Shown here one piece after another: positions 1 to 64,000 of a stretch of 64,000 bases of DNA. The stretch is taken from the NCBI GenBank assembly GCA_964036195.1, contig OZ038451.1, positions 21,841,927 to 21,905,926 on the forward strand. The letters run 5' to 3'. This DNA is from Sphaerolaimus hirsutus (taxonomy: Eukaryota > Nematoda > Chromadorea > Monhysterida > Sphaerolaimidae). Position 1 is the stretch's first letter. Each line of letters opens with the position of its first letter. The notes beneath the pieces are model-generated. The model was not told where the DNA came from and made no database searches. It worked only from the letters and a program-made list of their open reading frames with translations. Position numbers and translations under genes: made by a program.

Positions 1-1
1 C

Positions 2-145
2 GCCAACTCGCTCACCCTGTTGGTGACCGCCATCGTGGGCCAGTTGCTGTGCGACGAGCCGCCCATTAGAAGCGTTTGGATGTTTTTGAGTGGATTGGGG
101 TTGATTGGAGTCGGATTGTGGCTGTGTAGCGTTGGGGAAGTGTGA
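2..145 (+). CDS. tmem234: TMEM234-like membrane protein, C-terminal fragment
   Basis: An open frame enters from the left edge of the window and stops with TGA at 143-145, giving 47 codons. It begins ANSLTLLVTAIVGQLL and ends in a second hydrophobic helix closing with WLCSVGEV. The pattern of ANSLT, a membrane helix, a short polar turn with a Glu, a second helix and an abrupt end matches the C-terminus of TMEM234, a small multi-pass protein of the EamA/drug-metabolite-transporter fold. The assignment rests on remembered family features and only the last two helices are visible. The rest of the gene lies outside the window. Another small multi-pass transporter remains possible. Confidence 0.6.
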   Translation, partial: ANSLTLLVTAIVGQLLCDEPPIRSVWMFLSGLGLIGVGLWLCSVGEV

Positions 146-201
146 TTGAGGGTTGGTTGTATGTTTGTGGGGTTTTTATGGATTTGAACTACGGTTCAAA
201 C

Positions 202-905
202 GGGATTGACTTTTCGGGATCGGGATTGACCACTCTGGATCGGGATCGGGATTGGTTTTTTAAAATTTCGGGATCGGGATTTGCCACTCTGGATCGGGAT
301 CGGGATTGGCTTTTTGAGATTTCGGGATCGTGATTGGCGTTTTTTTCGGGATCGGGATTAGGCTTTAAAAAATGGTTTTCAGGGGGGGGGGGTTTACCTG
401 AAATTTCACAAAATGAACGAAAACACCAAAAACAATGGATGCCAGAAACGTTGGATTGAATTGGCATCCAAAACAATGCTATAGATTCATCAATGCCAGG
501 CAGCTCATTGCGCAGTGCCTTGTCATTCACACCACTGTCTACCATATGCATGTGTATTAACCTTAAACTATGGTAATGGGCACTGTATCGAGTACATTTG
601 TAGTGGTGTCCATGCCCACGCAAGAGATATGTAGAGGGAGGAGAGGAAATGCGCGCTTGCGCACAAACGTTTTGCAAACTGCCTACACAACTGTCCTTTA
701 AAAGTGCCATTTCTGGCACCTTCTGTGTCTGTGAATTTTTTCGGGATCGGGATTGGGGCATTTTTTTCGGGGTCGGGATTGGGATTTTCCAAATCTCGGG
801 ATCGGGATTGGCTTTTTTAAATTTTGGGATCGGGATTGAGGTTTCGGGATCGGGATCGGGACCACACAATCCCGAAATTTCTCGGGATTCGGGATCGGGA
901 TCCCG
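202..905. repeat. GGGATC minisatellite, two blocks
   Basis: Two blocks (about 202-362 and 737-905) are built from short units of the type TCGGGATCGGGATTGG separated by T-rich spacers. Both blocks run in the same orientation, and the last one ends in a short inverted part around 866-905 (TCCCGA facing TCGGGA). The 363-737 spacer and the 906-1237 flank show no convincing exon or other structure. Long open frames across the blocks on both strands are a consequence of the repeat unit. Confidence 0.8.
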
Positions 906-1237
906 TTTGATCCCTATTTTGAACTGGGCGGTTTTGTAGCGCACTCTTTTGCGTGACCGTGTGAGACGCGGTTTTAGTATTCATATGACAGACGCGTGGT
1001 TTATAAGCGCCATAATACCGGAGTTATTTAAAAATAAATTAATTTTTTACGATGTTGATGTAGACGTATTTACGACGTATCTACGGATCCATGTTTAAAA
1101 ACATTTCGTTGATTTTTGTATTTTCAAAGAAAGATGTTTTAATTTTTTATGGTGATTAGGGTCGAAAATGTGGATACAATTTCACCTGGTCGAAGAAAAA
1201 TTGAGCATTACAAAATCCAGTCGCCCACTTTTCCCAG

Positions 1238-1675
1238 ATGGCCGCGCAGTCCGATCATATCCCCGACGCCGCGATCGCCACCAACTCCAGCGAGCCAACC
1301 GACAGTCTCAACAACGATACCCAACACGAATTGGACCCGGTGCCACTCCCAAAGCCTGTAAAATGCCCTGTAAAATGTAAAATGCCATGCAAGTGAAAAG
1401 CCTGTGAAAATGGCAAGTGTACGTGACTTTTGACACTTGACATTTTACATGTTTCAAGGCATTTTACAGCCTCTGTGAGTACCCCCAGATGGCCCCAAAA
1501 GCGGCCATTCTCGGCCCCTGTGTTTCCTGCTCCAAGGAAACATCCGCATACACGTGTCCCAAATGCAATGTACCCTATTGCTCGCTGAGCTGCTACAAAG
1601 CGCCCGCCCACTATGATTGCACTGAGAAGTTTTATGAAACGTGCGTCAAGGAGCATTTGAAAGGAGCCGCGGGGG
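1238..1675 (+). CDS. znhit2: HIT-type zinc finger protein, ZNHIT2-like, 5' exons
   Basis: Exon 1 is read from ATG 1238 to 1339 (34 polar codons, phase 0). Exon 2 starts at 1489 after a CCCCCAG acceptor. It encodes a HIT zinc finger with paired cysteines: CVSC, then YTCPKC, YCSLSCY, a His and a Cys, followed by EKFYETCVKEHL. The CxEKFY..V..L tail after the finger is characteristic of ZNHIT2, an R2TP/HSP90 co-factor in assembly of complexes such as the U5 snRNP. The exon probably ends at a GTGCCG donor at 1676, because the frame beyond turns low-complexity and stops at 1836. The remainder of the protein is not found with confidence; the N gap may hide part of it. Exon 1 could instead belong to another transcript. 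Confidence 0.65.
1340..1488 (+). mobile_element. Introner-like intron in the znhit2-like gene
   Basis: This 149-bp intron starts GTGCCACTCCCAAAGCCTGT and ends with GAGTACCCCCAG. Its ends are inverted copies of each other: AGCCTGTAAAATGCC near the left end faces GGCATTTTACAGCC near the right. The splice sites sit in the terminal repeats. The same ends bound three introns of the ODR-2-like gene and the 50824-51002 element. Confidence 0.65.
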
Positions 1676-1874
1676 GTGCCGAAAAGGGGTTGGAAAAAAG
1701 GAATGGTGGAATTGAGAGTCGACCAAATGACGATGTTGTCCCATCGCTGGATGATAGTTGGTTTCATTTTCTATTTTTCTTCAATGAAGTCAATGTAATG
1801 AATATATTTACGTTTATTTTCATAAACCTGAAGTGACACCTAAAGCCTACATTATATTGCAAGTGAAAAACTGA

Positions 1875-2066
1875 TATACTCGGTTGACCGCAAAGTATGT
1901 GAAAAATCCTACCATAATTAAATGAATAAAATCTTGTGGTAAATTTCGTAATTAATTATTCCAAAGTACAAACTAAATATTATGATGAAAAACTGTATAA
2001 TTTTTGTTCATTATTCAGATGGGTTATGGTAGGTTTCCATACTAAGTGTGATATCAGCCGAGTATA
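1875..2066. mobile_element. MITE with TATACTCGG termini
   Basis: The 192-bp element begins TATACTCGG and ends CCGAGTATA. Subterminal inverted copies of CCTACCATAA and TTATGGTAGG lie inside. Related copies occur at 53610-53808 and 61759-61966, and shorter-homology relatives at 15493-15719. The TA dinucleotides at both ends are consistent with a Tc1/mariner-type TA target. Confidence 0.75.
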
Positions 2067-2999
2067 ACACCAATACCTTATGAAACCGTAATGGAATGAA
2101 ACTTGCCTCGCCATGGAAATGCTAACAAAATGTAAACTTAAGACATTTCGTTTAATCCCGCTGTCACCGGCTTACGTTTTTATCATGTACATAAATAGAT
2201 ATTATTTTTCATCAATGTAAGTGAAAAGTGTCAGAATTACAGGGTACAGGGTACGTCTAAGTAATCTGTGCTGCCACTGAAAAAAACTATAATAATTTGA
2301 TATGATTGTATTTGTATGTGTACATACCGTATTTGTCCGGTTCGTAATTTAACTAATTCTACCGTTCTAATATTCTAATAATACGGTTCTAATTTTTAGG
2401 AGGAAATACGGTATATGAAATTAGGAATAGAAATTATATTGTGTATTGTAAATGGGACAGATTATGCTGAGTCTTATCAACATCCACAATTTTTCACTCA
2501 ATATTCTTCATGTGGGTGGTATTGAGCCTGATTCCTTTGGGGGTGGTATTGTACAGGTGCCTGATTTGCCATGTCAGCAATGGTAGCTGAAAGTAATGGT
2601 TTTGTAAAAAAATAGTATTTTTTTCTAGGATATGCATTTTAAGTTGCGCAAAAACTGGAAAACTCACAATTGATGTTGTGCACAACTGCGACCAGTGCTA
2701 ACTGAGCATCCCTCCTTTTTGCTTTCCTCCACATTATAGCGCAGATCGCAAATGGTATCACTGCAGCCCTGGGATATTGTTTGATGCATTGATATTTAGA
2801 TGAGTATCTTCTGGTAGAATTGTCACTGGAGTGAACTGGTACTGGTTAATTTTTTCCACAATATTTCCCTCTGGCCACCAAAAATTTTTTTGTCAATATC
2901 TATTTCCACTTTTTCGAAAGATGCCGCTTGCCGAAAAAGTTGCCCTTGATTTTTTTATGCTCTGGATATCACTTCTTTTTTTTGGCTTTGAGATTTTTT
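2067..2999. other. Non-coding stretch, nothing recognised
   Basis: AT-rich sequence with short open frames only and no splice-consistent exon or clear repeat structure. Confidence 0.5.
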
Positions 3000-3101
3000 T
3001 GCTGCACTCTGCTTACATGAATTTTGACAGTAAAATTTCTTATTTTTAGCCTTGGGATTTTTTGTTGCACTCTGCTTACATGAATTTTGACAGTAAAATT
3101 T
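3000..3101. repeat. Direct duplication of about 38 bp
   Basis: The segment TGCACTCTGCTTACATGAAT with its following ATTTTGACAGTAAAATTT tail occurs at about 3001-3038 and again at about 3065-3101. A partly conserved TTTTGGCTTTGAGA / TTTTTAGCCTTGGGA sequence precedes each copy, giving a period near 63 bp. Confidence 0.75.
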
Positions 3102-3653
3102 CCAACAGCATTTTGTGGTACCATGTGTATCAATAGTTGTTTGACTGTATTGTATTAGTAGGTGCCAATCCCAGGCCATGTAAAATGTCAAAAGTCATGT
3201 AGTAAATAAAAAGTTAACCATTTATCAGAGCATTTTTTAAGACTTCATGAAGTCCCAAGAGTAGATAACTTTTGAATTTGCTTGACTCAATCGGAAAACT
3301 CGACAAGCCTCTGAAACCTGATCATTGCAGCAGATCAAAGCACAGCTAAAGTTAAATATTTTGAATGTAACTAACACAAGAAAAAATGCAAGCATTACAA
3401 AGACATTATTGCGACTGCCAGCGTATAGAAGAATGGGCGATGGTTTTTTTCGGCATAGATCGCTATTCTTGTTTGCATCATCCCATTCCGCTTCTTCTGC
3501 ATCACTGAAAAGATGTACCTAAATAAAAATGTGTTTTAGTTGTAAAAAGTGGGCATTGCCGGAGTTTTTTAAACCGTTTTTTCTCAAAAACGCAAGCATC
3601 GAAACCATTTTTTATAAGCGTTTTAATTATAAATACAGCGAAAAGAAGCCAAC

Positions 3654-3887
3654 AGACCTTTCAAAGTGTCCATATTCAATTTTTTTGTCCCCATGTGTCT
3701 CCCAATGTACACGGCCCTCACTTTCCAATCTGTGCACGATATTATCTTTGTGTTTGTCACATTTGGACGATAGCCAAATTCCATAAATGATAAGTAGAGT
3801 CATGAAAATTGCCGCGACTAAAGCAAAAACTACTGTTGCTCTGCCCAGGTTTTTTGTTGACTTGAATTTGTTAATGTGAATTGCCAT
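3654..3887 (-). CDS. Small single-pass membrane protein, first exon, unrecognised
   Basis: ATG at 3887 (context CCATGG) opens a frame of about 78 codons. A short basic N-terminus (MAIHINKFKSTKNLGR) precedes one strong membrane helix at residues about 17-39 (VVFALVAAIFMTLLIIYGIW). A charged His/Glu/Lys-rich tail follows. Two donors are possible, GTCTGT after 3658 or GTTGGC after 3654. The second gives phase 0 and joins in frame to an acceptor at 3518, where an acidic stretch (FSDAEEAEWDDANKNSDL) follows. GTTGGT-type donors are also used by the neighbouring mrpl21 gene. The topology suggests N-in, C-out or an organellar inner-membrane protein. No family was recognised and expression is unproven. 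Confidence 0.4.
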
Positions 3888-3946
3888 GGTTACGGTTTTT
3901 TGGGTAGATATTGAATTCCTGTATTTTTATTTTTATGAATAATTTT

Positions 3947-3994
3947 AGAGTGTGCATGAATGAAGAGTGTGCATGAATGAAGAGTGTGCATGAA
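3947..3994. repeat. 17-bp tandem repeat, three copies
   Basis: The unit AGAGTGTGCATGAATGA is repeated twice exactly, followed by a third copy differing at its end. Confidence 0.85.
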
Positions 3995-4432
3995 TCAAAT
4001 AACAAAGAAATAAGAATGAAATGTGTGATAAGATTTTACTGGGTTGGGATCGAAAAGGATATTTAATATCAACATAATACAATTTAATATTCTCTGTAAA
4101 ATGTGATTTTATGTGATTGTTTTGTAATAATTTTAAAAGAACGTGTTGCCATAGTGTTGCAATAATGACGAAATGTGTAAATGTAAATGTTTACGTTAAC
4201 TTTGATACCGTATTTATATGTTTGAATAAGTCCCTCGGGTCCTTCCCCAAATAACTGAAATTGATAACCACACCATGCAATGAAGAACTCCCCCCTGAAT
4301 AACTCCCCTTTGAGTAACCCCCCCATACAGCAATACTCTGTCAATACAGCACAATGCAATGTAATGTATGTAATATTGGAACTGCACCCAGACTTGAGTA
4401 ATCGATAGGCATTACATTAGTGGGCAGGGGTT

Positions 4433-4600
4433 TAGTAGGGGGGGGGGGTTACCCCCCCAAATCCGCCAGCTATCTATCTATCCCAGAGGCCCGCTCAGCT
4501 ATCTATCTATCCCGGAGGCAAAATTTTTCGGTACTATCCACTAAACCCCCCCCCCCCCCCCATCGTCCAGCTATCTATCTATCTAGAGCGATTTTTGAAA
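4433..4600. repeat. Foldback with G and C homopolymers
   Basis: A run of about ten G near 4440 faces C runs near 4551-4560. CTATCTATCTATC blocks occur three times between them. The structure borders the assembly gap, and such homopolymers are a likely cause of it. Confidence 0.5.
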
Positions 4601-4659
4601 AATTTCGCTCAAAATCGCTAATTTTCGTACCTTTTTATAGTTTTTCACCTCCAAAATCG

Positions 4660-4859
4660 NNNNNNNNNNNNNNNNNNNNNNNNNNNNNNNNNNNNNNNNN
4701 NNNNNNNNNNNNNNNNNNNNNNNNNNNNNNNNNNNNNNNNNNNNNNNNNNNNNNNNNNNNNNNNNNNNNNNNNNNNNNNNNNNNNNNNNNNNNNNNNNNN
4801 NNNNNNNNNNNNNNNNNNNNNNNNNNNNNNNNNNNNNNNNNNNNNNNNNNNNNNNNNNN
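4660..4859. other. Assembly gap, 200 N
   Basis: Exactly 200 unknown bases, a common scaffold-gap placeholder, so the real length may differ. Open frames crossing it are artefacts. Confidence 0.99.
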
Positions 4860-6411
4860 AAGTGTCTGCGAGTAATGCTGCGACTCTCGTCGAAAACCAT
4901 CACAACTGAATCAGTTTCTCGTCGTTTCGCCATTGCCGCGATTCTCATCAAAGTTGGACTCAAGTGGCTATTTCGGCGTTGAAATTTTACCATACTCAGA
5001 CTTTTCAACGATGTACTGAATGTTGTTCCTAATGTTTCGGTTGTTGTGAGACATGTCAAGGCGAATAATGTAAGTACTTTGATCATTTTTTTGGAATTTG
5101 GACTGGATTTTGATGTCGCTCGGGATGTTTTAGTGTCAGTCGACAGATCAAATTGAATGCTCTATTGGAATCTTGAACTGAACCTATACTAGCATTTTGT
5201 GGGGGTGTATTTTCCATTTGTTTTTCCTGTGAAGTGTCAAATAGCCACATTTTGCGGGTGTTACAAATCTTTCATGCCGTTCGATTCACATATAGTGCAA
5301 TTTTTTAGCTATCAATCAGTTGTGATGTCCATTAGTGTAAAGTAGGCTGAACGAATATGAGCAGTGGTGAGGTAAAGTGATGGTCAATGTGTCAAATTTT
5401 AGGGGAAGGTAGCCAAAAAAATTTGCCTCCGGTATAGAAAGATAGCTGAGCTGATATTGATTTTTGCTCACTAATATTTCATCCAGCCACATTTTGAGCT
5501 AAAGTCTCTGGCATGAAAACTGATGAGCGTGGTAAATGCGGCACTCCTAAAAACAATTTTAACAAATTTTTATGTTTACAATAGACAGGATGTTTATGCA
5601 TTATCTGGAACACAGTGAAAAATTCCCGCACATATCCTTTGTATTTATATCTGGGCTGTTTGGGTATTTAGCTATCGTATATGAGAATACTTCCTATGAC
5701 TCCCTGAAGCTTTGAATTATGTTTTTGCATTTTTTATGCATTTTCATGCATTCTGGGGTCAGGGTCAGGGAGTCTAGATCAGGGAGTCTAGATCAGGGAA
5801 ATCTAGTGTCGATTTGGGTAGAAACCGTGCACAGTTGGCATAAACACCCCTGGACAACAGGTTGCTGTAGTTTTTTTGTGAAAAAACTCAAAACACAGTT
5901 AGGTATTCATTTTTGAAAAACACAAAACACAGTGTTTTTAACTTAACTGTCGTTGACCACTATTTAACCATATAAATGGTGAACCGGAGATATACATTTT
6001 TCTTTATAGCTAGGTAAATAACATATTGGTTTCACTATGGAATAATTGAGCACGAAATTTTTCACATGATCTAATGCATTAAATCGGTAGCATTCGGTAA
6101 AAACTATTCGGTTACTTAATATGTACCGTATTGCCCTAATAATTGCCCACAAAGAATAACTCCCCCTTTTAGCATTTAATAAATTTGTTGCGTCCAATTT
6201 GAACGAAAATGTTAACATGTTATTTTGTTAATGAAGCATATTTCGTGAAATGAGTTGATAGAAATATGCCAATAAATAAAATTCTGACAAAATATAATTT
6301 CTCCTTTAAATAATCCCCCCTTGAATAGCTCCCCCTCTAAAAAATCTAACGAAAAAATGAACCCAGGGGAATTATTCGAGAAAATACCCGATATCAATTG
6401 AAAATCTTCAG
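4860..6411. other. Non-coding stretch with a T3-family remnant
   Basis: No exon is supported here. A short tandem (TCAGGGAGTCTAGA, two to three copies) lies at about 5757-5800. From about 6120 to 6390 there are fragments of the TCGAATAA/CTCCCCC palindromic family that recurs throughout the window. Confidence 0.5.
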
Positions 6412-6554
6412 GCGTGGGCACTTTATCCATGGCTGAGTTATTGGCAGCGCTGAGCCCAGCGGAGCTGCAGGTTTTTGAACAAATGGCCAACGATTTGGAA
6501 GTGCGCCAACAGGGCTACGAGCAAAGTGTTTTCAAGAAGAAAAAGGGGAAGTGA
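6412..6554 (+). CDS. Candidate terminal exon, unrecognised (possibly znhit2-like)
   Basis: An acceptor (AAAATCTTCAG) at 6411 opens a frame with two bases completing a codon. Then come GTLSMAELLAALSPAELQ and a Lys-rich tail ending FKKKKGK before TGA at 6552-6554. The amphipathic LSPAELQVFEQM segment looks like real protein. The entry phase fits the exit phase of the znhit2-like exon ending at 1675, and ZNHIT2 proteins do have a leucine-rich 'L..E...F' segment after the finger, so it may be the same gene. That link is inference. A shorter independent ORF from ATG 6429 (41 codons) is the alternative. Confidence 0.4.
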
Positions 6555-6696
6555 TGATTTGTTCGATGGTGAAATTGAGTTAACTCCTTATGATTTGTAA
6601 GAATGATCTCCGACTATGACATTTTTATCACATTTTTTACACGCTGTTACCTTATCAGTTGCCAATTACCGCTTTATTTCGGGCCTCTACGAGGGG

Positions 6697-6944
6697 GCGA
6701 CTCCAAGACCCTGTAAAATTTCGAATGACTGGTAAAAAATACAAAAAGATTTGACATTTTACTGGGCATTTTACACGCATTTTGAAACTTTCTATGACAT
6801 TTTACGTGTCTTTATACACACCGCATCAGATTTGACATTTTACTGAGCATTTTACACGCATTTTGACACTTTCTATGACATTTTACATGTCTTTAGACAC
6901 ACCGCATCAGATTTGACACTTTACAGGGTGCGGGACTGCCACCA
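6697..6944. mobile_element. Solitary introner-family copy with internal tandem repeat
   Basis: The ends read GACTCCAAGACCCTGTAAAAT and ACAGGGTGCGGGACTGCC, inverted and related to the introner termini. Inside, a unit of about 107 bp containing GATTTGACATTTTACT and GACACACCGCATCAGATTTG is present in two to three copies. No clear exon pair flanks it. Confidence 0.6.
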
Positions 6945-7028
6945 AGGGCTACATCTACACGCTCTCAACCTCCCCACTCTCACCCAACCACTTCCCCCAA
7001 ATAGCCCCCTAATTAGAATCCAACAGCG

Positions 7029-9728
7029 ATGCGCGGCGTGCGTCTGCGTCGCGCCGCCGTGCAGTCGGTCGCCGGCGGCAGCGCCGCGCTGCGTTCCGCG
7101 GCAGGTTCGCGTGCCGCCGCGGCCGATTTGCGGCCGTTTGAGCGGCGGGGAGATGTTGACGTTGAGAGGCCTGGCGGCGCGACTGCCGGGTTTTCCAATG
7201 GTTGGTTTGATTTCGTTGTGGTGTGATCTTTTTACTGTCGCTCACGCGGGTTGGGAACGGCTCGGTGACGAGCGGGTTATAAGTGCCGCGGAGAGTTTTT
7301 TTCCCAACCGTGGGTCAAAATGAAATAGTATATTTCGGGTTGACAGTGTGTTGAACACATTTAAGCTTACGAGAATTGAACACTGTCAACTGTGTCAACG
7401 GCAATCGAAAATCATTCATTCTGGGGCTAGTTCCGCAAGTGGAAAAGTAAAGAGTTAAAACTTAAGAGTTGAGTAAAACGACAAATGATTTTACTCAACT
7501 CTTAACCTTTAACTTCACTGTTAACTTATCTTTTATCATTTTACTCAACTCTTATGTTTTAACTCTTAACTTTTCCACTTGCGGAAGCGGCAGCTGGTCA
7601 ACTCGAATGTGTTCAAAACCGGTAGGAATGAGTTTCCCAAGTTTCTTCGTGTACTAACAGCGTGCATGGCCACAACATGCTATATCATTGTCACTCTGCA
7701 GCAGTTATCCGTGCCGTCAACGAGCAAGTTTCGTCCGGCGAGCACGGCCGTCTGTTTGCCGTCGTCAATATTGGCCACAATCAATACAAGGTTGGTCGCT
7801 TTGCGCTTTTATCTACTTTGTTCTTCTCATGCCATAGAATTTCTTATGTCCAATTTCGACAACAATGCCATTGTTGTGTTATTAAGGCATACTTTGTGGA
7901 ATGATTTGAAAGAAACATGCTTAAAAATTGATATAGTAATTTCCACTTGAATCCCCCCCCACCCCCGAATAGTCCCCCCTTCAAAAAAGTCGGACGAAAA
8001 AAATTACCCAGGGAAATTATTTGAGTAAATATACGGTATACATAAATTATGTATCTATTTGATTGTGCAAGCCATGTTTCAATTAGCATAGGTATGTAAA
8101 TAATTGATTTGCAATTATCGCTAATCGTTTTCAGGTGACCACCGACGACGTAATCGTAGTGCCGTGGCGGCAGTATGTCGATGTGGGTGAACAGATAATT
8201 TTAGAGAAGGTTGGTAAGGCTGGATTTTGTGTGAATATTGTAAAGAACCAGTAAATGCATAGATTATACTCGCTGTCTGAACACTATACGAAAACTACTA
8301 CCGTATCTTGATGAATAAATTCGCGTGAAAAATCGTGCGCCAAATTCACCCATAAATAGTGAGAGCCGTGTAATGTTTATGGCCATATCCTGCCATATTT
8401 ATGGTTGATTTAATTGTAACGTGTGGCTATTATGTTATTTTTATGATGTTGTATACTCGGCGGACATGATACTCTGCCATCGCACTCATTTATGTCCCAC
8501 GTTGGAACGGGCCAGGCCTCCTACGCACAAACGCCCGGCGCGCACAAACGCCCGGCACGCACAAAATTGAGCCCGCCACGCACAAATGTCCGGTACGCAC
8601 AAATCTGATGCTCTGTGCGTACCGTGAATACACGTGAATTACACGTGAATGCACCCAACATGCACTCAAACACTCGGTGAGATTGGTGGCAATGTTATAC
8701 TCGGCGGATATGATACTCTGCCCTCGCACTCATTTATGTCTCACGTTGGAAGCGTGCCAACGATGATAAAGCATGCGATTTTTGTATAAAAGATGAGAGA
8801 AATCATTGTGTGAATAAGTATCGTTAGAGTAAATGAGTATCATTAGAGAGATGACTTTTTTCAACTTTTCAACTTTGAAAATCGCATGGGTAAAACATCG
8901 TTGGCACGCTTCCAGCGGGAACCACGCGTGCAGGGTGTAAAGTGACTGGAGTATACAAATACAAAACGACTGGCACGCACATTGTGCGGCACGCACACAG
9001 CTACAGTTTTGTGCATACCGGGCGTTTGTGCGTACCGGACTTTCATTTTGTGCGTGCCAGGCGTTTGTGCGCGCCGGGCGTTTGTGCGTACAGGTGCGGA
9101 GCCGTTGGAACTGTGCCAATGATGATGTGATTTTTGTGTAAAAAAGGATAAAATGATTGTTGTGAATAAGTTAACGTATAGTGTGATAACAGCGATGACT
9201 TTTTCAAGTTTTTTTGTGAAAACCGCATGCATAAAAAATCGTTGGTACGCTTCCAGCGGGAACCACGCGTGCAGGGTGTAAAGTAACTGGAGTATATTAT
9301 ATTTTTTATTATGTTGTCATTATTGGGCAATATTTTATTCAAATTACACAGGTGCTTCTAGTCGGAGCTAAAGACTTCACGCTGGTCGGACGCCCCCTTC
9401 TACCGTATGTTTTTGAATAATTATTTTTCCCGCAATCATTTCAATCACCAAAATTGAAACTGTTCAGCGCGAGTCGCGTGCGTGTGGAGGCGACGGTTAT
9501 TGAGAAGACATTTTCCTACGCTGAGCCCGACATTCTGTTTATTCCAAAGAAAAGCGTCAGGCGACTCAATTGTGAGTTTGGTCGTGCCACTTTTTTTGTT
9601 TTTAAAATAAATTTTTTTTTAACGAAAATTGTGCCCATTGCTCAGTTCTGCGTCACGAATTGAACTTATTGCGAATTAATTCCATTTCAATTTGCGGACC
9701 CGTACCGGATGCTCAGATGTCGCAGTGA
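7029..9728 (+). CDS. mrpl21: Mitochondrial large ribosomal subunit protein bL21m, complete six-exon gene
   Basis: The exons are 7029-7200, 7702-7790, 8135-8209, 9352-9404, 9468-9571 and 9646-9728. All phases agree and total 576 nt (191 residues plus TGA), close to the size of animal MRPL21. Exon 1 encodes an Arg/Ala-rich, acid-free N-terminus (MRGVRLRRAAVQSV) typical of a mitochondrial presequence. Exons 2-5 carry bL21 hallmarks: HGRLFAVV, a QYK followed by a V..DD..VVPW block, ILEKVLLVGAKDFTLVGRPLL, then RVEATVIEKT. Exon 6 contains LLRINSISI, matching the family's conserved C-terminal RINSIEI. The protein belongs to the mitoribosome large subunit and binds 23S-like rRNA. Donors are GTTGGT (three times), GTATGT and GTGAGT. 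Intron 1 holds a hairpin and intron 3 a nest of MITEs. Intron 5 is only 74 bp. Confidence 0.92.
7431..7586. repeat. Hairpin-forming inverted repeat in mrpl21 intron 1
   Basis: Arms at 7431-7478 and 7539-7586 (TTCCGCAAGTGGAAAAGT facing ACTTTTCCACTTGCGGAA) pair over about 48 bp with few mismatches. The loop contains further partial copies of the ACTCAACTCTTAA motif. It is probably a small palindromic transposon. Confidence 0.8.
8452..9296. mobile_element. Composite TATACTCGG foldback element in mrpl21 intron 3
   Basis: The left end TATACTCGGCGGACATGATA (8452) and the right end CTGGAGTATA (9296) match the ends of the inner element at 8696-8955. Between outer and inner ends lie mirrored minisatellites: CGCACAAACGCCCGG units at about 8520-8610 and the inverse CGGGCGTTTGTGCG units at about 9010-9100. 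Confidence 0.65.
8696..8955. mobile_element. Complete inner TATACTCGG MITE
   Basis: This 260-bp element starts TATACTCGGCGGATATGATA and ends TGACTGGAGTATA. Subterminal inverted copies CGTTGGAAGCGTGCCAACGA and TCGTTGGCACGCTTCCAGCG support a palindromic MITE. A near full-length relative lies at 47902-48152. Confidence 0.75.
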
Positions 9729-11439
9729 TATTCCGTTTTTGCGAGATTGCCACGGTACGCGCTGGAAAAATATTTGAGACGTTCTCTTATAAAAGTTCCA
9801 AATATTGACAAAAAAGTATAAAATGTTCCACCTCTGCTCTCTACATATATTTATGGGAGCAGTGTGGCGTTTTTAAGAAATCCATTTGGACAGGAGCAAA
9901 GAAGCATTTAGGAAGAAGTCCTGTAAATAAATGGACTTACCAACTGCCGCAACAAGATTTTTTCTCAGTCCCAATTTATTGCCTGCAGCACAAATTTTGT
10001 TACAAGCTCCAATAAATTTGCCTCATGGGAAATTTATGGACTTATCGACTTTGATTTTTAAGTTCCAGTGTGGACACCTTATCGACTTTCTTGCTGGAGA
10101 TTTCCACAAAATGCGGACTTATCGAAGTTTTGCTAGTTTGATTTAGCGTGGACTTTTCGACTTCCTGATGGATTTTTTTTTGAAAATGCTTCCTAAGAAC
10201 GTCGATTTTTGACAATTTAAGAAAGGGACAAATGGGGACTTTCATTCCAAAAGTTAACATATCCAGATTTTTCGATTTTTCAAAATCGCATTTTAAAGTT
10301 TGGCGCTGGCCCGGCAGCGCCATGTTTGGGCGACAAAGCTTGCCCTGCACTTTTCAGATATCTCGGACATTTGTCTACAATTTTTGTGTCCCTAAATTTT
10401 GTCGACTGGTAAATATTTTGGGAGTGATGTCATATTTTGTAAACCACCCAAAATAAGGAGTAAATTTGAAAATTTGAACTTGAAATGTAAATAACTTCCT
10501 AACGGTGCATCGCAGGGCAAAACCAATTAACCTACTGAGAAGCCCTTTTCGAGAAGTACACAAACCTAAATTTTCAGATCTATATTTATACCCGTACTCG
10601 ATTTATAGAGCAAAATAAATTTGGAAATAAAACTTTATTTTGTATGGGAAATCCGGCCGGCTCTTCGCGAGCGATCCGGAGCACGCGTGCACTTTTGGAA
10701 ATGAAACTATTTTTTGGATATGTGCACTTATGAAATGAAACTCCGGTGGTCCGACATGGATATGTGCACTTACGAAATGAAAGTCCTGTTTTTCATAGGG
10801 GATCTGAGATGGATATGTGCACTTTCGATATGAAAATTGTGATTTTTCTGAAAAACGGTACCACTGTATCTCGGGAACGAAATGGACTATAACACTGATT
10901 TTTTTACCAAAATGGGCAGAATTATACGTGGATGTCGAATCCACAGCTAACTCGATTTTTCTGGATTTGGCGCTTGTGAACTTTTGGAACGGAAGTCCCC
11001 AAATGTCGTCTAGAAAATACATCTGAAATGGTGACAAACATGTGGGGAATATTCTAGATGCCGTTTCAATGTTAACTCAATTTTCGAAATTTTGGACTTA
11101 CCGACTTTTGGAAGTGGACGCCTCATTGTAATTATTTATTTTTTGAGAAGTATTTAAATTTGTTTCTTTTTGGAAATTGAATCTAAACATGAAAACTCTT
11201 TCTGTTTGTCTCAAGATTGAATTTGAGTTTTTTTCAAATATATTTGTTTGTTGTTTTTCCGCCGCTTGGAATTTTTTCTGTGTATTTTATTCAATGATAC
11301 CATACAGTGAACGTTGACACAAAAACTGTACACTTTCCATCTTGAAGCGTTTATCGAGTAACAGATAACAGAAATGGACCCATATTGAGGAAATGATGAT
11401 TCAATGCGAGAAAAGCGAAGGTTGCAACTTGCAATATGT
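9729..11439. other. Non-coding stretch with a degenerate tandem repeat
   Basis: No exon is supported. At about 10715-10838 three degenerate units contain GGATATGTGCACTTA followed by GAAATGAAA. Scattered CTTATCGACTTT / GACTTACCGACTTT motifs suggest an old repeat that I could not delimit. Confidence 0.5.
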
Positions 11440-11700
11440 ACCGTATTTGCTTGAAAAGTTCCCCCTTGAATAATTCCCCCTTAAGTGATTTGATCAATTT
11501 GTTGTCTAATTTTAACAAAACTGCCATGTTACTGTGTTGATAAAACATATTTCGATAGATATTTGATAGAAACATACTTGAAAATTTGGATAGAATAATA
11601 ATTCCACCCTTGAGTAATTGCCCCTCGAATAGTTCCCCCTCAAAAAGTCTAGCGAAATATCCAATTCCCCAGGGGAATTATCCAAGCAAATACCTGATGG
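11440..11700. mobile_element. T3-family palindromic MITE remnant (TCGAATAA/CTCCCCC)
   Basis: It begins near TACCGTATTTGCTTGAAAAG and ends at GGGGAATTATCCAAGCAAAT, with CCCCCTTGAATAA motifs inside. The body resembles the one at about 6190-6390 (TGTTGATAAAACATATTTCG and related). Confidence 0.55.
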
Positions 11701-11814
11701 CAGGTTTGGTTTAGCACGGGACTTCACAGTTTACAAATTAATTCACTATTCACAAGAATAATCCCTCACAATTCTAATTTGCAGTTTTCACAGGATTTTT
11801 GGGCAAATAACCCC

Positions 11815-12540
11815 TGGACATCAAACACCCCTGAACAACAAACACCCCTGGACAACAGCGACACGCGCGCAGTGACCGCCGTCGCCCGCCAAGCCCGCGC
11901 CTTGGCGCCCCGATGCGCGAGCAGCGCACACGCTCGCACCGGACTGGCGCCATTTCTGGTTCACACTCACGCATTGTCATGCATTGTTCGCCACCACGCA
12001 GCGCTGAAAAATTTAATTGCACACATTCATGCTGCACGAATATCCAATTTACCGTATATACCGTGTTTATTATGGAACAATTACATCAGTGATAAAAACG
12101 CATTACCTAAACGCAAGCAATTTACAGGGTGGTCCGCACATTGTTAAATTCACATTTTTCTTCAAACTCACTTAATTATTTCGATATGCTAATGAGTATG
12201 TAAATACATATTCTTAGCTTACTATTTTTGTTAGATTTTAATACAGTTAGTTATTCTAGATTCATGCTAGATTCAATACAATAAGTGCAGTTTACAATGC
12301 AATAAAATACAACAATGCAATCAGTGAAACAGCTGTGTGGCAGCGAACAATGCATGACAATGCATGAGTGTGAAACAGAAATGGCGCCAGTCGGGCGCGA
12401 GCGTGTGCACTGCTCGCGCATCGGCGCGCCAAGGCGCCGGCTTGGCGGGCGACGGCGGTCACTGCGCGCGTGTCTGTGTTGTCCGGGGGTGATTGCGGCC
12501 CACTGCGCGCATGCTGTTGTCCAGGGGTGTTTGATGTCCA
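11815..12540. repeat. Long foldback, arms about 200 bp
   Basis: The left arm from 11815 (TGGACATCAAACACCCCTG) pairs with the right arm ending at 12540 (CAGGGGTGTTTGATGTCCA). Pairing continues through GTGACCGCCGTCGCCCGCCA and the TCATGCATTGTTCG segment. The arms are GC-rich and the roughly 320-bp loop is AT-rich. Open frames in both arms are mirror images and not genes. Confidence 0.85.
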
Positions 12541-12623
12541 CAGCTGCTGAGCCGGATTTTTGTTATTCGTTTGGGAGCTTTGCAAGGGACATTAAAAAGT
12601 GTGGTAACAATTTATCTTTCACC

Positions 12624-12696
12624 AATAAAATTATATTTTATGAATTGATTTACGCTAACATAACCAAAAACCAATTCATGAAATATAATTTCATTT
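12624..12696. repeat. Small AT-rich hairpin
   Basis: AAATTATATTTTATGAATTG faces CAATTCATGAAATATAATTT across a loop of about 30 bp. Confidence 0.7.
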
Positions 12697-12819
12697 ATTC
12701 ATCTCAATATCCAACGCGACGAAAATACCGATAATACCAATAATAAATACCAATTAATTAAAAATATTGCAATATCACCTTCAATCGAACGCGCGGCGCC
12801 GGCGGCGCGCGGGCACATT

Positions 12820-15800
12820 TCATCTGTCGATGTACATGCCGCGCATGGGCCATATCGTTCTGCACAGCAGCATCATCAACAAGAGTCTGGCGACGCCGAC
12901 CGACCCAGTCGCGACAGTGGCCGCCCTCGCCGCGTGCGACCCGTGGTTGCACCGGTCGCCCAAGCACGTGCACACCACGATCTGGGGCAGTCACAGACCC
13001 TGTAAAAGACCATGGAAAGTGTAAAAGACCCTGTAAATCGTCAGGTGTCATGAAAAACCGTGTAATGTGTCACGTGTATCCAAATCTTACGTTTTTTTAA
13101 CCAAATCATATGTCAAAACGTAAAATTTGGATACAAAAACATGATTTGACTACCATAAGATTTGAATACACATGACGCTTTACAGGGTCTTTTACCTACA
13201 TGACATTTGACACTTTACAGGGTCTTTTACACCTTACAAGGTCTTTTACAGGGTCTGTGACTGGCACCAGGTCCTTCTGCTGGTCGCTGCCGCCCGACGC
13301 GGACAACCAGCCGCCGCCGCTGTCCGTTCTGCCGCCGGCCGCTCGCACGAGCGTCTCAGCGACCGGGTCGCCCGCCAGCGCCGAGGCGCGCCTTCTCCGC
13401 CGCCGCCGCTGCACGAAGTCGTCGAAGAGCGACCCGCCGCCGGTGGACCCGCTGGGCAGAGGCTCGTTGCGCGACCAGCTCGACTTGCTGCTGCCGCCGC
13501 CGTCGTATGTTCTCCTGTCGACGGAGGCGCCGAGTCTAGGCGCGCCGGCCACGTCCTGGGGGTAGTAGTCCCGGAACATGTAAAATGTCCTGTGAAATGT
13601 CATGCAAAGTAACAAAAGTCATGTAAAATGCCCGGTAAAATGGGAAACGTACGTTTCCCGAGCATTTTACATGACTTTTGGCACTTTGCATGACATTTTA
13701 CAGGACATTTAACAGGGTCCGGGACTGGCACCTGGTCGTGCAGCAGTTGTCTCTTCGTGACGCGGCACAGTTCGTCCGGCCCTATGGCGGCTAGTTCGCG
13801 CCGCAGCCGCGCCGTCATGGGGAACAGGAGCAGGCGGTTGACGCAGCCGCGCATGTAGTGCTGGCCGAGCAGAAGGCCGCCCAGCATGTAGTTCTCGGCG
13901 ATGGTGACGCACTGGGGGGCAGTCTCAGACACTGTGAGATGCCCTGGAAAATGTCTAATGTCATGCAGAGTGTCAAAATGCCCTGGAAAATGTCTAATGT
14001 CATGCGAAGTGGTAAAAGTCATGTAAAATTGCATGCATAATGTCAAATGTCATGCAAAGTGTCAAATGTCATGTAAAATGCCCTGATAAATGTAAAATGT
14101 CATGCAAAGTGTCAAAAGTCATGTAAAATACCCTGCAAAATGGCAACTCGGTTGCCATTTTACAGGGCATTTTACATGACTTTAGACACTTTGCATGACA
14201 TTTGACATTTCCCAGGGCATTTTACCTGACTTTTGACACTACATGACATTTTCCATTTCACAGGGCATTCTACAGTGTCCGGGACTGGCACCTGGCCGCT
14301 GCACTCTTCCGTGCTCACGTTGGCGCGGCGGCGAGGGGACGCGGGCGCGGCGCAGTCCTCGGTGAAGCTCTTGGGCGGGTAGAAGTAGTAGATGAGTTCC
14401 GACCACCGGTCTTTGTAGGCGGGCGACATGCAGCTGTAGCACCGCCGCCAGCCGTAGTGGCCTGTGTTTGAGAGTTTGAAGTTCAATTTGAGGAAAATTG
14501 CCCACTCGTACGGACATATCTAGCGCTGCTAATGTGTACTGCGGTCGTGTTGTTTTAATGGCTTGTTGCAAAAGTTTTTGCCGTTTAAGTCTTCCATTGG
14601 ATCGTCTTTGATTGTGAGGTTTCAGTCGGGGTATATAAGCTGGAATTACAGCTCAATATAAAATTTATAAGAATAAACGTTTACCACGAAATTGTTTATA
14701 TAAAAGTGAACGATTATAAACGTCGCCGAATTTATGTTTCCTACTGATTTTACATTGAATTTTCATTGAAAAATCAAAAAATTCTGACTCGGTGGAACGT
14801 GCATGTTGGGTTTTGGACACTATTGTGGCCACACAAGCTAGTTTTCAACCAAAACTTTGAAAACTCGTAAATCAGCATTGAACGCATTTGAGTTTTCTAG
14901 AATGAGGTGCCCGTCATCTTCAGTTGACGGAGAGTAAAAATAACTCCTTCTAGAAAACTCAAATGTGTTCAATGCTGATTTATGAGTTTTCAAAGTTTTG
15001 GTTGAAAACTAGCTTGTGTGGCCACATTGAGAGATGTACGTAATCAATTTCACTTTAAAAATTTACAATTGAATAAATTCCAGCTTATATACTCCGGCTC
15101 AAACCCCACTGATCGTCTGGGACGCTCCAATGCGAGACGATCCGAAAACGGCGAAAACTTTTGCAACAGACCAATAGGTGTATATACCGGTTTTACAAAT
15201 ATCATTACCTTGTGCAGCTGATGCGATTGTGAACACCCTCAAAACAGCCAATATCCTTCAAAGCTACACACAAAACTCGGGCAAGCTGACAAAATATTTA
15301 TCAAGAAAAAGCTACATTTTCACCTGAATCTATTATAAATAAAATGTATTATCTCGATCTGCATGACTGCATCTCGTTGAAAAGTCGCTTTTCCTCGTTT
15401 TTCCCATCCCCCAGCAAGCTACATATAACGCCAGCCAGGCGCCAACTAGCGCCAAAATAAAAGCGTAACGCCATGAAACACGACATCTGCTGTACTCGGC
15501 GGACCGCAGAGTATGCGCCCAAAATTAGTTATGTCGTAGTCGGCAACGCGCCAGAAGGATACTTATGTATCCCCTTCCCCGAGTAGGTAATTCCAATATA
15601 TTTATGTTTCGTGTCTGTAATCATTTCTTCTTCCTTTTTGGTAGACTTTTGTTTATGATGACGTCACGATTGGGCGTTTAATTCAGAAAGAGTGCATAGC
15701 GTGCGATCCCCCGAGTATACTATAATTTAAACACTTATAACATGATCTCTGCTACTGTATTTCCTCGAAATACCCGGCCCTCTCGTTTAACCCCCCTAAA

Positions 15801-18187
15801 AAATTTCCACTCTGAAAAAAAAAACCCCCCGGGGGTGTCATTCGAGGAAATACGATAAATATAAGACGGCGCTTTTCCGCGGACGATGCGCAATTCGCAC
15901 ACCGGTCACTGAGGCGGCCTGAGGCGACAGCAGCATCCCGTCGGGCACCGGGCCGCCCGATCCGCCCGACGCGCCCGCCGGCGCGTAGTCGGGCATCCGA
16001 GCCGTTGCTAGTATCTCGTCCATCACTGAGTGGTAGCGACGTAATTTGCCTTGACTGAGTGTCTTTTTGAGTGGGTTTTTGCGACGTAATTTGCGTAAAA
16101 GGACATTTGCGCTTAAGTACAGTGCTGGGTATGAATATAGGTAGCTACAAAGATGGTGACAGCAGAGGTATAGTGGATAGTTGGCTGCAAAAGCGTCTAC
16201 TGTGATATGATGGGTGCATGACTGGGTGCATGATTTGTGCCATGTGCTCGAGTGAAAGTGATAGGAGTGCATTCCGTGGTTGCTTTGAATCGAGCATGAA
16301 GGACAAGAACCTATCGCAGGGCGGGTGCGAAATTGAAAATGCCCGACACACACTGTCGGGCTGCCCGATCTGAAAATATATTTTTTACTTTGCCCGATTT
16401 ATTTAACTACCGAGTAGCAGCCGGATCTAGTCGGCCTTTTTCACATGAAATTCACACAAATCGAGACGCGCGACAATACGTGCACGGCTGTTTGAATTTG
16501 AAACTTCCATGCCTGTAAAGTCTTCCATGCCTGTAAAGTGTAAAGCCAAGTGTCAAATGTCATGTAAATTGTAAATTGTTTTATTACTGAACGTTGCATG
16601 ACAATTGAGATTTGTCATGACAATTGATATTTTGCACCACATTTTACATCACATTTGACACTTTACTTCACACTTCACAGGCCTTAGAACTACCCTCAGG
16701 GAGTACAGTGCACGTGGGGGAGAGGGGGGGGGGGGTAAGCGGGCATGCTCAAAGTGCAGTGCAACGCATTGAATCGATGACGCATCGACCCAGTGCCATG
16801 TAAATCCATGCCTTATCAGTGATCGGACATCTGAGAGGCGGCGCAAACGCACCGTGGGGCCGCTCGAAGCCGACCCGTTCGAACTGCACCGGCAGCGGGT
16901 GGTTGCCGTCGGCGCCGCCGTATTGGAAGCGGGGCTTGTGCGCGGGCGCCTCTGCGGGAGGGGGGGGGGTAGGGGGGTTGAAGGTGTTTATGGAAGCTAC
17001 ATGGAGGGTTGTGGACTGTGGTAGAGTGTTTTCGATGATTTTGGCGACTCGTTTTGACTTTTTGTTTGTCCGTTGTATTTTTTTGCGTGTAAAAATAATC
17101 ATAGAATGCACGCTTGTTCATGTTGCCTTTGAGAACGGAGCGCCCGGCCGTTAATTGCAGGACTGTTCACATCAACTTTCTTGGCTCGCGAGTGACTTCG
17201 TCATGACTTCATCGTAATTAGCGCTAATGACTTTCAAACCGCGGTAAGTTGAGCATGAGTGTCGAGCAGTGCTTGAGTTTCCGACGACCGGTGCCACGTG
17301 ACATTGCCAGAATTTCCGATGTCTGACACCACGGTATTTGCACGTTATGTCTTCTAATAGAATGGCATAACTCCAATAGAACGGGTAGGTTTTGACACTT
17401 TTTTTGCGCCCACGAAAACAATAGAACGGCAACCTTCAATAGAACGGCGGGTAAAAAAGTTGACGAAAAAAATAGAACGGCGTCCTTTTATTATAAGAAA
17501 TACCAAGTGTCGGAAATTGACGCCAACATCACGCCTTGGGCCATGGCACTATTTCAACCACTATCTAATTATCTGTACACTGCCTGTCACTACAAATCTA
17601 GTGATGGTAAATTTTCTGGTGCTGGAGGTAGCGCCAGTGCCGAGCTGCATGGACGCTGCCCCAATGTGCGTTTTTCTACTTTGTGTAGTAGTGAGTACCC
17701 GGGACTGGCACACTTTTTGATGGATATAGTGGCACATTTTTAGGCTTTTTCTGGTGCACTCCACTAAAAATTGAGCCTTGGAGCACACCCAGACTCGTGT
17801 AGAGTCTCAAATATACTGTAAAAAGTCTGTTAAGTTGAGAATTTTTCACCGTCCGAGTTATATTTTTCATGGCACTTTTACATTTTACAGGGTCTTGGAG
17901 CACTGAGAGTGCGATAGTTAGCTGTAGTTGCATGAAACCATGTAAATATTTCTACTAAATACCTATTTACTTTCCACCTTACAGAATGCACAAACGCCCA
18001 CGATATTGTCCATCACGTTCCAGCAAAATAACGGTAGCTCCACCTACATCGAACCCTCGACAAAAAAGAAAATTTAAAAAAACCCACCCGCAGTTTCTCT
18101 AAACTTCTCGTCCCATTTCGTGAAGCCCGCTTCTCCCGGCCCAAAAACGGCCGCGGCCATGGCAGCCAAAAACGCGTGCCGACTCAT
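12820..18187 (-). CDS. ODR-2/Ly6-like secreted three-finger protein, complete seven-exon model
   Basis: The minus-strand exons are 18187-18088, 16951-16853, 16025-15903, 14461-14292, 13911-13732, 13555-13268 and 12981-12820. They total 1,122 nt (373 residues plus TGA) and every splice phase agrees. The N-terminus MSRHAFLAAMAAAVFGPGEA reads as a signal peptide. Exons 4, 5 and 7 give a ten-cysteine pattern: CYSCMSPAYKDRW, EDC, EEC, CVTIAENY, RGC, ELC, CTC and DRCN. The CYSC start and final CxC..DxCN are hallmarks of Ly6/uPAR folds, and the CYSCMS..Y...W signature with a Tyr/Pro-rich stretch resembles nematode ODR-2/HOT proteins. A hydrophobic segment near the C-terminus (LLLMMLLC) may be a GPI-anchor signal. 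Exon 6 inserts about 96 Gly/Ser/Arg-rich residues before the last cysteines. Introns 4-6 are introner-like. Another Ly6 subfamily is possible. Confidence 0.75.
12982..13267 (-). mobile_element. Introner-like intron 6 of the ODR-2-like gene
   Basis: Read on the minus strand, this 286-bp intron starts GTGCCAGTCACAGACCCTGT and ends ACAGGGTCTGTGACTGCCCCAG, so its termini are inverted repeats that include both splice sites. The phase is 0. Repeated TTTACAGGGTCTTTTACA motifs lie inside. Confidence 0.75.
13556..13731 (-). mobile_element. Introner-like intron 5 of the ODR-2-like gene
   Basis: This 176-bp phase-0 intron starts GTGCCAGTCCCGGACCCTGT and ends CCGGGACTACTACCCCCAG on the minus strand. The middle is a near-perfect hairpin in which CATGTAAAATGCCCGGTAAA faces its inverse around a central GGAAACGTACGTTTCC palindrome. 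Confidence 0.75.
13912..14291 (-). mobile_element. Introner-like intron 4 of the ODR-2-like gene
   Basis: This 380-bp phase-0 intron starts GTGCCAGTCCCGGACACTGT and ends ACAGTGTCTGAGACTGCCCCCCAG on the minus strand. The interior is packed with direct and inverted copies of TGTCAAATGTCATGCAAAGT and ATGTAAAATGCCCTG, and folds around AACTCGGTTGCC. Confidence 0.75.
14559..15171. repeat. Foldback in intron 3 of the ODR-2-like gene
   Basis: Outer arms (TTGTTGCAAAAGTTTTTGCC facing AAAACTTTTGCAACA; GTATATAAGCTGGAATT facing AATTCCAGCTTATATAC) enclose longer inner arms at about 14829-14906 and 14951-15028. The inner arms start TGGCCACACAAGCTAGTTTT and are nearly perfect inverts. Confidence 0.85.
15493..15719. 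mobile_element. MITE with TACTCGG termini
   Basis: It starts TACTCGGCGGACCGCAGAGT and ends CCCCCGAGTATA. The left end shares TACTCGGCGGACCGCAGAGTATG-type sequence with the 1875-2066 element. Confidence 0.55.
15763..15856. mobile_element. T2-family MITE (TTTCCTCGAAATACCCC)
   Basis: A short palindromic element with TACTGTATTTCCTCGAAATA at the left and TTCGAGGAAATACGATA at the right. C-runs and G-runs flank a TTTCCACTCTGAAAAA centre that recurs in other copies (for example 55820-55840). Confidence 0.75.
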
Positions 18188-18480
18188 AACTTTCGGACGT
18201 TTTTCTATCGGACGATGTATCCGCCCGCAAGTTTGCATAAAATACACCGTTCGTCGAGCGGCCGGCGCCCCATTACGTAAGAATGTTGAAATGGCACTTT
18301 TCTCTGTTTTACATGGTCTCGATTTTGATGGATGGCGAGTGTAGTTGTCGACTGTGAGTGGCCACTTTGAGATCGGCTATAAAGTCGCGCCCTTGAATGT
18401 CAATTCGCCGCGGCTACAGTAATCCTCGGATAGGTCGGGTGGAAGTTAACCGGTGCCGTGTTTGCGCGCCGCAGTCACGA

Positions 18481-18822
18481 CTGGGGCCGGTCCCAGAGCC
18501 TGTGGAATGACCTGGAAAATGTCAAATGTCATGTAAAATGTCCTGGAAAATGTCAAATGTCATGCAAAGTGTGAAATGTCATGTAAAAGGCCCTGGAAAA
18601 CGCTAAATATCATGCATACTGTCAATAGTTATGTAAAATGCCCTGTAAAATGTCAAAAGTCGTGTAAAATGCCCTGGAAAATGTCAACCGGTTGACATTT
18701 GACATTTTCCGAGGGAATTTTACATGACTTTTGACAGACTGCATGACATTCGACATTTTCCTGACACTTTACATTTGACATTTGACATTTTACAGGGCAT
18801 TTACAGGCTTTGGGAGAGGCAC
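18481..18822 (-). mobile_element. Introner-family copy upstream of the ODR-2-like gene
   Basis: On the minus strand it starts GTGCCTCTCCCAAAGCCTGT and ends ACAGGCTCTGGGACCGGCCCCAG, with the usual internal ATGTCAAATGTCATG repeats and a central CAACCGGTTG palindrome. Its GT and AG ends point in the direction of the ODR-2-like gene 294 bp downstream. It could be a 5'-UTR intron, or an unspliced copy in the promoter region. Confidence 0.6.
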
Positions 18823-18875
18823 CAGGGTGTCGATTTCACGGAATATATAGCTCTGGTGCTTTGGTGCGTGCTAAC

Positions 18876-18879
18876 TTTG
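18876..18879. repeat. Target site duplication, left copy (TTTG)
   Basis: TTTG immediately precedes the left LTR (TGTCATG...), and the same TTTG follows the right LTR at 36787-36790. Four-base duplications are typical of several Ty3/gypsy integrases. Confidence 0.8.
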
Positions 18880-21512
18880 TGTCATGAATTTTCACCGGCT
18901 GCTTTTTACTCAACCAAATTCCACTATGGCAAACTGCCAAGTTTTACCGATCTCACACCTACTCGTTGGATGAGCGACAAAGTGAGGCAACGGAAAAGCG
19001 ACTACCGATTGAATTCGCAACGCACAATGGTGAATTCACCGAAGTGAATATCACAGGTGTACGCTACGTCAATTAAGTTAGCTTTTTAGCGAATGGCGTT
19101 TTTATCAACGCACCAGCAATTAGTTGAATGTCTAATTTACACCAAGGGGTCCGAAGTTTTTAGAAGAGATTTTATTTTAGGCGATTTTTTTAGACTCAGA
19201 ATTCACACATTTAGATAGAACACAGGGAACACACTGAGAGCGAGTTTCTAACCAGCGGCACAAAACCTTCGAAAAAACTCCAAGAAAATGAAACCGAAGC
19301 AATTTCGACTGAATCGACCCCTACTCTAAATTACGGTACGCTTTTATACGCAACAACATAAGCCAAGTCCAGACAACACTTCCACATACCACGAGAAGCA
19401 TGCTTACAAACGACTTTACAGACACACGGAATTTTAAAACGGGCATACCTAAAATTATTCACGGCGTCAGTTTACAGGATACGTCGATCAACTACACAAA
19501 AACACAAAGAATTCACGCGCCAAAAATCGGGTTGGGAACAAGAGCGAGGATAAAAATAGAAAATGAGAAAATGAACGAATGCGACAAGAATAAAAAGAAC
19601 AGGAAAAACACACGAGATACTGTAAAAACCTGTTTTAGCGCGAAAAAAATGGCGGGCGATTCAAATTTTATTCAGCGAACTCTACCGAAATCCCAAAACC
19701 ACCTCCACGAACGGGGAAACACACAGCAATTAGCGAAACAAATAGACACGCGAACAGTAATCCCATCAGCAAAAAGAGCGTATAATAAACGAAAATGACG
19801 TTGATATCCAAAGCGTAAGAAGCACACGTGTTATTAATGCACAACGAAAAAATGTCGTAAGTGGGATAATCCATGATAAGATTAGGATACCGGTAAGGCG
19901 AATGGAACTAACTTTCACACTGACTGTCAAGGAAAAAATGAATTACGGTACCGTTTTAAAGACTCTTAGCGGAAATTCTATCAGAGTGATTAAATAAATA
20001 CGCACTCAAATCAGATCACCTTTACACTTATCAAAATATTCGGGGAAAAAACGGGAAAAACAAGCGGCTTATTATTTCATCTCTTTGTATAATAAAGATC
20101 AACCACGAAATTTGCATAAATTCCTAAATATCCAAATGTCAAGTTATCAGTTTTCTAGGGGAAAGGGAAATACTAAAAAATCAATCTAGGATTAGGTAGA
20201 TAAAAAATAGCGAAGTTGCAAACGTAAAATCAAATAAAAATTAGCATACTCGAGTTTTACCTATTCCCTACCAAACCTAAAGTTAAAATGAATATAAAGT
20301 CGGTATAACGCTTAACAGAAATACGAACGCAAATGATTGGCAACTTGAAAGTTTATAAATTTCAATCTTTGTAGCTTAAATGCATGTTTGGATTGCATGA
20401 CTTTTTGAAGTTTAAAACAACAACGAAAAACAAACTCAAGTGAATCCACTGCCACATGCCGAAACGCAACAGCCATTAACTACCGAAGGCACTTATCGCG
20501 AAAATGACCACTCTCGCTGCTACACCACTCATTCTGCTACCAGAATATTAATTAGTCAGCCACGGCTTTTTGATCCCATACGCACTGTGCAAAAACCACA
20601 CCCCGAAAATACCGAACTGCTCAACTCACTCAAAAATAGGTACACTTGTCACTGTATGGGTGCTTGTTTCGATGAGATCGGCGGACTGGGCTGTTCTCAC
20701 AACAAGCCAAGGGAGTAGGCATTTAGACATGCGATCATGCCTGTCGAGTTAGACTCGATTCTTTTAATTACCTCTCATTTTCAACACCAATCATCATCGC
20801 ACCTCTATAATCAGTGTACCTTTGTAAAATCGCTTGTAAATTAACTTTTGCCTTCCAATCCGGAAATGCAGGAATGCACAGTACATACTAGATCAATAGC
20901 CGCGACCCTCACATCAAAAAAATGCAACGAAAGTTAGTCAAAATTCAACCTATGTGCCCTCAGTTATCACTGACCATTCACGCACTACGACACGTAACTG
21001 CAGTGTCACTCTTTTTACTTAGAAAAAATAACTGAAACTTTGTTATGCAATCCAAACCGCTAGTAAAAAAATTACTTTTAAATTAAACTGTCACAATTAA
21101 AATTGTTGCCACCTCACTTGTCTCACTTTCTTAAAAAAAACTACCTAATTAAAAATAAAATAAATAAAAATAACTATTTTCATCACAGCGTCAGCTTTGT
21201 GTCAGATCCTCAATACCTCCAATCCTTTCCTTGGCCAGAAAAAACAGATATAACACAATGGGGCACCGGAAAAACGGAAATGCACGTTGCCACGTTGCCA
21301 ACGTAGCGCAGCGACGTAGCCGAAAACGTCAATGCCACGTTCGCCCACCGAATCGCCCAAAACCATCGTCGAAGTAGAACTGAAATGTTTAAATTGTTGT
21401 AAGCTCGGAAGTGTAAACAACCCTCTACATAAATTCATTAAGTGAACTATATATACATTTACACTTAAAATTTTACAATTTTACAATTTTTGGACACCCA
21501 CTTTTGCTCACA
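18880..21512 (-). repeat. 3' LTR (2,633 bp)
   Basis: It begins TG and ends CA on the plus strand. It matches the right LTR at a constant offset of 15,274 bp, and all open frames inside the two copies have identical products. An antisense 132-codon frame (19400-19798) and a sense 68-codon frame with hydrophobic segments (19874-19668) exist, but neither looks like a known protein. Confidence 0.95.
21448..21455 (-). promoter_or_regulatory. TATA-like box in the 3' LTR
   Basis: TATATATA lies 57 bp inside the LTR end that is 5' in element orientation. If this copy is active it would direct transcription along the LTR toward the ODR-2-like gene. Confidence 0.35.
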
Positions 21513-21530
21513 AACTCCACCAGCCATACA
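21513..21530 (-). other. Polypurine-tract position (weak)
   Basis: The sequence just upstream of the 3' LTR in element sense reads GTATGGCTGGTGGAGTTT. Only the GGTGGAG core is purine-rich, so this is a weak tract called mainly by position. Confidence 0.3.
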
Positions 21531-21823
21531 TTTTACCTCCCGGCTAAAATCGAAGCACAGCAAAACTATTAAAGAAACGAATTGAACTAAATTCCCGTTT
21601 TTTTTTTTGAGAACTATTTTAAACCAATTTTAAATTTGTTAACAACCATTACGCATTTTTCCACACCTTGTTGAGAACACAAAAAAAACTTTTGAACCGG
21701 TAAAACTCAATGAAAATTCAATTTTTAATTCAACAAAAGCTCAATTCTACTGGTAAAACGTTCGCTCTAACAAAAACAACTAAAAACAAAAACAAAAAAA
21801 ATTCCTGTACACCTAAATTACCA

Positions 21824-24800
21824 TTACTCCGCTTCCATCTCCTCCTCTGGCTCCAAACCTGCCAAAGTTGGAGTCACTGGCGGGGGCGGACTCTGTTCCT
21901 CTTGCGGTGACGGTGACGCGCCAACTACAACAACCTGAACAGGTTGCTGCAGCTGCTGTGCGGCCGCTTCCTCAGGCTGCTCCTGCTCATCTTCCTGCAT
22001 GGGCTCAGCAGACTCATTGGCCTCCTCCTGGATGGCGTCCATTTGTCTTAGCATCTGCCGGTCTGGGCTCATGGACTGTTGCTGTCGCTCAGCGTCCAAC
22101 TCGGTGTTCAACTCGCCCGCCATTTGAATTAACTCATCCAATTTTTCTCCAATAATTGCATTATTGGCCTCTTCAGTATCTGGCTCTGGTTCTTGCTCTT
22201 GCCGTTGACCTTCCATTGCCGGTTCCTGCTGTTGAGCACCTTGTTCACTTTGTTCCTGTTCCACCTCCATCACTTCCTCCTCCTGGTGCGTTTTCTGTTT
22301 GTGTGCCGGTACGGGCGGCGCGTGTTCAGACTCCGAGGCCGAATCGGTCTCACTCGATCCCGATTTTGACGAACCCGACGAAGAACTAGAGGAAGAGGAA
22401 GAACTCGACGAGGGAGAGCGACGACGACCGCGATACCGACGCCGAGACCGAGAACAACTCGCTTTTTCATCCGCGCGCGGCTGAACTTTTTCTGACTCCT
22501 CCTCCTGCTCTTCGGGCGGCAACATTTGCACGTCTGGGGAATCGGGAGCGGGAACGACGTCGGCGTCTGGCTGAGGGGACGCTCGCTGTTCACTCACATC
22601 CACCTCCTGAACTTCTTCCGGCGGCGGCGGAACCTCATTTTCTTCTTCTTCTTGCACGGGCGGAGCGGGTTCTGGCAGATCGACCGGGGCACTTCTCCAG
22701 TGGCCCAGAAACCTAGCCAACGGGTCACTCTCCCACAAATGTCGCTCGTGGTACGCAAAAACGTGTCCCTTCCCTAATTCCACCGCCACAAAACGCCAGA
22801 AAAATTCAGAATGCAGCACGGTAGCGGCGTTCATGATCACGACTCTGGCCGTTTTGGCGCGAGACGTGGCCACGTTGCACCGCTCCGGCATCGCCAAAAA
22901 GCCAATTCTGTCCATCACATCGCGCTCGCGCTGCGACGGGTGTCCAGTAGCGTCCACACGCGGCGCGCTACCCCTCACACATGACACAATCACCACGTGC
23001 GCTTCACGAGCTTGCGCTCGATCAGCAGTGATGACTTTTTTCCGCCAAAACGCTGGGGTCACCAAATAATCGGGGAACCCCTCACCCCCTAACAACTGCG
23101 CCCAGCTCAATCGCACCAATTCGTCAATCACTCTTCTCTCCTGCGCTGAATAGAAACACACAATCAGCAGCGAATCGGCGCTTTCTAAATCACTCCACGG
23201 AACGACATTCTCGCCCTCGCTGTTCAGCGCCAAGATGACAAATTGCTGCACAACGCGCACCACAATGTCCACTTCCGTCAAATTTTTAACAGACACGCCC
23301 TCGCTCGTTTCGAAACCCATGTGCACGATCACAGAAGACAAAGGCACCTGATCGGCACCGCAAGCCATGAGCGGCAAGGTATCTCGCCACTGACTGTATT
23401 CGTGGAACGCGCGCAATTGGCCATCGTACGCAGCGACTGAATTTGCTTGAATCAGCGCGTCGTGGCCGCGGAAGACAGTCTCGAGCTTCAGAATTGGGCA
23501 CAACACACCTTCCACCAACCTGTTGATCAGCGATGGATCAGGTTTCAGGATCGGAGCGATCCATGAATGCGGCCTGACCATTCGGGTCAACTGCTTGCTA
23601 TCGCCAAACAAAAGCACCAAGCCATTGTGGGGGAGTCGAGCGTTTGAAACAGCGCCAAAAATCGCAGTTTCATCCGCCAAAGACGCCTCGTCCACAAATA
23701 CCGCGGCATATTTCAAAACTTGCAGTCGCTTATCGCGCGATGAATCCAAGGTCACATGGACTTGGCCTGGCTGCAGCACATTCAACACCACCTTATGCAA
23801 CCTAGTAGCCACCCTAACGAGGCGTCGCATTTCGCGCTTGTAAATTTTGCCCCACACCTGGTTGTCATCGACAAAGCCAGCCGCGGCCCCCCACGCCTGC
23901 ACGCCCTCCTCTTGACCATCGTCCAGTGGCACCAAATCATCCTCGTCGTCTTCGTCGATGGACAAACGAACCAAAGGCAACTGCGACCGAATGGCTTCGA
24001 AAATGTCGGCGGGGTGCTGATTGTTCGCGATGATCTCGTTCAAAGTGTCACAAATATGGCGTTGAGCGGTAAAGCGTTCATAGGCAGTTAGCCAGTGGTC
24101 ATTCAATCGGATTACATGCATGGGCATGTTCTGCGCGATCAAATTCAGCAGCGGCAATTGCTGGAGCGTCATATCGACGTAGCGATCGTCAACTTCCAAC
24201 AATGGACTCAGCACGCGAATCGCGAAAGCGGCGCGCACCTGACAAAAACGCGCATAGACAGGTGTTTGAAAATTTGGCTTATCATCCATCGCAGTCCACC
24301 TCTCCCTACTGCGCAGCAAAACTTCCACGACCGTTTCCAAATTAGGCAGACCAATGTTTGCCAAACTTTGCAACGATCGTCTGGCAGACTCATCAGCGGC
24401 CGAATTCACACTGCAAGTAGTCATTGTGGAGTGGTAAAGCGCATTTTTGTTTGCATCAGAGGGCAATTCCCTCTTCAGCGGGTTCGGCGGGTCATTTTTC
24501 TCGGTAAATTTGAACGCAACCGCGTACGCACACTGACTTTGCACAGTCGTTTTACCGGAACCGAACGGTGAATCACACATCAACAATAGCGGCGCAGTTT
24601 TTCGCACAGACTTGATAACTGACGCAATCACACGCCCCTGCCCCTCCTGCGGCCGAAAATCACCCTGCTGCGCTTGCAATAAATCTTCGCATGTGCCTCT
24701 GCGCACCTCGGCGTACAACCCGTCAGACTCAATTTTGTCGAGCGTGCGCTGCCAATCAGTCTCAACTTGGTTCAACTGCTTGTGCAGCACTACCGCCATT

Positions 24801-26374
24801 TTGACTTGGTCTTCCACAGCGAGCATTCCGGTGTTGCTCTCGGTTGGCCGGTAGCCACTAGGCCCCATTATGCACAACCGCTCCAAAGTTTCCATGCGGC
24901 CATTGTAGCTAGGCGACAAAGCGGAACCGCGCACCATGTAATCACAATTAGGCAGCAAATGCGGCGACAGCGCCTGCGGCACCAACACATCCGGTTTGGC
25001 GACCAGCTGCACCGCCTCGGCAGTGATGTCGGCGCTGACCGTACGTAAATTTATTTGCGGGCGGCCAGTCAGAGCGCGCTCTTCCCCCCGGGGATCAGCT
25101 TCGACGATTTGTAGCGACGACATGGGCGAAGTAAAATTCAACATGTAGCCCTGCGCCTTATTCCTGTGCCACTCGGCCGTGTCGCGCATCGCAGCAGCTG
25201 GATTCAAATGCACGCGCTCCCACCTAATTATCGCAATTAATCCCCGCGGCCCATTTTGCCAAGTCACCTGCGCGCGCACCGCTTTCGCCCTAGTCGCAGT
25301 GTATCGCAAATGCGCTTCGTGACACACGTTAGCAGCGGCCAAAAAGATGGAACGAAGCTGCAGCTGAGAGGTGAGGTAATTTCTATTCATTTCGCCCTTC
25401 CACTCCATACCAGCCTCAATTTGCCGCGCCGAGAAAATACGCACGCCATACGCATGACCCCAATAAAAGTTGTTGACTTTGCCGGCGTCATCAAAAGCGT
25501 GATATTCTACATGCGCCACACCTAATTGTCCGGCGTGCGGGTGTATGTCACTTTCCATGACATTTTCGCTGTGCGCAAAAATTAACTTTTCAGGGCCCGG
25601 ATCCCGCTCGTCGGCGCCTTTGAAGGGGGGTGCACTAATGTACCGCGAAGGGGTGAACGCTGCCCTCAAACGCAAGTATCTCCACTTGGCCGGATAAGGA
25701 TGATATCCTTCGCGATTTTCCTGTCCTCTCTGTGAAATTTCCGATGCTGGCTCATCGACGGAGAGGTCAACCTGTCCTTGCGAAACAATAACAACAGGGC
25801 GGCCCAAAAACAATGGCATTTGAGCGTCATTTTTCATAATTGTGACGCCTCGCAATTCCCAATATTTCGGATTGGCGCTAACCCTACTGATACCAGTCGC
25901 GACAAAATGCATGCCGTGGCGGACAAGCGGCAAAAACATGTCGTAAGCTTCATTAGCCTCGCGATATTCCTTCAAAATTTTCTGCACCGACCGCTCACGA
26001 GCGCGCTCCGCTTTGTTGACCGAATAGGTGAAAAAGGGATAAGCCGTTTCCGCTTCCGACCACTCCGGATAACTTTCCAAAAGCGCCTGCGCATCGCCGT
26101 CGAAACGAATGTGGCATTGATAACTGGTAGGACGCGGCTCGTTACCGACGTGAACTCGATCCACTATTCCCGACAACTTCTGGTTGATGACAAATTCAGG
26201 ACAAGTCGACCGGGCGTTTCGAGGAGGATTGTAGGGCAGCGGCGGAATAGTGTCACCGCCTTGTTTTCCATGAGAAGTCCACGACTTGAGCGGCGCTTTG
26301 GCTATGCGCCCGCCACGATACGAACTGGAACTCGCTCCATACCCACCCATGGGTACGCCACCCGAACTAGTCAT
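21824..26374 (-). CDS. Retrotransposon ORF3: UPF1-like superfamily 1 helicase
   Basis: ATG 26374 opens 1,516 codons. Residues 1-590 match nothing I recognise. The helicase core follows: Walker A SPFGSGKTT (602-610); an Ia/Ib-like TTCSVNSAADES; Walker B with DEAS (VFVDEAS, Asp895-Glu896); motif III LLFGDSKQL (921-929); ETVFRG near 965; motif V EAHVVIVSCVRG (1124-1135); motif VI ERCNVATSRAK (1164-1174). SCVRG and NVATSRAK are signatures of UPF1/DNA2-type SF1 helicases, which translocate on single-stranded RNA or DNA using ATP. Residues about 670-890 form a long insert with an acidic stretch before Walker B. The tail (from about 1230) is Pro/Glu-rich, then SR/poly-Ser with an Arg-rich block, then Gln/Glu-rich. 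All catalytic motifs look intact. I know of no standard Ty3/gypsy protein like this; capture from a host or viral helicase is inference. Confidence 0.88.
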   Translation of the reverse strand: MTSSGGVPMGGYGASSSSYRGGRIAKAPLKSWTSHGKQGGDTIPPLPYNPPRNARSTCPEFVINQKLSGIVDRVHVGNEPRPTSYQCHIRFDGDAQALLESYPEWSEAETAYPFFTYSVNKAERARERSVQKILKEYREANEAYDMFLPLVRHGMHFVATGISRVSANPKYWELRGVTIMKNDAQMPLFLGRPVVIVSQGQVDLSVDEPASEISQRGQENREGYHPYPAKWRYLRLRAAFTPSRYISAPPFKGADERDPGPEKLIFAHSENVMESDIHPHAGQLGVAHVEYHAFDDAGKVNNFYWGHAYGVRIFSARQIEAGMEWKGEMNRNYLTSQLQLRSIFLAAANVCHEAHLRYTATRAKAVRAQVTWQNGPRGLIAIIRWERVHLNPAAAMRDTAEWHRNKAQGYMLNFTSPMSSLQIVEADPRGEERALTGRPQINLRTVSADITAEAVQLVAKPDVLVPQALSPHLLPNCDYMVRGSALSPSYNGRMETLERLCIMGPSGYRPTESNTGMLAVEDQVKMAVVLHKQLNQVETDWQRTLDKIESDGLYAEVRRGTCEDLLQAQQGDFRPQEGQGRVIASVIKSVRKTAPLLLMCDSPFGSGKTTVQSQCAYAVAFKFTEKNDPPNPLKRELPSDANKNALYHSTMTTCSVNSAADESARRSLQSLANIGLPNLETVVEVLLRSRERWTAMDDKPNFQTPVYARFCQVRAAFAIRVLSPLLEVDDRYVDMTLQQLPLLNLIAQNMPMHVIRLNDHWLTAYERFTAQRHICDTLNEIIANNQHPADIFEAIRSQLPLVRLSIDEDDEDDLVPLDDGQEEGVQAWGAAAGFVDDNQVWGKIYKREMRRLVRVATRLHKVVLNVLQPGQVHVTLDSSRDKRLQVLKYAAVFVDEASLADETAIFGAVSNARLPHNGLVLLFGDSKQLTRMVRPHSWIAPILKPDPSLINRLVEGVLCPILKLETVFRGHDALIQANSVAAYDGQLRAFHEYSQWRDTLPLMACGADQVPLSSVIVHMGFETSEGVSVKNLTEVDIVVRVVQQFVILALNSEGENVVPWSDLESADSLLIVCFYSAQERRVIDELVRLSWAQLLGGEGFPDYLVTPAFWRKKVITADRAQAREAHVVIVSCVRGSAPRVDATGHPSQRERDVMDRIGFLAMPERCNVATSRAKTARVVIMNAATVLHSEFFWRFVAVELGKGHVFAYHERHLWESDPLARFLGHWRSAPVDLPEPAPPVQEEEENEVPPPPEEVQEVDVSEQRASPQPDADVVPAPDSPDVQMLPPEEQEEESEKVQPRADEKASCSRSRRRYRGRRRSPSSSSSSSSSSSSGSSKSGSSETDSASESEHAPPVPAHKQKTHQEEEVMEVEQEQSEQGAQQQEPAMEGQRQEQEPEPDTEEANNAIIGEKLDELIQMAGELNTELDAERQQQSMSPDRQMLRQMDAIQEEANESAEPMQEDEQEQPEEAAAQQLQQPVQVVVVGASPSPQEEQSPPPPVTPTLAGLEPEEEMEAE

Positions 26375-26898
26375 ATTTCACACTTCAAAGTAGAGCACCG
26401 GAAAACACAACTTATTGCTACTTAATATGCGCCACCCAGAATGTCGGCACCGAAATGCACGAAGGTCTGAGCGACACCCTAATCGAAAAGTTGCGAATTA
26501 TTTTCAACGCACTACGTTGAACGTATTGCGCCAAAAATAATTTTGATTTTGTTGCGAAATGGGCGAAAATGAGAATGAAATTAAAGAACAAGTTTAGAAC
26601 GAAATAAATGCGATGATATGAATAACTGGTGAATTAAAACTGCGACGACAATTAGGAACAAACAATTAATAACACTTATGAAATTTTCGCGCTTTACCTT
26701 TTTACATAAAAAACCAACTTTTTGCTACAAAATTATCTTGCGCACAACCAAAAACACCAAAATTGCAACCCCGAACTCACCACGAATTGACGGTCAGAAT
26801 TAAACGCGAATAATCCAAAAATAAATTTTAATTGAATTTTCGAACGGAATAATTAACTTGGGACACTTTAGGTTGAAGAGCGGAAAATCTCAGGGTTT
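26375..26898 (-). other. Spacer between pol and helicase ORF
   Basis: 524 bp of AT-rich sequence between the pol stop and the ORF3 start, with no long frame. It could hold a subgenomic promoter or splice acceptor for ORF3; I see no decisive signal. Confidence 0.5.
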
Positions 26899-29703
26899 TT
26901 AACCGAAAATCTGCGAATAGGTGGGATTAACTGGTTCATTTGTTAATTTAACGCGATCAGCATGAACGGTATAAGTTTTCTTAGACAACCTATTAAACAC
27001 GGTCACAATGGGATGCACATAATCTAAACATTCATACGGGCCAATATAATGATGCGTGAATTTCTTAACGCGACCTAACTTTCGAAGAATTCGGGGCGAA
27101 TAAACGCGAACTGATTGACCGGGCTTCAAATTCAAGCGGCGCGCACTGCGATTTGCATAAAAACACTCTTTTTCTTGCGCGCGCTGTAAAGCCGAATGCG
27201 CGGCCGTGCGGACGTCCGAAAGTCGCGCGTCTAAATTTGACACAAAAGGACTGTACGCCGTCGGCTTATCGGTCTTATCGGTGCCATTTCCCGTCGGCTC
27301 GATCATACGCTCCCAAAGTGACGGAGAATTTGATCCAAATAGCAACGCATATGGTGTCACTTTCATAGAGGGGTGCATAGACGTATTATACGCATAGACA
27401 GCGGCGCCTAAGTGTTTGTCCCAATCCGAATGCGAGCCATTCACATAATGTGAAATTATTTCCATTAAGACGCCATTCCTGCGCTCAACCAAACCATTCC
27501 CCTTTGGCGTATAATTGAAACACTTATGCTGCACTGTATTTAGATAACGTAGCAATTCCGCAAAAATGCCGCCAATGAAGCTTGGTGCATTGTCGGATAA
27601 GATTACAGCGGGCACACCAAAAATCGGTAACACATGTTGCAAAAACGCAATAGCCACAGTATCTTGCTTCAAATTAGGAACAGGCACTGCTAAACCAAAA
27701 CGCGTACATTGATCCACAAATACCAATACATGCACATTCCTTTTTTCGGTAATTGGCAATGGCCCTACTGCATCAATCGCAATAAAATCACCGGGAAACT
27801 TAGCGATTTTCCGGCTCTGAATTTGAGTTTTCATTGAGCGACGCAATCCTTTCTTCGCGTTGCACGAAGGGCAAGTAGAAACCCATCTAGCGCATTCTGG
27901 ACGCATATTTGTAAACCAAGCAAATTCGCGCAATCTTTCAAACGTTTTCATCACACCTAAATGTCCAGCAGTGGGATGGTTATGAGCCAATTCTAACACA
28001 GTGACAACTAGTGACTGGGGAATGCACGCAGGGTCGTATTTCCTTTCACCCACTAATATTGACGGTTCTGCATCACGCCTGACAACATCAAATTGATCAA
28101 TGAAAAACGGTGGGGCCCTACGCAAAGTAGATTCCTCGCACATACGACGAATTGTAATTATATACGGTTCTTCTTTTTGCAAACGCGACAACTCTTCAAT
28201 TGGAGTAATGGGAGGAGGTAAAGCATCGAGTTTTTCCGGTTTCTTAATTAATTGACCAGAACGGCGGCCACCAGCCATTAATTTAGGCGCATCATCACTT
28301 TTGGGCGGCGATTTCAAAGCATTTTCAGAATTGGACTCCACCTTCTTTTTACTTCGCACGCGCATTGTCATTGGATGCGGCGCCCGCACAGTAGCAACGC
28401 TTGCCACTGGCAGTTCAGTAGCTACCGTAACTGACGGTTCCAAAGACTTCATTTTCGCATGTTTCAGCCAATTTTGAGCAGAAGCCAATCGCACCATGGC
28501 CTTAGCTACCGCTTGACAAGCCAAATGTTCCTCAGATGTTACTAACGCCATTTCCTCAGTCAAAATTCTCGCCAATTCATCAACAGGTATATCAAATGCA
28601 TATTCTTCAAACGCTTCGTCCAAATTAACACGCTCATCAAATTCAACGGGTGCATCACGCCGGCGCGACAAAGCATCAGCCAATTCGTTACTTTTCCCAC
28701 GCAAATGCTTAAAAGTAACTTGATATGATTGAATAGCAAGCGCAAATCGGTGCAAACCCGTATGGGGATGGGTTTCCAAATTTGGATTTTTCACCCATGA
28801 AATACTTTTCGCATCAGTCCAAACTTCAAACGGCCGGCCCGCTAAATAACAATGCCAATTGCGTATGCTCTCAAAAATAGCACATGCTTCTTGCGTAATT
28901 GCAGGCCATCGGGATTGCGCTTCAGAAAGTTTTCGACTATAAAATGAACACGCATGCAAAGCGGCGGCAGGTTCAGCGCGTTGTACTAAAATGCCAGCTA
29001 ATGCAACTTTAGAAGCATCGGTAATAATTATGAACGGTTTACTGGGATCAGGATACTGTATGCAGGGACTTTCAGCCACCATCACTTTCAACTTATTAAA
29101 AGCTTCCAAAGCGGCGGGGTTCGCATTTAAATCTACGGGAGTACTTCCGCTATACTTTTCAGTTCCTAATTCAGTTTTTGTTCGAGTTAAATTAGACAAA
29201 GGAGCGGCATATTCAGCACATTTATGAATTAATCTCCGGAAAAACCCAACGGCACCCAAAAACGCCTTAACCTCACGCACACACACAGGTAGCGGCCAGT
29301 CACTCAAATACTTTCGCTTATCATCTGGTATACAAATCCCTTCACGCCCTACCATATAACCCAGGAATTTAACAGCAGTTGTGCGCGCGAAAAAACACTT
29401 TTTTGGGTGTATTTTAAAACTGCTACTTATCAAACGCGACAAAACCTGACTTATATCACTCAAATGATCTTCCCATGACCTACTGTAAATGAGCAAGTCA
29501 TCTATATATACCAACACATTTCGATGCAATAATCCAGCCATTGTAACTTCAAAACAGCGCTGCGCTAAAGCCGGGGAACACTTTAATCCCATCGGCAAGC
29601 GTTTCATCTGAAATTGACCAAAACAATTACGAAACGACGTAATATGTCTATCATCCGGATGCAGCGCAATGTTGTAAAACGCTTGATTGATATCGACACT
29701 GCT
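26899..29703 (-). CDS. pol: Retrotransposon pol: RT C-terminal part, RNase H, integrase
   Basis: The frame is open from 29703, with its first ATG at 29607; positions here count from that Met. RT shows LPMGLKCSP and catalytic YIDD (34-37). RNase H has Asp197, Glu240, Asp265 and Asp311 in the expected order. Integrase has an HHCC zinc site (His544, His549, Cys579, Cys582) and the D,D35E triad Asp612, Asp672 and Glu708 (IDAVGP, SDNAPSF, GLVERRNG). A GPY/F module (IGPYECL, 856-858) and chromatin-distal tail end at residue 902. These features define a Ty3/gypsy polymerase. The upstream RT half is in another frame, separated by one extra base at the T run 29704-29708, so as assembled RT is made only if the ribosome shifts +1. 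Otherwise this copy is broken. No gap or stop occurs elsewhere. Confidence 0.93.
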   Translation of the reverse strand, partial: SSVDINQAFYNIALHPDDRHITSFRNCFGQFQMKRLPMGLKCSPALAQRCFEVTMAGLLHRNVLVYIDDLLIYSRSWEDHLSDISQVLSRLISSSFKIHPKKCFFARTTAVKFLGYMVGREGICIPDDKRKYLSDWPLPVCVREVKAFLGAVGFFRRLIHKCAEYAAPLSNLTRTKTELGTEKYSGSTPVDLNANPAALEAFNKLKVMVAESPCIQYPDPSKPFIIITDASKVALAGILVQRAEPAAALHACSFYSRKLSEAQSRWPAITQEACAIFESIRNWHCYLAGRPFEVWTDAKSISWVKNPNLETHPHTGLHRFALAIQSYQVTFKHLRGKSNELADALSRRRDAPVEFDERVNLDEAFEEYAFDIPVDELARILTEEMALVTSEEHLACQAVAKAMVRLASAQNWLKHAKMKSLEPSVTVATELPVASVATVRAPHPMTMRVRSKKKVESNSENALKSPPKSDDAPKLMAGGRRSGQLIKKPEKLDALPPPITPIEELSRLQKEEPYIITIRRMCEESTLRRAPPFFIDQFDVVRRDAEPSILVGERKYDPACIPQSLVVTVLELAHNHPTAGHLGVMKTFERLREFAWFTNMRPECARWVSTCPSCNAKKGLRRSMKTQIQSRKIAKFPGDFIAIDAVGPLPITEKRNVHVLVFVDQCTRFGLAVPVPNLKQDTVAIAFLQHVLPIFGVPAVILSDNAPSFIGGIFAELLRYLNTVQHKCFNYTPKGNGLVERRNGVLMEIISHYVNGSHSDWDKHLGAAVYAYNTSMHPSMKVTPYALLFGSNSPSLWERMIEPTGNGTDKTDKPTAYSPFVSNLDARLSDVRTAAHSALQRAQEKECFYANRSARRLNLKPGQSVRVYSPRILRKLGRVKKFTHHYIGPYECLDYVHPIVTVFNRLSKKTYTVHADRVKLTNEPVNPTYSQIFG

Positions 29704-32700
29704 AAAAATATTTGCAACTGTGCAATGACTCTATTGTATCGTCTAATCTGGGCAGCGGAAATTGGGGAGCGTGAACTACTGCATTTAATCGTCGATAATC
29801 TATCACCATGCGCTTTGCACCATCCGGCTTAGTAACAACTAATGTCGGCGCGCAGTACGGACTCGTACTGTGTTCAATGACGTCATGCTCAAGCAGGCAA
29901 CTTAAATGCTTTTCTAAGTACTGCTGGTCATCCAAACTCAACCTATACATTCGACACGCGACCGGAATTTTACTAGTCAACTGAAGTCGATAATCAACCA
30001 ATTCACTGTATCCCAAATCATACTTATCCCTGGCGAAAGCATCCTGATGAGCCAAAATTAACTCTTTTAATTGCTGGCGCTTAATTTCGTCCAATTCAAC
30101 CGGTACTTCAAAATCCATTTCCCTCCCATCGGCACAAACCACTTTCATAGTCGTATTCGCCGCTTTTGAAGGTACAGTGCCCTTCGTTGGTACTTTTTCC
30201 TCACTAGCTTCAAGTATAGTATCGGTAAAACTCATATCACGCTCGCGGCACTCTCGCACCCACTCAGCAGGCGGATCACCTCGACGCACTTGTAAAACAC
30301 ACTCCACTGGCTCTACAATGGCAATTTTCTGGCCCACCTGCAACTTTACTGGCACCTCAGTCACATTAACACACCTCACCGGAAATAATTCACTCGCGCT
30401 TTCATAAACAGCATTAGCTGCAAACACACCCGTTTTCACATGAAATTCGTTCAAAGGCTCAATCGCAAACGTCAATTCATCAATTGGTTCAGATAATTTC
30501 GCACTAATTATCGTTTCATGCCGCGGCTTAATTTCAGTCGGTTCAGTCACAACTGCATAAATATGCCGTTCTTGCACTACAGGCGACGGGTTGTCAAAAG
30601 GCACAGTCAACTTTTTACGCGCATCGCCACTCTCAATTCGCAACTCACGCGCAGGCATATCAATAACCATATGCCTCAATACATCAGCGCCTAATAAAAT
30701 GTCGTCCGACAAACCGCTAATCACCTGAAATACAATAGAAAACGCTTTCCCGGTAATCATCACTTGAAGTTCCAACTGACCCTCAATTTGCAATTTGCAT
30801 TGAGACGCGCTTTGCAATCCCCCCACAGGCGTGACCTCATCAAACGCTATGCAATTATTCCGATGCCTAGCCAACACCAGCGGGCTGCACAATGACCTCA
30901 TCGCACCTGTGTCCAACAGACACCTTTTGTATTCGTTCCCCTCAATTTCTACCGTAATCGACGGACTATAGTAAATTGGCACGAGTTCTTTACGCTTAGC
31001 CGTAATACTTTTGATGTTCGCAATTTCTTCACTGGTCAGCGTGACTACATTCACCTTTTCCATGACGGCAGAACCTTTAGGAACGCGCAGCGGCGGCAAA
31101 CGCTTAAATCTACTCACTGGCGTTTCTTCAATATCGGCACTATACCCTGAACTGTCAGCGCTAACTGGATTTAACTTTTGCGGCGGTGTCACGGGGGTCG
31201 CACCCCTTGCAGGATTGCGCCTATTTTCTATCGCTAACATGCGATTTAATTGAACCCGCAACACTCTCATTTTTATCCAATCACACACTGTGAACACTAA
31301 ATACAACACCAGTTCACACAAAGCGGGCAGAATATATCTCAAAAACACGGAAGTGCACATTCCAGCGATAAATCCCTCAAGAAAATTTCGCACGGTCAAA
31401 ATCCACTCATCTGACACTCCTTTTTTCTTAACAACGCCACCACTTGGAACACCCAGGGCGTCAACACTTGCAAAAAACGTAAATAGACAGCACAGGAAAA
31501 ACACACGGTTCAACACACTGGGCAACATACTCGGTTCCGACCACGTTCGGTACAAAGTCGGCACGCTCGCTTCACAATAATCGGACAACACATACAATTC
31601 AGAATCAGATGACGTTCGCGACAAACTAATGTCCGGCGGTTCACACATAAATGTATGCATGGTCAATTCTAGCAGCGCTTCTAACTTAACGTACGTCAAC
31701 GTGTCCTCAGGGTCATCATGCGGATGCTCATCAGCATGCTCACAAAACCCGCTTATATTCAACCCCTGCAAACCCATGTGTTGCAATTGAGCCCACCACT
31801 TTGTTCGAAAAATCATGCTATCTAACGAACGCGCATAAACCCAAGGCATAATCCAAGCCTCTCTTTCGAGCATGAATTGATGTTCTTGCGGCGTTATTTC
31901 AGGCGGATTGCATGGATCCTCTGCTTCCTCATCTGAACTTTCAAGACCCGGTACAACCCTAATCATGCGCACATATTCCTTACTTTCTTGCACGCTGCGT
32001 GCATGATTCACTGAGTTCGCAGACACGCGCGTCGGATTTAACGCAGTCAATTCAGTTGACGGAGGGGCCGCAATGGCCATTTGCGATGATTGAACTTGTT
32101 GCACTGGAGACCAACTAGTAGTTGACACTTGCGCGGGAGGGGGATAATACAGGTAAGGCGGCGCTTGCATGGAATATACAGGTTGCTGTGCAGAGCGCAT
32201 CATATTCGCTGGACCTCTGAAGTTATTCATCGGTCGCTGCGGCGGCCCGCGCCGAAAATTTCTAAAGCGCGCTTTTTCCTCTTCTGTCAATTTAGGACAA
32301 TCAGAGCGAAAGTGATCATCTGCCCCACATTCATAACAGCCCTCATCAAATTTACGCGGCCTAAATTTGGAAACTGGTTTCGCAGCATTGTTACCTATCA
32401 ATTGCTTTTCCAAGTCAACTAAACGCTTATCCTTATCCTCTAACTGCCTAGAAAGTTCTTCCAATTTCACTCGCTGTTCCTCAAACTTTGGATTTTCCGC
32501 CGCCGCCGGAACGGGCGGGGAATTTCCGAAAGCTCCCGCACCCCCTAAAGCAAAAATTCGCTCGATTACCGAATTGGTGGCTTCTGAAACTAATTCAGCG
32601 TTGGATTTTGACTTTTTCTTACCACCCACTTTGTCCTTATCAATTTCCAGAAAACTTTCTTGCGTGCGCGCATTATTGACTACGTCTTGAAACTTAGCCC

Positions 32701-33628
32701 CAGCAGTAATAGATACATTCCTACGGATGTCAGGATACAATCCACTGACAAATTTCGCCACAGCCATCTTTTCGCGTTCAATTTTTGAAAGTTTCGGGAA
32801 AGCGCGTTTTATAATTTTCTCCAACCGCACTGACCAATTTAATACATCTTCATCTTCGCCCTGCTCACTACTAATCACTTCCCTTTGCGCATGATGCTCC
32901 GAAATGGGGTTAGTATAATAACGTTCCAAAGTGTCCATAAACTCCTCATAATCTAAATTAATCAATTCACTCTTATGCGACATGTAAATCGAACGCGCGC
33001 TGTCACGCAAATAAACCGGAAGCAGCGATTTTCGCTCATCCGTCGGAATTTGCAACGCCTCACAAACTGCGTCCCAATTTTTACGCCAATCAGCAAATTT
33101 ATCATCAGCGCGCCCCTTAAATGGTATCACCTGTCCAGTAAGCGCGGTCATGGCAGCAGCATAACCCTCCCTACTAGTAGCAATCATACTCACAGCAGGT
33201 ATAGGTGGTGTGGTAGCGGTAGAGCACCCTCCCGAATTAGAAACAGCGCTAATTACAGAATTAATCGCTTGCATGTCAGGCTTTTCTAAATGAATATACT
33301 CAGCAAATGCATTAATCGCGTCCGCAATTTGACTCACATCATTTCGCAAATTATAGCAGTCAACACCTAACTTTACTAATGACACTAATTTTTCGTCATT
33401 ATCACTCATGTTCCCATTTTCCAAAGAACTCATGGGTCGCTGATTATACAAATAAGCAGCAATACTCACAGTTTGAGTCACAACCTGACTAAGGTTCCAT
33501 TCTGACCCCTGAACCGAATTCCCCACTATCGACGAATTAATTTGATTCAAAGTCAAATTTTTCGCTTGAATCAACAATTGCACCACATCGGGACCCGTAT
33601 TCACACCACTACCGCTCGCATGCGCCAT
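29702..33628 (-). CDS. gag-pol: Retrotransposon gag-protease-RT N-terminal frame
   Basis: The frame is open from 34093, but that codon is TTG. The first ATG is at 33628 (AGTATGG context), giving 1,308 residues counted here. A retrotransposon-gag-like helical region spans about 165-300, a coiled coil about 385-411, and a CCHC knuckle Cys431, Cys434, His439, Cys444 (CYECGADDHFRSDC). Two strongly hydrophobic stretches follow, about 709-726 (VFFLCCLFTFFASVDALG) and 749-785, unusual at this place. The aspartic protease has LLDTGA (Asp906) and DDILLGADVL (975-984). RT begins near 1211 and reaches the PLPRLDDTIESL segment before TAG at 29702. The stop lies in UUU UAG C, a context where a +1 slip would restore the RT frame. 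A simple one-base insertion is equally consistent. Confidence 0.9.
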   Translation of the reverse strand: MAHASGSGVNTGPDVVQLLIQAKNLTLNQINSSIVGNSVQGSEWNLSQVVTQTVSIAAYLYNQRPMSSLENGNMSDNDEKLVSLVKLGVDCYNLRNDVSQIADAINAFAEYIHLEKPDMQAINSVISAVSNSGGCSTATTPPIPAVSMIATSREGYAAAMTALTGQVIPFKGRADDKFADWRKNWDAVCEALQIPTDERKSLLPVYLRDSARSIYMSHKSELINLDYEEFMDTLERYYTNPISEHHAQREVISSEQGEDEDVLNWSVRLEKIIKRAFPKLSKIEREKMAVAKFVSGLYPDIRRNVSITAGAKFQDVVNNARTQESFLEIDKDKVGGKKKSKSNAELVSEATNSVIERIFALGGAGAFGNSPPVPAAAENPKFEEQRVKLEELSRQLEDKDKRLVDLEKQLIGNNAAKPVSKFRPRKFDEGCYECGADDHFRSDCPKLTEEEKARFRNFRRGPPQRPMNNFRGPANMMRSAQQPVYSMQAPPYLYYPPPAQVSTTSWSPVQQVQSSQMAIAAPPSTELTALNPTRVSANSVNHARSVQESKEYVRMIRVVPGLESSDEEAEDPCNPPEITPQEHQFMLEREAWIMPWVYARSLDSMIFRTKWWAQLQHMGLQGLNISGFCEHADEHPHDDPEDTLTYVKLEALLELTMHTFMCEPPDISLSRTSSDSELYVLSDYCEASVPTLYRTWSEPSMLPSVLNRVFFLCCLFTFFASVDALGVPSGGVVKKKGVSDEWILTVRNFLEGFIAGMCTSVFLRYILPALCELVLYLVFTVCDWIKMRVLRVQLNRMLAIENRRNPARGATPVTPPQKLNPVSADSSGYSADIEETPVSRFKRLPPLRVPKGSAVMEKVNVVTLTSEEIANIKSITAKRKELVPIYYSPSITVEIEGNEYKRCLLDTGAMRSLCSPLVLARHRNNCIAFDEVTPVGGLQSASQCKLQIEGQLELQVMITGKAFSIVFQVISGLSDDILLGADVLRHMVIDMPARELRIESGDARKKLTVPFDNPSPVVQERHIYAVVTEPTEIKPRHETIISAKLSEPIDELTFAIEPLNEFHVKTGVFAANAVYESASELFPVRCVNVTEVPVKLQVGQKIAIVEPVECVLQVRRGDPPAEWVRECRERDMSFTDTILEASEEKVPTKGTVPSKAANTTMKVVCADGREMDFEVPVELDEIKRQQLKELILAHQDAFARDKYDLGYSELVDYRLQLTSKIPVACRMYRLSLDDQQYLEKHLSCLLEHDVIEHSTSPYCAPTLVVTKPDGAKRMVIDYRRLNAVVHAPQFPLPRLDDTIESLHSCKYF

Positions 33629-34133
33629 ACTCAAGGTAGAATACCGGAAAAACACACACTCACTCGACGACTGGGTACTCGCGCTTCGGTACCCGGCACT
33701 CGCGCTTCGGTGCCCTAACTTACTTTGCCCTACGGTCGGGAATGGCACCTCCGCACCCGCACTTGGCTTGCCTTGCTCACAGGTCGGGAATGACTCCTCC
33801 GCACCTCTTTCAGGGACCGGTCCTTCCGCGTCCACCCAGCAGTTGACGTCAAAGTCGTTAGGTTCGTCACTCAACTCAGCGGTTCCCGGTTCAGAACAGT
33901 GCGCGTCCGTACTGAACTGAACCGATTTCGGTTTTTTCTTACTTTTCCGCTTTTCCCTTTTTTGCCCACTAATAATTTCGTCAGTTTCGCGTCCCAAAAC
34001 AAAAATATCCGTGCTTATCGGTTGCGTCGATCGGGTAGCCTTCCGTTCCTCCAGCCGGGCGGTGGTTCGTTTGTTCTCACCAGCGATTGTCAAACGGTGA
34101 TCAGTCGCCTGAACTCACTGGGAATATTAAACA

Positions 34134-34151
34134 AACCACTCGCTGCTACCA
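34134..34151 (-). other. Primer binding site, initiator-Met-like
   Basis: Two bases after the 5' LTR the element reads TGGTAGCAGCGAGTGGTT. The first nine bases (TGGTAGCAG) match the complement of a eukaryotic initiator tRNA-Met 3' end, and TGGTT recurs after a diverged middle. The tRNA identity is tentative. Confidence 0.55.
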
Positions 34152-34153
34152 GT

Positions 34154-36786
34154 TGTCATGAATTTTCACCGGCTGCTTTTTACTCAACCAAATTCCACTA
34201 TGGCAAACTGCCAAGTTTTACCGATCTCACACCTACTCGTTGGATGAGCGACAAAGTGAGGCAACGGAAAAGCGACTACCGATTGAATTCGCAACGCACA
34301 ATGGTGAATTCACCGAAGTGAATATCACAGGTGTACGCTACGTCAATTAAGTTAGCTTTTTAGCGAATGGCGTTTTTATCAACGCACCAGCAATTAGTTG
34401 AATGTCTAATTTACACCAAGGGGTCCGAAGTTTTTAGAAGAGATTTTATTTTAGGCGATTTTTTTAGACTCAGAATTCACACATTTAGATAGAACACAGG
34501 GAACACACTGAGAGCGAGTTTCTAACCAGCGGCACAAAACCTTCGAAAAAACTCCAAGAAAATGAAACCGAAGCAATTTCGACTGAATCGACCCCTACTC
34601 TAAATTACGGTACGCTTTTATACGCAACAACATAAGCCAAGTCCAGACAACACTTCCACATACCACGAGAAGCATGCTTACAAACGACTTTACAGACACA
34701 CGGAATTTTAAAACGGGCATACCTAAAATTATTCACGGCGTCAGTTTACAGGATACGTCGATCAACTACACAAAAACACAAAGAATTCACGCGCCAAAAA
34801 TCGGGTTGGGAACAAGAGCGAGGATAAAAATAGAAAATGAGAAAATGAACGAATGCGACAAGAATAAAAAGAACAGGAAAAACACACGAGATACTGTAAA
34901 AACCTGTTTTAGCGCGAAAAAAATGGCGGGCGATTCAAATTTTATTCAGCGAACTCTACCGAAATCCCAAAACCACCTCCACGAACGGGGAAACACACAG
35001 CAATTAGCGAAACAAATAGACACGCGAACAGTAATCCCATCAGCAAAAAGAGCGTATAATAAACGAAAATGACGTTGATATCCAAAGCGTAAGAAGCACA
35101 CGTGTTATTAATGCACAACGAAAAAATGTCGTAAGTGGGATAATCCATGATAAGATTAGGATACCGGTAAGGCGAATGGAACTAACTTTCACACTGACTG
35201 TCAAGGAAAAAATGAATTACGGTACCGTTTTAAAGACTCTTAGCGGAAATTCTATCAGAGTGATTAAATAAATACGCACTCAAATCAGATCACCTTTACA
35301 CTTATCAAAATATTCGGGGAAAAAACGGGAAAAACAAGCGGCTTATTATTTCATCTCTTTGTATAATAAAGATCAACCACGAAATTTGCATAAATTCCTA
35401 AATATCCAAATGTCAAGTTATCAGTTTTCTAGGGGAAAGGGAAATACTAAAAAATCAATCTAGGATTAGGTAGATAAAAAATAGCGAAGTTGCAAACGTA
35501 AAATCAAATAAAAATTAGCATACTCGAGTTTTACCTATTCCCTACCAAACCTAAAGTTAAAATGAATATAAAGTCGGTATAACGCTTAACAGAAATACGA
35601 ACGCAAATGATTGGCAACTTGAAAGTTTATAAATTTCAATCTTTGTAGCTTAAATGCATGTTTGGATTGCATGACTTTTTGAAGTTTAAAACAACAACGA
35701 AAAACAAACTCAAGTGAATCCACTGCCACATGCCGAAACGCAACAGCCATTAACTACCGAAGGCACTTATCGCGAAAATGACCACTCTCGCTGCTACACC
35801 ACTCATTCTGCTACCAGAATATTAATTAGTCAGCCACGGCTTTTTGATCCCATACGCACTGTGCAAAAACCACACCCCGAAAATACCGAACTGCTCAACT
35901 CACTCAAAAATAGGTACACTTGTCACTGTATGGGTGCTTGTTTCGATGAGATCGGCGGACTGGGCTGTTCTCACAACAAGCCAAGGGAGTAGGCATTTAG
36001 ACATGCGATCATGCCTGTCGAGTTAGACTCGATTCTTTTAATTACCTCTCATTTTCAACACCAATCATCATCGCACCTCTATAATCAGTGTACCTTTGTA
36101 AAATCGCTTGTAAATTAACTTTTGCCTTCCAATCCGGAAATGCAGGAATGCACAGTACATACTAGATCAATAGCCGCGACCCTCACATCAAAAAAATGCA
36201 ACGAAAGTTAGTCAAAATTCAACCTATGTGCCCTCAGTTATCACTGACCATTCACGCACTACGACACGTAACTGCAGTGTCACTCTTTTTACTTAGAAAA
36301 AATAACTGAAACTTTGTTATGCAATCCAAACCGCTAGTAAAAAAATTACTTTTAAATTAAACTGTCACAATTAAAATTGTTGCCACCTCACTTGTCTCAC
36401 TTTCTTAAAAAAAACTACCTAATTAAAAATAAAATAAATAAAAATAACTATTTTCATCACAGCGTCAGCTTTGTGTCAGATCCTCAATACCTCCAATCCT
36501 TTCCTTGGCCAGAAAAAACAGATATAACACAATGGGGCACCGGAAAAACGGAAATGCACGTTGCCACGTTGCCAACGTAGCGCAGCGACGTAGCCGAAAA
36601 CGTCAATGCCACGTTCGCCCACCGAATCGCCCAAAACCATCGTCGAAGTAGAACTGAAATGTTTAAATTGTTGTAAGCTCGGAAGTGTAAACAACCCTCT
36701 ACATAAATTCATTAAGTGAACTATATATACATTTACACTTAAAATTTTACAATTTTACAATTTTTGGACACCCACTTTTGCTCACA
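34154..36786 (-). repeat. 5' LTR (2,633 bp)
   Basis: TG...CA termini, same length and sequence as the left LTR in all stretches compared. A TATATATA box lies at 36722-36729, close to the U3 end; if that is the promoter, R-U5 would be unusually long. Confidence 0.95.
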
Positions 36787-36790
36787 TTTG
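36787..36790. repeat. Target site duplication, right copy (TTTG)
   Basis: TTTG directly after the right LTR, matching 18876-18879. Confidence 0.8.
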
Positions 36791-37281
36791 CTTCTTTGCA
36801 CCTGTGCGTGGCAGGGAAATCATAAAAGTGAAATTGCCTTCTCAAGTGATGCGTGAAAGGGTAATGAAGAAAGTGAAACTGTCATTTGCAACTGATCGGG
36901 TTGGAATGAATGCTATCTAGTTGACTGCGAAATTAATGTGGACTGTGAACTAATGTAATTTTAAAAATTGGGAAATTGATTTCGAATTGTTCTGTTTTCG
37001 CGAACCTGAAAAGATTGAGGGCGCGATCTGTGCAAAACTATTTCTGTCGGCAGATTCAATGTGATCGAATTTGGCAATTATCTAAATATCAGATGTAATG
37101 CGTAGCGAAGCCATATATCACAATTGGAAGATTGCAAAATTCGAAGAAAAAAATTCAAATCAGCAATTTTCTAACTTTTATTCAAGCTCAAAATCGTTTT
37201 CTAGTCAAAAATTTCCCATCACTACTATTCGCCAGTAAATATACACCCAAAACACACCCAGCAGTGTGAACGAAACGCAAC
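36791..37281. other. Non-coding stretch, nothing recognised
   Basis: Right flank of the retrotransposon; AT-rich, no exon or repeat delimited. Confidence 0.5.
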
Positions 37282-37736
37282 TACCGTATTTCCTCGAAAT
37301 ACCCCCCGGGAGGTGATTGTTTCATAGTGGTCCCGAGAGGGGGGGGGTTAAACGAGGGGGGGGGTATTTCGAGGGGGGGGGGTTATTATTTCACAAGAAA
37401 AATTTTGAAATCCCAGTACGAAATAGTCGTCTGAAACGTACGCAGACGTCAAAAAATACAACAAAAACCGCCATTTATAAGGTTATGTAGACTAATATTA
37501 GTACGTAGATGGTATGAACACTGTTCTATCGTGATTCCGACATTGTTTTAACGTGTGTTCTGCACTACGCAGAACACAAACCGCAGTATTTGTCATGTAC
37601 GTTCTCTCTACACTCAATCTGGGGGGGTATTTCGAGGGGGGGGGGGTGATTGTTTCATAGTGGTCTCGAGAGGGGGGGGGGGTCAAACGAGGGGGGTGGT
37701 ATTTCGAGGGGGGGGGTATTTCGAGGAAATACGGTA
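37282..37736. mobile_element. T2-family MITE, 455 bp
   Basis: The ends are TACCGTATTTCCTCGAAATA and TATTTCGAGGAAATACGGTA, perfect inverts, with long G runs inside and TA at each end. The body contains two CCTCGAAATACC-type sub-ends, which suggests nesting or internal duplication. Confidence 0.85.
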
Positions 37737-38384
37737 TGTACCAAAACGGTTTGAAACGATGCACACTTAAACTAAACCGCCCATAACGCAACACTTAAAC
37801 ATCCGAAAGCGTCACGCTTTGCTGCTATAGTTCATTTAACTTTTTGCGCGCAAAAAGCCCCCCATTTCAGAGGGAGCGTGCGCAAATAATTAGTTTGGAA
37901 GCACGTGCAAGCACGCCTAGTTTGGAAACATGATTAATTGTGGAGCCCTGGTTTTAGGGGGGGGGGGTTGGACTGTGCCGCTTGGGTGATTTTTTCCTAT
38001 TTTAACATTCTATTTGGGTTGCGAATTTTCGTGTTTGATGTATTTTTAAGGTTTTCGGGAGAATTGCGATAAAGTTTTACGACAATTACTGGCAGAGTGT
38101 TTGAAACGCTTTTTAAACAGTGTATTAACCATTTGATGGCTGAACATAATCCATATTTTACAATCTCTGTTTCCAAATTCTCCATAATATATTATAGACA
38201 GGTATATGTACCTATTTACATATGTTCCTTCAAAAAGCACCACCAATTTAGATAAGTTCATTCATAAACCTATTACAGCAGCAAATCAATTAATTAATTC
38301 CAAGCGAACTTAGTTTTATATAATACCTACCTAGCTGTAATTTCAACTTTAAAAAAGCATGGCTGCAGTCAGCCACAGGCTATT
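37737..38384. other. Non-coding stretch, nothing recognised
   Basis: No exon or delimited repeat seen; one G9 run near 37960. Confidence 0.45.
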
Positions 38385-38575
38385 CCCAGAACATGTAAAA
38401 TGCCAAATGTCAACCAGATTCTGTAAAATGGAAAGTGTCAAAAGTCATGTAAAATGTAAAAAAATTCTTTTTTCACTAGTCATATGTGACACTTTTCATG
38501 ACATTTCACCTGATCTTTGAAACTTGGACTTTTACTTTTTACAGGGCATTCTATAGGGTCCGGGAGTGCCCCAGG
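38385..38575 (-). mobile_element. Introner-family copy outside a recognised gene
   Basis: The left side CCCAGAACATGTAAAATGCC and the right side ATAGGGTCCGGGAGTGCCCCAG carry the family ends. On the minus strand it starts near GTGCCTGGGGCACTCCCGGA. Internal TGTCAAAAGTCATGTAAAAT repeats match the introns at 13-14 kb. Confidence 0.5.
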
Positions 38576-38770
38576 CACCTATCCCGGACTATGTTATGTG
38601 TAATGTAAAGTGTCAGATGTCATGTAAAATGTCATGCTTGTCATGACAAATGTAAAGGAGTGTCAATTGTCATACCTAGGATAAATGGAACCGACCGTTG
38701 ACGACAATAAAAATGCTATCTTATTGTGTATGCTTACGTCATTTATGAAAAATTGTGTTTGACATCGGCA

Positions 38771-39201
38771 CAGGGACGTATCCAGGTCGGGGGGGGCTGC
38801 TTGTTTACGGAGATCGGCGAACGGGGGGGGGGGCTCAGTCCCCCCCCCCCCCTAGAATTTTAGCTTCAGAGTGGCGGAATGGCGCTGGCGCCATAAGTAG
38901 GCGCCACGCCATGGCGCCATTGGCGTTGGTGCCAGCGCCATGGAACGCTGTATATGTATGTAAATATACATACAAAAACAGCAAAAAGGACAACATTGAG
39001 TGTATTTGTAACGATTTGCGGCCACATGGAGCAAATCTGATGATAATACCTTATGTCTGGTGAAAAATGCGCGCTTGCGCGCAAAAATTTTTACGCTGAC
39101 GTCGAAAAACTCGCATTTTCCGGTCACTTTCTGTTCTCACCCCGGGAAGGGGGAGGGCTGCAGCCCCCCCCTCCCGCCCCCCCCCCCTGGATACGGCCCT
39201 G
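38771..39201. mobile_element. hAT-type non-autonomous element, 431 bp
   Basis: Termini CAGGGACGTATCCAGG and CCTGGATACGGCCCTG are inverted. A perfect 8-bp duplication CATCGGCA flanks it (38763-38770 and 39202-39209). G/C homopolymers and GGCGCCATGGCGCC-rich sequence fill the interior. Confidence 0.88.
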
Positions 39202-39499
39202 CATCGGCAAAAAGGGTGATTGAGATCTAGGTGTCCGACACAACAAATTATCGCTTTACATGACAAAATTAAAAGCCCAAACAATTTTTCGTCACACGTG
39301 CCAGTGTAAACGCAGCTAAAATTAACTGATATATTTACCGTGAGGACAATTTTCTTAGTTTAGGTTCATGATTCAGATGGAATATGGTAGGCGTAGGCAT
39401 CATTGCAATGAAGACTATGCTATCGGTATAAATTTACCAAGTTTGGAGAGCAGGTGCTCAGCAGTGCAGCGCGGATGTGTAAATTGGTAAAGAAGTGTC

Positions 39500-39626
39500 T
39501 ACCGTATTTCCTCGAAATACCCCCCCCCCCCCTCGAAATACCCCCCCCCCCTCGTTTGACCCCCCCCCCTCTCGAAACCACTATGAAACAATCACCCCCC
39601 GGGGGGTATTTCGAGGAAATACGGTA
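39500..39626. mobile_element. T2-family MITE, 127 bp
   Basis: TACCGTATTTCCTCGAAATA to TATTTCGAGGAAATACGGTA, perfect inverts with C runs between. Confidence 0.85.
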
Positions 39627-39771
39627 AATATAAATTTTCATATCACAGAGATGTGGATATGCATGTGAAAATACATATTAAATTATATAAAAATAATTAC
39701 CTAGATGTAAAAGTTAAAGACAGCTATGTTTGTAAATAGGTATTTATGTGTATAGGTATGTAGTGCATACC

Positions 39772-40200
39772 AGTTACCCCAAATCCTCGAATAAGACCCC
39801 AGGAGAGTTATTATTTCGTCAGAGGTTTTCGAGGGGGGACTTATTCAAGGGGGGAGTGATTCGAGGGGAGGAGTTATTTTTTCCTCTGAAAATTGGACTG
39901 AATTGATTGTATGGGCGCAGTCTGTCAACTCATGTAATTCAGGTATTATATTGTCCAACAACAACAAAATGATGCGTATACACTGCATACACACACATCA
40001 TGTATCTGCTGTCGCTGCCGTACGCTAATATTCTTACGTATTTTTGAATCGCATCCTTGACATACAGAAGGGGGAGTTGTTCAACAGGGGGGAGTTATTC
40101 GAGGGGGGAGTTATTTTTTCATCACCTCTCAAACAGGGGGGAGTTATTCAAGGGGGGTGTTATTCGAGCGGGGGGGGTCTTATTCGAGGATTTCCGGTAT
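39772..40200. mobile_element. T3-family MITE (CCTCGAATAAG/CCCCC)
   Basis: The left end is CCAAATCCTCGAATAAGACC and the right end CTTATTCGAGGATTTCCGGT. GGGGGGAGTTATTCGAGGGG units recur inside. Confidence 0.75.
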
Positions 40201-40563
40201 ATGCAAAAATGTTTAAATTTGTTTCTTCAAACAATGCAATAATATCACCCATATTGAGAGCAATTTTATTATATCTTCTGAGAAATATAAATTTTTAATA
40301 AATAAATAACAGAACGCCTGACCCTTCCCAGTCCCCAATAAAAGCAAAATCCTGTAACATTTTCATTCTTTTCCATGTGAATCATTCGACTCAGGCACCT
40401 ATTTGATTATCGTTAATGAAATATCTTTTCAATGGATTACTAAAAATCACGCTTTAGATTAGAAACTGGGGGACCTCCCAAGCATGCAATCTCATTACAA
40501 AACATTACCTACCTCTAGGTAAATAAATAAAAATGACTAGGTATACATAAATAAATAAATTTA

Positions 40564-40953
40564 CCGTATTTCCCCGCAATACCCCCTTGAATTAACCCCC
40601 CCTCGAAATACCCTCAGGGCCTTTCCAGCTGGGTAAAAAAAAACCCCCCTCAAAATACCCCCCGTCTTGAATGATGTACATCATGTATACAATGTACATG
40701 ATGTATTTATTGGGGTCAAATCTCATCGCAGCTATACATAGAGTAGTTTGTATAGGCTATCTAGGTACATTTGTTAGTTTGTAATATGCCATGTTTGGTG
40801 ACATTACTACGACTAAGTCGACTACGACTACGATATTTACGAAAATTTCTGGCGAAATAATAACCTTCCTAGAATAAGCCTCCCCCCTCCCCGCTAAAAA
40901 TCGCCACTCTGATAAAATACACCCCCTGAGGGTATTTCGAGGAAATACGTTAA
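40564..40953. mobile_element. T2-family MITE, diverged
   Basis: TACCGTATTTCCCCGCAATA at the left and ATTTCGAGGAAATACGTTA at the right. The interior carries a GATGTACATCATGTATAC palindrome shared with 58021-58050. Confidence 0.7.
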
Positions 40954-41722
40954 GCGAGAGCTTGCCAGTGGCCTTTGCGTGCCCAAGGTAAGCAAACTGA
41001 TTGCGTAAACTGAAGCCTCATTCACTGATATATAACGATGGCAAACAAAAATTAGAAAAAGCGGAAACGTTTTTGGATTTTCTGAACATTTATTTCACCT
41101 CTATAAAAACACTTTTTTTAAAAATTTTCCAGTATTTTGGGTTCAAAATAAATACATATAAAATGCAGAAACACAATTCAATACATACAATTTTATGTGA
41201 ATCTATTCGTTGCAGCAGAACAAAAATATTTATATGCGTTTGCGGTAATGACTTCAAAGGCCACAAAACAAGGTCGTCAAAACAATTTTTATCGAAAACG
41301 TGAATTTAAAAAAATTATTGCACTTGACGGAAAAAAGAAAAAAAATTTTTACATTTGCTGGAAAACGGAAAAAGAGTAAAATTAAATGCCGGAAAACAGA
41401 AAGCAAACTTTGCACATAAAATAAAAAAATGCTAAATTTTTGCCAGAAACCGAAAAATTGCATAATTGAAAAACCTGCATGCAGGTTTACCAGTTTGGCT
41501 GAAACAGAAAACAGAAAGATGAGCCAGAAAATCCAAAATGAGGTGGAAAAACAGAAAATTTACTGGAAAACTGAAGAATGAAGCAGAAAATAACATACAA
41601 TATGCCAGAAAAAAATCAAAATGTGGTGGAAAAAAAACAACAGAAAAATTGATGGAAAATGTCAAATGAGTTGGAAAAATAGAAACAGAAATGGTAAACA
41701 AATTACTGGTTGGAAATGGAAA

Positions 41723-42365
41723 TAGGGATGGCCAAAGGACGTTGTTTTTTACGACCCTGTTTTTAAAAAAAACAACGTTTTTTTAAATTTAAAACATGTT
41801 TTTCAAACAGCTCCCAGATATAGTTATGGGTCAACATATACAGGTATATCAAACAAATGCCAGTACTTTGTGATGTTATATATAGCCACAGAATGGCTGT
41901 GGAGCCAACCACAGAATGGCTAGCATTGGATAGCATTATAAGTGGTGATTTCTGTCAAAAATATCCATTTTTTGTCGACTTGTTACGTATATCACCTTTT
42001 GTCAAATGTTTGTGACTTCAAGTCAAGTTTTGCATGGAATAGCACTTATACAAGGTTATAATATAAGGCTAATCCATTGGCAGTGATGGATCACACTGTA
42101 TAAGTATGTGGGAGCACATTGGCTGGATATTATATGCTACACTAACATATCATGGCTTATTATGACACAATAGCATGAACAAATGGAAGCTTTCACACAA
42201 AAAATGCCTCAAAACCAATGAAAACAATCACAAATGGCAAACTGTATGAAAATTGCGCGCTTGCTTTTTTTAGCTGATGTTGTTTTTTAAAACGGTTTCG
42301 ACGCCTCTGTTGTTGTTTTTTAAAAACGTTTTAAAAAACGGTTTAAAAAACACAGGCCATCCCTA
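41723..42365. mobile_element. hAT-type non-autonomous element, 643 bp
   Basis: Termini TAGGGATGGCC and GGCCATCCCTA are perfect inverts. A perfect 8-bp duplication AATGGAAA flanks it (41715-41722, 42366-42373). Long A/T runs near both ends and interior sequence (GTGATTTCTGTCAAAAATAT and related) are shared, inverted, with the element at 60354-60961. Confidence 0.88.
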
Positions 42366-43377
42366 AATGGAAACAGCAAAAAATTTGCTTTCAGAAAACA
42401 AAAACCAAAAATGACGAAAAACGGAACTGACACTTTTGAATAAAATTCTAAATTCAGCAGAAAACTGAAGAAAAAAATAATTTTGTGGAAAAAATGGAAA
42501 ATTTGAAAAGTATTGAAAAAAACTCGAAAATTATAAAACTTACTTCCAAAATTCGAAAATCTATTTTTTAAATTAAAATTCGAAAAGTCATTTTAGCAAA
42601 AAAATACTTAAAACTTTCCATAGCTTTGCCATCGTTACTCACATCATATCCAATCAAAAAGCCTCATCTGATAACTAACTAGCTCCATTGCAAAGTCGTG
42701 CACTTGTATTTTATTTAGAATACATTTTTTGATGAAACGAAATGCGAGGTGGGAAAAATCTACAGGTGCTGCTTGAAAAAGTTTTTAAAAAGAAGGGAAA
42801 AAAATAAACGAAGTGAGTGGTATACAAATTGATGTACCCAGGCTCTTTTATTAAACAAAATACGGTATATCCAATGCGCCATACGATATAAATGATATTT
42901 GAGAAATGACAAGTAAATACATTCGATACAGCCGTTAAAAAGTTTTGAACCGTTCTGATGAAAAATAAAGAAAAACCTTCTTTTCGATATTTTGCACCTG
43001 GTCGGATTTCATTTGATGAAAACCGGACGGGAAAAATTCCCCAGCTGTTCGCGCAAATACGCACCTTAACCATTGGCAAAAAGATTCCAGCTAATAGTTG
43101 GCAATAAAAACAAATTTAACAGTCCATAACTTTACACAAAATGGTCATAAAACGGAACACGTCACTCAAAACAGTGCTTAAAGGGCGGCTGCAAATTTCA
43201 AGAGGAAAGAAACCGCACACATTCAGCCACTTGCGTCTCAGCCGCCGACGCAAGTGTCATCGCACTACATATTTTGCCGCCAAACAGCTGCCGCGGTTCC
43301 AGTTTTGACTGCGGCGCGGCAAAAACAATTGCCGATTATGCCCCAGTTGGAACGGCCAGTGTGGCAAAGTGGCAGCC
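42366..43377. other. A-rich non-coding stretch
   Basis: Continues the GAAAAA-rich sequence that surrounds the hAT insertion from about 41040, then GC-richer sequence from about 43180. No exon is supported. Confidence 0.45.
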
Positions 43378-43385
43378 TATAAATA
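43378..43385 (+). promoter_or_regulatory. TATA-box candidate
   Basis: TATAAATA follows a moderately GC-rich stretch. An initiator-like TTCAGAC lies 40 bases downstream, slightly farther than usual. No transcript is evident. Confidence 0.25.
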
Positions 43386-43812
43386 ACTGATGGCTATTGG
43401 TGTGGGAAGCGGCGTTCAGACACTTGTGCGCTGATTTTTAATATTTATGTTTCAGCAGGGGTGTTCCTTTATCACTTCAAATTTTGGTGTGCATGTCAAG
43501 ACTGTATCCCATAAGTTTTTCCAGAGCATTTTCCTGTCATGAATCCAAAACAACTCGATGGATGGGTCTGTTTTTCAATTTGCTGTGATTAGCTCTGCAA
43601 TTATTCTACACTAAAAATCATGTGATAATATGACAGTTTTATTTGTTCATCATATGAGTGATGTACTGCACCATTAGAAGCACATTTAGCCCGCTTTCTG
43701 TTAAGTTATCAGTTAAATTAGTCTGTAGCACACAAAAAAATCAAAAGTTACTGCATATTTTCCCACAGTTTAGCTTAGCGGACATGATAGCCAATGGACA
43801 TCACTACAATTG

Positions 43813-44105
43813 TAAACACCTTCCCGGTCACGTCCGGCAGCCATTTTTTGATGTTACTTCTTATATCCTATCCCCAGTTCTAGAGCGCCCCAGAGGCTGA
43901 AAGTTGGGGGAGATATTGTCGCAACCCCCCTCTACTTCGCATGAATTGGGGGGGTCGCCGCGACCCCCCCAATTCATGCGAAGTAGAGGGGGGTTGCGCC
44001 AATATCTCCCCCAAGTTTCAGCTTCTGGGGCGCTCTAGAACTGGGGATAGGATATAAGAAGTAACATCAAAAAATGGCTGCCGGACGTGACCGGGAAGGT
44101 GTTTA
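43813..44105. repeat. Near-perfect 293-bp palindrome
   Basis: The arm from 43813 (TAAACACCTTCCCGGTCACG) is mirrored to 44105 with only scattered mismatches. They meet at a GTCGCCGCGAC centre flanked by seven-base G and C runs. There is essentially no loop. Confidence 0.92.
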
Positions 44106-44224
44106 TATGAATCATGATTCTCCCAATCATTTAAATACTGAAAGTTACAAATCCATCCAATGTACCCACACACAGACTGGATAACTTATATTTATGTGCT
44201 GAAATATTATTGGGGAGTTATTCA

Positions 44225-44790
44225 AACATATACTGCAAATCCTCTAATAAGTCCAGCCTTGAACAACTCCAACCTGTTGGCTGAGTGATAAAAATAACTC
44301 TCACCTAGAATAATTACCCCTTCAGCAATGGGGAAAATATGTCACATCATCTATGAAAACACTCAATGAAGCTAGACAGCCCAAATAAAGGAATTCTGTC
44401 TGTCAGTTTCACTGAATGCAAATGCTGTGCAGTATGTGCAGTGAGAAAATCGAATGTTGAACTGACAGCAATGGCACATCACACAGCACAAGCATGTGTG
44501 GCTGATGTTTTCAGTTCATTTGAATTTTTCACAGATATTAATACCTTTGCAGCTTATGTTCACTCATATTAATTGAATGATAGAATCCACATTCAAAATT
44601 ATCGATATATGTATGAAATGAATGTAACACCATTCCACAATAATTCCATGATCATAAATTTTACTAAAAATTCTCACAAAAAATTCCTCCCCTTTTATAA
44701 CTCCCCCTAGAATAACAATCATACTAAGGCGAAAAAAATCTGACAAATATTTAACTCCCAGGGACTCATTCAAAGAATTGCAGCATGGTA
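44225..44790. mobile_element. T3-family fragments
   Basis: Diverged CCTCTAATAAGTCC, ACTCTCACCTAGAATAATTACCC-type and CCCCTTTTATAACTCCCCC motifs mark one or two decayed elements. Confidence 0.4.
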
Positions 44791-45086
44791 AATTTGTTTC
44801 ATGTTTGACAACTGATCACAGCTCACTCACAACTACTTAACAACAACTGACAATAATCATCACGTGAATGGCTATACGCAGCTGGGCACGCTTTCTTTCG
44901 CGCACATTATTTATTTTGTTGCGTTCTTCCAGACAGCTAAACTGCACATTCATTAGCCGAGAACGCACAATTCTTTTCACAAGAGCGGAATGTAAGAAAG
45001 CGGAAATGACTCAACGTTTGTTGCAGCCATGATTTCCGCACCTCAGTTTTCCCATTATTGAACAAAGAAAAGGAATCCGGCAGCTG

Positions 45087-45096
45087 TATATAAATA
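45087..45096 (+). promoter_or_regulatory. TATA-box candidate with downstream donor
   Basis: TATATAAATA is followed after about 150 bp by AGAAG|GTAAGA, a strong donor at 45248. Together they would fit a promoter and a short non-coding first exon of a plus-strand gene. This is inference only. Confidence 0.3.
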
Positions 45097-45299
45097 ATTT
45101 TACTTCGAATTTCGAAGTGTCGCTAATACGCAAAGTTTCGGCTTACAAACCAAACTTCCGTGCCAGCGTGCATTATGTTTCTCCGCCTTTGAAGTTCATG
45201 GAATCGCCTGAGTGAGTGTCTGGGCTGGGCTCAAATCCAATTAGAAGGTAAGAAGGTAATGCGACCGACACGCGAGTAAGTTCAGAAATTGTGCACATC

Positions 45300-47900
45300 C
45301 TCCGTGACACATCCGAGCTCAATCCGTGCATACCCGTGTTACGTGCATCTTATCTTCGAATTGAATCTGACCCCTGGGATGTCGGCTTTCAAAAACTTTG
45401 TTCGTTTTGAAAAGGAGAAATTCGTGTCAAGTATAAAATGTTATAAAACCGTTAGTGTATAAAATTTTAATAGAAAAGTCAATATCTAGTATACATACAG
45501 TAAATTGTGGAATAAGTCCCTCGGGGTCGGGGAGTTATCTTGTGCTAGATTTTTTACTGGTGAGGAGGCCCAAGTTACATCATAACGAAAAATAGCGTTG
45601 AAACGAAAGCGCTTTGCCGTAAAAAGTAAAAAATAAAACGTTTTTTATGCACGAACGTGTTTCCCACCCATCAAAGAGGGGGGTTGCCACCTGTCGGGAT
45701 GACATTGATGCTATCTTTTTAGTTTTCAGAGGTGTACTTCGAGTTAACCACTTCACACCTGGGGCAAACTGGGGAATAACAATTTGGACAACTCATAACT
45801 CACATAGAAATCAATTAGGAATTTACAACACAACTTATAGCCATCACAGAAATCATACTACTCACACCTACCTTACTACGGACCTCAAATAAGCGGCACA
45901 AATAACAGTCGAAATGAAACTCGGCACCGCGTCAAACTGCGCCGTCAACTGAAAGCAACGGGTGCGCCGCCGCGCCGACACGCGGCTCACGGCCGCGCGG
46001 CACGAGACGCGGCCGCAAAAAGCTGCACATGAAATATGAATGTAAGCGTGTAATTGCAGTGTCGTTGCAGCCGCGGCTGCGTGTGCTGTCGCTGCCGCTG
46101 CCGCTGCAGTTGCAGCTATTCGTCAACGCGCCACCGCTAACTGTGACAATTTATCAAAGGCGTCCTTGCCTCGCTAATTGTCGCCCAGTGATAAAATGGG
46201 CTGAAAAATTGTCATTTCTAAAATAAGCGACGGCGGGCTGTGTGTACTCGAAATGCGACCTCATTCGATATCTAGCCGCCGGGCGTGTAGCTGAAACTGC
46301 GCGCCGCCACGTGCCGCTCGCATGACCGGGGAGCGCGATTCACGGCTCATAACTCGTCGGCGACGGGAGCGAACTTAATTGGCCCGACAGCGTTTTTGGG
46401 CCATTTCAGACACATAATGAACCCTCACACACATACACAAACATTCGTTTACAGTTGAAATGTCCAAAACTGTAAAATTAGTTTACCGGAATGAGGAGTT
46501 CGTCAATTAGTGAGATTTAGGTTATTCGGTGAACTCAAATATGCTAAAAACATATTCATCAGTTTTCGAAATTACGGCCGTAAGCTTTCAAAGCAAGTGC
46601 GGCCATAATGTAGTGCACTGCCGATCAGTGCGTATTTCACGCGATCAGTCAACTCAGACACTGCGCATCGTTCACTAGAACACATTGAATAATGTCTAAT
46701 ACATTTCAAATCGAAAGCAGTCGGGCTGCCCGAAAACCAGTGTCGGGCTAATTTGCACGCGGCACCCGGTCGAGCGGGGCGGCGCGGCCGCACTGGATGC
46801 AAATGTCGCATGAACTACGATACCTGCGGGCGGCGGCGCGGCGGCTGGTCGCCTCGCTGTTGACTTTGCTGCGGCCGCCCCAACCCCCAGCGGCCGCTAC
46901 AGTCGGACCGAATCATAATGATAATGCATGTAGATGCGGGTGAATGGGGCCGGCGCTCGGGCGAACCAACTTCATGCAGTCGCGCAGCCGGCCGAGCGGT
47001 GCAATGGATTCTTATCAACTCGACCTTCACTGCAATATGCGTATGCGTGCACTGTCCGCCCATATATTCCACCTACACACACACATATATACTTATGCGC
47101 ACTGAGTCTACGTTGCGAAATTTAAGCCTACAGTCTACTACCCGCCGGGGCGGTGCGATGCACACAGAGCGCCCGTGCCAAGTTCGGCCGCGCACGCAGC
47201 GCAGCCCGGCGAGCATATGAGCATGCAGGGGCGCCCGGCCGCTCAACTCGACGCTTATCGCTTATGCCAAACGATGATAGCCGACGCGGCGGCGGCTGCC
47301 AGAACTCAGGCGCAGTCGGCGGCGATAGCCGATAACATCTGTGCGAGCACACTTGGGGCTCTATTTCCGCGCGGCGGCGGCGCGGCCAGCCGTGCACCGC
47401 TAAATAGCCGTGCCGCCGCTCACTACTCGTCCGTGTTTACGATACTACGAGCGTGCGTAACGTTTGCCGCGCGTCTGCCTGCACGTGAATGCATTCCATT
47501 GACGCGCGGACGCATCAACGCATGGTGCCGGCGCACGCTTCCAACTCGAGCTAACCCGGCGCAGTGTGGAGCGGTGATTGCCGCCCAGCCACTCAACATG
47601 CATGAGATATCGGTGGCGGCGGCCGCTTTGGGCGGCCGGCTTGTCCACTGGAATCAATCATGCTTAGCTCATGGCGACGGCTAAGTGAAAAACAAAGCCG
47701 TCGCGCCGCCCAGACAAGGCAACTCTGATAAGTAGCTGGTGCGCTGGTAAATGCGGCCGCGCGGCAGGAAGGCGCCGCGCCGCTGGGGCAGAACTTTTAT
47801 GACAGGGCGCCATTTCAAAGATCATCGTAGACTTTTACGCCGTGATAAGCGAAACAGAAACGTCACTCAAAAGTAGAGGTTAGGAAAGTTTTAACAGTGG
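45300..47900. other. Non-coding, with a GC-rich block
   Basis: From about 45940 to 47800 the sequence is GC-rich with many CpG and CGGCGG-type blocks. Long frames exist on both strands here, as expected from composition; none shows a family motif or splice-consistent context. A promoter or CpG-rich regulatory region is possible. Confidence 0.4.
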
Positions 47901-47901
47901 T

Positions 47902-48152
47902 TATACTCGGCGTACATGATACTCTACCCTCGCACTGATTTATGTCTCGTGTTGGAAGCGTGCCAATGATCATTAAATCATGCAATTTCCGTAAAAAGAT
48001 GAAAAAAAATTCATCGATGTGCATATGTTAATAAATAACACTATAACAACAATCAATTTTGTCATCTTTTTATGAAACTCGCACGCGTTAACCATCGTTG
48101 GCACACTTCCAGCTGGAACCACGCGTGCAACGTGTTAAGTAAGCCGACTATA
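47902..48152. mobile_element. TATACTCGG MITE, second near-complete copy
   Basis: Starts TATACTCGGCGTACATGATA and ends GTAAGCCGACTATA. Subterminal GTTGGAAGCGTGCCAA and TTGGCACACTTCCAGC match the 8696-8955 copy. Confidence 0.75.
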
Positions 48153-48610
48153 GCAAAAATGATTTCAAAGGGAATATAGGTATGTATGTACTCATAAAAA
48201 TAATACAAAGGAAGCAGCCGTCGAAAACTTCACATTTTTTATAGAGATTAAGCAAACGAAGTTCCTAGGCATGCATTAAATGCGGACACAGCCACAGCAA
48301 AACAGACATAAACAGCATAAGAGGCTAAACAAGCAATGCAAAAGGGACGTCGATTTTTAAAACGGCTGGCACAAATCCAACTTACTTAAAAACGCCATTT
48401 TATGGCCCTTAGAAAACGCTCGGCATGTTTCTGTGTACAGTTATATTTATCTGCCCACAAAAAAGACCACGCTTAAGGTAGAGTAACAGTGCGTTCGGGA
48501 CAATTTAGTCAAACGTATTTAGAAAAAAGCCGGGTTCTCATGCGGTGCACCGCAATTGAACAGTGCCGTAACTACGCGGGGCACTGCACCGACAACTAAG
48601 TTGCTCGGTG

Positions 48611-50612
48611 GGGTGAGTCCACTCTGACATATTGTCTGCTATAACATAATGCGGAAACTGACATACCACCATGGGAATCTGACATAGTGTGGAAACTGAC
48701 ATGCTCAGATGTGAAATAGTGAAATTTCAGGGTCAGACAACATATACAGGACCGATCACTCACATCCGACCATGAGCGATTTTTTTAGAAAATTATTCAC
48801 CACCCCAGAACTAGGGCATTTCGGCCGGGTCTGTTCCATGAAAAATAAAGTTCAAACATTTGCCTAAAAAAGTAGACAGACACCCCCCGCTGGAACCCAC
48901 CTTGGGCCGTGTAAACAGCCCATATATTTTTTATATTCTTTTTGGCTGATCACTCAAGTCCGACTGCAAGTGATAATCAACTAAAATCCTGCTTCTCAAG
49001 GCCGAATTTTGGCCTGGAATACAGAACATGTTTATGGCGAATTGCCAAATGCAACTTCAATGGCTTTTTAGCGATAAAATAGGATAATGATATTTTTTAG
49101 TATGTATTCATTTGTATGGCGGAACGCACTTCGTCAGAATTTTTATCGCAGCAATTTTTAACGCTGCAAAATGAAGCTTTGAAAATGCTTCCACATTAAA
49201 GAGAAAGCCAGAGGCATTTTTTTTAACTATCCCCACTTAAATGCCAAATATATCAAATTTGAGAATGTGTGAGGCGATATTTGAAGATGTTACTTATTTC
49301 ATTCTGTGAAGAAAATTTGTACTGGTTGGAAATGTAGCGAGGTTTTTTAAATTTCACCTCACATTTTCTCAAATTTGATTTATTTGGCATTTGAGCAGGG
49401 AAAGTTCAAAACAAATGCCTCTGGCTTTCTTTTTAATGTGGAAGTGTTTTCATAGCTTCGTTTTGCAGCTTTAAAAATTGCTGCGATAAGTGCTTTCCGA
49501 CATACAAATCAATACAAACTAAAAAATATCATAATCCTATTTTTATCACTAAAAAGCCATTGAAGTTGCATTTGGCAATTGCCATGAACATGTTCTGTAT
49601 TTCAGGTCAAAATTGGCCTTGAAAAGCAGGATTTTACCGTAAATCCTCGAATAAGTCCCCCCCCTCGAAAAACTCCCCCCCTCGAATAACTCCCCCCTCT
49701 AAGCAGGCTGAGGAAAAAATAACTCCCCCCCTCGAATAACTCCCCCCTATTTTATGGGTGGGAAAGAAGTCCACGTATAAAAAAAACGTATTTATGTATA
49801 CGTTCATTAAAAGTATGCATTATTTTGCATTTTATGCACACTAATATTGATTTCATTCCATGAATTATGGGATTTCTATACTGGCTTAGACCTTTATGCA
49901 ACTAACTTAACCCCATTCGGTTGATATATTGATCATGCTTTTTACTCAAAATTCCGACGAAAAAATAACTCCCCCCCTCGAAAAACTCCCCCCCTCGAAT
50001 AAGTCCCCCCTCAAAAAATTCTGAGGTAAAAATAACTCCCCTGGGGACTTATTCGAGGATTTACGGTAGTTGATTATCACTCGCAGTTGAACTTGAGTGA
50101 TCAGCCAAAAAGAATATAAAAAATATATGGGCTGTTTACATGGCCCAAGGTGGGTTCCAGCAGGGGGTGTCTGTCTACTTTTTTAGGCAAATGTTTGAAC
50201 TTTATTTTTCATGGAACAGACCCGGCTGAAATGCCCTAGTTCTGGGGTGGTGAATAATTTTCTAAAAAAATCGCTCATGGTCGGATGTGAGTGATCGGTC
50301 CTGTACATGCCATCACAATACTGAATACATGTGCAACACTGCGTTTTTGTTACAACTATCGCATATCATTAAATAATTCATACATTTTACTATAAATTCT
50401 GATGGAACAATAACTCCCTCCTCTCGCATAACTCCCCCTCAAAAACTTCCGACGAAAAAATAACTCCCCGGGGGACGGGAAAAATAACTCCCCGGAGTTT
50501 TATCCTTGGGCACGGGGATGTCAGTTTCACGCTGGGTTTATCAGTTTCACCTCTGGGCATGTCAAATTCCACATATTGTTATAGTAGACAATATGTCATA
50601 GTGGACTCACCC
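48611..50612. repeat. Two-kilobase foldback element
   Basis: Outer ends GGGTGAGTCCACTCTGACAT and ATGTCATAGTGGACTCACCC are inverted. Inner arms of about 500 bp (from 48748, and 49387-50306) pair closely, including TGGAACCCACCTTGGGCC and TGATCACTCAAGT. The centre is near 49300. The right arm is interrupted by the 49637-50066 insertion. Confidence 0.9.
49637..50066. mobile_element. T3-family MITE inserted at TA, 430 bp
   Basis: Ends CCGTAAATCCTCGAATAAGT and CTTATTCGAGGATTTACGG are inverted and flanked by TA on both sides. The other arm of the foldback keeps the empty site (GTGATAATCAACTAAAATCC), showing a single TA was duplicated. Confidence 0.92.
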
Positions 50613-50823
50613 GTCATAACGCAGCGCCGCACGCGCCAGAGCCAGTCAACGGGGCGACACAAAACAGTCGCTCAATCGGTCGCCCGGGATTATGACGCCA
50701 TTTAGCCCCCAGCTAATGGTGATGCAGAGAAGCATGAGCGGGTTGAGTTTCCGGTGGCGGCGGGAATTTCGAACGCGCGGCAAAGGTCGCAAGTGTATGT
50801 CGTTTGACGGCGCGCTGCTGCCA

Positions 50824-51002
50824 GTACCACCACTACCAGACCCTGTAAAATGTCAAATGACATGTAAAATGGCCTGATAAATGACAACTGGGTTGACTTT
50901 TGACACTTTGCATGACATTTGACATTTTGCAGGGCATTTTACATGACTTTTGACACTTTGCATGACATTTGACATTTTGCAGGGTCTGGAATTTCCCCCC
51001 AG
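50824..51002 (+). mobile_element. Introner-like element, possible intron
   Basis: It starts GTACCACCACTACCAGACCC and ends GCAGGGTCTGGAATTTCCCCCAG on the plus strand, so it has GT and AG ends with the family termini. The upstream frame (about 50706-50823, Arg-rich) stays open up to the GT. The downstream side is short before a stop, so the host exon is unproven. Confidence 0.55.
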
Positions 51003-51479
51003 GTACATGACGGAGGGTAGGTAGGTGATTATGCACGAGATTTACAGCTACCATAAATCCTCGATTAATTATGCGCATAATTTTCTCGGTTTGATATAAC
51101 TTTCGTCTTTTCATGTGCCCTACGGTTTCATTCTTGGTTCGCGAAAGGATATAGCTTTCACTTAAAAATCAATTTTCGTCGAAAATCCACAAAAAAATTT
51201 CAGCGGAGGTTTATTCCGTTCGACCACGATCCAATTTATTTAGACCATGGTGAATACATCGGTAGGAATGATTCAAGCGAGTGAATTGATTCTACTAGAA
51301 TTTGCGGCAGCGACACTACTATTTTACAACTGTACTCATCCCATTGCGATATCAATTGCCGCGCCGGCTGCAGCGGCGGCTCCAGTAGTCAAGAAGCGGC
51401 GGCCAGAGTCAAAAGTGCTTCAATTTACCGCAGCGCACTTCACCGCAGTGCGTGCACGTGTCTGCCATAGTTATGAAAA
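51003..51479. other. No supported gene
   Basis: An 85-codon plus-strand frame (51247-51504) with an Ala-rich middle runs into the repeat below. It has no recognised motif. Confidence 0.4.
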
Positions 51480-51955
51480 TGTATTTAAAATGTTTACTCG
51501 ATAAATACTCGAGTACTGCGCAAATACGTAATGTTACCTCCCCCAAAAAATATTGGTACTCACTTACTCGCGTACTTTTTGAAAATACGCGAGTACAGAA
51601 AACGTCAGTGTAAATTTTTTTGGGATGCATAAAAAGCAAAAACCACTCAAATGAATTGAAACGGCTGCAAAAATTGCGGCAGAAATGATATTTAGAAGTT
51701 CATATAGGTAGAGAAAAGGACGACTCTCGCTTTTACTTTTTGCTCATTTTTAAGTCTTCCTAGGTACAAAATTGAAAACCATTCTTGCTTTTACGTTTTC
51801 CCTGAGTAAAAATACTGGTATTTACGTTTACTCACATTTTATGCAGCGTAAAAGTTAAAAAATATTTTACGTTTTCTGTACTCAGGGGTGAGTAAAAACG
51901 TACTAGATATACATAAACTTTGAAAAAAGTTCAGTAATTTTAACAACTCTGGTCT
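51480..51955. repeat. TACTCGAGTACTGCG repeat family, copy 1
   Basis: TTTACTCG.TAAATACTCGAGT and GTACTGCGCAAATACGTAAT at the left, CTCAGGGGTGAGTAAAA and AAAAGTTCAGTAATTTTAAC at the right. The same order recurs at 54335-54870. Confidence 0.7.
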
Positions 51956-52895
51956 GTGTGTGTGCATCGGCGCTGCGGCACTGCCGCGCTTGCAAAAGTG
52001 GCTAAATTTGAGCACTGTTTGGACTGGCCGAAATACTTTTCCTACTTCCACATATCTGTGTATGTATGTGTTTATGTATTTAAAGAGAATGCCGCGTAGT
52101 CTCAAGGAAATTCCGGAAACATTGCTAGCTCAAGATTCAAGGAATTGACAGGCGTTTTACGGCGGCGGGGATTACACGTGAACTTAGTAAATGCACAGCT
52201 GGTCGAATTGAAACAATTCAGAGATGAATGTAAAAGAAATTTTGCACGGAACTAAATGCCTTCATCGTGAAACGTATCATTTAAAATAGGTAGAACAATA
52301 ATCAGACATTGGAGAAAATTGGACAAGAAAAAACCTGACGTCATTCGATCACACATTAAATCCATAACCCAGAGACACATACAAAACGGGAATATATCAC
52401 TGCGGCTACATGTCACTACCAAAGGCCTGGGCAAGTAAATATGATGCATGGCATTAAGCTACTACATATTCTCAACCCCTGGAAGCATGCAACCGATTTA
52501 TGTCGCTGGCGCGGCCCGATTTATGTCAATAACAGTAATCCATTGATACTAATTGGGGAACGTTCGCTGCCATTTGCTGCCGCTTGAAACCCAGTGTGCG
52601 TGCAACCGCCCAGTATATATACCTATTTAGCTGGAGCCTGACGCATGTTGTAAGCATGTTAGCCATGGCAGTGCGGTTGTGTTTTGACTTGTGATGGGAA
52701 AGCGCCATGGCGCTTGGGGCTGGCGCCACAGAAAAAGCATGGCGCCAAATTTTACATCAATTAAGTCTCACAAATAAGCAAAAGCGCCATTTTTAGTTCG
52801 AGATATTTTAGCGGTGTGCGAGCACCGTGGTTTGATGATAGTGCCAAGCGAATGTGATGAACGCCAAAACATTTTGAAAACTATCCTTAAGCCGA

Positions 52896-52975
52896 AGTTA
52901 CAGCATAACGATAAATAGAAGGTGAAGCGACATGTATTTGTCGCTTCACCTTCTATTTATCGTTATGCTGTAACT
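52896..52975. repeat. Perfect 37-bp hairpin
   Basis: Arms 52896-52932 and 52939-52975 (starting AGTTACAGCATAACGATAAA) are exact inverts with a six-base loop, TGTATT. Confidence 0.92.
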
Positions 52976-53252
52976 CCAGCTTTACCCATAGTTATTTTGG
53001 CGCTGCGTTATTGTGGCGCCACCAACGATGGGAATACAATAATGAGAAAATATCGGTAAATAAGCGCTGGTCTTTTGGAATTTTCTTAAAATTTCGAACG
53101 CACCTTCGCCGAATTCCAGCCGAATATCAAAATAAAAAAACGCCCAAAACGCAAACGGTGCAAAAATTTCACCACGCCTTTTTCCATCTTTGGCGCTCCG
53201 CGCCCACGCCACAAAAACCATGGCGTTTTCTACACCCCTACACAGTGTTCAG

Positions 53253-53374
53253 GAAATTACTCTTATACGCGGTGATCTCACTAATGGACACACTTGGCTG
53301 GCTTCACAGAGACACGCAAATGGGCAGGTAAAGCCACTATTTGAACAGAATGAGCAAACAATTACAGCGGGCTC
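53253..53374 (+). CDS. Orphan coding exon candidate, unrecognised
   Basis: A GTGTTCAG acceptor opens 40 codons plus two bases ending at a consensus GTAAGT donor (53375). The product starts EITLIRGDLTNGHTWLAS and continues with a polar, Gln-rich stretch to ITAG. Composition and splice sites look like a real internal exon. No family is recognised and no partner exon is assigned. It could belong to a plus-strand gene starting near 45.1 kb, which is speculation. Confidence 0.4.
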
Positions 53375-53609
53375 GTAAGTAATATCGCGGACTACATCCG
53401 ATGTGTTTAGAATGTTGGCTATAACGCGAACAGCTGGCCAATTAATCATAACTCTCGTTCGTGCTTCATTAGAAATGGCTTTAGGTTATTATATTGACCT
53501 ACTTAGGTAAGCAGTTGCAGTCCATAAACGGGAAATTATCGTTTGGCAATTTCGGGTGAAATTTCTACTCTTTCAATGCTTACCAATAATGTGGTTTTAA
53601 CTGGACGGA

Positions 53610-53808
53610 CCGCATATACCTATGTGCAGAATCCTACCATAATTTAATGAATAATTTCCTACCTTGTGATAAATTTCGTATTTTTATTATTATTATTTCA
53701 TACTAACAACGAAGTATTATAACGAAAAACTGTATAATTTTTGGTTCGTTATTCAGATGGGCTATGGTAGGTTTCCATACTAAGTGTGATGTTTGCCAAG
53801 TACATATA
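53610..53808. mobile_element. MITE related to 1875-2066
   Basis: Shares CCTACCATAATTTAATGAAT, ATTATAACGAAAAACTGTAT and GGCTATGGTAGGTTTCCATA with the 1875-2066 element. The terminal TATACTCGG repeats are degraded. Confidence 0.75.
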
Positions 53809-54200
53809 ATAAATATTAAGAAAAGATCGTTATTCGGAAGTGTAGGTAAATGTTTCGTGTCAAAATTTGCAAGAAACCGTGCACCAGCATTTCCTCTGTG
53901 GGCACATGAAAATATCAGCACACGCGTGACGCAAACGAAACAGTTGAAGCTAGCGTTTGGAGCCCGACCCGAATCTACATGGAAGTCCAAAACATGTCCA
54001 AAACTTTGATTCAGGAATAAATATAATCTTGACTCGAGATTGTGTTGAGCCGACCAGAGGGCAGCGCCGCACTCTATAAAATGTCAAGTGAAAATTAAAA
54101 TCTCATGTAAAATTACAAATTCCATGTCGAATTCCCAATAAAAATAAACGAACATATATACACTGGAAATTTTACTTTTCACATGGCGCGGAACAGACAC

Positions 54201-54332
54201 CAGAGTAATTTTGATAAAATTTCGAGTCGGGTCAAAACCAAAGCGCCATCGGTCAAAGTGAAGCCGTCGCGACGGCACAAAGTGCCTCTCCTGGGGGTCG
54301 CGGGCGTCGAGCGCAAACTTCCAGACTAGCTT
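54201..54332 (-). CDS. Orphan coding exon candidate, unrecognised
   Basis: The minus-strand frame of 44 codons begins KLVWKFALDARDPQERHF and ends NFIKITL at a GTGTCT donor (54200). The following element (about 54060-54200) resembles a diverged introner: CGCGCCATGTGAAAAG at the donor side, TTTTATAGAGTGCGGCGC at the other. The acceptor side is weak and no family is recognised. Confidence 0.35.
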
Positions 54333-54334
54333 CT

Positions 54335-54870
54335 CCGCGCCAAAGTTGTTAAAACGTATTTACGTTTACTCGAAAAATACCTGTACTCGAGTACTGCGTA
54401 ATTACGTTTACGTTTCCACTAAACGTAAAGTACCCGTGCTCACTCACCTTTACACGTATTTTTTTAAAGTACTCGAATACAGAAAACGTATTTCCGATTG
54501 GATTTTATATCGGCTTCTCAAAGCATAGAAGTGAAAAAAGGAAGGAAAGGGCAAGAGTAGCTGAAAATTGGCAGAAAAGAATATTATGCAGTAGGTAGTT
54601 TATTCAAAGGTGGAAATGGAGAAGGTATGAAAGTAAGTGATTTTGAGTGCAAATTGTGGCAACTTTTTTTCCAAAATACTCACTTTTACGTTTCCCGCGA
54701 AAAGGGGTATTTTACACACGGTTGCTCATGAGTAAAAGTAAAAAATTTTACTTCGCGTTTTCTATACTCAGGGGTGAGTAAAAGATCAATAGATAATAAA
54801 AATCATAATTAATAAAAGTAACATTTACGTTCACTTTAAAAAAAGTTCAGTACTCTTAACAACTCTGCCC
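54335..54870. repeat. TACTCGAGTACTGCG repeat family, copy 2
   Basis: ACGTTTACTCGAAAAATACC, TACTCGAGTACTGCGTAATT, CTCAGGGGTGAGTAAAAG and AGTTCAGTACTCTTAACAAC occur in the same order as copy 1. Confidence 0.7.
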
Positions 54871-55467
54871 GCGCCACTTTCAAACATCGTTAGCATGAGC
54901 CCTCCGAAGCATGGACCGAATTTGTATGTGCAAAGCAACTTTGGAAGTGTATCCCGATGTCATTAGCGGTGACACTTGGCGGTGAGTGACGAATTGCAGC
55001 CGGAGATGTGTATCCAAAAGTGACGTAAAAATAAATGATGCTGGCACTGTTCGAAAGTGAATCCGCCAGGGAGCAAACTAGTGGCTTTGGTCGGGGCAAA
55101 GCATAGCGACGCCAACAAGGCAGGATTAGCTTTGTTGAATTTCAAATTATTAATATTATTTTAAATATAATCTTTTTTACTATATTTTATCTTATATTTT
55201 TGATTTTCTGGTGACTTTTTAAATACAATCCAGACATTTTTCAATGCTAACCAGATTTAAGGTGACTTGTAAATGTCAACGTTGCAGTGACAACAGCGCC
55301 AGTAATAGTGGCGCCAAGCGCCATGAATTGCTCTGCAATGGGGACAGTACTGATTACGCCATTTGAAAAATAGAGCCATGTCGGGAACAAAGGTATCTTC
55401 CTAGAAATGGTGGCGTGCGCCACAGAAAGAGTGCAACATGATGGCATTAGCGAATGGAAAACCAACA

Positions 55468-55872
55468 TACCGTATTTCCTCGTAATACCCCCCCCCCTCA
55501 AAATGGGCACTATGAAGTTATAACCCTACCCCTCGAAATACCCCCCCCCCCAAATTGAATGTATAAGGAACGTAAACGACAAAAGTTGCGGTTTGTCATC
55601 CGGGCAATGCAGAATACACGTGAAGACAATGCCTGTAAATATTATGTTAGAACAGTGTATATACAGTCTGCATACTTAACCAAGTCTATAGAGTCTTATA
55701 CATGGCGGTTTTTGTTCCATTTTTCGACGTCTGCGTACGTTTCAAACGACAATTTAATACTGGGATTTCAAAAAATTCCTGGCGAAATAATAAAACCCCC
55801 TCGTTTAACCCCCCTCAAAATTTCCACTCTGAAAAAATAAACCCCCCGGGGGTAATTCGAGGAAATACGGTA
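55468..55872. mobile_element. T2-family MITE, 405 bp
   Basis: TACCGTATTTCCTCGTAATA to TTCGAGGAAATACGGTA. The interior shares CTTATACATGGCGGTTTTTG-like and GTCTGCGTACGTTTCA sequence (inverted) with 37400-37500, so these two are full-length relatives. Confidence 0.85.
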
Positions 55873-56399
55873 AGTGGCGGTGGACGCCACAGAAAATGGC
55901 GCCAAGCGAGCCATAGTGATATTCAAAGATGGCGCCAGAGATAAATGGCGCTGTTAGATACCTACGCTACGGTGGCGCCAAAGTTCTCGTCGCCATTTGA
56001 AAATGCACTGGCGCCGCGCCACGCAAAAGAGAGCACTGCCGGTGCCGGCATCCATCCACTCAAAAACCACCCGCCAAGCTTCTCATCCGCGGCGAAACAT
56101 TCCAACAAAATTATACGACAGCAAAAGCGGCATAAATCACCCGGCCACCCTGTAAATACGGGGGGGCATCAGGTGGCGGGCGAAATAAATCAACACCGGC
56201 GGCCGCGCGGCACATTTTCGTGCCGCCGCGCCGCCGCAACTTATCACGCGACCGCACTGGAGCATGACTACCGGCCATTTATCACCGCGGAATACAGTGC
56301 GATCTTCTGCAAACTTTCTGGCAGTTCGGTCTTAGTTATTTTGTGCAGAAGCGAGATGAACGCGAAGGTATAATAGCTGGGAGGTTTTTTTGTTGAAAA
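55873..56399. other. GGCGCC-rich repeat and GC-rich flank
   Basis: Repeated ATGGCGCC/GGCGCCA motifs (also near 38870, 52690, 55290 and 60300) up to about 56020, then GC-rich sequence with a 142-codon frame that shows no family motif. Confidence 0.45.
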
Positions 56400-57078
56400 T
56401 ACCGTATATACTCGAATAAATCCCGCTACGAGGATTATTCTCTCGTCGGACCTTTTCGAGGGGGGGAATTATTCAAGTGAGGGGATAATTATTTCATCAA
56501 AACTTTCAAGCATGTTTCTATCACACTAAACGCACATGTATGGTCTGTTTCCATTGGTAGTGCACGTTCAACGGCATCTTGACACAAGGGGGTGCGGTCA
56601 TAGATGATATCGGGGGTAGCATTTTAGGGGGGGGCTCCTGAGCGCGTGCTTATAACTCGGGAACCGCTTGATGAATGTTGTGCATATTTGGATTCAAAAT
56701 GGTTTCAGGTCGGGGATAACAGGTAAATCTGTTCTACAGGTCTACAGGAAAAAGGTCCTTCTACAACCCTCCAGACGGGAGATTTGGTGGGCCTATAAAA
56801 AGGTACCATTTGCGACATTGTTGGGTGTCACCAGAAAATGCAAAATTGCTCCTCAATAACTCTGATGTTTCTCAACCAATTCTTTTTGTTTGTCGTTAAA
56901 AATGATTAAATTTTTGGAGAGTTCATTTTTTCGGGTCAAATCAGTGACATACAATATTGCATTATCTTTCTCGCAGCATTAGGGGGTGGGGGTATTCAAG
57001 TGTGGGAATTATATTTTTCCCAAGTCGTCTAACCGGGGGTAACTTTTCAAGTGGGGTATTATTCGCTTAAGTACGGTA
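56400..57078. mobile_element. T3-family MITE, diverged
   Basis: The left end is TACCGTATATACTCGAATAA and the right end TTATTCGCTTAAGTACGGTA, with GGGGGGAATTATTCAAG inside. Confidence 0.65.
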
Positions 57079-57760
57079 ACGGGAAAGCTTTTAAATGTGT
57101 TCGGATGATGTGCATTCACACGCTACTTCCACCAAAATTTGGTATTTACCGGAATCAGTTATTTTCAACTTCCATCAACAGTAGTTGACAGACACCTCAT
57201 TCTGGGAAACTCAAATGCGTTCAAAGCTGACTCAGGTTTCCTATTTTTTCTCTCGAAATTTCGGTAAAAAAACTAGTGTGCGTAGGGGCGGTGACTACTT
57301 AACCGCGAAAACTGAGTGATTCAATTACTCAAAATAACATGGATTGAAAGTGCGACTGGTGAGCGGTGCCAATCCATCAAAATACGTTCTTTTGAAAAAA
57401 AATCTCCGCGAGATTAGATACGTCATTTTCAATGAAAGGGATTATGAAAACATGCCAGTTGGACGCAAATCATGTTATTTATTTTATTATTAGGTAAGTT
57501 CTTTTACAAATCTGTAGGTGATAATAAAATCTTTCGCGAGGCAACGAGATGTAAAAAGGAAAAAACAGGCAATAAAATACGGTATTTTTATCAATGAAAT
57601 CGGCAGAATATAAATAAATACATGAAGTGGCCGTTTAGAATACAGGTTCAATACGTTTGTAAAATCCATTACATTGCATTAGGTATGTCAATACTTGGTC
57701 TGTTCGAGATATTCCAGGCCCCTGCAAACCAGAAAGTTACAGTAACTAAAGTGGAATATA

Positions 57761-58176
57761 TACCGTATTTCCTCGAAATACCCCCAGGGGGTTTATGTTT
57801 CAGGGTGGAAATTTTGAGGGGGTATTTCGAGGGGTCTTATTTGAGGCGGCGGTTATTATTTCACCAGAAATTTTCGTAAATATCCTTGTAAACAATGGGC
57901 TTTTACATACCCAAAACCTTTCACAAAACGGGACGTATTTAGAACATACAAACGTAGATGGCTATAGAGACAACTCTATGTATAGCTGTGATGAAATTTG
58001 ACCACGATAAATACATCCATGTATGTACATTGTATACATGATGTACATCATTCAAGACGGGGGTACTTCGGGGGTGGGTGGTTTATTTTTTCCTCAGCTC
58101 GAAAATACCTGGGGGTATTTCGAGGGGGGCGGTTAATTCAAGGGGAAGAGGGGGGGTATTTCGAAGTAATACGGTA
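57761..58176. mobile_element. T2-family MITE, 416 bp
   Basis: TACCGTATTTCCTCGAAATA to TTTCGAAGTAATACGGTA. It shares the GATGTACATCATTCAAGACG centre with 40670-40700. Confidence 0.8.
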
Positions 58177-59280
58177 TATATATCGTGTACTTAAACCACT
58201 GTAGCCTATATCAATCATCGAAAAAGACCCTCGAAATATCTTGATGTCTGAGTGAAATGGTAAAAAATTGAAAAATTTCACATTCGAATGAAAACTGTCA
58301 CAAAACCCATAGTTTTGATGCAAATTGGCAGCTAAACACATCACGTTTTCAATTTGCATTCTGTTCTCATTACGTAGAAACCACGGGGGGGGGGATTTCA
58401 AGGGTATGTTTTCCCCCAGCTCACTCAGACCCGGGTTATTTCAAGGGGGGGGAGTAATACGGGGGGGGGGGTAATTCGAGGAACTTTAATTTCGTAGATG
58501 TGTACAATCGCCTGTTATTTACCGGTCTCATCCGAAATGAATAACTTCTCGAACAGACGGAGTAATTAGGTTTTATACGCAAGTAACAATAATTATCTAT
58601 ACTTAGCGAGCTAATCAACAGCAACCGAAAAATCTATTACCTAATCTCAAAGAACATTTTCAGTATACTACTCTCAAATGAGACGAACATAAAATAATTT
58701 ATCAGAAATAAATTGACAAAGTTTATTTGGAGTATGCGGTGTCTGCTTTCAGTAAATGGCCCTTAAGCTTGAATTAAAAAATTGTCTTTCTTTTTCTAGA
58801 AATCAACGAGCTTGTTCGGCTAGGGATTGCCAGCGCTTTTTAAGTAGCCTTTTCAAGTTTCAGTGCCTTTTTGAAAAGTGTAAAAAGTCACGTAAAATCG
58901 AAAAATGACGAAAATTTGAAACTTGACGTGAATTTTGACACTTTACACACATTTTACACGGTCCGGAATTCTTCTACATCGAGTAGACACTAACACCAAA
59001 GCTCCAAAACATTGGCTGTGTAGGTATCCATTTATGTACATACATAAATACAAACATGGTGCGAAAAAAGGGACGTGTGAAAATCGCAAATTTTATTTAC
59101 AATAATTAAAATAAATATAATAGCACGGCACGAAGTCTGGTAAGTAGAACGACAAGGACTTTCCATGATAAATAAATTTCAACTTTCACCACTGATTAAT
59201 GAATTCAATCCAAAAGTCGAATGTTCATTACTATTGCTTGTCTAGGTGTCTTGTGAGGTTTCATAATTATCACGTGTATC
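58177..59280. other. Non-coding with small repeat fragments
   Basis: A T2 fragment lies near 58385-58485 and a diverged introner-like palindrome near 58865-58965 (AAAAGTCACGTAAAATCG facing ATTTTGACACTTTACACAC). No exon is supported. Confidence 0.45.
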
Positions 59281-59555
59281 CAGTTGCGTAGCCAGCGGGG
59301 GGGGGGGCGCATTTCCGCACCCCCAATTCGTCTTTTTCTTATGTACGTTGTAAATTTGTGGACCAATTTTAATTCATCTAGGAACTTTTTTTATGTTATT
59401 GTATACAGTAGTTGAAATTGACGTCAATGCCGGCGCCATAATTCCATACCACTATCAAAAGGGGCCAAATTTCAGGGGGGGGGACCCCCCCTGTTCGTCG
59501 GGTTCCGTATACAATCCGCACCCCCCTCCGCTCAAAACTCCTGGCTACGCCACTG
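59281..59555. mobile_element. hAT-type non-autonomous element, older copy
   Basis: Termini CAGTTGCGTAGCCAG and CTGGCTACGCCACTG are inverted. The flanks CGTGTATC and TGTCTATC agree at six of eight positions, a decayed duplication. Confidence 0.75.
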
Positions 59556-60055
59556 TGTCTATCACCACTAAGTGGGTGCGCGTGGCGCCTGTGCAGATTT
59601 ACGCACGCAAAAGGTAGGTCTGAAAAGTCCCACAAACACTAGTTGACATCAAAGTTCGTGTCAACTAAATTAAACTATATTTTGGTCAATATTGTGATTT
59701 CAACTTTCCTATGTGACGCAGCACAATAAATTTTATATCGCGACACTTACCTAACCTTCATAGTTTCTGTTGAAGGTGATGCTTTAAAAAATTGTGTTAT
59801 TTAGTTGACATTCAGTTGACATTTGTTTAAGATGTCAACTAGTGTCGGCCCAAGGTGCCGGAATCGGAACTCGTGTGAAGTAAATAGAGTTCACCTACAT
59901 TGAAAATCATGAATAGCCAATGATTCTTCATGACTGAATGAGGGAATATATCAGATGTCCCATTTGCACGTGCAAATCGATATTTAAAGGCACCACTGCG
60001 TACTCACTAAACTATTTGAACTCAATATCTATATAAACAGCTCACGCACTGGCTA

Positions 60056-61033
60056 CAAGGACGTACGCAGGGGGGGGGGGGGGCGGTGGGGGGGCGCCCC
60101 CCCCCCGTTCCCGGGCCGGATACAAAAATTTCCTAGGAATGGCACTTTTCTTACGCGATTTTGTAGCCACTTCTAAAAAGATTTACGCGCAAACGCGGAA
60201 ATCCCCACCCCACTGTTTAATGTGTATTTTCAGGAGTCTAAACAGCATTACATAGATATATGTATATATATATATAAATAGATACCTATATGGTAGACGC
60301 TGGCGCCAGCGCCATTCCTTTACTATAGGGCCACATTTTGGTGGGGGGCGCCCTTGGGTTGGCCGATGTTTTTTTTTAAACGTTTAAAAAAAAAAAAAAA
60401 CATGACGTCCGAAATGTTTTTTTTTTAAAAAAAACATCGGCCAAAATTTTTTAGTACTAAGCACTAGGTATTTTGCAAAATTTTTGCGCGCAAGCGCGCA
60501 ATTTCACACACAAATTGACATTGGTGGTTGTTTTCATTGGTTTTGTTGCATTTTTAGTATCAAAACATCCATTTCTGTGTGCTACCATGGGTGAATAAGC
60601 CGACATATGTGGCTGTAATTTATAATATTGAGGTAATGTGCTTCCATGTACCTCCACAGTGTGTAACTTCACTCCCAAAGTAACAACCTCCTTTTATAAC
60701 CTTGTTTGATCACCATTCCGTGCCAAACTTTACCTGAAGTCACGAACATTCGACTATAAGGCAATATACGAACGATATGTCGACGAAAAATGGATATTTT
60801 TGACACAAATCACCATTTATAATGCTATCCCATGGCTCCACAGCCATTATATGGTCACATTTAACATCACAGAGTATTGCCAGTGTCTGATAGACCTATA
60901 TATGTTGACACTAGGTCATATCTGGGAGCTTTTAAAAAAAAACGTTTTTTTTCCAACCCTAGGGCGCCCCCCCCCCGTTCGCCGGGCTCCGTATACAATC
61001 CGCCTCCGCTCAAAAATGTTGCGTACGTCCCTA
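60056..61033. mobile_element. hAT-type element containing a second hAT element
   Basis: Ends CAAGGACGTACGCAGG and GCGTACGTCCCTA with a perfect 8-bp duplication ACTGGCTA (60048-60055, 61034-61041). The G/C-run body matches the 38771-39201 and 59281-59555 elements. Confidence 0.85.
60354..60961. mobile_element. Nested hAT-type element, 608 bp
   Basis: Ends TTGGGTTGGCC and CCAACCCTA with a perfect 8-bp duplication GGGCGCCC (60346-60353, 60962-60969). It is the inverted relative of 41723-42365. Confidence 0.85.
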
Positions 61034-61041
61034 ACTGGCTA

Positions 61042-61758
61042 CATAAATATATTTATGTGCATTCATTGTAAATATGTACATCAATATTTATGTACAACTC
61101 TTAATCTTGCAAACTGGTGGTGTAAATGCTACCGCAAATGATAAGGTTGAAACGTTCAGGGTTGGGATATTACTGTCCATAAATTTTGGTGAACGTCTTC
61201 ACTCAACTACGCACCATTTCTAAACTTAACACAAATTCTAAACTTACGTACACTCATTAGCAACAGTTTAGGCATTACGTCCGCAAAAACGTTTTCCAAG
61301 CTGCGAACGTTAATTTCACAGCAATTATTTTCAAATCCGCCCATACATTTGACAATGAGTGAACTTTGACAAACCTTTTTTGAAAGCAATTTTGTCTCGC
61401 ACCTGGGCACCCTATGACACGGCCATAAATATGAGAAGTATAAAAAGTGATTCAAATGAAGTGTGCATAAAAAAAGAGCCTAGAGTATACAGCATCAGGA
61501 AGTTGGGCTGTTAAAAAAAGTCATGTGTCCAGACAAAAACTATTCAATGTGTCCCGAGCAAAGCGTTCACATTTGTTGAAAGGTTATAAATATACATATT
61601 ATATCCAGTCTCTATCCAAAAGCTATATAAAAATGCGAAGTGAAAAACAGACGAAAAAATATCTAGGCATCCGAACAACAGGTCAATTTTTGAGAAAAAA
61701 AGTGGGAGAAATTGGCTAATCAAAGTAAAGTTCGATTTGGCTCAAAACCGCTTCCACG
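61042..61758. other. Non-coding stretch, nothing recognised
   Basis: AT-rich; short frames only. Confidence 0.45.
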
Positions 61759-61966
61759 TATACTCGGCGACAGCACACCTAGAATGAAAACCTACCATAA
61801 TTTTATGAATAAAATTTTGTGATGAATTTGGCTATTAATTATTTCATAGTAAAAACGAAATATTACGTTGAAAAAATCATTATTTTTTGGCTTTGGCAAG
61901 TTTTGGCTCATTATTCAGATGGGTTATGGTAGGTTTTCATACTAAGTGTGATGTCCGCCGCGTATA
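61759..61966. mobile_element. MITE with TATACTCGG termini
   Basis: Starts TATACTCGGCGACAGCACAC and ends GATGTCCGCCGCGTATA. Interior CCTACCATAATTTTATGAAT and GGGTTATGGTAGGTTTTCAT match 1875-2066. Confidence 0.8.
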
Positions 61967-62346
61967 CTAAATTCAACCATTTTCCATCGTGCTAAATTCG
62001 TGGTAATTAAAAATTACATTGCAAAAATCTGTCAGAAAATTACGGCTACACGATATAACCGCAACGTATCGAGTGTCGACTGACGGGCACTTTTTAATCG
62101 AATATTCAAATCTCGACAAACATCCCACCGGCTGACGGAAATTTTGACAAAATATCCAATACAGAACTCGAAAAGTGATATCGTCCTATCGAAAATCGAC
62201 TCAAGAGCAGAGTGGCGCCCTGATTTGAGAAAACTGTGTCCTCCGTGAGCTGAGAAACGGGGCCCACAAAAAAAAACAGAGCACCCCCCACGGACCACAC
62301 CACACGCCAAAAAACCAGGGCACCCCACCAAATCCAACCCCCCGAG

Positions 62347-62628
62347 TCACCGGGTACCCGCCGCGGCGCCGGATCTCCGGTCGCTCTGCCGCCCGGCGGC
62401 TGGTCTACTCGCGGCGGCGGCGGCCGCGGCGGCGCCATTGACGCCGCGCGTCTTCACAAAGTACACGAAATAGGTAAGTATCTGCTTCTCGTCCACGTGC
62501 ACGTTGGTCAAGTGGGCGGCGAGCGCGTCGGCCAGCTCTTTTTTGTTCGCGCCCGACCGCGTGGGCAGTTTGAAGTGCCGCCGGAAGCGACGCAATGCAG
62601 GTAGGGGTAACGAGTGCCAGTCGGGTTG
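62347..62628 (-). CDS. sap30: SAP30-like Sin3-binding protein, terminal exon
   Basis: After a CCGCCCCAG acceptor the minus frame gives 93 codons and TGA (62347-62349). The sequence LPLPALRRFRRHFKLPTRSG, then NKKELADALAAH, a VDEK and LTYFVYFVKTRG follow the SAP30/SAP30L C-terminal Sin3-binding domain closely in order and spacing. SAP30 bridges the Sin3/HDAC corepressor and binds DNA or phosphoinositides through an upstream zinc module, which must lie on earlier exons. None was found in the 62629-63132 interval. The tail after RGVNG is poly-Ala and Arg/Ser-rich, an unusual extension. The gene reads toward lower coordinates. Confidence 0.82.
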   Translation of the reverse strand, partial: QPDWHSLPLPALRRFRRHFKLPTRSGANKKELADALAAHLTNVHVDEKQILTYFVYFVKTRGVNGAAAAAAAASRPAAGRQSDRRSGAAAGTR

Positions 62629-63132
62629 CTGGGGCGGGGTAGATGTGGTTTGAAGGAAGAGACCCCGTATGGGACCTTGGCAGCCGGCCAAAATTTCGAA
62701 ATAGTTTTTATAAATATAGGGGGCAAAAAAAGCCTAAGTTTAGCGATTATGAGGGTGAAAATTGGCAAAATGGGGGACATTTTCGCGATTTTGAGTAAAA
62801 CCTGGGGAAAAATCGCTCAGAGTATATTACTCAATTGGTGACTTGGACGTGGGCCAAGTTCACATACGTTACCCGACCCAGCGTGAATGGATTGAAATTG
62901 AAACTGGCGCGAAATGCCTTGCAGCTTTCAGAACAAGGTGCGAGACCCACCGAATAAAGAACCATTTTTTTGCACTTTTCAAAGAACTAACTCAACAGAA
63001 AACTGCGCAAGCACCACACGAAAAAGAACAATTCACACTTCAAAAGCACCGAAAACCGAACTCACGATACTCGCCGCGGCGCCGGGCAATCTAACAGCGC
63101 CTGCCGCGGACGTCGGAGTCGCCGCGCTGCCG
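62629..63132. other. No supported gene
   Basis: Lies between the SAP30-like terminal exon and the next minus-strand stop; no zinc-finger exon of SAP30 type was seen here. Confidence 0.4.
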
Positions 63133-63950
63133 CTAGAGCTCGCCGTGGCAGAAGTCGCGGCGCTTGTGCCGGCGGCGGCAGCGGTGGGTCCGTTGGAAAC
63201 GGGCGCGCCGCCGGACGTCGAATGGGTCGACTGGCTGGATGAGGCTATTGAAGAGGGACACGCGCTCGATGAGGAACTGCTTGCCGTGGCCGTGCTGCGA
63301 CAAACGTGTTCGACTTGTAAGTGCGTGAATTGATGCAGTTTGAGGCCAGGGGGTTTGATAAGTTCTGCACTTTTGAGACTGACCAAAATAGCTTTCATTC
63401 GCATTTATGTGTACCAAAAACTTTATGTTCTAAGCTTACAATGCTTTTAGAATATTACTAGAAAAAATGTAAAAATTGACGGTTTTATTTAAGTATATTC
63501 TTTACGTGTTTCTAGACGTCTGAAAGTATGCGTTCGCTCAACTTTATGTTTTATTGTGTGACAATTTATACGTGGTATACAAACATATGGATATTAAATT
63601 AGAAATGATTAGAAATTGGATCCAAAATAAGTGAAAATTATAAATTTTCCAAACACAAAAATCCACCGCTCCCAAAAAACCCACCTATTCTGCGAGTGAG
63701 CCACACTCGCCGCACTACTAGCACTAGTAGACGCGGGCACTGCCCAAGCGACCGACGCAGACCCACTTCCAGGCGGCGTGAATTTGGCCAAAGTTTGGGG
63801 CGGCGCGGCGGCGCCTTGCTGCCGCGCCGTCGCGCCGCTGGCGGCCGCGTTCGTGCTGTTGTAGTAGAGCGTCGTGTTCACGTGGTTGATCAGCGAGCCG
63901 CTGTTGGAAGCCTTGGATGGCAGGTGGGCGGAGCCGGCGCCGGAGCGCAC
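63133..63950 (-). CDS. Last two exons of an unrecognised minus-strand gene
   Basis: Exon 63950-63685 (after GACGCAG) encodes 88 codons plus two bases, Ser/Ala/Thr/Asn-rich (SLINHVNTTLYYNSTNAAAS within it), and ends at AATAG|GTGGGT. An acceptor TTACAAG at 63314 opens exon 63313-63133 in matching phase: GKQFLIERVSLFNSLIQPVD, then an Arg/His-rich stretch ending RRDFCHGEL and TAG. This frame has very high G/C at third positions, which favours it over the two other open frames across the exon. The low-complexity exon and basic tail suggest a nuclear regulatory protein. No family is recognised. A plus-strand exon with a GTAAGT donor at 63317 is the rival reading. Confidence 0.5.
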
Positions 63951-64000
63951 CTGCGTCGATTGGATGGTTGGAAAAATCGTCTTGTTTGAGTTTTTTACAC

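Follow-up and report, generated by a model that had tools for sequence, protein, structure and literature searches.

Does the long reading frame that follows pol in a Ty3/gypsy retrotransposon of Sphaerolaimus hirsutus encode a helicase that belongs to the element, and if so, what would the element gain from it? On the prevailing view, retroviruses and LTR elements depend on the helicases of their hosts, and an LTR lineage with a selected helicase of its own raises the question of what such an enzyme buys: greater length, or a way past RNA surveillance or small-RNA silencing. The element lies in a window of 64,000 nt (C2:21841927-21905926, forward strand), which is the whole stretch of DNA analysed here and to which the positions below refer unless a contig is named. 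Together with its near-identical genomic copies, it is called family A.

Element A occupies positions 18880-36786 on the minus strand (17,907 bp; all features below are on the same strand). Its 5' LTR (34154-36786) and 3' LTR (18880-21512) are each 2,633 bp long with TG...CA ends and are 100% identical to each other, and TTTG is found on both sides of the element, that is, a 4-bp target duplication within the 4-6 bp range of Ty3/gypsy elements. Thus, the sequence-only reading of this window, which had described a Ty3/gypsy element with one LTR pair and a shared target duplication, was borne out. A primer-binding-site-like stretch, TGGTAGCAGCGAGTGGTTT (34133-34151), which we take to be of the initiator Met tRNA type, begins two bases past the 5' LTR. 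The gag-PR-RT(N-terminal) frame follows (29702-34093; Pfam matches in part below cut-off), with a PNMA-like region (residues 329-442) and a CCHC motif (585-601), both under the Pfam cut-off, two hydrophobic segments (864-882 and 916-934) and a protease-like stretch (∼1046-1142) far under the cut-off. The remainder of RT, RNase H and the integrase H2C2 and core domains were identified by Pfam in the next frame (26899-29730). The gene order, read across a conserved frame break, is gag-PR-RT-RH-IN, with RT, RH and IN above the Pfam cut-offs; the best solved-structure match of pol is Ty3 Gag-Pol (7q5b, E=1e-51), by which the RT appears nearest to that of Ty3. A non-coding gap (26375-26898), in which a splice acceptor may be located, separates the IN stop from the ATG of the third frame, ORF3 (21824-26374, 1,516 codons). 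Finally, the 3' untranslated part (21513-21823) contains a polypurine-tract-like GGAGGTAAAA...ATGGCTGGTGG adjoining the LTR, whose counterpart in a second family (family E, see below) is similar. Pfam detected no env glycoprotein in ORF1 of A, and family A does not qualify as an enveloped retrovirus.

The pol of element A is split over two frames, and normal RT sequence resumes one base on from TAT TTT TAG C (29698-29713), where reading from the next base gives ...CKYF-SSVDINQ. Damage to this particular copy was considered as an explanation and rejected: no indel was present at the site in any of the 10 other A copies examined, and the same break was observed in one E copy. Because the break is common to these copies and to family E, the site is likely to be a programmed +1 frameshift (recoding) site rather than a lesion. 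It should be noted that the place of this putative shift, within RT and not between gag and pol, is unusual.

ORF3 opens with ATG, has no internal stop and lies between integrase and the 3' LTR, as the sequence-only reading had it. The SF1 motifs I (GSGKTT), II (DEAS), III (GDSKQL), IV (FRGH), V and VI (TSRAK) are all present, in the blocks DSPFGSGKTT, VFVDEASL, LLFGDSKQL, LETVFRGH, TADRAQAREAHVVIVSCVRG and ERCNVATSRAK, and each of the six blocks is identical in 20 of 20 A copies (window copy counted), which confirms the complete helicase motif set read earlier; TTCSVNSAADE, which follows motif I and precedes motif II, is shared unchanged by 16 of the 20. The only Pfam family past its cut-off was AAA_12 (E=1.4e-19, residues 948-1182), and the profile check therefore agreed with a helicase. 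Three parts could be distinguished in the protein: a conserved N-terminal region (∼1-560), the helicase core (∼560-1225) and a tail (1225-1516) that is acidic, RS-rich, poorly conserved and faster-evolving. No Pfam family matched residues 1-560 at E<=1, yet this region is conserved in family E. Structure prediction gave two models, with mean pLDDT of 28 and 33, values too low to be of use.

When compared with solved structures, the A helicase alone matched NAM7 at only E=0.023, whereas a profile of the A and E helicases matched SMUBP-2 (E=5e-5), UPF1 (8e-4) and NAM7 (3e-3). Ten of the 11 rows obtained with this profile were one of these three proteins (E from 5e-5 to 1e-2) and the eleventh was a 5'-3' RNA helicase-like protein; none of the aligned stretches passed when taken individually. 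On the basis of this weak profile match, the A helicase would be placed in the UPF1-like (SF1B) subfamily that UPF1, NAM7 and SMUBP-2 share. It differs from these proteins by the 287 residues that separate the motif I lysine from the motif II aspartate, by an N-terminal region of its own and by the zinc-binding (CH) domain of UPF1, for which Pfam gave no match in A at E<=1. Since this domain was not found, the protein is best described as UPF1-like but not as a UPF1 orthologue; the earlier label of a UPF1-like helicase can be kept with regard to the SF1 subfamily but does not extend to orthology. The viral-type SF1H of insect LINEs also appears to be a different class, considering that the Viral_helicase1 profile had no match in A at E<=1 (E=0.062, below cut-off, in the E helicase) and that A is an LTR element and not a LINE.

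To examine whether the frame is a gene of the element or a stray insertion, the genome (348.5 Mb, 762 contigs) was searched with the helicase ORF, and the best 31 of 941 candidates by helicase score were examined. The helicase frame was open at all 31 places (window copy counted), with 1,516-1,520 codons from stop to stop and 99-100% identity. The integrase end was located upstream of the helicase in all 20 copies fetched, although it was interrupted in one of them (L006). In addition, ∼900 bp of each LTR were checked in eight other A copies: in eight of eight, the two LTR pieces were found where expected, ∼15.27 kb apart. The sequence-only reading had allowed that other copies might lack the ORF, or that it might be a host gene whose flanks differ; neither was observed, as the frame was open in 31 of 31 (best 31 of 941), integrase was upstream in 20 copies and the LTRs were in place in 8 of 8. 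A one-off insertion or a host gene was thus rejected on the basis of the open frames, the LTRs in place and the same plan in family E, and the helicase ORF is a gene of the element. Identity within LTR pairs of the eight copies was 99.89-100% (2 mismatches in 7,142 aligned bases), whereas their LTRs were 96.8-98.5% identical to the window LTR. The A copies are recent insertions from several lineages, and because LTR pairs are near-identical while LTRs have diverged between copies, differences among the helicases should have arisen mostly in the replicating lineages and not after insertion.

We then measured selection in 20 A copies (L001-L020, window copy counted), counting single-base variants against the commonest codon, with a neutral expectation of ∼2.7 nonsynonymous per synonymous change. 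In this sample, which is top-ranked by helicase score and so favours intact copies, the helicase ORF carried 63 nonsynonymous and 235 synonymous variants (pN/pS ∼0.098). The ratio was 0.087 in residues 1-560, 0.060 in residues 560-1225 and 0.20 in the tail. For the last 300 codons of IN, it was 0.057 (7 nonsynonymous and 46 synonymous; 19 of the 20 copies), L006 being left out because the piece used carries an interrupted IN frame, and 0.081 with L006. Mean pairwise diversity was 0.0115 in the ORF, against 0.040 in the preceding gap (520 bp) and 0.027 downstream of the ORF. The helicase ORF is under purifying selection, about as strong as that on integrase, in a sample ranked by helicase score, and the selection that had been suggested from the long intact frame was thus detected among its copies.

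A search of the genome with PF13087, for which 150 of 454 candidates were scored, revealed another family organised in the same way. The top two matches had short or interrupted frames resembling host-gene exons; the remaining 148 were nearly uniform in match length and score and were assigned to family E by these two values, one E copy being read in detail. Among 147 of the 148 E-type rows, the open frame reached at least 1,280 aa in 101 and was shorter in 46. The copy read (C2:30938074-30955658, 17.6 kb) consists of an LTR (∼1.7 kb), ORF1 (2,227 codons), RT-RH-IN, the helicase (1,323 aa from ATG) and a second LTR; the last 1,358 bases of the LTR pair are identical and the first 347 aligned positions are 97.7% identical. 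As in A, the helicase is a separate ORF after IN. The two families share 40% identity over ∼1,220 aa of the helicase and 57-62% in pol. Because so diverged a family has the same plan, the gag-pol-helicase order, judged by these comparisons, is older than the split between A and E; other copies with this order, which the earlier reading had looked to, are thus present both in A (31 of 31 scored places open) and in E. The pN/pS of ∼0.10 in 20 copies and the homologue at the same position in E indicate that the helicase ORF is not a product of chance.

Family E also contains a segment of a Monjiviricetes/chuvirus-type fusion glycoprotein (E=6.5e-7, 28.1 bits; cut-off 27), which is located between gag and protease inside the single 2,227-codon frame (L071:3305-7198, L049:2-2785). 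A hydrophobic stretch resembling a signal peptide was noticed in the middle of this polyprotein. Anakin, an LTR element with a chuvirus-derived envelope (PMC12440569), is similarly glycoprotein-bearing on the published description; the E segment is distinguished by its place between gag and protease in one long frame. At the corresponding place, family A has just two hydrophobic segments. It may have derived from an enveloped ancestor and lost the envelope later.

Further searching with PF13086 revealed 28 matches among 98 scored candidates. Ten of these resemble host exons, and the other 18, at 14 distinct places, have long frames of 604-1,183 aa. Helicase ORFs were read at 6 of the 14 places (four of family B, one each of C and D) and the neighbourhood at two. 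In both B and D, gag is directly upstream of the helicase. Downstream of the helicase in D come first a frame that combines RT with two protease-like stretches and then RH-IN; the helicase of D precedes this glycoprotein/PR/RT frame, whose glycoprotein-like segment is 25% identical to that of E over 308 aa (E=8e-24) and has a weak Pfam match of its own (E=0.011). A search of 5.3 kb before gag and 6.0 kb after pol in the D copy revealed no LTR pair, so that the members of this group are at most candidate LTR elements. Over 1,028 aa, the B and C helicases share 41% identity, and the N-terminal part of D is ∼40% identical to each. Among solved structures, a B+C helicase profile matched NAM7 (E=1.4e-8), and the C helicase scored 25.4 bits for Viral_helicase1 (cut-off 21), lower than its 51.7 for AAA_12. 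Catalytic motifs are altered in B (GSGKNT) and D (EEAS), and some of the B and D helicases may be catalytically altered. BLAST of the A helicase against B and C gave nothing at E<=1, and a profile comparison recovered only a motif V-VI stretch (probability 2.9, E=0.015), so that a common origin of the two groups was unsupported. As A and B/C have no direct similarity, the simpler reading is that the helicases of A/E and of B, C and D are separate captures, probably two in one genome.

The core of the A helicase was also used to search a protein database (E<=0.001). The sole protein found among 7,986 candidates was PRIPAC_81420 of Pristionchus pacificus (P0001; E=4.6e-13), which is 28% identical in the core over 45% of the A query (profile comparison probability 98.4) but differs in being a tandem double helicase whose similarity to A is confined to the core. 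None of 7,994 candidates was found with an A/E alignment, which missed PRIPAC_81420 as well, and none of 6,059 with a B/C alignment; among viral contigs with pol, no relative of the A helicase was found. As for reported elements, the insect LINEs TRAS and Jockey are described as retrotransposons that acquired viral-type SF1 helicase domains with the full motif set, one insect LINE SF1 helicase being reported as a weak suppressor of RNA silencing (Morozov et al. 2017, PMC5563155). They resemble A in having acquired an SF1 helicase with all motifs; however, they are non-LTR elements with a helicase of plus-strand-RNA-virus type in ORF2 or ORF1, whereas A is an LTR element with a separate ORF3 of AAA_12/UPF1 type. 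Bdelloid rotifer LTR elements, like A, carry a non-env ORF between pol and the 3' LTR, but the products described for their ORF3s are GDSL esterase, DEDDy exonuclease, env-like, TM and coiled-coil proteins, and 'helicase' appears once in the available text, in the reference list (PMC5408684). Cer1 of C. elegans, a nematode LTR element, likewise has a non-env ORF3, whose product CERV works on genomic RNA in its unspliced form; unlike A ORF3, CERV is not called a helicase, the word being absent from the available text (PMC10309623). No helicase in LTR elements was found in the accessible part of a paper on Ectocarpus (PMC12477816), and none of the best matches among open-access titles and abstracts, in some cases the best 20 of thousands, described an LTR element with an SF1 helicase. 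Thus, SF1 helicases are known from insect LINEs, and an LTR element with one is apparently unreported in the open-access literature covered.

What might such a helicase do for its element? The reading that we favour, with moderate confidence, is that ORF3 belongs, as a resident third gene, to a Ty3/gypsy lineage of recent activity and that its product is a selected SF1 helicase remodelling the element's own RNA. Building on the observed position, motif set, copies, purifying selection and conservation in two families, we infer translation, ATPase activity, substrate and role as follows. The helicase would be made from a subgenomic mRNA, produced by splicing or in another way, hydrolyse ATP and move along RNA, its substrate being the unusually long RNA (∼15.3 kb) of the element itself. 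It would strip host proteins, small-RNA machinery or structure from this RNA, which could then escape surveillance and be translated, packaged and copied. ERI-6/7, which is SF1/MOV10-like, and ZNFX-1 represent types of host SF1 helicase in the small-RNA pathway. Countering nematode small-RNA silencing is the selective reason that we favour, because certain siRNAs that silence integrated retroviral elements in C. elegans depend on the RNA helicase ERI-6/7: eri-6/7 is described as required for siRNAs against ∼100 integrated retroviral elements (PMC11778786, which cites Fischer and Ruvkun 2020 for LTR elements). In C. inopinata, eri-6/7 is reported to be absent and transposable-element activity to be high (PMC6086898). 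Taken together with CERV of Cer1, these observations suggest by analogy that such silencing could be weakened by an SF1 helicase that acts on the RNA of the element encoding it. The exact role may also lie in RNA stability, decay, export or reverse transcription, between which and silencing the present results do not discriminate.

Among plus-strand RNA viruses, those with large genomes tend to carry a helicase gene, a link for which no paper was found in the open-access literature covered. By analogy with the service of helicases in large RNA viruses, the enzyme might act in or near the particle as a helper of reverse transcription, where it would unwind either the structured template RNA of 15 kb or the cDNA as strands are displaced across the 2.6-kb LTRs. 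The size of the elements (17.9 kb in A and 17.6 kb in E) would suit such a role, but the helicase ORF lies after pol in a frame that differs from that of IN, leaving no obvious route into the particle, and no gag-helicase fusion is present in A or E; we regard this explanation as rather unlikely. The protein could instead imitate or compete with those host helicases of the SF1 class that act in small-RNA silencing, taking up their partners or their sites on RNA whether or not it is itself an ATPase. The eri-6/7-dependent silencing of integrated retroviral elements in C. elegans (PMC11778786) would be in keeping with this, and the altered catalytic motifs of B (GSGKNT) and D (EEAS) could suit a binding role in those families. 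In A, however, no catalytic motif is altered in any of the 20 copies and constraint is strongest in the core, which argues for an active enzyme, and imitation or competition seems an unlikely main function.

LTR elements do capture host genes, and exon-like SF1 matches are present in this genome, so that the frame could conceivably be a host SF1 gene captured once and carried without use to the element. This is highly improbable given a pN/pS of 0.06-0.10 among replicating lineages and the retention of the helicase across the A-E split at 40% identity; moreover, the seven host-exon loci compared match A weakly (best E=9e-5). More tentatively than the remodelling of the element's own RNA, it is possible, though doubtful, that all these elements belong to a single clade of nematode LTR retroelements, very large and envelope-derived, with at least two independent uptakes of SF1 helicases, after integrase in A/E and between gag and pol in B/D, which are used against helicase-driven small-RNA silencing. 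If true, host and element would be engaged in a molecular arms race in which both use one class of enzyme, and these would be the first retroviral-type retroelements with a replicative or counter-silencing helicase of their own. With at least 31 near-identical A copies and ∼148 E-type matches in one genome, the question of what a helicase buys a reverse-transcribing element could be tested in the living host.

Several minor observations concern the window and the host genome. Rfam and tRNA scans of the 64-kb window gave no matches, and a run of 200 N bases occupies positions 4660-4859. Degenerate short direct and inverted repeats with TGTAAAATGTCATGCAAAG-like units form two clusters (13001-14240 and 18451-18706) ∼4.4 kb apart, the latter close to element A. 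The exact 22-base SL1 leader had no match in the genome, which would speak against a typical nematode. Genome-wide, TTAGGS repeats gave 17,412 overlapping matches, and those listed were nearly all TTAGGC, the nematode telomere unit, in keeping with a nematode host, as is the Pristionchus pacificus origin of the nearest helicase protein; arrays of TTAGGC were observed both inside chromosomes and near an end (for example, C2:5287004-5304020 and C1:28243494).
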